A DNA stretch of 34,759 nt from Chthonomonadaceae bacterium (GTDB lineage: Bacteria; Armatimonadota; Chthonomonadetes; Chthonomonadales; Chthonomonadaceae). Both the position numbers and the translations under genes were made by a program. Location: positions 1-34,759 of the forward strand of contig JANWZQ010000015.1 in the NCBI GenBank assembly GCA_025054835.1, read 5' to 3'. Of this stretch, positions 1 to 34,759 are shown in pieces (position 1 is the stretch's first letter; each line of letters starts with the position of its first letter). The notes beneath the pieces were generated by a model. The model saw nothing but the letters and a program-made list of their open reading frames with translations. It did not search any database and was not told the origin of the DNA.

Positions 1-155
1 GGGGCGGTGTACCGGCCCCGTACTATCCCTAACACTTTTTCCCCACAAACCCCCCTCACTGTTAAACATAGCCCGTGCCTGTTTGGGGCCTGCGGGGGGC
101 GTTTGCCGTTCCTTTACACCGCCCCGGCTCCTCGTCTCACATCGCCATGTACAGA
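1..155. other. left-edge intergenic sequence
   Basis: This stretch lies downstream of the stop codon of the minus-strand GH172 gene. It is rich in C and G runs. I see no convincing gene, RNA or terminator; small open frames here are out-of-frame readings without a good ribosome binding site. Confidence 0.5.
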
Positions 156-1271
156 TCAGCGTAGATCCGGACGCGGGCGGCGCGCAACGGCGTCCGGCAA
201 CGGTGGGAAGGGGCGATGCGGTTCAGTCTGGTACCAGTAGGCGGTACTGCTGTAGTCATTGGACTGCAGGTTCGCATGCCCGTGCTCGATGGTCACGCGA
301 ATGGATCGGGTGAAGATGATGGGGTCATTGATGTGGAACCGGTAGGACGTGCACTTGCGCCGGCCCGGATGATCCGGGTCATGCTCGGCCAGTGAGGTGC
401 CTGCGTACGGGTAGCCGTGTGGGTGCATTCCCCACGCATGGCAGAAGTAGTCCTCGGAGCCGGTACCCACCATGGAAGGCAGCGCCTCACCGTCGATAAA
501 AATCATGTCGTCTCCCTCGCCCCACCAGGTCAGACCATCCGGCGTCGGATCGATGTTGTCCACGCTCAGGTTGCACCCGACGTAGTGGCCTGCGCCCTCG
601 GCCTCCAGGATCACATAGTTCTCCGCACCATCCACATTCTTGACGTCCTGCCCTGTGGAACTGTCCTGCAGGTGCCAGTAGTTGATCCCCTGTGCGGCCA
701 GGTCTCCATGTACCCCTCGCGTCGGGTTTTCGCGCCGCCACTGCGCATGGAAACGCAGAGCGTCTTCCGGCAGGGAATCGTATTCCTCGTAGTCCACGTA
801 AAAATAGAAGGAGCGCACCTCCGCCGTCCCCTCATTGGTCACCGTGATCCGCGCCCGGGTAGCAAACGGCATCTGCCAGTAGCAGTTCATCGCCATGTTA
901 CCCCCCGGCTTTTTCTCCTCGCTGGCCGGCGCAACCGTGGTGAGGGGCAACGACACGTGGGATCTCGCGATGCCATGCCCCACGTTGAAAAAGTCGCCGA
1001 TCGGGCACTCCACGGAGGGGTACGCCTCGTCATCCCAGTACATCCGCAGCACCAGATGACGCAGGTAGTAGCGGTCCTCCGGGCAGTTGATGGTGCACCA
1101 GATGTGGGTGATGCATCCTGCCCCGGATATGTCGGCCAGTGTGGCCGTGGTACCAACCGGGATGGTCCAGAAATCTCGATTGCCCCCTGTAGGATCGTAG
1201 CTGGATGCGCGGCGCGTGCGCGCATATCGTCGAAATATCAGGGATTTGAGGGTAGTACAACCACCAGACAT
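156..1271 (-). CDS. GH172 / DUF2961 family glycoside hydrolase
   Basis: A 371-residue DUF2961 protein, now glycoside hydrolase family 172, whose characterised members act on alpha-D-fructofuranosides (difructose dianhydride I) and on arabinofuranose glycans. The two acidic residues expected to catalyse are visible: Glu252 in WWGEGDD and Glu273 in GTGSEDYF, 21 residues apart as in characterised members. The N-terminal part carries the family-typical GGNRDFW and DISGAGCITHIWCT strands of a jelly-roll fold. No signal peptide is evident, so it is probably cytoplasmic. The start is chosen at the ATG ending at 1271 because AAGGAG lies 8 nt upstream; a longer reading to 1322 has no such site. It is transcribed divergently from the antiporter gene. 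Family is confident; substrate unknown. Confidence 0.9.
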   Translation of the reverse strand: MSGGCTTLKSLIFRRYARTRRASSYDPTGGNRDFWTIPVGTTATLADISGAGCITHIWCTINCPEDRYYLRHLVLRMYWDDEAYPSVECPIGDFFNVGHGIARSHVSLPLTTVAPASEEKKPGGNMAMNCYWQMPFATRARITVTNEGTAEVRSFYFYVDYEEYDSLPEDALRFHAQWRRENPTRGVHGDLAAQGINYWHLQDSSTGQDVKNVDGAENYVILEAEGAGHYVGCNLSVDNIDPTPDGLTWWGEGDDMIFIDGEALPSMVGTGSEDYFCHAWGMHPHGYPYAGTSLAEHDPDHPGRRKCTSYRFHINDPIIFTRSIRVTIEHGHANLQSNDYSSTAYWYQTEPHRPFPPLPDAVARRPRPDLR

Positions 1272-1294
1272 GCTCTGATCTCCTTGTGTGACAC

Positions 1295-1319
1295 GCCCAT
1301 CTGAGAGCGAGATATGGGC
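1295..1319. promoter_or_regulatory. inverted repeat in a divergent intergenic region
   Basis: GCCCAT and ATGGGC are separated by 13 nt between the divergent GH172 and antiporter genes. The position would suit an operator, but the arms are only 6 bp and chance occurrence is possible. Confidence 0.2.
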
Positions 1320-1434
1320 CATGGGCCGGACTTCAGGGGAAAGTATTGTTCCTCACGGGACGATTTCCTGCCAGACGCGCTTCCGGTATTCAGGGGCCCT
1401 GTGGTTCTGAGATCTGACTGATAGGAGAATGCCC

Positions 1435-3003
1435 GTGCCCCCTGCACCGAACGAACACGGTAGTCTGAACTTCACGCAGTTCTTCTGGCTCCTGCTGGCC
1501 GCCTCGGTGGTCGCCATGGCGGGTCGTTACATTCGCATTCCGTACGCGCTCGCGCTGGTGGTGACCGGCCTGCTCATCGGTGCGCCGCACCTGCTGCCAC
1601 AGGCTCACCTGGATCCGCACCTGTTGTTCACCGTGTTTCTGCCCCCCCTGCTCTTCGAGACCGCCATCAATATTCGCTTCGACGCTCTGCGCCGGGAGTG
1701 GAAGCCAGTTGCTATCTACGCTCTGGGAGGCACCTTCCTGTCGACCTTCCTGATTGCATGGCTGTCTGCACAGTGGCTCGGCCTGCCCCTGACCGTCGCG
1801 CTAGTGTTCGGCGCCCTTATCTCCTCCACAGATCCGGTGTCAGTGATCGCTGTGTTCAAGCAGCTGGGCGTGGGCAAACGGCTTTCGTTGCTGATGGAAG
1901 CCGAAAGCCTGTTTAACGACGGTGCGGCGGTAGTGCTTTTCGGGGTGCTGACCGGTGCGGCAATGGGACAGAGCGTGTCGCTGGCTGCCGGCATTCAGAC
2001 CTTTTTGACCACAGTGCTGGGAGGCGCAGGCGTTGGTATCCTCCTCGGCGGGCTGGCCTCCCGGCTGACCCGCGAGTTCAACGAACATCTGCTGGAGATC
2101 ACCCTCACAACAATTGTGGCGTTCGGTTCCTACCTGCTGGCGGAAACGCTGCATGTGTCCGGGGTGATCGCTGTGGTCTCCGCCGGTCTGGTCATCGGCA
2201 ACTACGGGATGCGCACCGGCATGTCTCCGGCAACGCGTCTGGCAGTCGTTTCCTTCTGGGAGTACGCCGGATTTGTGGTTAACTCCATCGTGTTTCTGCT
2301 GCTGGGGATTGAGGTTACCTTCGTCAACCTGTGGAAGGATGCCCCTATCATCGGGGGAGCCGTATGCATCGTGCTGCTCGCCCGCGCTGCCGTCGTGTAC
2401 CTGCTCTCGATCGGGGTCAACGCCCTGAAAGGGAATGTCCCTCTGGCCTACCAGCACATCCTCTTCTGGGGCGGGTTGCGAGGCGCTCTCTCCATGGCGC
2501 TGGTACTGGGACTTCCTCCGAGCTTCCCGCAGAGAGATACACTGGTTGCACTGGCGTTCGGAGTCGTTCTCTTCTCCTTGCTTGCACAGGGGCTTACCAT
2601 GGGACCGTTGATCCGGCGGCTCGGATTGAGCGGCAGCGCAACCCGGGAGGCAGGATACGCGCGTCTGGTTGGTCAACGGCTGGCCTATCAGGCTGCCCTG
2701 CATGAGCTGGAGCGTCTGCATGCCGAGGGGTTCGTCTCACGCGCGGTGGCCGAGAGCCTCCAGCAGGAGTACCGTGCACACATCGATCGTCTGGAGGCCG
2801 AGGTGGACGCCCTGCATCTGAGTGATGAGGCTCTTGCCGAACGCCAGCGCATGGAGGCCCGCCGCCTGATGCGGCTTGCCGAAAAGAATGCCTTGCTGGA
2901 TGCCCTCCACAACGGCATTCTGGACGAGGAAGACTTCCGTGCGCTGACCGAGCAGATTGATGAGGAGCTGAACATCCTGCGTGAAGCGCGCAGCACGCAC
3001 TGA
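1435..3003 (+). CDS. CPA1-family Na+/H+ antiporter
   Basis: A sodium/proton (cation/proton) antiporter of the CPA1 (NhaP/NHE) family, an inner-membrane exchanger for pH and sodium homeostasis. About 12 hydrophobic segments fill residues 12-400. The family ion-binding motifs are present: SSTDPVS around Asp133 and ESLFNDGAA with the Asn161-Asp162 pair. A charged, predicted coiled-coil cytoplasmic tail follows (about residues 405-522), a usual regulatory extension. GTG at 1435 is preferred because AGGAG at 1423-1427 then has 7 nt spacing; the ATG at 1429 would lie only 1 nt from that site. It begins the + strand run that continues with uppP about 100 bp downstream. Transported ion is inferred from the family. 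Confidence 0.9.
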   Translation: MPPAPNEHGSLNFTQFFWLLLAASVVAMAGRYIRIPYALALVVTGLLIGAPHLLPQAHLDPHLLFTVFLPPLLFETAINIRFDALRREWKPVAIYALGGTFLSTFLIAWLSAQWLGLPLTVALVFGALISSTDPVSVIAVFKQLGVGKRLSLLMEAESLFNDGAAVVLFGVLTGAAMGQSVSLAAGIQTFLTTVLGGAGVGILLGGLASRLTREFNEHLLEITLTTIVAFGSYLLAETLHVSGVIAVVSAGLVIGNYGMRTGMSPATRLAVVSFWEYAGFVVNSIVFLLLGIEVTFVNLWKDAPIIGGAVCIVLLARAAVVYLLSIGVNALKGNVPLAYQHILFWGGLRGALSMALVLGLPPSFPQRDTLVALAFGVVLFSLLAQGLTMGPLIRRLGLSGSATREAGYARLVGQRLAYQAALHELERLHAEGFVSRAVAESLQQEYRAHIDRLEAEVDALHLSDEALAERQRMEARRLMRLAEKNALLDALHNGILDEEDFRALTEQIDEELNILREARSTH

Positions 3004-3108
3004 GCCACTGTCACGGATATGCCACAATATGGAGCGTGAAACCCCGGCGCTCATGGGCCCGGTGCGTCCACGGCAGCGCCACATCCTGTGGAGAGGAAGA
3101 GCACGGTC

Positions 3109-4053
3109 TTGTTGCTGGCAGCCGAAGGGATTTCCTGGATGCAGGCCGGTGTGATCGGGCTGGTGGAAGGGCTGACAGAGTTTCTGCCGATCAGCAGCAC
3201 AGCACACATGGCCATTGTGCCACAGCTGTTGCGCTGGCCGGACCCCGGCGCGGCTTTCTCAGCCATTGTGCAACTGGGGCCAATCGCCGCGATTGTCACG
3301 TACTTCCGTGAGGAGTTGCGGCAGTTCGCACGGGGCATCTGGCGTACGAAAACGCCGTTCCGGGTCGCGCCGGGGGACACCGAGGCACGTCTCGGCTGGT
3401 ATGCTCTGCTCGCCTCCCTGCCGATCCTGCTCGCGGGGAAACTGCTGGAGCACTACATTGAGGGCCCCTTTCGTAGCCTGTACGTCATTGCCGGCGCGTT
3501 GATCTTCTACGGTGCGGTGCTCTGGGCCGCGGAGAAGCTCTCCCGGCAGACACGTCCCCTGGAGGAGATGGGGTTTCTGCAGAGCCAGTTTGTGGGCTGG
3601 ATGCAGTGCCTCGCGCTGATCCCGGGCGTCTCCCGATCGGGCGCGACTATCTCGGCAGCCCTGTTCCTCGGCTTCACGCACGAAAGCGCGGCCCGCTTTG
3701 CGTTCCTGTTGAGTATTCCCCCACTGGCTGCTGCGGGACTGTATGAGTTCTACAAGGATGTGCTCCGGGCAGGAGGAGGCCTGCCCCCCGGCCCCACGTT
3801 CTTCGGGATGCTTGTTGCCGCGGTCTCTGCTTACATGGTGATCGACTGGTTCCTGCGCATCGTGAGGCGCTACGGTACTGCCCCGTTCATCGTCTACCGG
3901 ATCGCCCTTGGGACGCTGCTTCTGCTCCTGCTCCATTCCGGCCTCCTGCAGGACAACACTCCCTCCATCGCACGCGCCGGGTCTCCGGGGGCGATCCCTG
4001 TGACACAGACGGTCCTGACACAGAGTCCCGATCATGGAAACCCTCACCCCTGA
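3109..4053 (+). CDS. uppP: undecaprenyl-diphosphatase UppP (BacA)
   Basis: Integral membrane phosphatase that converts undecaprenyl pyrophosphate to undecaprenyl phosphate, recycling the lipid carrier for peptidoglycan and other envelope polymers; members give bacitracin resistance. Both signature regions are intact: EGLTEFLPISSTAH near the N-terminus (Glu and His of the active site) and PGVSRSGATIS around the middle. The length (314 residues from this start) is slightly above the usual 260-290 because of a C-terminal tail rich in Pro, Ser and Thr. The start is uncertain: TTG at 3109 follows a GAGAGGAAG site, ATG at 3139 follows GAAGGGA by 8 nt, and a GTG lies at 3088. The 3' end overlaps the next gene by 20 bp, suggesting translational coupling. 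Confidence 0.93.
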   Translation: MLLAAEGISWMQAGVIGLVEGLTEFLPISSTAHMAIVPQLLRWPDPGAAFSAIVQLGPIAAIVTYFREELRQFARGIWRTKTPFRVAPGDTEARLGWYALLASLPILLAGKLLEHYIEGPFRSLYVIAGALIFYGAVLWAAEKLSRQTRPLEEMGFLQSQFVGWMQCLALIPGVSRSGATISAALFLGFTHESAARFAFLLSIPPLAAAGLYEFYKDVLRAGGGLPPGPTFFGMLVAAVSAYMVIDWFLRIVRRYGTAPFIVYRIALGTLLLLLLHSGLLQDNTPSIARAGSPGAIPVTQTVLTQSPDHGNPHP

Positions 4054-5803
4054 CATCCTCATCGTGGGTGCCAGTGCCGGTGGCGTGGCCGCCGCGCTGG
4101 CCGCAGCAGAAGCCAGTGCCCGCGTTTGCCTTCTGGAAGAGACTGAATGGCCCGGCGGTCAGCTGACCACGCAGGGCGTCTGCACCCCCGACGAGAACGC
4201 GTGGATCGAGACGTTCGGGTGCACGCGCCGTTATGCCCGCTTCCGTGACGCTACCCGGGACTTTTACCGCACGCACTATCGCCTCGCTCCGGAAGCTGCC
4301 GCAGATCCGCAACTCAACATCGGCAACTGCTGGGTCAGCCGGATTGCCTATCTGCCTGCGGACGGCGCGGCCATCTTACGCACGTTTCTGGAAGTGTGGG
4401 AGCAACAGGGTCGATTGCAGTGTTTCTATCGCGCTCAGGTGCTCAACGCGCAGCAACAGGGTGATCGTGTTACTGGCATCCATGCCCGGCTGGAGGATGG
4501 GACCGTTCTGTGCTTCACACCGCGCTACGTGCTGGATGCGACGGACACAGGGGAGCTCCTCGCGCTCTGCGGGCAGGAAGGTCTGGACTGGGTGGTAGGC
4601 GCGGAGAGCCGTGCCCAGACCGGTGAGCCAGACGCGCTGGACACCCCGCGCCCGGACTGGGTGCAGCCCTTTACCTTCCCTTTCGCGCTGGACTGGTCGC
4701 CAGAAACCGTTGCGACCAACGTGATTGCTCCCCCTCCGGACTACGCGGAACTGAGAGCGCTGCAACGTTACCGCATTGCGTACGGCGCTATCACCGGCCT
4801 GTTTCAGGGCCCTCTGCCCTGGTGGAGCTATCGGCGCGTGATGGATAAAAGCCTCTTTGATGACCCGCGTGTGACCTCGGATCTCGCGATGATCAATACG
4901 CCGGGCAACGACTATTACGGCGGCAATGTTCTCGGCCCCGGTACCGGCGACGCGCAATCTGTTGCGGCCACACTGGCCCGCGCGCGCCGGGCGGCTCTGG
5001 GTTACCTCTACTGGCTGCAGACCGAGTGCCCTCGTGAGGATGGAAATGGCCGGGGATATCCCGAGTTCCGCCTGCGCACCGACGTCTTCCCCACGCCAGA
5101 TGGATGCGCGATCCGCCCCTACATCCGGGAGTCCCGGCGCATCCGTGCCCTGCGCCCGATCCTCGAACAGGAGATCGTGGTGCAGGACTTCTCCGGCAAT
5201 GCCTGCCGGGGGGAACTGGCCCGGGCTGCGTTCATGGAGGACTCGGTCGGCATCGGGCACTATGCGCTTGACATCCACCCCAACGGGCACGGAGAGCCCG
5301 AACGGTATGTGGCCACACGCCCCTTCCAGATCCCGCTCGGCGCACTGATCCCGATCCGCTGGGAGAACCTGTTGCCCGCCTGCAAAAACCTGGGCACCAC
5401 CCATCTGACCAATGGCGCGTATCGTCTGCACCCTATCGAGTGGAATGTCGGCGAGTCGGCCGGGCTGCTGGCTGCATGGTGCGTGCAGCACCACGTGACA
5501 CCCCGTACGGTCTATCAGGATCACGCCCTGCGCCGTCACTTCCAGCAGACCTTGCTGCACCACGGCATCCCCCTGCACTGGTACGTGGACGTGCCTGTGG
5601 AGCATCCAGCGTTCGTAGCGGTTCAGACACTGGCCGGGTATGGTTTTCCTCTCGGCAATCCTGCTGACCTGCTTTTCTGTCCGGACGAGCCGATCGATCC
5701 GGACACATATCGGCAGTGGCGCGACGCGATGGGCAACGGCCCGGTCCCGTTTGCTGGCACGCGAGCTGAGGCCGCGCAATGCCTGTACGAGGCTACCCGC
5801 TGA
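4034..5803 (+). CDS. FAD-dependent oxidoreductase (FAD_oxidored family)
   Basis: A 589-residue flavoprotein of the PF12831-type family. The N-terminal Rossmann dinucleotide fold is clear: a beta strand (DILIVG) runs into GASAGGVAAALAAAE (residues 12-26), followed by the acidic end of the second strand (LLEETEWPGGQ) and a conserved GGQLTTQGV segment. A second FAD-contacting region, YVLDATDTGELLAL, lies near residue 170, and the C-terminal GTTHLTNGAYRLHPIEWN segment resembles the family's closing flavin-contact region. No signal peptide is seen, so it is probably cytoplasmic. Such proteins are common in Armatimonadota and Planctomycetota, often near carbohydrate genes, but the substrate cannot be read from sequence. 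The ATG lies within the last 20 bp of uppP and lacks a strong Shine-Dalgarno, so it may rely on coupling. Confidence 0.85.
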   Translation: METLTPDILIVGASAGGVAAALAAAEASARVCLLEETEWPGGQLTTQGVCTPDENAWIETFGCTRRYARFRDATRDFYRTHYRLAPEAAADPQLNIGNCWVSRIAYLPADGAAILRTFLEVWEQQGRLQCFYRAQVLNAQQQGDRVTGIHARLEDGTVLCFTPRYVLDATDTGELLALCGQEGLDWVVGAESRAQTGEPDALDTPRPDWVQPFTFPFALDWSPETVATNVIAPPPDYAELRALQRYRIAYGAITGLFQGPLPWWSYRRVMDKSLFDDPRVTSDLAMINTPGNDYYGGNVLGPGTGDAQSVAATLARARRAALGYLYWLQTECPREDGNGRGYPEFRLRTDVFPTPDGCAIRPYIRESRRIRALRPILEQEIVVQDFSGNACRGELARAAFMEDSVGIGHYALDIHPNGHGEPERYVATRPFQIPLGALIPIRWENLLPACKNLGTTHLTNGAYRLHPIEWNVGESAGLLAAWCVQHHVTPRTVYQDHALRRHFQQTLLHHGIPLHWYVDVPVEHPAFVAVQTLAGYGFPLGNPADLLFCPDEPIDPDTYRQWRDAMGNGPVPFAGTRAEAAQCLYEATR

Positions 5804-5915
5804 CCGCAATGTCTGCGCGCCTCGGCAGGGCGTTCCCCATGCCGAATGATTCTGGCCCCCTTTCGGGTATGCTGATACCGCACGCATTTCCAATGAAGGA
5901 GGCCGCACCCGGGCG

Positions 5916-7346
5916 ATGCCGCAGACGCAAGAAACCCGCCCTCCCGCGACACCGCCAGACGCACCAACCTCTCTGCCGCAGGTTGAAGAGACCGACCTGC
6001 TCGAACAGGACCGCGCGCAGAACGCTCTGGCCCCTCATCAGGTGCGCTGGAACTTCCGCGTGCTGGTGCTGGACGTCTCCTTCTTCGCCATCGGCATGGC
6101 GTTCCTCGATCCCAACGCGGTTCTCCCCCTGCTGATGGATCGGCTTGGAGCCAGTGGCCTGCTTATTGGCGCGTTTGCGGCCCTGCGCTTTCTGGCGTTC
6201 AGCCTGGTGCAGGTCTTCGTTGCCTATGCTACCCATGACCTGCCCCGCCAGAAGCCGCCTCTGGCCTGGGCCGCGACCATCACGCGCCTGCCCCTGCTTG
6301 TTCTGCCTTTCTTCCTCTGGCACGCCGCCGACTCCCCGATAGCACAGCGCACCGCGCTCTGGGCCACCATCGTGCTGATCTCGCTCTGGGCGCTGGGGGA
6401 CGGTCTGGGATACGTGCCCTGGATGGAAATTGTGGCGCGGGGCTTCTCTGCGCGCACACGCGGCCGCTTCTTCGCTACCACCCAGTCGATCTCGGGCCTG
6501 TGCTCCATCCTGATTGCGGGTCTGCTGGTGCGTGGCATTCTGGAACATCCGGCGCTTCCCTACCCGAAGAACTACGCCGTGCTGACCGGGCTCTCTGCAC
6601 TCATGTTCCAGATCTCTCTGATCGGCGTGTTGCTGATCCGGGAGCCCCCTCCGCCACGGCGTCTGCGCGTGGCCTCAGGCGCGTCCACGTCCATTCCGCC
6701 CCGCCCCCCTCTGAGCACCTATTTCCAGAGGATCCCCGGGTTGATCCGGACGAACCCGGAGTTCCTCCGGTTGTCCGCGATACAGCTGCTCCTTGGCTTC
6801 GGGGCGGCAGCGGCCCCCTTCTACGTGCTCTATGCCAAGCAACGCTTTCACCTGAACGACAACTGGGGCGGGATCTATCAGGTGATGCTGGCAGTGAGCG
6901 TGGTCGTGCTCTCTCCGCTCTGGACATGGCTCTCGGAACGGCGCAGTCCGGCCACTGCGGTGCGTTGCCTCGCTCTGGTCTGCTTGCTGACCCCGATCGC
7001 TGCCCTGACGACCGGTTCTCTTTCCCCATGGGCATTCTGTCTCACTTTCCTGTTGATGGGAGGCAGCCTGGGATGGGGCATGTGGATTGTGGTCAACATC
7101 TACCTGCTGGCGCATATCTCGGAGGATGAGCGTCCGATGTTCCTGGCGTTGATCAATCTGCTGTTCGCTCCGTCGGCGCTGTACCCGGTCCTCGGGGGCC
7201 TGTTCGTCATGGACAACCGGTTCGTGAGTGTCTGGGGCCTGCCCGTGCTGTTTCTGGTGACCATGGTGGTGGTTGCAACAGGGTTCGTGATGACCCTGCG
7301 GCTTCCGGCTCCCGGAGCACCGGCGCGGGAGGGACGGAGCGGGTAG
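5916..7346 (+). CDS. major facilitator superfamily transporter
   Basis: A 476-residue membrane transporter with about 12 hydrophobic segments in two blocks of six, split by a loop near residues 235-280 that is rich in Pro and Arg. The N-terminal 45 residues are hydrophilic and Pro/Gln/Glu-rich, longer than usual, and presumably cytoplasmic. The segment GYVPWMEIVARGFSARTRGRFF resembles a central MFS loop with its basic RGR turn. Substrate is not recognisable. An AAGGAGG site lies at 5896-5902, 13 nt from the ATG, which is long; no alternative in-frame start fits better. The next gene starts 1 nt after this stop, so the transporter and the deaminase-like enzyme are probably translationally coupled; import or export of a nucleoside-like compound is a guess. 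Confidence 0.85.
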   Translation: MPQTQETRPPATPPDAPTSLPQVEETDLLEQDRAQNALAPHQVRWNFRVLVLDVSFFAIGMAFLDPNAVLPLLMDRLGASGLLIGAFAALRFLAFSLVQVFVAYATHDLPRQKPPLAWAATITRLPLLVLPFFLWHAADSPIAQRTALWATIVLISLWALGDGLGYVPWMEIVARGFSARTRGRFFATTQSISGLCSILIAGLLVRGILEHPALPYPKNYAVLTGLSALMFQISLIGVLLIREPPPPRRLRVASGASTSIPPRPPLSTYFQRIPGLIRTNPEFLRLSAIQLLLGFGAAAAPFYVLYAKQRFHLNDNWGGIYQVMLAVSVVVLSPLWTWLSERRSPATAVRCLALVCLLTPIAALTTGSLSPWAFCLTFLLMGGSLGWGMWIVVNIYLLAHISEDERPMFLALINLLFAPSALYPVLGGLFVMDNRFVSVWGLPVLFLVTMVVVATGFVMTLRLPAPGAPAREGRSG

Positions 7347-7347
7347 C

Positions 7348-8388
7348 ATGGCCCTGCACGCCGATCTGCATCGTCATCTCGGGGGCGCGATCGTACCGCG
7401 TATCTTCTGGCGCTTTCTGCACCGGCAGGGCCATCCGCTCGCGCAGCAGTACCCCGTTTACGAAGATTTCGAGGCGTTTGTCGTGCGTCCACGAGCCAGC
7501 CTCACCGAGTTTCTGGAGCTGCACACCATGGTGGAGGCAGTGCAACGCCCGGAAACACTCCCCTACTTCATCTCCAAGCTGGTGCGCGGGGCCTATGTGT
7601 TCGAGGGGATCCTCTATCTGGAACTGCGCCATACACCGTTCTTTCGCACGAACCCGGCTCTCTCAGAGAGCGACCGCATTCAGCAGATGCGCGAGATCGT
7701 GCGGATTATCCACGAGGCAGCGCATCTCCCGGCATACCCGTTGCGTATGCGCCAGATCCTCTGCATGCACAGCCGACTGCCGGAGCACATTAACCGGGCG
7801 ATTGTGGATCTGGCGGCGCGAGAGAGTCACGCGGTCTGCGGGGTGGATCTGGCAGGCCCGGATGCGCTCTACCGCGGGCGTGTGTCGGAGTTCATCGGTC
7901 TCTTCCAGTACGCCCGCTCTCTCGGGCTCAAAACGACCTGTCATCTGTTCGAGACCCCAAACGGGTTCTATCCGGAACTGCTGCCCTATCTGGACCGGAT
8001 CGGACATGGAATTTATATCCCCATGCAACGCCCGGACCTGTTGCCACAGATCGCAGAGCGCGGGCAATGTCTGGAGGTCTGCCCGACCTCCTATTTGAAG
8101 ACGGGCACCCTGGCAGATTTGAACGCCCTGCGCACAGTGTTCACCCGGTGTGAGGCCGCCGGAGTTGACATCGCCATCTGCACGGATAACCCCGGCCTGC
8201 ACAACGTGCGTCTGCCCTTCGAGTACGAGAACCTGCTGACACTGGATATCATCGACTTTCAGCAACTCCGTCGCTGCCAGGACGCTGCGTTCCGGCACGC
8301 ATTCGCCTGGCCTCATCCCGACCCCCCCATCAATCTGCTGCATCATCTCACAGCGGCCAGCCCGGCCCCCTTCACAGCACGGGGCTAG
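7348..8388 (+). CDS. adenosine deaminase-like amidohydrolase
   Basis: A 346-residue TIM-barrel metallohydrolase of the adenosine/AMP deaminase group. Metal and catalytic positions are visible in order: His8-x-His10 in ADLHRHLGG, His199 and Glu202 in CHLFET (the position of the classical HAGE motif), His220 in RIGHGIY, and Asp280 in CTDNPG (classical STDDP/SDNP). CPTSYLKTG resembles the conserved CPxSN strand. Replacement of HAGE by HLFE is unlike true adenosine deaminase and points to a divergent subgroup, so the substrate could be another purine or a different amine. It is cytoplasmic by sequence. The ATG follows the MFS stop by 1 nt, with a GGAG-containing site upstream, indicating coupling. 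Confidence 0.82.
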   Translation: MALHADLHRHLGGAIVPRIFWRFLHRQGHPLAQQYPVYEDFEAFVVRPRASLTEFLELHTMVEAVQRPETLPYFISKLVRGAYVFEGILYLELRHTPFFRTNPALSESDRIQQMREIVRIIHEAAHLPAYPLRMRQILCMHSRLPEHINRAIVDLAARESHAVCGVDLAGPDALYRGRVSEFIGLFQYARSLGLKTTCHLFETPNGFYPELLPYLDRIGHGIYIPMQRPDLLPQIAERGQCLEVCPTSYLKTGTLADLNALRTVFTRCEAAGVDIAICTDNPGLHNVRLPFEYENLLTLDIIDFQQLRRCQDAAFRHAFAWPHPDPPINLLHHLTAASPAPFTARG

Positions 8389-8625
8389 CCTGCTCCCTGC
8401 CATCTATCACCCCGAGCAACCCCACGTCCCCGAGACCACTCAGCAACAGTGTGCAACCGGTACGGCCCGGCACTTCACGCGGTATGAAATCGCGTCGACC
8501 GCGCCCGGAACAGTGCCGGATCAGGGGCATTGCATTCAACTCCGCAAACACTCCGGGGTGCCGCGCACAATGTAGAGGAGATCCCGTTCGGGAGCATAGA
8601 ATACTTCTATCGGTATCAGAAGGAG

Positions 8626-9507
8626 ATGGCAGAAGAGACGGTACTGGATACGGCGTTTTTGAGACGATTGGAACGTCTCGCCCTGCGGGTGCGGCGCCCG
8701 ATCCCCGGGCAGATGAAGGGTGCGCAACGTTCGACCCGCCGTGGTGCCAGCGTGGAGTTTGCTGACTATCGAGAGTACGTGCCCGGCGATGACCTGCGGC
8801 ACGTGGACTGGAACCTGGCAGCCCGTCTGGACCGCTTGTTTGTGAAGCTCTTCGTGGAGGAAGAGGATCTACTTCTGGCTCTTTTGATCGATGCGAGCCA
8901 GAGTATGGATTTCGGTAACCCCACGAAGTTTCAGTGCGCTATTCCGATCGCCGCAACTCTGGGATACATCGCGCTCACAAACTACGACCGCGTCCGTGTG
9001 CACCTCTATGCGGGACCACAGGAGCCCCCTTTGCCTGCACAGCGCGGCCGTTCCGGCATCATCCCGTTTCTTCGCTACCTTGGTCAGCTGCGCCCGACCG
9101 GGAGTGCCCGCTTTGCTGCATTTCTGCGCCGGTACGCTGCGGACACACCCCATCGGGGCCTCGCTGTCGTACTGTCCGACTGCCTTACTCCGGACTGGCC
9201 GGAGGGGCTCAAAGCTCTGCTGGCGCGCGGGCATCAGGTAGCTCTGATCCATATTCTCGCCCCGGAGGAGATCATGCCACAAGTTACGGGCGATCTCCGT
9301 ATCATAGACAGCGAAACCGGACAGGCTCTCGAAATCAGTATCACTCCGGCCGTGCTGGCCCGTTATCGGGAGTCTCTGAATGCCTTCCGTGCCCGGGTGG
9401 AGCGCTTCTGTCACCAGCACGGCGTGCAATACCTGCATCTCACGTCTGACACACCGGTCGAGACGGTCATCCTACGTGCGTTGCAACGCATCGGACTGGT
9501 AACTTAA
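8626..9507 (+). CDS. DUF58 / von Willebrand-A-like protein
   Basis: A DUF58 protein of 293 residues from this start. The hallmark EFADYREYVPGDDLRHVDWN (residues 44-63) is followed by LDRLFVKLFVEEED, then a von Willebrand-A-like fold with an intact metal-site motif DASQSM (Asp89, Ser91, Ser93). Homologues usually sit beside MoxR-type AAA+ ATPases and membrane vWA proteins (BatA/BatB type) and are thought to work with them in complex assembly or envelope stress; none of those partners is next to it here. The start is uncertain: ATG 8626 fits homologue N-termini, although AAGGAG abuts it directly; a TTG at 8530 would add 32 poorly conserved residues. Probably cytoplasmic. Confidence 0.87.
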   Translation: MAEETVLDTAFLRRLERLALRVRRPIPGQMKGAQRSTRRGASVEFADYREYVPGDDLRHVDWNLAARLDRLFVKLFVEEEDLLLALLIDASQSMDFGNPTKFQCAIPIAATLGYIALTNYDRVRVHLYAGPQEPPLPAQRGRSGIIPFLRYLGQLRPTGSARFAAFLRRYAADTPHRGLAVVLSDCLTPDWPEGLKALLARGHQVALIHILAPEEIMPQVTGDLRIIDSETGQALEISITPAVLARYRESLNAFRARVERFCHQHGVQYLHLTSDTPVETVILRALQRIGLVT

Positions 9508-9549
9508 TCGTTTTTTTGAACACAGGGTATATTTTTTTAGAAATCAGGG

Positions 9550-9555
9550 TACAAT
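9550..9555 (+). promoter_or_regulatory. candidate -10 box for the pseudopilin transcript
   Basis: TACAAT lies about 300 bp upstream of the pseudopilin start, in a locally AT-rich patch (T runs at 9511-9540) that stands out in this GC-rich window. No good -35 box is visible at the usual distance. If used, it would produce a structured leader of about 295 nt. Confidence 0.22.
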
Positions 9556-9582
9556 GTCCCCAAAATCCGGGAACAAAGTGCG

Positions 9583-9624
9583 ACTTTCAGTCTCTCTACT
9601 ATTAGATAATCTGTGTCTGAAAGT
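9583..9624 (+). other. leader hairpin upstream of the pseudopilin
   Basis: ACTTTCAG (9583-9590) pairs perfectly with CTGAAAGT (9617-9624) around a 26-nt AU-rich loop. It precedes the larger folded block at 9645-9773 and is not followed by a T run, so it does not look like a terminator of the DUF58 gene. Confidence 0.35.
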
Positions 9625-9644
9625 GCCCGGACCCTGTAGCTCCC

Positions 9645-9773
9645 GAGTAACGGTCCAACAAACCGGTTCCCCCCGCGTGCGTTGTGAACCCGGTCGGTTG
9701 TAGGTCAAGGCAGACCCAAGGATACAGGCAGCAGAAACCCGCCTCATAGTGGCGGCGGTTTCTCAAGTTACTC
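9645..9773 (+). ncRNA. candidate structured RNA leader (possible cis-regulator)
   Basis: A long-range 7-bp closing stem, GAGTAAC (9645-9651) with GTTACTC (9767-9773), encloses two further hairpins: ACCGGTTC (9662-9669) with GAACCCGGT (9686-9694), 8 bp with one bulged C, and AGAAACC (9733-9739) with GGTTTCT (9757-9763). A weak GGTC/GACC pairing lies at 9703-9716. This is a closed multi-branch fold about 85 nt before the pseudopilin ATG, in a 350-bp stretch without genes. I could not match it to the riboswitch consensuses I know, including c-di-GMP-I, cobalamin and SAM. It could be a cis-regulatory leader or an independent small RNA. The pairings are seen directly; function is inferred. Confidence 0.35.
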
Positions 9774-9857
9774 AGACCAATCGTCTCGTTCCCTTGCGGT
9801 GGCTCACCCGTACCCACCGTACCTTTCTTCTATTTCTTGATGGAGGGTTACTACAAC

Positions 9858-10733
9858 ATGACTGGTTCTTCCAGAAGAGCGTTTACGCTCATTGAACTGC
9901 TCGTTGTCATCGCAATCATTGCGATCCTTGCCGCCATTCTGTTCCCGGTGTTTGCGCAGGCCCGGGAAAAAGCCCGGCAAACCTCCTGTCTGTCCAACAC
10001 CAAGCAGCTGGGCACAGGCTTCATGATGTACATTCAGGATTACGATGAGCTGTTCCCGCTGGCGTTTGGCAAGTCGGCTGTCACCAATCAGTGGTTGTGG
10101 AACTTCAACCATGCCGTGCCAGAGAACTGGCGCCCGGACGTCGGCCCGTCGGATTTCCGCTTCTCGACCTATCCGGTGCACTGGTCGAACTCAACGCAGC
10201 CGTACATCAAGAACTACCAGCTGCTGGCCTGCCCCTCCGGTCCGGAAGTCCGTCTCAATGTCAACTATGCGGCCCTCGTCCCGCCTGCCCGGGTGTCCTA
10301 CACTTACAACGGCCTCCTGATGCAGTACCCGCAGGCCGGCATCAATCAGGTCTCGCGCATCCCGCTGCTCTGGGAAGGGCGTGGTAAGGCCGCGGTGCTG
10401 GGCTTCGCGCTCTCCAACCCCGCACTGCGTTGCGCAGATGGCGACTGCCGCTACCAGCCAGCTGCAGCGGGCTGCACCAGCAACTTCACCGGTGGGCAGA
10501 GCGCGATGTTCGTGCTGTCCGGTACCATGTGGATCCACAACAGCGGGGCGAACTTCGTGATGTCGGACGGGCACGCCAAGTGGCGCCGCCTGGGTGCCAC
10601 CCTGTCGCCCGGCAACACCGATCCGAACGTGGACCCGTACACCGGGTATGACGCCAATGGCTTCCCCGGCTTCTACTGGTGGGATGGCTGCCATGCATGG
10701 CTGTTCCGCCCGGATGCGGTTTTCCTCAACTAG
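9858..10733 (+). CDS. DUF1559 (H-X9-DG) type IV pseudopilin-like protein
   Basis: A 291-residue secreted pseudopilin-like protein. The N-terminus carries the prepilin class III signal [20 protein letters not shown]: a short basic leader, the cleavage region before FTLIE with Glu at +5, and one hydrophobic helix. The [15 protein letters not shown] segment after the helix is typical of the DUF1559 family. The C-terminal hallmark H-X9-DG is exact: His in [12 protein letters not shown], nine residues, then Asp-Gly. The family is expanded in Planctomycetota and Armatimonadota; assembly into a type II secretion or pilus-like apparatus is assumed from the N-terminus. ATG 9858 is chosen because GGAGGG at 9842-9847 lies 10 nt upstream; an in-frame earlier start would spoil the leader. 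A long structured leader precedes it and a terminator follows. Confidence 0.93.
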
Positions 10734-10750
10734 AGCCTGAAAGAACCCGG

Positions 10751-10784
10751 CGCCCCTCACTCCTCTACTGCGGGGTGAGGGGCG
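10751..10784 (+). terminator. hairpin terminator after the pseudopilin
   Basis: CGCCCCTCAC (10751-10760) pairs perfectly with GTGAGGGGCG (10775-10784), followed by TTCTCTGT. The T tract is poor, so read-through into the small downstream gene is likely; it may cap the abundant pilin message while allowing lower expression downstream. Confidence 0.6.
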
Positions 10785-10809
10785 TTCTCTGTGCCGGAGG
10801 ACTGCTGTT

Positions 10810-11064
10810 ATGAACAAAGAACTTTCCCCGCCTGTTACCATCGCGATCATAGCGGTCTTCATCGCGGTCGTGATCGCTTTCGGCTGGTACATGATCAACC
10901 GGAACCCCACGGTCCCGGCCAATGCGGGCACGCCAGGCGCCAGCAGCCAGATGCCGGGTGCCATTCCAGGGCAACCCGGTGGAGGCGCCACCACGCCCCC
11001 CGCCAACGCACCCTCCGGGTCCGGAGGTTCACAGGGCAATCAACCCCTCACACCCGACGTATAG
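10810..11064 (+). CDS. small single-pass membrane protein, Gly/Pro-rich tail
   Basis: An 84-residue protein of unknown function. A short basic/polar N-terminus (MNKELSPP) is followed by one hydrophobic helix (about residues 9-29, VTIAIIAVFIAVVIAFGWYM) and a disordered tail rich in Gly, Pro, Ala, Gln and Ser. GGAGG at 10796-10800 gives 9 nt spacing to the ATG, which supports a real gene. It lies 76 bp after the pseudopilin, beyond a weak terminator, and before a strong hairpin. The arrangement suggests a companion of the pilin (anchor or assembly factor), but this is inference from position only. Confidence 0.72.
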   Translation: MNKELSPPVTIAIIAVFIAVVIAFGWYMINRNPTVPANAGTPGASSQMPGAIPGQPGGGATTPPANAPSGSGGSQGNQPLTPDV

Positions 11065-11099
11065 CGCCTCCTGCCCGAAAGTACTTCTTCAGAAACACG

Positions 11100-11146
11100 T
11101 ATCGCCCGGTAGCAGAGGTTGGTTGCAACCTCTCTACCGGGCGATA
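11100..11146. terminator. long bidirectional hairpin between convergent genes
   Basis: TATCGCCCGGTAG plus AGAGGTT pairs with AACCTCT plus CTACCGGGCGATA, about 20 bp with a single bulged C and a 6-nt loop. It sits between the end of the small membrane protein (+) and the end of the coiled-coil gene (-), so it can serve both. No T tract follows on either side. Confidence 0.6.
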
Positions 11147-11184
11147 TCGCTCTGCGTTTCACTACACAGGCCAGAAGCAAGCGG

Positions 11185-12078
11185 TCAGGAGTCGCCCTGT
11201 AACACGTTGAACTCCGCGGTTCCCAGCACATATGTGGAGTGCGCGTTCACGGTAGGATCGAACATGGCCGTTTCGTTATCCGTGAGCCTGTCTCGCAGGA
11301 CCGGTTCAGCGATATGCGGGGCCACACTGTCCGGAGTAGTCGGGGATGTCACCGGGCGTACGTTCTCCTGCGACTCTGTTTCCCGATGCCCCCCCACAAC
11401 AGCAACCGTGTCGTGCGCAGGAGGTTCCTGCTGTGTAGCAACAGGTTCCACCCCGTTGCTGGCGGGCAGCGAGGCGATCGGCGTGAGCGGATTGTTGAGC
11501 GCACTCATCTCCGCGGCGGACAGGTGCGCCGCAGGTGAAACGCTGGAGCCGGTCAGCACGCCGCGCACCTGATGGCGCAACTCGGAGATCTCGGCACGCT
11601 GATACTGCAGGGCCATATTGACCGCCTCTAGCTGCCGGCTATGCGCAGCGACCTGCTCCTGCAGCGACTGAAACAACTGCGCAACCAGACGCTGCGCCTC
11701 GGCCTCGAACGCCTCCTGACGCGTCCGTGCTTCCTGCTCCAGTTGTTCAATACGCTCGGCCTGCTGTTCGATCAATGCGTCCATCTCAGCGGCCCGGGCA
11801 ACGGTAGACGCCAGCTGATTGTGGTGTTCATTTCGCAACACGTGCAACTCCTCCGCCAGACGATAGAGGCGCCGACGCGCGCCAGCAATGGTGAGCATCA
11901 GGACCAGCGTGTAGAGGGCGGTAAAGTCGATCAACCAGAGCATGGGGGACCGGCGATGCGCCTGTAACCAGACCTCCGGGTCGGCACTGTACCGCGTCTC
12001 AAAGGCGGTGCCGCAAACGATCAACATCACCGCAACAGCAAAGCTGAGGACCAGTTGAATTGCGTTACGTTGCTTCAT
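11185..12078 (-). CDS. membrane-anchored coiled-coil protein, function unknown
   Basis: A 297-residue protein I do not recognise. The N-terminal half has two hydrophobic helices (about residues 7-26 and 45-64) separated by a short Arg/Asp-rich loop. A long predicted coiled coil (about residues 70-175, rich in Glu, Gln, Leu, Arg and Ala heptads) follows, then a low-complexity tail rich in Pro, Thr, Ser and Val. The topology suggests a cytoplasmic coiled coil tethered to the inner membrane. ATG 12078 is chosen over a GTG at 12099, which has no ribosome binding site; AAAGGA lies about 12 nt upstream of the ATG. A promoter with 17-bp spacing is visible upstream. It converges on the pilin pair, but no functional link can be shown. 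Confidence 0.75.
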   Translation of the reverse strand: MKQRNAIQLVLSFAVAVMLIVCGTAFETRYSADPEVWLQAHRRSPMLWLIDFTALYTLVLMLTIAGARRRLYRLAEELHVLRNEHHNQLASTVARAAEMDALIEQQAERIEQLEQEARTRQEAFEAEAQRLVAQLFQSLQEQVAAHSRQLEAVNMALQYQRAEISELRHQVRGVLTGSSVSPAAHLSAAEMSALNNPLTPIASLPASNGVEPVATQQEPPAHDTVAVVGGHRETESQENVRPVTSPTTPDSVAPHIAEPVLRDRLTDNETAMFDPTVNAHSTYVLGTAEFNVLQGDS

Positions 12079-12198
12079 GGCGTGGCGCCATCCTTTCACA
12101 ACAGGAACTGCTGTTGCTGGAATTGCATGGACCCGTGGGGCAAACGCGTAGCAGCAGAGACGTCGAGCCGGGTACGCGCCGGGTGTGTATTTGACGGT

Positions 12199-12227
12199 AT
12201 TTTACACTGCTGACAGGAAAAACGCAA
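12199..12227 (-). promoter_or_regulatory. sigma-70-like promoter of the coiled-coil gene
   Basis: On the minus strand TTGCGT (12227-12222) and TAAAAT (12204-12199) are separated by exactly 17 nt. The -10 matches the consensus at 5 of 6 positions. It lies about 120 bp upstream of the ATG at 12078 and points toward it. Confidence 0.45.
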
Positions 12228-12394
12228 CCTTCATATCTATTATTGTCCCGGAAGAAATGCGGGCACAGGTGCAAATCGCATGGTTCTGCTTGCGATCGGT
12301 TCCCCCTCCGGGTAGCAGGTATCGAACAGAGCATCGCTGTTATCCGGGACCTGTCCCGTAGAAACAATCCGGGAGCGGTGTGCGGAGTCACACA
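12228..12394. other. intergenic stretch without a recognisable gene
   Basis: Together with the promoter and terminator on either side this forms a 380-bp gene-free stretch between two minus-strand genes. It contains small inverted repeats, for example ATCGCA with TGCGAT near 12275-12300 and CGGGA with TCCCG near 12346-12360. Short open frames lack ribosome binding sites. A small RNA is possible, but I see nothing decisive. Confidence 0.35.
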
Positions 12395-12441
12395 GACAGA
12401 GAAACGGCGCAGGTGTGTCTTTCCTGCGCCGTTTCTCTGTC
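12395..12441 (-). terminator. strong hairpin terminator of the macroglobulin gene
   Basis: GACAGAGAAACGGCGCAGG (12395-12413) and its perfect 19-bp complement (12423-12441) flank a 9-nt loop, starting 19 bp after the macroglobulin stop codon. The minus-strand flank is not T-rich. Placement right after a large minus-strand gene supports a terminator or 3'-end stabiliser. Confidence 0.7.
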
Positions 12442-12459
12442 TTCACGAGCAGAACGCAA

Positions 12460-15400
12460 CTACTGCGTTACGGTCAGTTCTGCTGGCGGGACTACCGCGA
12501 CGCGCTCCGGATTGTAGTAGGGGTAGACCTTCGACAGGGGGGTGCGCGCCCGGATAGGGAATTTCGCCCGAACCTGATACGTGAGCTTCAGTTCCTGCCC
12601 CGGATCCAGCTTCTGCAGGTAAATGATCACCTGCCGTGCCGCCAGGGTATACTTGCTGATCCGCTTTTCAGCGACCGCCTTCTCGAGATTGTCGGGCACT
12701 ACCGTGAAGCCGGGAGGCACACCCAGATCGATCAGAGGCATCTCTGCGATCCGATCGGTTACGTTCTTCACCGTGACGGTCACCGTAGCCATATCGTCCT
12801 GCGCCAGTGTGGTCTTATCGTACTGCACTTCGAGCTTCAGGGGCTCGAACTCTGGCGCCGGAGGCTCTACCTCCTTCCATGGCAGGTAGTAACGCCCCAC
12901 GATCTGATAGAGCAAAGAGCCGTCGCCCTCGTACTCGAGCGTGATGGTGTTATTGCCCGGACGCACATGCGCGGCCAGATCAATCTGCCGCATCACGTCG
13001 CTGTCTTCCGGAGTGATCTGCAGCTTCGCCGCTTCCTTCCCGTTGGCCCGTACCACCACCGTTCCCTTGCCGCTACCCACCGCGTTGCGGCTGGCGAACA
13101 GCAGAGCTTTCATGGACCAGACGGTGCCCTGCGTGCTGTCCCATGCGCCGAAGCTGTTCTTGCTCTGCACCAGATAGGTGAGCACTTTGTTGACGAAGCC
13201 CGCATTGCGCCCCCACTTGACGAGCCCGTAGGCCGCCAGTCCGGTCGTCTCCAGATCGGCACCTGCGCGCTCGGCACCGGTAAAGGTACGGGTATCGCTC
13301 TGCCAGTAAGCGGTCTTGTCGGTAGTTGTTGCCATCTCGATGAGCCGGTTGGCCAGCTGTGCGGTCAGCTCGCCGTCCCGCTCCACCACGGTCAGCAGGT
13401 TGAGGAGCACAGCCAGCGTGTAGGGGTCCTTCGCTTCATTCCATCGGTTCCGGACGTACGCAACCCCCTTGCCGACCTCAGGCCCCTGATACCCGCTCTC
13501 AGCAAGCGCCCATGCGATGTAGGCCGTGGTGCGCAGAGCGCCGGTCTGCCGGTTGATAACGCCCTCTGCAATCCCGCCCTTGTCCTCTTCCCACGAGCCA
13601 TCTGGCTTCTGCTGACCTGCCAGCCACTGCTGGGTGCGCGCGATGAGTGCGGGGTCCACCTCATGCACTTTCGCCATGTCGCTGAACTCCAGCAGACCAT
13701 AGGCAGTCAGGACCTTGTGCGCCGGAGCGTCGCCAAACCAGGAGAATCCTCCTCCTTTCACCTCGAAGGTGACCAGACGCTGGTAGCCGACGTTGATGTA
13801 CTGCTCGGCCTTCATCTGGATCTCCGGGTTGATCCGCTTGTTGGCTTTCAGATAGTCCAGCACCAGCACATTGGGGTAGGTGACAGAACTGGTCTGCTCG
13901 AAACATCCGCTGGGCATGCGGAGGAGACCATCCAGCCCTTCCACAACCTGACTGAAAGTGCCGGGATAGAGCTTGACCCAGATGGTGCTGGCCTCCGGGA
14001 TTGCCTTTGCCGGGAGTGTGAGGGTCTTCTCCACCCTGCCCTCCAGACGATCGTTGATGGTAGGGCGGTACTCCTTCCCGTCTGGCAGGACATCGATGAC
14101 GCGGCGAATCGCGTCAGAGAGACGGGAGCCCCTGGCAGTAACCTGCAACGCATGTCGGCCAATCGCCTTCACCGTGATGGGGTAGTGGATCACGCGCACC
14201 TGCCCCGGTTCCATCCGGATGGTCTGCTCCGCCTTGCCGTTGAGCGTGAACCATGGTTCCTGTTTGAGCGTGAGCGTCACCTCCTGCGGGCCCTGCAGGT
14301 AGTTGTAGACGGCAACGGGAATGTCCACCCTGTCGTTCTGCGTGAGCGAGACGGGCAGGTCGATATCCACGAAGAAATCCTGAAAGACCCTGACGGGGAC
14401 CGTGGTGCTGCCCATCAGGCCCTGCAGGTCATTACCCGTCACGCTGAGGCGCCATGTGGTGATGGAGTCGGCCATACGTACGGAGAGCGTAGCACGCCCG
14501 CTGTCATCGGTGATGAGCGCGGGTTGCCAGAGCATCGTCTCCGGGAAGTACTCGCGCACACGGATCGTTTCCTCACGCCCGGCAGGAGCCCCATCGGCCT
14601 TCTTCTGGAATTCCGCACCCGGGGCACGCGCCAGTGCTCTCGGCCCCTCCTGCGCTGCCTCCTGCGCTACCACCCCGTCCGCCACAGGGCCTACTCCCCG
14701 CATCAGGAACATATTGCGTTCACGGACCCCTCCTCGCCCGCCAAATCCGACAACGTAAGCAGATACCTCCAGAACATCGTCGTTGGTGCCCCAGCGACCG
14801 TCCGGCCCGGCACTGCTGAGAGTGAAGCCATAGTGATAGGTCTTCTGGCCGTAGAGATTGGCCCGATAGGGGTTGCCCCAGCGATCCCGCAGATCGGAGG
14901 GTTTGAGATATCCCCTGTCGACCAGAACGCGCAGGCTCTCCGCAGCAGTCAGTTCACGCTTCTCGGCCTGGCGGAACTTCTGCAGGGCGTCCAGGATCTT
15001 GCGACACGTGGCCATCATCTCCTCGACGACTTCCTGACGCAACTGCTCCCATCGCTCCCGGTAGGTGTTGCGCCGGAAGTCGAAATCCGTGCGTGGGGGC
15101 AACGCGGCGAGGAGCATGGTGGCAGCGCGCTGTCGCTCCAGATCAGTCACAGGCAACGGGCGGGGCCGGGGTTCTACGAGGAACGTGGGGCGCAGGCCGT
15201 GGATCTCATACCGGGGCTCCATGAGCTCTTTTTCCAGTGTGAAGTAGATCTTCTCCAGGCCGGGTTGCAGCTCGGAAAGCGCGAAAACCGATTCGTCCAC
15301 CATGGCCAGCCCGAGCGCGGCACGCAGGGGACCACTCTTACCCCGAACTGTGAAGTGCAACCTGCCCTCGGCGCCGGGTCGATACTCGTTCTGGTCGGCA

Positions 15401-17139
15401 GTCACCTGAATGTTCAGGTCATCCGCCTGCGAGACGACAACCGTGCGCGTGTCACGAATGATGTTCTCGTCCGGAAGAATGCGGTAGGCGTGCAACTCCA
15501 GTGTGCCGACCATGTCGGCGGTCACCGGAAGGGTACACTGCGCCTGCCCCCCTTTGAACGGTTGCGCGTGCGTGAGAATGGTCTGGCGATTGCGGATCAC
15601 ATCGATGTAGAGCGTACCGCCCTTCGTTGTGGAGAGCGCCGTCAGCGTAAGGCGGTCGCCCACCCGGGCCATCGGGCGGTCGACACGCAACAGTACCGCT
15701 TCCTGCCCCGGCGCGGTCGCCGTGAATGTGCGCTCCACCCGGGCTTTACGGCCCTGCCCGTCGGTCGCCTCGACGGCCACCCGGTACTCCGGCGCACGCA
15801 CAGGATCCCCCGGCGCGTCGCCCGGCGCATTCTGTGCGGCAGCAGCGGGAAGCGCTGGCGGAGTGAACTTCATCTCTGCAATGCCGAGCCGGTCGGTGGT
15901 CAGTTCCTGCGTGACGGTCCGTGCGTCGGCACGAGCACCTCGCGTGGCCAGCTGCACACGCACACTGGCACCGGAGAGCGGCTGGCCATCGGGAGTTGCA
16001 ACCGCGATGAAGATCCGGTTCTCCACACCGGGCACGATGGTCCGGGCCTCGGGCACGATCACCAGTTGAATGGGATCTTTCACGACCGGCACGGTGATGC
16101 GCGCCTCCTGCTGGTGATCCGCGGTGTCCTTGAGGGTGGCCACCAGCTCGATCACGGCCTTACCCTGCTCGAACTCCTGCCCTACAAGCGTTCCGGGTAA
16201 CGTGTACCGGAAAGTGGCGGAGCCCAGTGGGTCAGTCTTTGCTTTGAGTTCTTTCAGTTTTGTGACGCCGATATCGAGGGTATTGATGGTCAGAGTCATC
16301 TCCCCGCCGGCTACCGGCTTTCCAAAGAAATACTTGCCGGCTGTCACCACCTTCACCACTTCGCCGGGCAGATAGTAGGGCTTGTCCGGAGTCAACGTAA
16401 TCTTGAACTTTGGCAGAACGTAGCGCTCCACACGCACCTTCTTTTCGGCCTGCCCGTTCGGAAGCAGCGCACGCAGGGTGAACGTGCCCATGTTGACCTC
16501 ATCGGCCAGCGCGAAGTCGGCGGATGCGATGCCAAACGGCGACAGAGTCTCTTTTTTCTTGAAGACCTTGTTGCCCCGCGCATCCTCCACCTCGAAGACA
16601 ACCGGCTTGTCTGCCAGCGGACGCCGTGTCCCCAGGTCCAGGGCCAGTGCGCGCATGTGGATCACCTGTCCGGGCTGGTAGATCGGCTTGTCTGCCGTGA
16701 GCATCACCTGCGCTTGCTCAACAATCTGGACGTTCTGACGCACCTCGTCACTGCCAATCGGAGTTTTCACGTGCACCTGCAGTTCGGCAGGCCCTCCCGG
16801 AACGTCCCGCACCGGGAACGAGGCGTTCACAGTGCCTACGGCATCGGTCCTGCCCTGATAGAGCACATGGGTCTTCTGCCCGTTCGCGAGTGATTTCAAC
16901 GCGATGGTCACGTCGGCACGCAACGGCCGGTTCTGCAGGTGGTCCGCCACAACCACGCGCAGGGATGCATGACTGCCGAGCAACCACTGGCTCTGACCGA
17001 GGACCTGTGTCTCCAGAGGAGAAAGCTTACTGTTCATACCGCTCTTCTCCGGGCGCTGTCCGCGAGCGCCCGCTTCCGTCTCCATCAGCAGACCTGTGCA
17101 GAAAGCAATCAAGACAGCAATCCATCCGAGGTATCGCAT
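12460..17139 (-). CDS. alpha-2-macroglobulin family protein with thioester
   Basis: A 1559-residue secreted protease-trapping protein. An N-terminal signal peptide (MRYLGWIAVLIAFCTGLLM) lacks a clear lipobox. Macroglobulin-type beta domains follow, with LTADKPIYQPGQ near residue 145. The MG6-like VDESVFAL segment precedes a bait-like insertion at about residues 650-840. YFPETMLWQPALI and the DFFVDIDLPVSL strand come next, as in animal A2M. The thioester motif GCFEQ is intact (Cys1079, Glu1081, Gln1082), followed by an alpha/alpha thioester domain and a C-terminal domain ending in SKVYPYYNPERV, resembling the animal receptor-binding domain. Within the bait region, residues about 710-790 resemble the C-terminal part of type II secretion pseudopilin G (DRWGNPY, AGPDGRWGTNDD). 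ATG 17139 follows GGAGGAG by 7 nt. It lies 82 bp after the upstream membrane gene. Confidence 0.93.
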   Translation of the reverse strand: MRYLGWIAVLIAFCTGLLMETEAGARGQRPEKSGMNSKLSPLETQVLGQSQWLLGSHASLRVVVADHLQNRPLRADVTIALKSLANGQKTHVLYQGRTDAVGTVNASFPVRDVPGGPAELQVHVKTPIGSDEVRQNVQIVEQAQVMLTADKPIYQPGQVIHMRALALDLGTRRPLADKPVVFEVEDARGNKVFKKKETLSPFGIASADFALADEVNMGTFTLRALLPNGQAEKKVRVERYVLPKFKITLTPDKPYYLPGEVVKVVTAGKYFFGKPVAGGEMTLTINTLDIGVTKLKELKAKTDPLGSATFRYTLPGTLVGQEFEQGKAVIELVATLKDTADHQQEARITVPVVKDPIQLVIVPEARTIVPGVENRIFIAVATPDGQPLSGASVRVQLATRGARADARTVTQELTTDRLGIAEMKFTPPALPAAAAQNAPGDAPGDPVRAPEYRVAVEATDGQGRKARVERTFTATAPGQEAVLLRVDRPMARVGDRLTLTALSTTKGGTLYIDVIRNRQTILTHAQPFKGGQAQCTLPVTADMVGTLELHAYRILPDENIIRDTRTVVVSQADDLNIQVTADQNEYRPGAEGRLHFTVRGKSGPLRAALGLAMVDESVFALSELQPGLEKIYFTLEKELMEPRYEIHGLRPTFLVEPRPRPLPVTDLERQRAATMLLAALPPRTDFDFRRNTYRERWEQLRQEVVEEMMATCRKILDALQKFRQAEKRELTAAESLRVLVDRGYLKPSDLRDRWGNPYRANLYGQKTYHYGFTLSSAGPDGRWGTNDDVLEVSAYVVGFGGRGGVRERNMFLMRGVGPVADGVVAQEAAQEGPRALARAPGAEFQKKADGAPAGREETIRVREYFPETMLWQPALITDDSGRATLSVRMADSITTWRLSVTGNDLQGLMGSTTVPVRVFQDFFVDIDLPVSLTQNDRVDIPVAVYNYLQGPQEVTLTLKQEPWFTLNGKAEQTIRMEPGQVRVIHYPITVKAIGRHALQVTARGSRLSDAIRRVIDVLPDGKEYRPTINDRLEGRVEKTLTLPAKAIPEASTIWVKLYPGTFSQVVEGLDGLLRMPSGCFEQTSSVTYPNVLVLDYLKANKRINPEIQMKAEQYINVGYQRLVTFEVKGGGFSWFGDAPAHKVLTAYGLLEFSDMAKVHEVDPALIARTQQWLAGQQKPDGSWEEDKGGIAEGVINRQTGALRTTAYIAWALAESGYQGPEVGKGVAYVRNRWNEAKDPYTLAVLLNLLTVVERDGELTAQLANRLIEMATTTDKTAYWQSDTRTFTGAERAGADLETTGLAAYGLVKWGRNAGFVNKVLTYLVQSKNSFGAWDSTQGTVWSMKALLFASRNAVGSGKGTVVVRANGKEAAKLQITPEDSDVMRQIDLAAHVRPGNNTITLEYEGDGSLLYQIVGRYYLPWKEVEPPAPEFEPLKLEVQYDKTTLAQDDMATVTVTVKNVTDRIAEMPLIDLGVPPGFTVVPDNLEKAVAEKRISKYTLAARQVIIYLQKLDPGQELKLTYQVRAKFPIRARTPLSKVYPYYNPERVAVVPPAELTVTQ

Positions 17140-17221
17140 CGCTGGTCTCCTCCCGACGCACCGCGTCCACATGGTAATCTGCCCCTTAGACGGACACAGA
17201 TGCAGGAACGTTACGGATGCC

Positions 17222-18337
17222 TCACCCCGTTGTGCCGGCGTTTGTGTCTGCGCGCGCGATCAGAGGACGTAACTCCGGGCACTCACGGAAGCGCCAGATC
17301 AGGCCATCCACATAGTAGTGGAAGAGCACCACCATGGTGAACGGCACGAACAACCACATAGCCCACCCACGTTGCATCAGGCCATATGTCTCAATCACTC
17401 CAACAACCAGCCCATAGAGCATCCCCACAGCAAGCCACTTCAGGGCCACATGCCGCACTCCGGGAAATCGCCGCCGCTGGTAGTGCCACATCCACCCCTG
17501 ATACTGCACGTCGTGATAGGCGGTCTCCAGAGCCTCCGCCACCAGAAACGGAGTGGCCGTTGCAAAAAACACAAAGTAGTGCGTGGAGAGTGCAGCAGCC
17601 ATCAGCAGCACTTTCGGCACGTTGATGGACCTGCCCTGCATCACGCGCCAGACCTGACGCGCCCCGAACACCATCAGCAAGACCAGAAACGCCCCCCATC
17701 CAACCTCCCCGATGTCTGCTGGCAACGACGGGAAGGTAGCCTGCAGGTCGCGATAAATCACGACCGGTCCCCGGATGTCCGCATAGTCGTTCAGCAGGCA
17801 GGCGAACATGCCAGTGTAGAACGTCGCAAAATCGATCCAGTCGTCCAGAGGATCCGTATCGTCGTTGAGCCGCTTGTAGATCTTGAGAAAACCAGCGTGT
17901 TGCCGGATAATGTGCCAGGTGCCGTAGATCGCGGCAAACACGATCAACCGGGCCTCCCAGCCCAGCGCCGTGATCACCAGTCCTGCTGCCAGGAACGCTC
18001 CCAATCCCCATGTGTACAGGCCAGGACGACGGGCGAACTCGGCGCCATCATAATGGGTGCGGGAGAAAGTCTGGAAAATATGCGGATGATCGAAGAACGC
18101 GGTGAAGAAGAAGTAGGTGATCAGAATGCTGTCGCCATGCAGCAGAAAGCCCATGTGGTGCGCGAGGCGGTAGACCCCGTAGAACACAAACGTGAGCACT
18201 CCGCTGCAGATGAAGAACCCGAGGTCATAGCGCGCGCTCACGATCCACCGGGGACCAGAAGGCAGCCGATCCCGTGCATCTCCTGAAGACGCAGGTACGG
18301 AGGACACAGAGGGAGACATGGGATCCGGAACCACCAT
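17222..18337 (-). CDS. histidine-rich multi-spanning membrane protein, unknown
   Basis: A 371-residue integral membrane protein with about eight hydrophobic segments after a 30-residue polar N-terminus. I do not recognise a named family. Conserved-looking His and aromatic motifs lie near the membrane segments: FFDHPHIFQT (His84, His86), His95, YGTWHIIRQHAGFLKIY (His142, His147), AYHDVQYQGWMWHYQRR (His275, His285) and HYYVDGLIWRFRE (His340). Paired intramembrane His clusters suggest a metal-dependent enzyme, as in di-iron membrane oxygenases or desaturases, but the spacing fits none that I can confirm. ATG 18337 has GAGG about 6 nt upstream. It precedes the macroglobulin gene by 82 bp on the same strand, so the two may be co-transcribed. 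Confidence 0.78.
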   Translation of the reverse strand: MVVPDPMSPSVSSVPASSGDARDRLPSGPRWIVSARYDLGFFICSGVLTFVFYGVYRLAHHMGFLLHGDSILITYFFFTAFFDHPHIFQTFSRTHYDGAEFARRPGLYTWGLGAFLAAGLVITALGWEARLIVFAAIYGTWHIIRQHAGFLKIYKRLNDDTDPLDDWIDFATFYTGMFACLLNDYADIRGPVVIYRDLQATFPSLPADIGEVGWGAFLVLLMVFGARQVWRVMQGRSINVPKVLLMAAALSTHYFVFFATATPFLVAEALETAYHDVQYQGWMWHYQRRRFPGVRHVALKWLAVGMLYGLVVGVIETYGLMQRGWAMWLFVPFTMVVLFHYYVDGLIWRFRECPELRPLIARADTNAGTTG

Positions 18338-18450
18338 GGTATCCTCAGGGTGCGTGCGCTACGCTCATTATACCTGCATCGGGATCAACGCAGGATCCGC
18401 AACCGGCCCCGGCCAGGGTGTGGCTCGCAGGGAAAATCCTGCCATTTGGA

Positions 18451-18464
18451 GTATACTGTTATAC
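18451..18464. promoter_or_regulatory. AT-rich palindrome / -10-like element before trkA genes
   Basis: GTATA, 4 nt, then TATAC (18451-18464) includes the -10-like TATACT on the + strand, about 65 bp upstream of the first RCK gene. It stands out from its GC-rich surroundings and could be promoter, operator or both. No good -35 box is seen. Confidence 0.3.
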
Positions 18465-18520
18465 GGCTTCCGGTACGAAGCGAAGAGGAGCGCGGGAGAA
18501 CGGAAAGGCGGATACCTCTC

Positions 18521-18973
18521 ATGAACATCGTTATCCTCGGTTGCGGGCGCGTCGGCTCGACGCTGGCGCGCATGATGTTCAAAGACGGCCATAATGTCAC
18601 TGTTATTGACCTGCAGGGCGAGGCGTTTCGCAGGCTGGGCCCCAGGTATAAGGGCAACCGCATCATTGGCAATGGCATCGACGAGGATGTTATGCGACGC
18701 GCAGGGATCGAAAACGCGGACGTCTTCGTCGCCGTCACTCAGGGCGACAATCGCAATATCATGGCCTCTCAGATTGCACAGCACGTGTTCCATGTGCCCA
18801 AGGTGATCGCTCGCATTTACGACCCGGTGCGCGCGGATCGCTACCGGCAGCTGGGGATCACGACCCTGTGCACTACCACCATCGCGTCGGGACTGATCCG
18901 CGATTTCGTGACCAGAGATGAGTGGGGTCTGAAGAGAGACTATTCCCGTGACTATCTGGAAATGAACGTGTAG
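18521..18973 (+). CDS. TrkA-N (RCK) domain potassium uptake regulator
   Basis: A 150-residue cytoplasmic regulator of potassium transport (TrkA/KtrA type). It is essentially one RCK N-terminal Rossmann domain: MNIVILGCGRVGSTLA with the Gly7-x-Gly9-x-x-Gly12 nucleotide-binding loop, the acidic end of the second strand (VIDLQ), and the DVFVAVTQGDNRN and KVIARIYDP segments. No RCK C-terminal domain is present, unlike its neighbour. ATG 18521 is chosen over a frame open from 18350, whose extra residues are not RCK-like; a GGAAAGG site lies upstream. A second RCK gene follows 25 bp downstream. Paired TrkA proteins also occur in Actinobacteria. No TrkH/KtrB channel subunit is seen in the window. 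Confidence 0.9.
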   Translation: MNIVILGCGRVGSTLARMMFKDGHNVTVIDLQGEAFRRLGPRYKGNRIIGNGIDEDVMRRAGIENADVFVAVTQGDNRNIMASQIAQHVFHVPKVIARIYDPVRADRYRQLGITTLCTTTIASGLIRDFVTRDEWGLKRDYSRDYLEMNV

Positions 18974-18998
18974 CCACCCGCCTCCAGAGAGGACGGAC

Positions 18999-19664
18999 AT
19001 GTACATCATCATCGTCGGTGGAGGAAACGTTGGCTACTATCTGGGCAAGCAGCTGCTGGCAGCCAGGCATGAAGTCCTGATCATGGAGAAAGATCGCCAG
19101 CGCTGCCGCACCATCAGTGAAGAGCTGGGCGAAGTCGTCATGCAGGGCGACGGATGCGAAGTCGCAATGCAGACCGAGGCGGGGTTCGGCCGGGCCGATG
19201 TGGTCGTAGCGGTTACCGGGAGTGACGATGACAACCTGGTGGTGTGCCAGATGGCCAAAATGGAGCACAACGTGCCTCGCACAATCTCACGCGTGAATGA
19301 CCCGCGCAACGAGAAGCTCTTCCATCAGCTGGGCATCGACGCCACGGTTAGCTCGACCAAAATCATTTACAACCTGATCGAACAGGAAGTGGGCGGCGGA
19401 GAGGTGATCCCGCTGGCCGCGTTGAACCGGGGCAACATCGAGATCGTAGAAGTCGAGATCGGCGCGAAATCGCCCGTCCTGAATAAAACGATCAGCAGTC
19501 TGGCCCTTCCAGAAGAAGCGCTGGTCATTTCGATCATCCGCGACGGACACGCGATCCTGCCCAGCGGAGACACGCGCATCCAGCTGGACGACAGCATCAT
19601 CGCGCTCGTCAATGCCGATCGGGAGCCCCAGTTGCGCGAAGTCTTCGCAGAAAGAGCCGAGTGA
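18999..19664 (+). CDS. trkA: TrkA family potassium uptake protein (RCK N + C)
   Basis: A 221-residue RCK protein. The N-terminal Rossmann domain shows YIIIVGGGNVGYYLG with the GGGNVG nucleotide loop, IMEKD at the end of the second strand, the GDGCE turn and ADVVVAVTGSDDDNL. The C-terminal half (about residues 140-215) is the RCK_C domain with SPVLNKTISSLALP and the closing DDSIIALV strand. Both domains together form the ligand-gated cytoplasmic ring controlling a Trk/Ktr channel. A GAGAGGACGGAC site directly precedes the ATG. It probably works with the shorter RCK protein upstream. Its stop overlaps the GTG of the CHAD gene. Confidence 0.93.
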   Translation: MYIIIVGGGNVGYYLGKQLLAARHEVLIMEKDRQRCRTISEELGEVVMQGDGCEVAMQTEAGFGRADVVVAVTGSDDDNLVVCQMAKMEHNVPRTISRVNDPRNEKLFHQLGIDATVSSTKIIYNLIEQEVGGGEVIPLAALNRGNIEIVEVEIGAKSPVLNKTISSLALPEEALVISIIRDGHAILPSGDTRIQLDDSIIALVNADREPQLREVFAERAE

Positions 19665-20938
19665 ACACCATGTCTCCGACCACCACGTCGCCGGAAGCTG
19701 CCGCCGACGCATCCCCGTTTGCACTGCGCGCCTACGCGATCGCATTGATCGAAGAGCGACTGCGGCGGATGGTCGCGCAGATCCCGGGCGTTCGCTCCGG
19801 ACGCGACATCGAGGCGATCCATCAGATGCGCGTCTGGTCCCGCCGGTCCCGGGCTGCGCTGGAAGTCTTTCGTCCCTGCTTCGAGGGCAAAGCGTTTGCT
19901 GCCATCGAGAAGCAGGTGCGCCGGGTCACACGGGCTCTGGGCGCCGCGCGCGATCTGGATGTGATGATCGCAACGTTGCAGAAGCGCGAGTCCGCATTCC
20001 CGCCGGAACAACAGGCAGGCATCGACGCATTCATCGCCGCTCTGCGTCGGCAGCGCACACGCCGGCAGAAGGATGTGGAGGCGGCGATGCGCGCACTGGA
20101 GCGTTTCGACGTCCTGACACGCTTTGCTGAAATCGCCGCGCGCGAGGGAGTGGTCATCACAAAAACGCGGCGCCAGAAACGGGCTTCTATCACCGTAGAT
20201 CCAGCTGTATCCCTCGTGGCCAACGCCGAGCGGGTCATCGCAGCGCGTGTGGACGCCCTGCTCCGTTACGAGCCGTTTCTAGCGCACCCCGAGTGCGTGA
20301 CCGAATTGCACGAGATGCGCATTGCCGCCAAACGCCTGCGCTACACGCTCGAAGTCTTCGAAAAAAGCGTGACACAGGAGGAACGCTTCGCAAAGCCCTA
20401 TGCGCAGGCCATCGAAACCGTGCGCCTCCTGCAGGAGCATCTGGGCGAGATCCATGATGCCGATGTGCTGGTGCCGCACCTGACCGAGCACCTGTGTCAT
20501 CTGCTCGCGCCCGGCTACGGCGTCGACCTGCACGGTCAACCGGTAGCCGGTGTCGCGCTGGTCGATTTTGAAGCCTGCCAGGGCCTGCTGACCCTCTGTC
20601 GGGATACCCGTGACGCCCGGCAGGAACGTTACCACCGTCTGGTGCAGGAGTGGAGCCGCATCCAGAGCGAGGGCATGTTCGACGCGCTACGCGCCCTGCT
20701 CCATCAGGTAGCTCATCCCGCTTCGCACGAAGCTCTGGCAGAAGGTGTGCCTGCGCAACGGCCCCTTCCAGATAACGGGCCATCTCCCGGACACGAACAT
20801 GAACGAGGACAGGACCCTGCCCACGCCCATCACAACGCCAGCACGCCCGGGAACCACCGGAGAGGGCAACGAGGCACCTCCCCGACGCATAACGGACATT
20901 CCGGGCCTGGGCCCGATCCGGATCCGGGCGCTGCATAA
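19661..20938 (+). CDS. CHAD domain protein (polyphosphate-binding)
   Basis: A 425-residue protein with one CHAD domain, a helical fold with conserved His and many Arg/Lys that binds inorganic polyphosphate. The two signature helices are IHQMRVWSRRSRAAL (His54) and LHEMRIAAKRLRYTLE (His217), and GEIHDADVL lies near residue 262. The domain ends near residue 350. The last 55 residues are low-complexity (His, Pro, Gly, Asn, Asp) and are encoded by DNA that also encodes the start of the next gene in another frame. GTG 19661 overlaps the previous stop (GTGA); ATG 19670 is an alternative. Its place before two exopolyphosphatase-family genes supports a polyphosphate role. Confidence 0.88.
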   Translation: MNTMSPTTTSPEAAADASPFALRAYAIALIEERLRRMVAQIPGVRSGRDIEAIHQMRVWSRRSRAALEVFRPCFEGKAFAAIEKQVRRVTRALGAARDLDVMIATLQKRESAFPPEQQAGIDAFIAALRRQRTRRQKDVEAAMRALERFDVLTRFAEIAAREGVVITKTRRQKRASITVDPAVSLVANAERVIAARVDALLRYEPFLAHPECVTELHEMRIAAKRLRYTLEVFEKSVTQEERFAKPYAQAIETVRLLQEHLGEIHDADVLVPHLTEHLCHLLAPGYGVDLHGQPVAGVALVDFEACQGLLTLCRDTRDARQERYHRLVQEWSRIQSEGMFDALRALLHQVAHPASHEALAEGVPAQRPLPDNGPSPGHEHERGQDPAHAHHNASTPGNHRRGQRGTSPTHNGHSGPGPDPDPGAA

Positions 20939-21404
20939 GGCCGGCTTCCGAACGCTCTCCGCGTTACGCGCCGCTCCGCTGGAAGCGCTGTGCGCTGTCC
21001 CCGGCATGAGCGTGGTCAAAGCACGTCACATTCAGGAGTATCTGGCGCGCTTCCCCTGCCTGCCCGAACCGGATCCGGAAGAAGAGACCCCTATCACACC
21101 TGACTCGACACTGAGTCTCCAGACCGCGGGTGCGCGCGCCCTGAAGCAAACCATCGACCTGCTCGTCGCACACATGGCCGTTGGACTGCGCCCGCGCCTG
21201 CTGCGGCAACTGCTCCGGCTGGCAACCCATGCCGAAGCGGTCGTGCAGAGCGCCCCGCATCTTTCTGAAAAACGCGGGGAACAGATCGAACGCATCCTGC
21301 GGCAGGCTGCCGCCCTGCTCGCAGCAGCAGATCACCACTGCAACCGCAAAGAGCAGGCCCGGCTCGCGGCGGATCTATCCGCCCTGATCGATCAACTGAT
21401 TTGA
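20799..21404 (+). CDS. helix-hairpin-helix domain protein, function unknown
   Basis: A 201-residue protein. Residues 30-80 form a helix-hairpin-helix-like pair: ITDIPGLGPIRIRALHKAGF and ALCAVPGMSVVKARHIQEYL, with the G-h-G hairpins of non-specific DNA-binding or DNA-repair proteins. The rest is helical and Leu/Ala/Arg-rich with no family I recognise. ATG 20799 makes it overlap the CHAD gene by 140 bp in another frame. Even the first recognisable helix-hairpin-helix residues (from about 20881) lie within the CHAD frame, so some overlap is real unless the CHAD gene carries a frameshift. A good ribosome binding site is not seen. It lies between polyphosphate genes. Confidence 0.7.
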   Translation: MNEDRTLPTPITTPARPGTTGEGNEAPPRRITDIPGLGPIRIRALHKAGFRTLSALRAAPLEALCAVPGMSVVKARHIQEYLARFPCLPEPDPEEETPITPDSTLSLQTAGARALKQTIDLLVAHMAVGLRPRLLRQLLRLATHAEAVVQSAPHLSEKRGEQIERILRQAAALLAAADHHCNRKEQARLAADLSALIDQLI

Positions 21405-21426
21405 AAGAGAGGAGTTCACGCACCCC

Positions 21427-22392
21427 GTGACCCGGGCTACCGCCTCTCCACACGCGTTACGCTGTGCGAGCATCGACGTGGGCACCAATACCGTCAAACT
21501 GCTGGTCGTCCAGCAAGTCGCCGACCGGCTGGAACCGCTCTACGAGCGCGCCGGTACCGTGCGACTGGGCGAGGGCATGCAGGCCAGCGGTATGCGCCTG
21601 CGCGAGGCAGCCATGCGCCGCACGCTGGACCTGCTGGACGAGTTCGTTGCGCAGGCACGGGCACAGGGCGCCGACCCGATCGTCGCTGTGGGCACCGCGG
21701 CTTTGCGTGAGGCGGTGAACCGCGAGGATTTCCTGCAACGCGCGCGAGAACGGTGCGGTCTGGAGATCACGGTGATCTCCGGAGAGGAAGAGGCCCGCCT
21801 CTCCTACCTTGCTGTGCGTCGGGACACCCTCTGGCGCGACTGTCCACGGCTCGTTGTGATCGACATCGGCGGAGGAAGCACTGAGGTCATCCACGGCGAG
21901 ATCGGCACCGATCGAATCGCGTCGCGTGTCAGCGTGGGGCTGGGCGCGGTCAAACTGACAGAAAGCGTGCTGCGCTCCGACCCGCCCACCGTTCGAGAAC
22001 TGACGGCCGCGCAACAACAGGCCTCCGGGGCTCTGCAATCACTGGAAGCAGCGACCGGACCGGCATGCGTGGTGGGAGTGGGCGGCACTGTAACGACCCT
22101 GGGTGCCATGGACCTGGGCGGCGTGGCCACCCCGGAGGTCCTGCACGGGCATACACTGTCACTGGCCCGTCTGGAAAACCTGATTGCCCTGCTGGCCTCC
22201 CGCACGATAGAACAACGGAAGCAGATCCCCGGTCTGGATCCGGCTCGGGCCGACATCATTCTCGCGGGCGCCATTCTGCTCGCGCAAGCGCTCGCCCATC
22301 TGCATGCCCCAACAATCGACGTCAGCACGCGCGGATTGCGGTGGGGCGTGCTGTATGACCGGTGCCTATCATCATCTACGAGGACCGTATGA
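21427..22392 (+). CDS. Ppx/GppA phosphatase family protein, short form
   Basis: A 321-residue exopolyphosphatase/guanosine pentaphosphatase-family enzyme of the actin-like ATPase superfamily. Phosphate-binding motifs are intact: IDVGTNTVKLLV (from residue 16), ISGEEEARLSYL, VIDIGGGSTEV and VGGTVTTLGAM. It would hydrolyse terminal phosphates of polyphosphate or pppGpp. It contains only the Ppx/GppA domain pair and lacks the C-terminal HD region, which is encoded by the next gene with an ATGA overlap. GTG 21427 follows GAGAGGAG by about 12 nt. A paralogue with a fused HD domain lies just downstream. Which of the two substrates it prefers cannot be told from sequence. Confidence 0.92.
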   Translation: MTRATASPHALRCASIDVGTNTVKLLVVQQVADRLEPLYERAGTVRLGEGMQASGMRLREAAMRRTLDLLDEFVAQARAQGADPIVAVGTAALREAVNREDFLQRARERCGLEITVISGEEEARLSYLAVRRDTLWRDCPRLVVIDIGGGSTEVIHGEIGTDRIASRVSVGLGAVKLTESVLRSDPPTVRELTAAQQQASGALQSLEAATGPACVVGVGGTVTTLGAMDLGGVATPEVLHGHTLSLARLENLIALLASRTIEQRKQIPGLDPARADIILAGAILLAQALAHLHAPTIDVSTRGLRWGVLYDRCLSSSTRTV

Positions 22393-23030
22393 ACGCGAAA
22401 CTCAATGCCATTCTGGAACTGGCGCGCCGCTACAATTACGACGCCGGACACGCTCATCAGGTGGAATGCCTTGCGGGAACGCTGTTCATGGAGACCGAAC
22501 CTCTGCACCAGCTGGGTCGTGAAGATCGGAAACTGCTGGAATACGCGGCCATCCTGCACGACATCGGCTACTACGTCAGCGCACGCGGGCACCACCGGCA
22601 CACATTGCAGATGATCATGATGGAACCCCTGCCAGAGTTCTCACGGGAGGAGAAAACGGTCATCGCCAACATCGCGCGCTACCATCGTAAAGCCCTGCCG
22701 ACGATCGAGCACACTGCCTTTGGCATTCTGTCCGATGAAGACAAGCGCCGGGTCAGCCTGCTGGCCCCATTGCTGCGCATCGCCGACGCGCTGGATCGCT
22801 CCCATCAGGGGCTGGTGCAGGAGCTCTTCTGCGATCTGCGCGACGACGCACTGGTGATCTACGCAGGCTCCAGTACTGAAATGCCGGTAGAAACAGCGGC
22901 GCTGGACCGTCGGGCCGACATGTTCCGACAGGTGTACCGCCGCGATGCGCAGTTGCGCGTGTTGCGACCCCGCCTGCCCGAAGGACGTCGTGAGGCCAGC
23001 TTCGCCTTCGAAGCGGCCGGAAGTCGCTAG
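22389..23030 (+). CDS. HD domain phosphohydrolase, partner of split Ppx
   Basis: A 213-residue HD-superfamily protein matching the C-terminal part of long exopolyphosphatases. His23 in GHAHQVE, the His57-Asp58 pair in LHDIGYYV, and later His residues in GHHRHT and YHRKALP supply the metal ligands. ATG 22389 overlaps the previous stop (ATGA) and has GAGG about 6 nt upstream; a GTG at 22362 is less likely. The 4-bp overlap with the Ppx/GppA gene indicates translational coupling and probably a complex. Its arrangement matches the C-terminal half of the fused paralogue that follows (LHDIGYY versus THDIGTF; NIARYHRKALP versus NVALYHRKGFP). Confidence 0.9.
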   Translation: MNAKLNAILELARRYNYDAGHAHQVECLAGTLFMETEPLHQLGREDRKLLEYAAILHDIGYYVSARGHHRHTLQMIMMEPLPEFSREEKTVIANIARYHRKALPTIEHTAFGILSDEDKRRVSLLAPLLRIADALDRSHQGLVQELFCDLRDDALVIYAGSSTEMPVETAALDRRADMFRQVYRRDAQLRVLRPRLPEGRREASFAFEAAGSR

Positions 23031-23036
23031 GCTCTC

Positions 23037-24662
23037 ATGACCACACCGCACGAACACCGTCACAGCAGAGAGAGAAACACGCCCGGTGTGTTCGCGGCCA
23101 TCGATATCGGCACGAACTCCATCCGGATGGTGGTAGCGCGCGTCGAGAACAATCAGCGCCTGACCACACTGGCACAACACCGGGAGATGGTACGCCTGGG
23201 CGAAAACGAGTTCACAACAGGCCGGATGACGCCCGAGGCCATTGCCCGGGGCGCACTGGTGTTCGAACGCTTTGTAGAAGTGGCGCGCGGGTTCGGAGCA
23301 CAGGAGATCGTCGCGCTGGCCACATCCGCCGTACGCGAGGCCGAAAATCGCGAGGAGTTCATCGAACGCGTGCGGCACGATACAGGCGTCGAAGTGCGCG
23401 TGATCTCCGGTGTGGAAGAAGCCCGCCTGATCTGGCTGGGCGTTTCCTCCGGGATCGACCTGGGCGACCGGCGCGCCGTGCTGATCGATATCGGCGGGGG
23501 CAGCACAGAAGTGATCGTCGGCGACGCCTCCGGCTACATCATGCTGGACAGCCTGAAGCTGGGCGCAATCCGGCTCTCCAATCAGTTCTTCCCGGACCCC
23601 GGACCCGTTAGCCCGGAGAAGTTCGCACGCGTTCAGGCGCACGTGCGGGGCGTTGCCAGCCAGGTGCGGCGCAAGGTCCGTCAGCACGGCTTCGATCTGG
23701 CGCTGGGGAGCGCCGGCACCATCACCACCCTGGCCGACGTGGTCGGACGCCGGCTGGGAGAGCCCCCCTTCGCACTCCAGCGCCATCCCTCCTTCCGCTT
23801 GACCGACCTGCAGGAGACCGTCGAAACGCTCTGTCGCCTGCCACTGGAAGATCGGAGACGCGTTGCAGGCATGGATCCGGGTCGCGCCGACATCATCCTG
23901 GGAGGCGCGGCCATTCTTTTGACCCTGATGGAACTGTTTGGCGCAGACCGGCTCACCGTCAGCGAGCGAGGACTGCGCGAAGGCATCCTGCTGGATTACC
24001 TCCTGCGCGAAGAGGCCGTAGAGCAACGGTTCCACGCGCTCGGCGTGCGCCGCAGGAGCATTCTGGAACTCGCCAGCGCATGCAACTACGAGGCAGAACA
24101 TGCCGAGCACACGGCCTACCTCGCGCTCCGCCTCTTCGACGAGTTACGGCGACTGGAGCTCCATCACTACGGCAAGGTCGAGCGCGAGCTGCTGGAGTAC
24201 GCCGCTCTCACCCACGATATCGGCACGTTCCTCTCCCACTCCAACCATCAAAAGCACGCCTACTACCTGATCCGCAACTACGACCTGCTCGGCTTCAACG
24301 ACACAGAGATCGACATCATTGCCAACGTCGCGCTGTACCACCGCAAGGGCTTCCCCAAGAAAAAGCACCCCAACCTTGCCCACCTCAGCCGCTCAGAACG
24401 ACAACGGGTCAGCGTGCTGGCTGCCATCCTGCGTGTAGCCGAGGGATTGGACCGCGGGCATCTCGGCCTCGTGAAGGACGTACGGCTGGAGCTCGCGCAG
24501 AACCCGCGCCGCTTCATCCTCACCATGTACTCCGACGCGGACTGCCACCTGGAGATGTGGGGAGTAGAGAACAACCGCGACCTGTTCGAGCACGTCTTCG
24601 AGGCCCCTCTGGACGTACAGGTCGCGCCCCTGCACGTCCGCTCGCTGCACCTGGCCGTATGA
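23037..24662 (+). CDS. ppx: exopolyphosphatase, Ppx/GppA fused to HD domain
   Basis: A 541-residue full-length exopolyphosphatase-type protein. The N-terminal Ppx/GppA part shows AAIDIGTNSIRMVVA, ISGVEEARLIWLG, LIDIGGGSTEVIVG and GSAGTITTLAD. From about residue 335 an HD domain follows, with NYEAEHAEH, THDIGTFLSHS and YHRKGFPKKK. It is predicted to release phosphate processively from polyphosphate chains, or to act on pppGpp, in the cytoplasm. It begins 6 bp after the HD gene and ends the compact polyphosphate locus. Compared with the separate Ppx and HD genes upstream, it is the fused version of the same architecture. Confidence 0.93.
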   Translation: MTTPHEHRHSRERNTPGVFAAIDIGTNSIRMVVARVENNQRLTTLAQHREMVRLGENEFTTGRMTPEAIARGALVFERFVEVARGFGAQEIVALATSAVREAENREEFIERVRHDTGVEVRVISGVEEARLIWLGVSSGIDLGDRRAVLIDIGGGSTEVIVGDASGYIMLDSLKLGAIRLSNQFFPDPGPVSPEKFARVQAHVRGVASQVRRKVRQHGFDLALGSAGTITTLADVVGRRLGEPPFALQRHPSFRLTDLQETVETLCRLPLEDRRRVAGMDPGRADIILGGAAILLTLMELFGADRLTVSERGLREGILLDYLLREEAVEQRFHALGVRRRSILELASACNYEAEHAEHTAYLALRLFDELRRLELHHYGKVERELLEYAALTHDIGTFLSHSNHQKHAYYLIRNYDLLGFNDTEIDIIANVALYHRKGFPKKKHPNLAHLSRSERQRVSVLAAILRVAEGLDRGHLGLVKDVRLELAQNPRRFILTMYSDADCHLEMWGVENNRDLFEHVFEAPLDVQVAPLHVRSLHLAV

Positions 24663-24691
24663 TCGCTCACAGAAGGTCAACCCTCCCGATC

Positions 24692-24721
24692 AGGACAAAA
24701 GCCTGTTGCCCGGCGTAGAAT
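24692..24721 (+). promoter_or_regulatory. weak promoter candidate for the redoxin gene
   Basis: AGGACA (24692-24697) and TAGAAT (24716-24721) are separated by 18 nt, about 60 bp before the redoxin ATG. Each box matches the sigma-70 consensus at about 4-5 of 6 positions. The 116-bp gap after ppx makes an independent promoter plausible. Confidence 0.28.
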
Positions 24722-24778
24722 AAGGTAGCAACACGCTCAGATCCTGCGCCCGTCAAATACAGGCCATCTGGAACCAGA

Positions 24779-25903
24779 ATGCAAGCATTACGCGTCACAC
24801 GCCATACTTTCCGTCGGTCGCTGCTGATCACCATCGGGGTACTCTGGCTGGTCGGCGGCGCAGTCATCGGCCTGCTGCTCTGGAACAACCACCGCGATGC
24901 CGCGCTCACACTGAACGTAGGCGCTGTCGCCCCTGCATTCGCCCTGCAGGACCAGTACGGACACGCACACAGACTGGAAGATTACCATGGCCGCCCGGTC
25001 GTACTGGCCTTCCTGCCCGACCTGCAACAGACCTCGATCCGGCAGTTGCGCTCCATGAATGCGGCAATGCGACAGTTCGACACACTGGGCGTCAAAGTGT
25101 TCGCCATAACCCCGACGGACGCCGGTACCGCCCGTCAGATACACGATGCCGAGAAACTGGACTTCCCGATCCTGCTCGACCCACACCGGCAGGTCGCCCG
25201 GGCCTATGGCGCCCTGTCGTCCCCGGACCACATGGAACGCGTCTCCTACGTGATCGGGCAGGACGGGCGTATCCTGCTTCCCGTGACAGTCGTGCATACC
25301 GACACCCACGGCACACAGCTGGTGGAGCTGACCGGGTGCTGCCTCGAGGAAAAGCCGCAGGCCCCCTCGCGGTTGATCGGCAAACCTGTGGCGGACTTCC
25401 GGCTCCCACGCGTGTCAGACGGACAGATGGAAACGCTCTACGGCAATCGAAAGCAACGCCTGACCGTGCTGTTCGTTGTCTCCGCAACATGCCCCTGTTC
25501 CGGCAAGTACGACGCGCGCATGCGAGAACTGGCACGCCTGTACAGCCCTCAGGGAGTGCGCTTCGTCGCCATCAACTCCAGCGCCAATGAGCCTCCGGAA
25601 GAGATCGCAACCCACGCGCGCAAAGCCGGATGGCCCTACCCGGTCCTCAAAGACGCAGATAATCGTATCGCCGACCGACTGGAAGCACGCGTGACCCCCG
25701 AAGCATTCGTGATGGATGCGCAGGGTATTCTACGCTACCACGGTCGGATTGACGATAGCCGCGACCCGGCCCACGTGCAATCCCATGACCTCCGCAACGC
25801 ACTGGATCTCCTGCTGGCAGGCAGGCTTCCCTCCCGACCGGACGTTCCCGCCTTCGGATGCGCGATCTACCGCGCACGCCGCAACACGGATAATGCCCTG
25901 TGA
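24779..25903 (+). CDS. membrane-anchored tandem redoxin (AhpC/TSA-like) protein
   Basis: A 374-residue protein with an N-terminal membrane helix (about residues 14-35) and two thioredoxin-fold domains on the outer side. The first (about 45-190) aligns with AhpC/TSA peroxiredoxins (VGAVAPAFALQDQYG, ILLDPHRQVARAYG), but the peroxidatic Cys position in FLPDLQQTSIRQL has no Cys. A Cys187-Cys188 pair lies at its end. The second (about 198-355) carries SATCPCSGKYDARM with Cys238-Pro-Cys240, as in a redoxin family common in Planctomycetota-type genomes. It could exchange thiols or reduce periplasmic proteins. It is predicted to be anchored in the inner membrane; the function is inferred from folds only. 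The ribosome binding site is weak. Confidence 0.82.
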   Translation: MQALRVTRHTFRRSLLITIGVLWLVGGAVIGLLLWNNHRDAALTLNVGAVAPAFALQDQYGHAHRLEDYHGRPVVLAFLPDLQQTSIRQLRSMNAAMRQFDTLGVKVFAITPTDAGTARQIHDAEKLDFPILLDPHRQVARAYGALSSPDHMERVSYVIGQDGRILLPVTVVHTDTHGTQLVELTGCCLEEKPQAPSRLIGKPVADFRLPRVSDGQMETLYGNRKQRLTVLFVVSATCPCSGKYDARMRELARLYSPQGVRFVAINSSANEPPEEIATHARKAGWPYPVLKDADNRIADRLEARVTPEAFVMDAQGILRYHGRIDDSRDPAHVQSHDLRNALDLLLAGRLPSRPDVPAFGCAIYRARRNTDNAL

Positions 25904-25980
25904 CACCACAGATTTCCAGCCAGAAAAGTATACACATGTCTTCATAGTGTCGAAACTTACCCTATGCAAGCCGCGTAGAT

Positions 25981-25991
25981 TATGATATACT
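25981..25991 (+). promoter_or_regulatory. AT-rich -10-like element before the proteasome operon
   Basis: Overlapping TATGAT and TATACT boxes occur about 95 bp upstream of the ARC/Mpa gene in a local AT-rich patch. The -35 region is poor for either. This is the best promoter candidate for the proteasome operon; activation by a regulator would explain the weak -35. Confidence 0.33.
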
Positions 25992-26082
25992 TCTGCGTGA
26001 GCGAGCCCGCAGAACAGACCGTCCCTCCACCCGTATGCTTCTGTGATGGACAGGACCGATCAGGACAGTAAGGAGCCGCCTG

Positions 26083-27888
26083 ATGCGACGCGATAGAGAC
26101 AGGGAACGCCCCGACTCCTTCGAGAACGGCGATGAATCCTATATCCCCCCCGACAACGCTGCCAGCGACCCGGAACCCCGGGACATGCAGTTGCGCGCCC
26201 TCTGGCTGCTGGATGAGATCATCCGCATGACCCCGCGCAACGACGTCCGCCTCGGCTACATGTTGACCCTGCGGGAGCAACTGGAAGCCGACGAGGCCAT
26301 GATGGAAGAGGCGAAAAAAGTGATCGCCGAGTTCGAGGAGGCCTACGCCAAACTGACCGCGCCGGCCAACCGCATCGGAGTCTATCTGGGCCGGCCCGCC
26401 CCCGCCGAAAAAAAGCCCCGACCACGCCCCCGGTTCGGCCAGACACAGGAGCCAGAAGAGAAAGCCGACAATGTGGTGCGCATCGCGGTAGGCGATCAGG
26501 AATACATCGCTAACGTGGACCCCAGACTGGAGAACCAGGACTTCAAAATTGGAACGCAGGTCAAGGTCAACGAGGCATTCACCGTAATCGGCGATCTGGG
26601 CTTTGCAGAAGGCGGCCCCATCGTGAAAGTCAGCGAAGTGCTCCCCGACGGCCGGTTGCGCGTCTCCATGGATGCACAGGGCCTGCAATCCCGCATCGTC
26701 TATCGGGGAGAGCCACTGAAAAATGAACCGCTGAAAGTTGGCTCGGAAGTCCGGATGGAGCCCAACTTCAAAGTCGCTCTGGAACACTTCGCCCCGAAAG
26801 AGACCACCGATTACTTCCTGGAAGAAGTGCCCGTTCTCCCATGGGATCGGATCGGCGGTCAGGAAGAGGCGATCAGCGTCATCAAAGACGCGATCGAACT
26901 GCCCCTGCTCTACCCCGAGCTGTTCGAACGCTTCGGTAAGCGCCCCCTCAAGGGCATCCTCCTCTACGGTCCCCCCGGCTGCGGCAAAACCCTCATCGGT
27001 AAAGCCACAGCCTACAACCTGACGCAGGAGTACCGCCAGCGCACAGGCCAGAACGTCAGAGAATACTTCATGTACATCAACGGCCCCAAAATCCTGAACA
27101 TGTGGCTGGGCGAGTCAGAGCGACAGGTACGCGAAATCTTCGCGCAAGCGCGGGAAAAAGCCCGGGAAGGCCACCTGGTGTTCATCTTCATCGACGAGGC
27201 CGAATCCCTCCTGCGCACGCGCTCCTCCGGTCGGTGGTTGAACATCTCCAACACCCTGGTGCCACAATTCTGCGCAGAAATGGACGGGCTGGTCAGCCTG
27301 GAAAACGTGGTGGTGATGCTCACATCCAACCGCCCGGACTACATCGACCCGGCCATCCTCCGCCCGGAACGCATCGATCGCAAGGTCAAAGTGGCCCGCC
27401 CCGACCGCAAAGCCTCCCGGGAAATCTTCAGCATCTACCTGGGCGAAGTGCCGATCGACCCGGAGCTCCTCCGAAAACACCGGGGCGACTGCACCGCCGC
27501 CCTGAACGAAATGCTCGACCAGATCACAGATTTCACCTTCCGCCGCGACGAAGAGACCGAGTTCCTCGAAGTCTACCTGCGCAACGGAGGCACAGAAACG
27601 CTCTACTGGAAAGACCTGATCAGCGGCGCATTGATCAAATCGGTCGTGGAGCGCGCCAAAGATTTCGCAATCAAGCGCAGCATCGAGAAGAAATCCCCGA
27701 ACGAAGGAATTACCATGGACGACCTGCAGCGGGCCGTCCGGCTCGAGTACAAGGAGAACGAGATCTTCCCCAAAGGGGACTCCCTGGAAGACTGGCTCAA
27801 GCTGCTCGACTACGAACCGGAGAACGTGGCCACGATCAAACCAATCCGCGCCCGAAAACACAAAGACACCCGCCGCAACATCATCTGA
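26083..27888 (+). CDS. mpa: proteasomal AAA+ ATPase ARC/Mpa
   Basis: A 601-residue ring-forming ATPase that recognises the tag, unfolds tagged proteins and feeds them to the 20S proteasome. After an acidic disordered N-terminus, a helical region (about 36-92) suggests the tag-binding coiled coil. OB-fold strands span about 130-235. The AAA+ module has Walker A GPPGCGKT (296-303), pore loop GPKILNMWLGE with Trp341 in place of the usual Tyr, Walker B FIFIDE (367-372) and SNRPDYIDPAILRPERIDRK with the arginine finger. Actinobacterial ARC/Mpa ends in Gln-Tyr-Leu for docking; this one ends in RRNII. AAGGAG lies 7 nt before the ATG. It is the first gene of the ARC-Dop-UBact-PrcB-PrcA set. Confidence 0.95.
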   Translation: MRRDRDRERPDSFENGDESYIPPDNAASDPEPRDMQLRALWLLDEIIRMTPRNDVRLGYMLTLREQLEADEAMMEEAKKVIAEFEEAYAKLTAPANRIGVYLGRPAPAEKKPRPRPRFGQTQEPEEKADNVVRIAVGDQEYIANVDPRLENQDFKIGTQVKVNEAFTVIGDLGFAEGGPIVKVSEVLPDGRLRVSMDAQGLQSRIVYRGEPLKNEPLKVGSEVRMEPNFKVALEHFAPKETTDYFLEEVPVLPWDRIGGQEEAISVIKDAIELPLLYPELFERFGKRPLKGILLYGPPGCGKTLIGKATAYNLTQEYRQRTGQNVREYFMYINGPKILNMWLGESERQVREIFAQAREKAREGHLVFIFIDEAESLLRTRSSGRWLNISNTLVPQFCAEMDGLVSLENVVVMLTSNRPDYIDPAILRPERIDRKVKVARPDRKASREIFSIYLGEVPIDPELLRKHRGDCTAALNEMLDQITDFTFRRDEETEFLEVYLRNGGTETLYWKDLISGALIKSVVERAKDFAIKRSIEKKSPNEGITMDDLQRAVRLEYKENEIFPKGDSLEDWLKLLDYEPENVATIKPIRARKHKDTRRNII

Positions 27889-27985
27889 TCCCGCGCCCAC
27901 ACAACCACCGGTACTGGCCGGCGCCAGAGATCAAACGGATGAATACGGCGGAAAGACCGTTGTCTCCTCAGGACTGTGGCCACTC

Positions 27986-29488
27986 ATGGATAGACTGGTC
28001 GGAATCGAAACCGAATACGGAATCATAGTCGATGGTCGCGGACCAAACGACTGGATCCACGAGAGCATCGCGGTCGTGCAGAGCTACTCCGGACCATCGG
28101 TCCGCGGATGGAACTACCGGGGTGAAGATCCACGCCGGGACATGCGAGGCTTCACCGTGCAACACCTCGCCACCAACCCCGACGACGCGCAGTTCGACAC
28201 CCCGGCCATGAGTCGGGAGGAAGAACGCACCGACCGGGTCCTGGCCAACGGAGCACGCCTCTACAACGACCACGGTCACCCGGAATACGCCACCCCGGAA
28301 TGCCGCTCCCTCCGCGATCTGGTAGCGCACGATCGCGCCGGAGAACGCATCGTCCTCGCAGCCGCACAACGCCATGCAGCGCACACCGGACGCGCCGTCA
28401 CTCTCTACAAAAACAACACCGACTTCCACGGCGCCAGCTACGGAACACACGAAGGCTACCTGATGCGCCGGGAGGTCGCCCCCGAAACGATCATCCAGAC
28501 CCTGCTGCCCTTCTTCGTCACACGGCAGATCTTCGCCGGAGCCGGCAAAGTCGGCGTCGAAAACGACGGCTCCACCCGCAACGTAGACTACCAGATCTCG
28601 CAACGCGCCGACTTCTTCACCGTGGAAGCGAGCGTAGACACCCTGCACAACCGGCCCATCGTCAACACCCGGGATGAACCACACGCCACCCCCTCACGCT
28701 ACCGCCGCCTGCACGTCATCTGCGGCGACGCCAACATGAGCGAGTACGCAACCGCCCTGAAAGTCGGAACCACCTGCCTGGTGCTGGCCCTGATGGAAGC
28801 CGGCTGGAAAGCGCCCGTGCGACTGGCAGACCCCGTCCGCGCAGTCCGGCAGGTCTCACGAGACCTGACCCTGCAGCAAAAACTCGACTGTTTCGGAGGA
28901 CAGTCCCTGACCGCCATCGAAATCCAGCGCCTGTACCAGCAGGCAGCCCTGCAGGAGTTGCGTGGCCGTGACGAAGATACAGACTGGACGCTGACCGAAT
29001 GGGCCGCAACGCTGGATGCGCTCGAGCACGATCCACTCACCCTGTCAGACAGTCTGGACTGGGTAGCCAAGTACTGCCTGCTCAACACCTTCCGACAGGA
29101 AGAAGGCCTGGACTGGAAGGCACCCCACCTGCAGAGCCTGGACCTGACCTACCACTCCGTGGACCCGGAGCAGGGACTCTACTACGGGCTGGAACAGGCG
29201 GGTGTGATGCGGCGCCTCGTCACCGAAGGACGCATTCAAGCAGCCATGTCCTGCCCGCCGGCAGACACCCGGGCGTTCATCCGCGGACTCTTCGTGGAAC
29301 GTTTCGGGCAGGCCGTGCGCAGCATCGGATGGAACGGTATCCTGTTCGAATACCACGGCGAAAATCTGCTCTTCGACATGAACCCTCTGGTCGAAGCAAA
29401 CGTATCGTTGCTTAACGAAGAACTCGCCGCAGCGGAAACGCTCGATGAGTTCGTCGCCGTGATCCAGCGCAAACCAGAACAAGACTGA
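27986..29488 (+). CDS. dop: Dop, deamidase/depupylase of the tag
   Basis: A 500-residue member of the Pup ligase/glutamine-synthetase-like superfamily. Dop deamidates the C-terminal Gln of the tag and removes the tag from substrates. The N-terminal MDRLVGIETEYG is typical, with Glu8 as a metal ligand. Residues about 40-80 form the Dop-specific loop absent from PafA (RGWNYRGEDP ... PAMSREEER). The catalytic Asp is Asp95 in YNDHGHPEYATPE, the same numbering position as in characterised Dop. Downstream, YKNNTDFHGASYGTHEGY and VTRQIFAGAGKVG are family strands. It lies 97 bp after the ATPase with no terminator between. The start has only a weak AGGA site. It should be needed before ligation because the tag ends in Gln. 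Confidence 0.96.
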   Translation: MDRLVGIETEYGIIVDGRGPNDWIHESIAVVQSYSGPSVRGWNYRGEDPRRDMRGFTVQHLATNPDDAQFDTPAMSREEERTDRVLANGARLYNDHGHPEYATPECRSLRDLVAHDRAGERIVLAAAQRHAAHTGRAVTLYKNNTDFHGASYGTHEGYLMRREVAPETIIQTLLPFFVTRQIFAGAGKVGVENDGSTRNVDYQISQRADFFTVEASVDTLHNRPIVNTRDEPHATPSRYRRLHVICGDANMSEYATALKVGTTCLVLALMEAGWKAPVRLADPVRAVRQVSRDLTLQQKLDCFGGQSLTAIEIQRLYQQAALQELRGRDEDTDWTLTEWAATLDALEHDPLTLSDSLDWVAKYCLLNTFRQEEGLDWKAPHLQSLDLTYHSVDPEQGLYYGLEQAGVMRRLVTEGRIQAAMSCPPADTRAFIRGLFVERFGQAVRSIGWNGILFEYHGENLLFDMNPLVEANVSLLNEELAAAETLDEFVAVIQRKPEQD

Positions 29489-29496
29489 TCCCGGAA

Positions 29497-29516
29497 GCCG
29501 TTTCCCGGAAAACGGC
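29497..29516 (+). other. hairpin between dop and the UBact gene
   Basis: GCCGTTT (29497-29503) and AAACGGC (29510-29516) pair around a 6-nt loop just after the dop stop codon. No T run follows. It may protect or process the mRNA so that the small tag protein is made in excess of Dop. Confidence 0.35.
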
Positions 29517-29541
29517 GCCGGATAGTTGAAGGAGCCTGCAC

Positions 29542-29730
29542 ATGATATTCACTGCAGAAGAACGTCGACAGATGCCCGTCGTTCCCACAGAGCCACTCCG
29601 CAAAAGCGGAGACGGCGATGGACCGGGAAAGCCGGATGTGAAACGCCCGGACACCAGCGACCTGCTGAAGCGCATGCGGCGCGTCGACCCGGACGCCGCA
29701 CGACGCTACCGACAGCGCAGCGGACAGTAG
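29542..29730 (+). CDS. ubact: UBact, ubiquitin-like (Pup-like) protein tag
   Basis: A 62-residue small tag protein, the functional equivalent of Pup. It is polar, disordered and lacks Cys. The C-terminal half, RPDTSDLLKRMRRVDPDAAR followed by RYRQRSGQ, is characteristic of UBact proteins described bioinformatically from Gram-negative phyla that carry proteasome genes. It ends in Ser-Gly-Gln rather than the Gly-Gly-Gln/Glu of Pup. Gln at the end implies that Dop must convert it to Glu before PafA can join it to lysines of substrates. AAGGAG lies about 8 nt before the ATG. It sits between dop and prcB exactly where pup lies in Actinobacteria; prcB begins 12 bp later. Confidence 0.93.
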   Translation: MIFTAEERRQMPVVPTEPLRKSGDGDGPGKPDVKRPDTSDLLKRMRRVDPDAARRYRQRSGQ

Positions 29731-29742
29731 GCGCGGCAAACC

Positions 29743-30564
29743 ATGGAACTGGCCAGAGACCTGTGGAGCCTGCTGCAACAGAGCGGGCATCCACTCACAC
29801 GCCCCGCGGTGACGCCCCTCACGCAGCAAACAGCAACCCCGCCGGCAGGCACCGGCGTGGTGGACACGCACGGCACAACAGTCATCGCCGTCAAGTTTGA
29901 TCGCGGCGTCATCAACGTGGGCGACCGCCGGGCCACCGCCAACTTCGCCGTCATGTACGACCGCGCAGAAAAAGTGCTGCCCATCGACGACTACACCCTG
30001 CTCGCGATCTCCGGATCGTTCGCACGGGCCATGGAAGTGGTACGCTACCTGCGCACCGCGTTCAAACTCTTCGAACGCACCTACCTGCAACCGATGAGCC
30101 TGGAAGGCAAACTGGCAGAACTGGCCAGAGTCGTGCGCGCCGGCGTGCCAGAAGCACTGCAGGGCATCGGCGGCTTCATCCCGCTGCTCACCACATACGA
30201 CCTCGAAGGCCAGGAAGGACGGATCTTCTTCTACGATGGCATGGGCGCGCGCTTCGAAAGCACCGAATTCGGCGCAGCCGGCAGCGGGTCGCTACAGATC
30301 CGCGGCGTCTTCGACTACATCGTCAAAACAAAAAAGCCCTTCCACCAGATGACCCGCGAAGAGGCACTGCGCGAAGCCCTCCTCCTGCTGGACATCGCCG
30401 CAGACCTCGACGCAGCAACCGGCGGGTGGCAGAAAGTGCTGCCACTGGCAAAAACCATCACCGCCGACGGCATCGAGGACGTCTCCGAAGAAGAATTGCG
30501 CACCCTCGTCGCCGAAATCGATCGCACCACCCGCGAAAACGCGTCACCCCATCGTAATTCCTGA
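29743..30564 (+). CDS. prcB: 20S proteasome beta subunit PrcB
   Basis: The catalytic subunit of the bacterial 20S proteasome, 273 residues. A 44-residue propeptide should be removed before Thr45 in DTHG/TTVIAVKF, which becomes the Thr1 nucleophile. Matching positions follow: Asp in VGDRRAT (Asp17 of mature numbering), Lys in AEKVLPID (Lys33), and GSGSLQIRGVF with the conserved SGS region. ATGGWQ matches the ATGGxx turn of other PrcB proteins. It assembles with PrcA into an alpha7-beta7-beta7-alpha7 barrel and degrades unfolded proteins delivered by the ATPase. It starts 12 bp after UBact with only a weak ribosome binding site, suggesting coupling. Confidence 0.96.
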   Translation: MELARDLWSLLQQSGHPLTRPAVTPLTQQTATPPAGTGVVDTHGTTVIAVKFDRGVINVGDRRATANFAVMYDRAEKVLPIDDYTLLAISGSFARAMEVVRYLRTAFKLFERTYLQPMSLEGKLAELARVVRAGVPEALQGIGGFIPLLTTYDLEGQEGRIFFYDGMGARFESTEFGAAGSGSLQIRGVFDYIVKTKKPFHQMTREEALREALLLLDIAADLDAATGGWQKVLPLAKTITADGIEDVSEEELRTLVAEIDRTTRENASPHRNS

Positions 30565-30574
30565 CGAGGCCCCC

Positions 30575-31372
30575 ATGTACACACCCTTTGACTTCAACGA
30601 GGCCATCGGACACAAAAAAGAATACATCGAAGACAACCTGCGCGAGGGCAGTCCGGTCGTCGGAATGGCCTACGACGGTGGCCTGCTCCTGCTCACAATG
30701 CGACGCACCCAGCGCAAAATATACGAAATCTACGACCGACAGATGTTCTCGGCCATCGGCAAACAGGCCGATATCGAGAACGTCCGCCTCAGCTCCATCC
30801 AGTACGCGCACCAGGAAGGCTTCGAACGCAGCCCGGACGACGTCTCCGTCCAGCGTCTGGTCGGGTTCTACCTCAGCCCCGCACTGAAGAAAGCGTTTGG
30901 AGACCAGTGGGCCGCGCCATTCATCATTCGCTGCCTGTTCGCAGAAAGCGGACGCACACCGGAGCAGGATGTGTTTCTCACCCTGAACTACGACGGCGAA
31001 TTCCGCCAGCACAGGCGCGTGGCCGTCATCGCCGGCACCCAGCGCGCCGAAGACCGCATGCTGGAACGCCTGAGTGATAATCGCCCACCACTCTCACGCG
31101 ACGAGGCCCTGCGCCAGGCCGTGTGGGCCTGGACGGCCGGCGCGCGTGAGTCACTCAAAGCCACAAGCCGTATCAGTCGCGACATCGAGGAAGAAGAACC
31201 GATCCCTCTCTATGAGATAGACGAGGCAGAAGCAGACCGCGTCTTCCTGCGGGATGAGCTCAAGACCGCACAGCTGGAAGTAGGCCTCCTGGAACGCCGG
31301 GCTAACCGCGAGAGCCGCTTCCGCCTGATGCGCGAGGACGAACTGCAGGACCTGCTGTCCACCATCATCTGA
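30575..31372 (+). CDS. prcA: 20S proteasome alpha subunit PrcA
   Basis: A 265-residue alpha subunit, non-catalytic, forming the outer rings that gate entry and dock the ATPase. No propeptide or N-terminal Thr is present. The alpha-type N-terminus (YTPFDFNEAIGHKKEYIEDNLREGS) corresponds to the gating segment and first helix, followed by PVVGMAYDGGLLLL and the EIYDRQMFSAIGKQADIENVR strands. A long C-terminal charged helix (about 200-265) extends beyond the core, as is common in PrcA. A GAGG-containing site lies before the ATG, 10 bp after the prcB stop. Its last 8 bp overlap, tail to tail, the end of the PEP-CTERM gene on the other strand. Confidence 0.95.
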   Translation: MYTPFDFNEAIGHKKEYIEDNLREGSPVVGMAYDGGLLLLTMRRTQRKIYEIYDRQMFSAIGKQADIENVRLSSIQYAHQEGFERSPDDVSVQRLVGFYLSPALKKAFGDQWAAPFIIRCLFAESGRTPEQDVFLTLNYDGEFRQHRRVAVIAGTQRAEDRMLERLSDNRPPLSRDEALRQAVWAWTAGARESLKATSRISRDIEEEEPIPLYEIDEAEADRVFLRDELKTAQLEVGLLERRANRESRFRLMREDELQDLLSTII

Positions 31373-32555
31373 ACCGCAGTGAAGGATGCTGCCCGCCTGC
31401 GCTCTTCCTGTAACGCCCGACGCGCGCCAGCAACCATCCTGTACAGGCCAGGCCACCAAGCACCATGGTAATGAGAGCAGGTTCCGGCACAACATGCACA
31501 CCGCCCCGGGGGTTCCCGTCCAGAGATATTCCGCCCCCTCCCGGCAACAGGACCCAGCCTCCGGGCCCCGGTCCCACGCCCCCCGGGCCGCTCCCGCCTG
31601 CCCCGCCGCTACCCCCGGCAGGCCCCGCAGGCGTATCCGCTGCTATGCCGCTGCCGTCACCCTGTGCAACACCATGGGCCCAGTCCCGCACCGGATTATC
31701 AGACGCGGTGCCGCCCGATGCAGCGGCACCGGGCCCGACGCCAATCCCTATCAGGTCCGGCGCCTGCCGATCCGGAAGCGCCACAAAGTCATTCCCCGGC
31801 AACGGCGCCCCGCGTCCAAACAGAAAAGGCACCAGACCGGAAAGGAGTGTAGCAGGCCAGAGCGCGATACCGCCGGGCGCCAGCGCCGTCACCAGAGCCG
31901 GTGGAACAACCGGAAGCCCGCTACCCGGGTCGCAAGCCCCCTCGGGCTCCACAGGCGCCTCCGGCTCAGACAGCACAGCCAGCTGCAGAGGAGGCAGCGC
32001 GGTGCGCAACGGCCCCACAGCCAGCGTAAGGCCAGAAGACTGCAACGGAGGCAGAGGCTCATCAGGTGTGAAATCCAGAATACTCAGGCGTTGCAACGGA
32101 GGCAGCAACATCTCCGGCACAGGCAACGCAACCTGCAACGGATTGCCGCATACCTGCACCAGAACCGGCGTGCCATCCCGCAGGGCGTACACCGGCGTAC
32201 CCCGACGCACACGACGCACACGGTAACCGATCACCTCGCCCCGATGCACATAGTGCACCCGAAAAACCCGGTCCTGTGGCAAACGGATCAGGCGCAACTG
32301 CGCGAAAGTGGCACGCAACTCCTGCGCAGACACCTGAAACGTGCGCATGTACCGCTGCGCCACCACAGGATCCGTGCGCAACGCATGCTGCAACGCGCCG
32401 GCACCGGGCGCCGGACGCCGCAGGAAGGAACCGGGAGGCAGGGGGCGCGCCACGGAGGTTCCAGGCAACATGCACAGAACAATAGCAATACCGGGTACCA
32501 CCCCCGCACGAACAGGCCGGACCATCAGAGAGTCAATCCACTGTAGAACACACAT
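31365..32555 (-). CDS. PEP-CTERM sorted secreted protein, unknown function
   Basis: A 396-residue exported protein. The N-terminus has a signal sequence (about residues 12-35, VRPVRAGVVPGIAIVLCM). The C-terminus has a PEP-CTERM-type sorting tag: VPEP (356-359), a hydrophobic helix (about 361-377) and a basic cluster RVGRYRK (378-384), the signal for exosortase-type processing in Gram-negative bacteria. The middle is rich in Pro, Leu and Gly, with repeated LPPLQ units (residues about 150-190) and a Gly-rich stretch (about 295-345). VQVCGNPLQV is a recognisable single-Cys strand. AAGGA lies about 7 nt before the ATG. It lies on the opposite strand inside the proteasome locus. I see no link to protein degradation. 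Confidence 0.85.
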   Translation of the reverse strand: MCVLQWIDSLMVRPVRAGVVPGIAIVLCMLPGTSVARPLPPGSFLRRPAPGAGALQHALRTDPVVAQRYMRTFQVSAQELRATFAQLRLIRLPQDRVFRVHYVHRGEVIGYRVRRVRRGTPVYALRDGTPVLVQVCGNPLQVALPVPEMLLPPLQRLSILDFTPDEPLPPLQSSGLTLAVGPLRTALPPLQLAVLSEPEAPVEPEGACDPGSGLPVVPPALVTALAPGGIALWPATLLSGLVPFLFGRGAPLPGNDFVALPDRQAPDLIGIGVGPGAAASGGTASDNPVRDWAHGVAQGDGSGIAADTPAGPAGGSGGAGGSGPGGVGPGPGGWVLLPGGGGISLDGNPRGGVHVVPEPALITMVLGGLACTGWLLARVGRYRKSAGGQHPSLRFR

Positions 32556-32673
32556 GGCACGTCCTTTTCAACCGCCAGCTGCAGGTGTTACGTGGCCCGG
32601 TATTGCCCCGGAGCGCGCACATTCACGCATCTTGACCTTTCATACTCTCCCGTTTGTTCCCCCGAAACACTGT

Positions 32674-32688
32674 AATTCTGTCAGAATT
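32674..32688. promoter_or_regulatory. palindrome upstream of pafA
   Basis: AATTCT, 3 nt, AGAATT forms a perfect 15-bp palindrome about 70 bp before the pafA ATG in an AT-rich part of a 200-bp divergent intergenic region shared with the PEP-CTERM gene. It could be an operator. A -35-like TTGAGC begins at its edge, but no good -10 follows. Confidence 0.35.
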
Positions 32689-32755
32689 GAGCCTGAAATC
32701 CTCAAAAACTGGTATCAGTACGGGCTTTCTTCTGGCATATTCTTGAGGCACTCCG

Positions 32756-34228
32756 ATGGAAAAACGCATTTTCGGCATTGAGACAGAATTTGGTTGTATG
32801 GTGCGCGATCCCTCGGCCGGCACGCCAGAAGAGGTGGTGGAGCGGGTGAAAGACCATGCCTTCTACGAAAAGAAGCTGGGAGTGATCGACCTGCACGCCC
32901 GCGACTACGCGTTCGAGCCCGCACGGGCCGGAGGCTTCCTGCGCAACGGTGGACGCCTCTACATCGACGCGGTCGGTAGCCACGAAGAGTACGCCACCGC
33001 CGAGTGCACCGACCTGCTCGACCTGGTCCGCCACGACCGGGCCGGACGCATCCTGCTCGCGCAACTGCTGGAAGACCTGCATCTGGATCAGGTAGCCAGC
33101 TTCCACAACAACAGCATCGACCACTTCGGCGGCCACACCTTCGGATGCCACGAAAACTACCTCGTGCAGATCGAAGACCGCTTCTTCGCCGACGCGCTCA
33201 CCTTCCTCCTGCCATTCCTGGTCACCCGCCAGATCTTCGCAGGCATCGGACGCGTGGGAGGACACCGGCTCACCCGGCCAGGCAGCAAAAACAACATCAT
33301 GACGATCGGAGAGCACGAAGTCGACTACGTCTGGGTCGCCAACTTCTACGGCGTGGCGATCGACCCGACCGTGGACTTCCAGCTCTCACAACGCGCCGAT
33401 CACATCGTCAAGACCATCGCCTCCCGCGTCCGCTTCAACCGGGCGATCATCAACCCCAAATGGGACAGCTACTACTCATACAGCAACCTGCATCGCCTCC
33501 ATGTCCTGTTCGGGGAGAGCAACATGAGCGAGTTCGCCTGCATGCTCAAGGTCGGCACAACCAGCCTCGCGCTCGACCTGATCGAAGAAGGAATCGCCCC
33601 GGCAGACGTGGAGCTGGCGGACCCCCTGGAGACCCTGCGCTCCGTCTCCCGGGACCCGGAGATGAAGTGGATCGTCCGCCTGCGCAACGGCAAGACGATC
33701 CCGGCAGTCGACCTGCAACGCCGCTACCTGGACGCCGCCAGACGCTACTTCCAGCGCCGGGACGCGCAAACGGACATGGTGCTGACCGAGTGGGAACGCG
33801 TGCTCGATGACCTGGAGCGCGATCCCCTCTCCACAGCAGACCGGCTGGACTGGTCGGCCAAGTACGTGCTGTACCGGCAGTTCATCGAGGAGAACGGCCT
33901 CTCATGGCAGGACGACATCCTGCAGTCCATCGATCTGGAATACCACAACGTCAACCCGCGAGACGGCCTGTTCTATGAACTGGAGCGCTCCGGGGCCATG
34001 CGCCGGATAGTCACCGACGCGGAAGTGGAAGCGGCCATCCACACCCCCCCGTCCAACACGCGCGCAGCCGGACGCGGCCAGATCGTCTCCCAGCTCATCT
34101 CCCGACCCGGCGTGCGCTACGTCATCGATTGGGACGCCGTCTACATCGAACGCAGCCGGCAACTGGATCTGAAAAACCCCTTCCACACCTACGAAAAAGA
34201 AGCGGCGCGCTTCCTGCGCGGACTGTAA
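32756..34228 (+). CDS. pafA: PafA, ligase joining the tag to substrate lysines
   Basis: A 490-residue carboxylate-amine ligase of the Pup ligase superfamily. It activates the tag's C-terminal Glu with ATP and forms an isopeptide bond to substrate lysines. MEKRIFGIETEFG is the PafA signature N-terminus, with Glu9 as a metal ligand. Asp71 in LYIDAVGSHEEYATAEC is the catalytic base, equivalent to Asp64 of actinobacterial PafA. FHNNSIDHFGGHTFGCHENY and VTRQIFAGIGRVG follow. The Dop-specific loop is absent. GAGG lies 7 nt before the ATG. It is separated from prcA by the inverted PEP-CTERM gene, so it needs its own promoter. A hairpin terminator follows the stop. Confidence 0.96.
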   Translation: MEKRIFGIETEFGCMVRDPSAGTPEEVVERVKDHAFYEKKLGVIDLHARDYAFEPARAGGFLRNGGRLYIDAVGSHEEYATAECTDLLDLVRHDRAGRILLAQLLEDLHLDQVASFHNNSIDHFGGHTFGCHENYLVQIEDRFFADALTFLLPFLVTRQIFAGIGRVGGHRLTRPGSKNNIMTIGEHEVDYVWVANFYGVAIDPTVDFQLSQRADHIVKTIASRVRFNRAIINPKWDSYYSYSNLHRLHVLFGESNMSEFACMLKVGTTSLALDLIEEGIAPADVELADPLETLRSVSRDPEMKWIVRLRNGKTIPAVDLQRRYLDAARRYFQRRDAQTDMVLTEWERVLDDLERDPLSTADRLDWSAKYVLYRQFIEENGLSWQDDILQSIDLEYHNVNPRDGLFYELERSGAMRRIVTDAEVEAAIHTPPSNTRAAGRGQIVSQLISRPGVRYVIDWDAVYIERSRQLDLKNPFHTYEKEAARFLRGL

Positions 34229-34256
34229 CGCCAGCACAACGCCGCCCCGGAAACAC

Positions 34257-34288
34257 GCCACTCCCCTGCCACATGGCAGGGGAGTGGC
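34257..34288. terminator. bidirectional hairpin terminator after pafA
   Basis: GCCACTCCCCTGCC and GGCAGGGGAGTGGC form a perfect 14-bp stem with an ACAT loop, between the convergent ends of pafA and the dihydroorotate-dehydrogenase-like gene. It can serve both transcripts, although no long T tract is present. Confidence 0.72.
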
Positions 34289-34312
34289 GCCCGCGCCCCC
34301 TTCCTGCTCCCG

Positions 34313-34759
34313 CTAGTCGCGTGGAACCGCCTCGTAAGACCACCCGCCCGGCAACGCCTCCTCCCGCCGGAACGACTGCAACGTCTTCATGTAATTCGCG
34401 CGTTCAAAGGCCGCAGGCTCCGCCACATACTGCTGGCTCATGCTCCCCCGCATCTGCCGCACCGAAATGTACTCATGCTCCTCCATCCAGTGACGCATCT
34501 CGCGCAGGATCGCGCCAATCCGGCCCGGGCCGTTCTGCAACAACTCCGACGCCATCATGGCCACGCTGGCACCCGCCATCAGAGCCTTCAACACATCGCG
34601 ATACGTATGCACGCCCCCGGTAATGGCAAAATCGACCGGAATGCGCCCGTACAGGATCGCAACCCACCGGAGAGGCAAACGGAGCTCATGCGACGTGCTC
34701 AGCGTCACCGACGGCCGAACCTCCAGCGCCTCTATGTCCAGATCAGGCTGATAGAACCG
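34313..34759 (-). CDS. dihydroorotate dehydrogenase-like protein, partial
   Basis: The C-terminal 148 residues of a flavin-dependent TIM-barrel enzyme; the 5' part lies beyond the right edge and the frame stays open to it. [40 protein letters not shown] and [11 protein letters not shown] are the phosphate/flavin-binding strands. The tail [20 protein letters not shown] and [11 protein letters not shown] is typical of the 'dihydroorotate dehydrogenase-like protein' group, often found next to pyruvate:ferredoxin oxidoreductases. It may reduce dihydroorotate or a related pyrimidine in the cytoplasm; the substrate is not certain for this group. A GTG at 34706-34708 is internal, since homologous residues ([14 protein letters not shown]) continue upstream of it. 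Confidence 0.88.

What the first reader, a model, noticed from the sequence alone, without database searches (positions are those of the whole stretch)
14770..15010. Pseudopilin-G-like module nested in the macroglobulin bait region
Residues about 710-790 of the alpha-2-macroglobulin (helical TAAESLRVLVDRGYL, then DRWGNPY, then AGPDGRWGTNDD) resemble the C-terminal calcium-binding part of type II secretion major pseudopilin GspG. It sits exactly where A2M proteins carry the bait insertion. This could be a calcium-sensitive bait or a link to the secretion apparatus.
Basis: partly seen in the sequence, partly recalled or inferred. Interest (0 to 1): 0.6.

Follow-up and report, generated by a model that had tools for sequence, protein, structure and literature searches.

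The report
Pseudopilin-like calcium domain in bacterial macroglobulins
A large exported bacterial protein related to our blood protease trap alpha-2-macroglobulin carries, just before its protease "bait", a calcium-binding-type domain taken from a secretion-machine (pseudopilin) protein; the same arrangement recurs across more than ten bacterial phyla, so it is a real and probably important part of a little-known branch of this family.

Summary
The 1570-aa A2M at 12460-17172 (-) has a GspG-like domain at residues ~698-803 (window 14764-15081), inside the bait-region domain, between the conserved LNK stretch and the bait. PF08334 passes its cut-off. A profile of 26 relatives hits solved GspGs at E~4e-11, and an AlphaFold model (pLDDT 89) has solved GspGs as its top 11 PDB matches. 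The domain was found in all 26 nearest relatives with this region and all 80 best genome hits, from more than ten phyla, with one origin on the tree. GspG's Ca-ligand side chains are kept in at least 83 of 86. It is not itself the bait: it is ordered and conserved, while the next ~60 residues are disordered, hypervariable (11% pairwise identity) and join MG6b where human A2M's bait does. No T2SS link was found: no pilin membrane helix, no conserved neighbours, two good genomes with the domain but no GspG. Best reading: a thioester protease trap whose bait hangs from a Ca2+-locked GspG-derived scaffold, a position comparable to the anaphylatoxin domain of C3. Unexpectedly, three sister A2Ms carry membrane helices at this site, two ending in a pilin-type helix.

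The parts
12460..17172 (-). Alpha-2-macroglobulin-family protein, 1570 aa (P0001)
   Evidence: Pfam MG2, MG3, A2M_BRD, A2M, TED_complement, A2M_recep; translation
17065..17139 (-). Probable signal peptide MRYLGWIAVLIAFCTGLLMETEAGA (residues 12-36); translation may start at M12
   Evidence: Sequence; relatives also have an N-terminal hydrophobic leader; no signal-peptide predictor run
15295..15414 (-). MG6 alpha part (residues 587-626), ends in VDES
   Evidence: Model strands; Pfam BRD 495-632
15082..15294 (-). LNK-like stretch (residues 627-697), conserved, mostly helical
   Evidence: helices, pLDDT ~51-83; mean pairwise identity 0.445
14764..15081 (-). GspG-derived domain: long helix (703-737), short helices, small beta-sheet head (residues 698-803)
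   Evidence: PF08334, PDB profile hits, AlphaFold pLDDT 88.9 and Foldseek top matches GspG
14875..14886 (-). DRWG (usually DPWG) motif, D763 invariant
   Evidence: 86/86 Asp
14776..14811 (-). PERCAL-type Ca2+ loop AGPDGRWGTNDD (788-799); side-chain ligands by alignment with GspG 3G20: D791, T796, D799
   Evidence: Exact match to G-x-D-G-x-x-[GN]-[TN]-x-D-D (PMC3396595); D791 85/86, T/S/N796 85/86, D/E799 86/86
14563..14757 (-). Disordered, Gly-rich, hypervariable linker (residues 806-870): candidate bait region
   Evidence: pLDDT <50 over residues 811-862; pairwise identity 0.108; length from Ca loop to MG6b 39-140 in relatives
14425..14562 (-). MG6 beta part, VREYFPET... (residues 871-916)
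   Evidence: Aligns with human A2M VRKYFPETW; pairwise identity 0.60
14083..14424 (-). MG7 (residues 917-1030)
13894..13908 (-). Thioester motif GCFEQ (1089-1093) in the TED
   Evidence: TED_complement E=9.8e-46; GCFEQ in nearly all relatives that cover the site

Best explanation
This is a thioester-bearing bacterial A2M, probably exported and a protease trap, whose bait-region domain contains a GspG (major pseudopilin) head domain placed between the static LNK stretch and the flexible bait. SHOWN: homology to GspG; site; single-origin pattern; conservation across phyla; retention of the GspG calcium-ligand side chains; absence of the pilin membrane helix; a separate disordered, hypervariable stretch joining MG6b. 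INFERRED: outside the cytoplasm, in Ca2+-rich surroundings, the head binds Ca2+, folds and acts as a stable anchor and spacer on the static MG1-6/LNK side, holding the bait presented. A protease cuts the linker C-terminal to the domain, releasing MG6b-MG7-CUB-TED and exposing the thioester to capture the protease, while the domain stays on the static arm. It would thus do the positional job of the anaphylatoxin domain in C3, and Ca2+ would keep the trap armed only after export.
For: GspG homology. Site inside MG6 between LNK and bait: and the review PMC13069473 (BRD inserted between MG6 strands 4 and 5, divided into static LNK and mobile BR). Ordered domain versus disordered hypervariable linker. 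Ca2+ ligands kept: with PMC3396595 (3G20 Ca2+ held by D117, T122, D125 side chains; consensus peptide binds Ca2+ at 33-79 uM, well above cytoplasmic levels). Single origin: (SH-aLRT 96). Present in 80/80 genome-scan loci and in all but two of the intact A2M genes with flanks at least 42% identical among 121 genomes of the phylum; one further gene is split by the assembly. Thioester conserved. No module in the paralogous A2M of the same genome, where the gap from VDEA to MG6b is only ~75 residues.
Against: No experiment shows protease trapping, Ca2+ binding or bait cleavage in this clade. The strict PERCAL motif is met in only 25/86 (window included), although the ligand positions are conserved. 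Foldseek E-values are modest (6e-3 for the best, TM about 0.5). The model's domain packing is unsure (pTM 0.64) and coordinates could not be inspected, so the Ca2+ site geometry is untested. A purely structural, Ca2+-independent role is not excluded.
Confidence: 0.55

Rival explanations
1. The GspG-like domain is itself the bait, and calcium gates it: without Ca2+ it unfolds and is cut.
For: It lies in the bait-region domain and carries a calcium-type loop; bound Ca2+ matters for GspG activity according to PMC3396595.
Against: Baits are flexible and fast-evolving; this domain is predicted ordered (pLDDT ~95-98 over most of it) and has invariant residues, while the adjacent linker is disordered and hypervariable.
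Confidence: 0.1
2. The domain links the A2M to the type II secretion or pilus machinery, by docking on the pseudopilus or by making the A2M a T2SS substrate.
For: Homology to GspG; most module-bearing genomes also have GspG (24 of 26, hand tally, against 25 of 35 of the others); a sister A2M subgroup carries a pilin-type helix at the same site.
Against: No prepilin hydrophobic helix (max 19-mer hydropathy 1.43 over 83 members versus 2.05-3.52 in true GspG) and no prepilin motif in 82 of 83; GspG filaments assemble through that helix (own knowledge). No conserved gene neighbours. G032 (98% complete) and G059 (92%) have the module but no GspG.
Confidence: 0.1
3. The domain is a releasable fragment, like the anaphylatoxins C3a/C5a: cuts on both sides free a small Ca2+-binding protein that acts as a signal or adhesin.
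For: Same chain position as ANA in C3-C5 (LNK, domain, MG6b); less ordered stretches flank it on both sides.
Against: Only the C-terminal linker is hypervariable; LNK is conserved (0.445 pairwise identity). No receptor candidate is known.
Confidence: 0.12
4. Inert spacer: an old insertion kept because it fits, with no calcium or regulatory role.
For: Module sequence is more variable than the MG domains (helix 0.214, head 0.300 versus 0.39-0.60).
Against: Ca2+-ligand side chains and D763/G789/D798 are kept in 83-86 of 86 sequences from more than ten phyla, too specific for a mere spacer.
Confidence: 0.13

Closest known systems
GspG, major pseudopilin of the type II secretion system (PF08334; PDB 3G20, 3FU1, 1T92/5O2Y)
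   Same: C-terminal half of the long helix, DPWG turn, small beta-sheet and the G-x-D...[TN]-x-D-D calcium loop with the same side-chain ligands as 3G20
   Different: No prepilin leader or hydrophobic membrane helix; embedded in a ~1570-aa A2M; forms a separate group from GspGs on the tree
Human A2M / CD109 / A2ML1 (A2M family with bait region and thioester)
   Same: MG2-MG7, bait-region domain inserted in MG6, FPET start of MG6b, TED with a CxEQ-type thioester; sequence hits to CD109 at 4e-30 and human A2M at 5e-29
   Different: An extra ~105-residue folded domain between LNK and the bait; bacterial; no evidence of tetramers
Complement C3/C4/C5 with their anaphylatoxin domain
   Same: A small folded domain sits at the same chain position, between LNK and MG6b
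   Different: ANA is a disulphide-bonded helical bundle (own knowledge), unrelated to GspG; no C345C domain was found here
E. coli / Salmonella bacterial A2M (YfhM, ECAM; PDB 4RTD, 4U48)
   Same: Bacterial, thioester, bait-triggered rearrangement (PMC4498604)
   Different: More N-terminal MG domains, and partnered with PbpC (own knowledge; PMC4498604 names Pbp1C); the window clade is closer to metazoan A2M in PDB searches
PERCAL calcium motif of bacterial animal-type peroxidases (PMC3396595)
   Same: Same loop consensus, inserted in a larger extracellular protein
   Different: There an 11-residue loop insertion in a peroxidase; here a whole GspG-type domain in an A2M

Membership tests
Alpha-2-macroglobulin family (thioester protease trap) | MG domains, bait-region domain, A2M and TED domains in order | tested here: met
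   All over the Pfam cut-offs; Foldseek of residues 482-1072 hits C3, CD109, A2M
Alpha-2-macroglobulin family (thioester protease trap) | CxEQ-type thioester motif | tested here: met
   GCFEQ at 1089; conserved in relatives
Alpha-2-macroglobulin family (thioester protease trap) | Flexible bait stretch N-terminal to MG6b | tested here: met
   Residues 811-862 pLDDT <50, hypervariable
Alpha-2-macroglobulin family (thioester protease trap) | Protease capture after bait cleavage | not testable with these tools
   Needs purified protein
GspG / T2SSG head domain (PF08334) | Profile match over the gathering cut-off | tested here: met
   23.5 bits (cut-off 21) for the sub-region, 19.7 bits in whole-protein context; 23.2 bits in the genome scan
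GspG / T2SSG head domain (PF08334) | GspG fold | tested here: met
   Top 11 PDB matches of the AlphaFold model are GspG, probability 0.85-1.00, but TM only 0.42-0.54
GspG / T2SSG head domain (PF08334) | Calcium-ligand residues | tested here: met
   D791, T796, D799 conserved in at least 83/86 when T/S/N and D/E are taken as equivalent, by alignment with 3G20 (PMC3396595)
GspG / T2SSG head domain (PF08334) | Calcium actually bound | not testable with these tools
   Needs ITC or a structure
Type II secretion major pseudopilin (as a working subunit) | Prepilin cleavage motif and hydrophobic N-terminal helix | tested here: not met
   No hydrophobic segment in LNK plus domain of any of 83 members, prepilin motif pattern in 1 of 83
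Type II secretion major pseudopilin (as a working subunit) | Encoded with T2SS genes | tested here: not met
   No conserved neighbours around 80 loci; only one locus (L107) has a GspG gene nearby
Complement C3/C4/C5 anaphylatoxin-bearing proteins | Disulphide-bonded ANA domain and C345C domain | tested here: not met
   No ANA or C345C Pfam match; the domain at that position is GspG-like

The most novel reading that the evidence does not exclude
The LNK/bait junction of bacterial A2Ms is a recurrent landing site for pilin-derived parts: the GspG head in one widespread clade, and a multi-helix membrane insert ending in a pilin-type alpha-1 helix in a sister subgroup. These parts would make bait presentation depend on calcium in one case and on the membrane in the other, perhaps coupling an innate-immunity-like protease trap to the pilus or secretion surface.
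Probability: 0.15. Interest if true: 0.85.

Novelty: new variant of a known kind. Interest (0 to 1): 0.62.

Why it matters
Bacterial A2Ms are usually discussed from the E. coli type. Here a cross-phylum clade closer in sequence to the animal A2M/complement proteins carries an exapted secretion-pilus domain in the one region that decides how the trap is sprung. If the calcium role is right, it would be a bacterial protease trap armed by leaving the cytoplasm, and a domain at the anaphylatoxin position would have arisen independently of complement. A member sits in a genome-scan record named Chthonomonas calidirosea (L038), a species with a cultured isolate (own knowledge), so the idea is testable.

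Tried and rejected
(1) Chance or low-complexity match: rejected. (2) Module acquired repeatedly: rejected within the resolution of the trees; A2M modules form one side of a branch against GspG heads, SH-aLRT 96 (the window row was missing by mistake and included). (3) T2SS operon link: no conserved neighbours. (4) Upstream gene 17222-18337 (-) as operon partner: no Pfam match, not conserved as a neighbour. (5) Brk1 and ribosome-recycling-factor PDB hits to the helix: chance coiled-coil matches. (7) Literature: none of the papers held joins macroglobulin with pseudopilin, T2SSG, Armatimonadetes or Chthonomonas.

Full report
WHAT IS THERE. The minus-strand ORF 12460-17172 (1570 aa, P0001) is an A2M-family protein: MG2 156-248, MG3 250-301, BRD 495-632, A2M domain 879-969, TED 1073-1357 with GCFEQ at 1089, receptor-binding domain 1476-1560. 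Residues 12-36 look like a signal peptide (from sequence). PF08334 matches residues 752-800 (8.9e-4 in the whole protein; 5.9e-5 and over the curated cut-off in the sub-region). NCBIfam GspG is a weak hit (0.0038).

IT IS A CONSERVED DOMAIN. A search of 61 related genomes found the same A2M type; the 26 loci that cover this region all have the domain, and 25 of 26 match PF08334 individually. Their profile finds solved GspG chains at 4e-11 to 7e-7, now including the long helix. A scan of one genome per species with patterns from the MG6 flanks, not from the domain, gave 300 relatives; the best 80 (Armatimonadota, Planctomycetota, Hydrogenedentota, Poribacteria, Cloacimonadota, Acidobacteriota, Vulcanimicrobiota/Eremiobacterota, Myxococcota and other Deltaproteobacteria, and records labelled Chloroflexota, Bacillota, KSB3, TA06, UBP4) all have it. 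The ranking favours the domain, so it was tested apart in 121 genomes of the phylum: of the genes whose MG6b-MG7 flank is at least 42% identical, all carry the domain except one split by the assembly (G111, N-filled ends) and two with a different insert (G088:C490, G092:C159). More distant A2Ms, including the paralogue in the window's own genome (G000:C33), lack it.

FOLD AND SITE. AlphaFold from an alignment of A2M sequences only (86 rows) gives pLDDT 88.9, and the best PDB matches are GspG structures, first 3G20 (probability 1.00; E only 6e-3; TM about 0.5). In a 591-residue model (482-1072) the order is MG5, MG6a, helical LNK, GspG domain (pLDDT mostly 95-98), a disordered stretch at residues 811-862 (pLDDT <50), MG6b, MG7, and PDB matches are C3, CD109, A2M, C5. 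Sequence profiles agree: one alignment hits CD109 and human A2M in MG6b-MG7 and GspG in the insert, in separate segments. In human A2M the BRD is inserted between strands 4 and 5 of MG6 and is split into a static LNK and a mobile bait (PMC13069473). The GspG domain therefore sits between LNK and bait, the chain position of the anaphylatoxin domain in C3 (own knowledge of C3).

BAIT VERSUS DOMAIN. Mean pairwise identity in 83 sequences: LNK 0.445, domain helix 0.214, domain head 0.300, linker 806-866 0.108, MG6b 0.601. The linker varies from 39 to 140 residues, measured from the Ca loop to MG6b. The linker, not the domain, behaves like a bait.

CALCIUM. AGPDGRWGTNDD matches the PERCAL motif exactly. 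PMC3396595 reports that in GspG 3G20 the loop PGPDGVPNTEDD holds Ca2+ through main-chain P114 and V119 and side chains D117, T122, D125, and that a consensus peptide binds Ca2+ at 33-79 uM. By alignment these are A788, R793 (main chain), D791, T796, D799 here. Across 86 sequences D791 is Asp in 85, position 796 is T/S/N in 85, 798 is Asp in 86, 799 is D/E in 86, and D763 of DPWG is invariant. The strict PERCAL string is met by only 25 of 86. Binding itself was not tested.

ORIGIN. The A2M modules form one side of a branch against GspG heads (63 versus 30 rows, and 81 versus 28 with the window included; SH-aLRT 96), consistent with one insertion and later spread. The tree has 91 columns and is poorly resolved inside. 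Module and MG-domain similarities correlate (Spearman 0.41, 0 of 500 permutations as high).

SECRETION LINK. The pilin membrane helix is missing, no gene is a conserved neighbour, and G032 and G059 have the domain with no GspG gene (the other GspG-like ORF of G032 lacks the prepilin motif). Domain-bearing genomes more often have GspG (24/26 versus 25/35, hand tally), but kinship was not corrected for.

UNEXPECTED. G088:C490 (L154), G092:C159 (L155) and G132:C41 (L160) are A2Ms of the same general kind with, at the same LNK/bait junction, hydrophobic segments: four in L155 and L160, and a long hydrophobic region in L154 in which the simple scan marked two. In L155 and L160 the last ends in ILFPVFAKAREKARQ / MLFPVFSRAREQSR, like the first helix of DUF1559 pilins such as the window's own gene at 9837-10733 (BLASTP 2e-7 over 33 residues; many pilin genes at about 1e-12); L154 has a looser likeness. 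G132 has both A2M types. Part of those E-values may reflect membrane-helix composition, but the match extends into the polar part.

NOVELTY. The parts are known; the combination, its breadth and the calcium retention look new. Shown: homology, site, conservation. Inferred: calcium-locked anchoring of the bait.

Noticed in passing
L154 (G088:C490), L155 (G092:C159), L160 (G132:C41): Sister A2Ms with a multi-helix membrane insert at the same LNK/bait junction; in L155 and L160 it ends in a DUF1559-pilin-like alpha-1 helix (FPVFAKAREKARQ). G132 has both A2M types.
   Followed up: partly
L144, L147, L149, L152 (G032:C43): GspG-like heads also occur in other proteins of ~160-480 aa without a prepilin motif, some with an N-terminal membrane segment; function unknown.
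   Followed up: partly
L156/L157 (G111:C1): The A2M gene is split between two distant places of one contig, with N-filled ends: probably an assembly artefact.
   Followed up: no
window 26083-34228 (+): Pup-proteasome cluster: proteasomal ATPase, two Pup-ligase-family proteins (PafA/Dop-like), two proteasome subunits.
   Followed up: no
window 18350-24662 (+): Two TrkA-N proteins, a CHAD protein and Ppx/GppA phosphatases: probable polyphosphate cluster; one Ppx looks split into two ORFs (21427-22392, 22362-23030).
   Followed up: no
window 17222-18337 (-): 371-aa apparently multi-pass membrane protein 50 bases upstream of the A2M on the same strand, no Pfam match, not a conserved neighbour.
   Followed up: partly
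window 17172/17139 (-): The first ATG gives an 11-residue extension before a more likely start at M12, which directly precedes the signal-peptide-like stretch.
   Followed up: no
L107: Deltaproteobacterial locus with a genuine GspG gene on the opposite strand near the module-bearing A2M; the only case among 80 loci.
   Followed up: no
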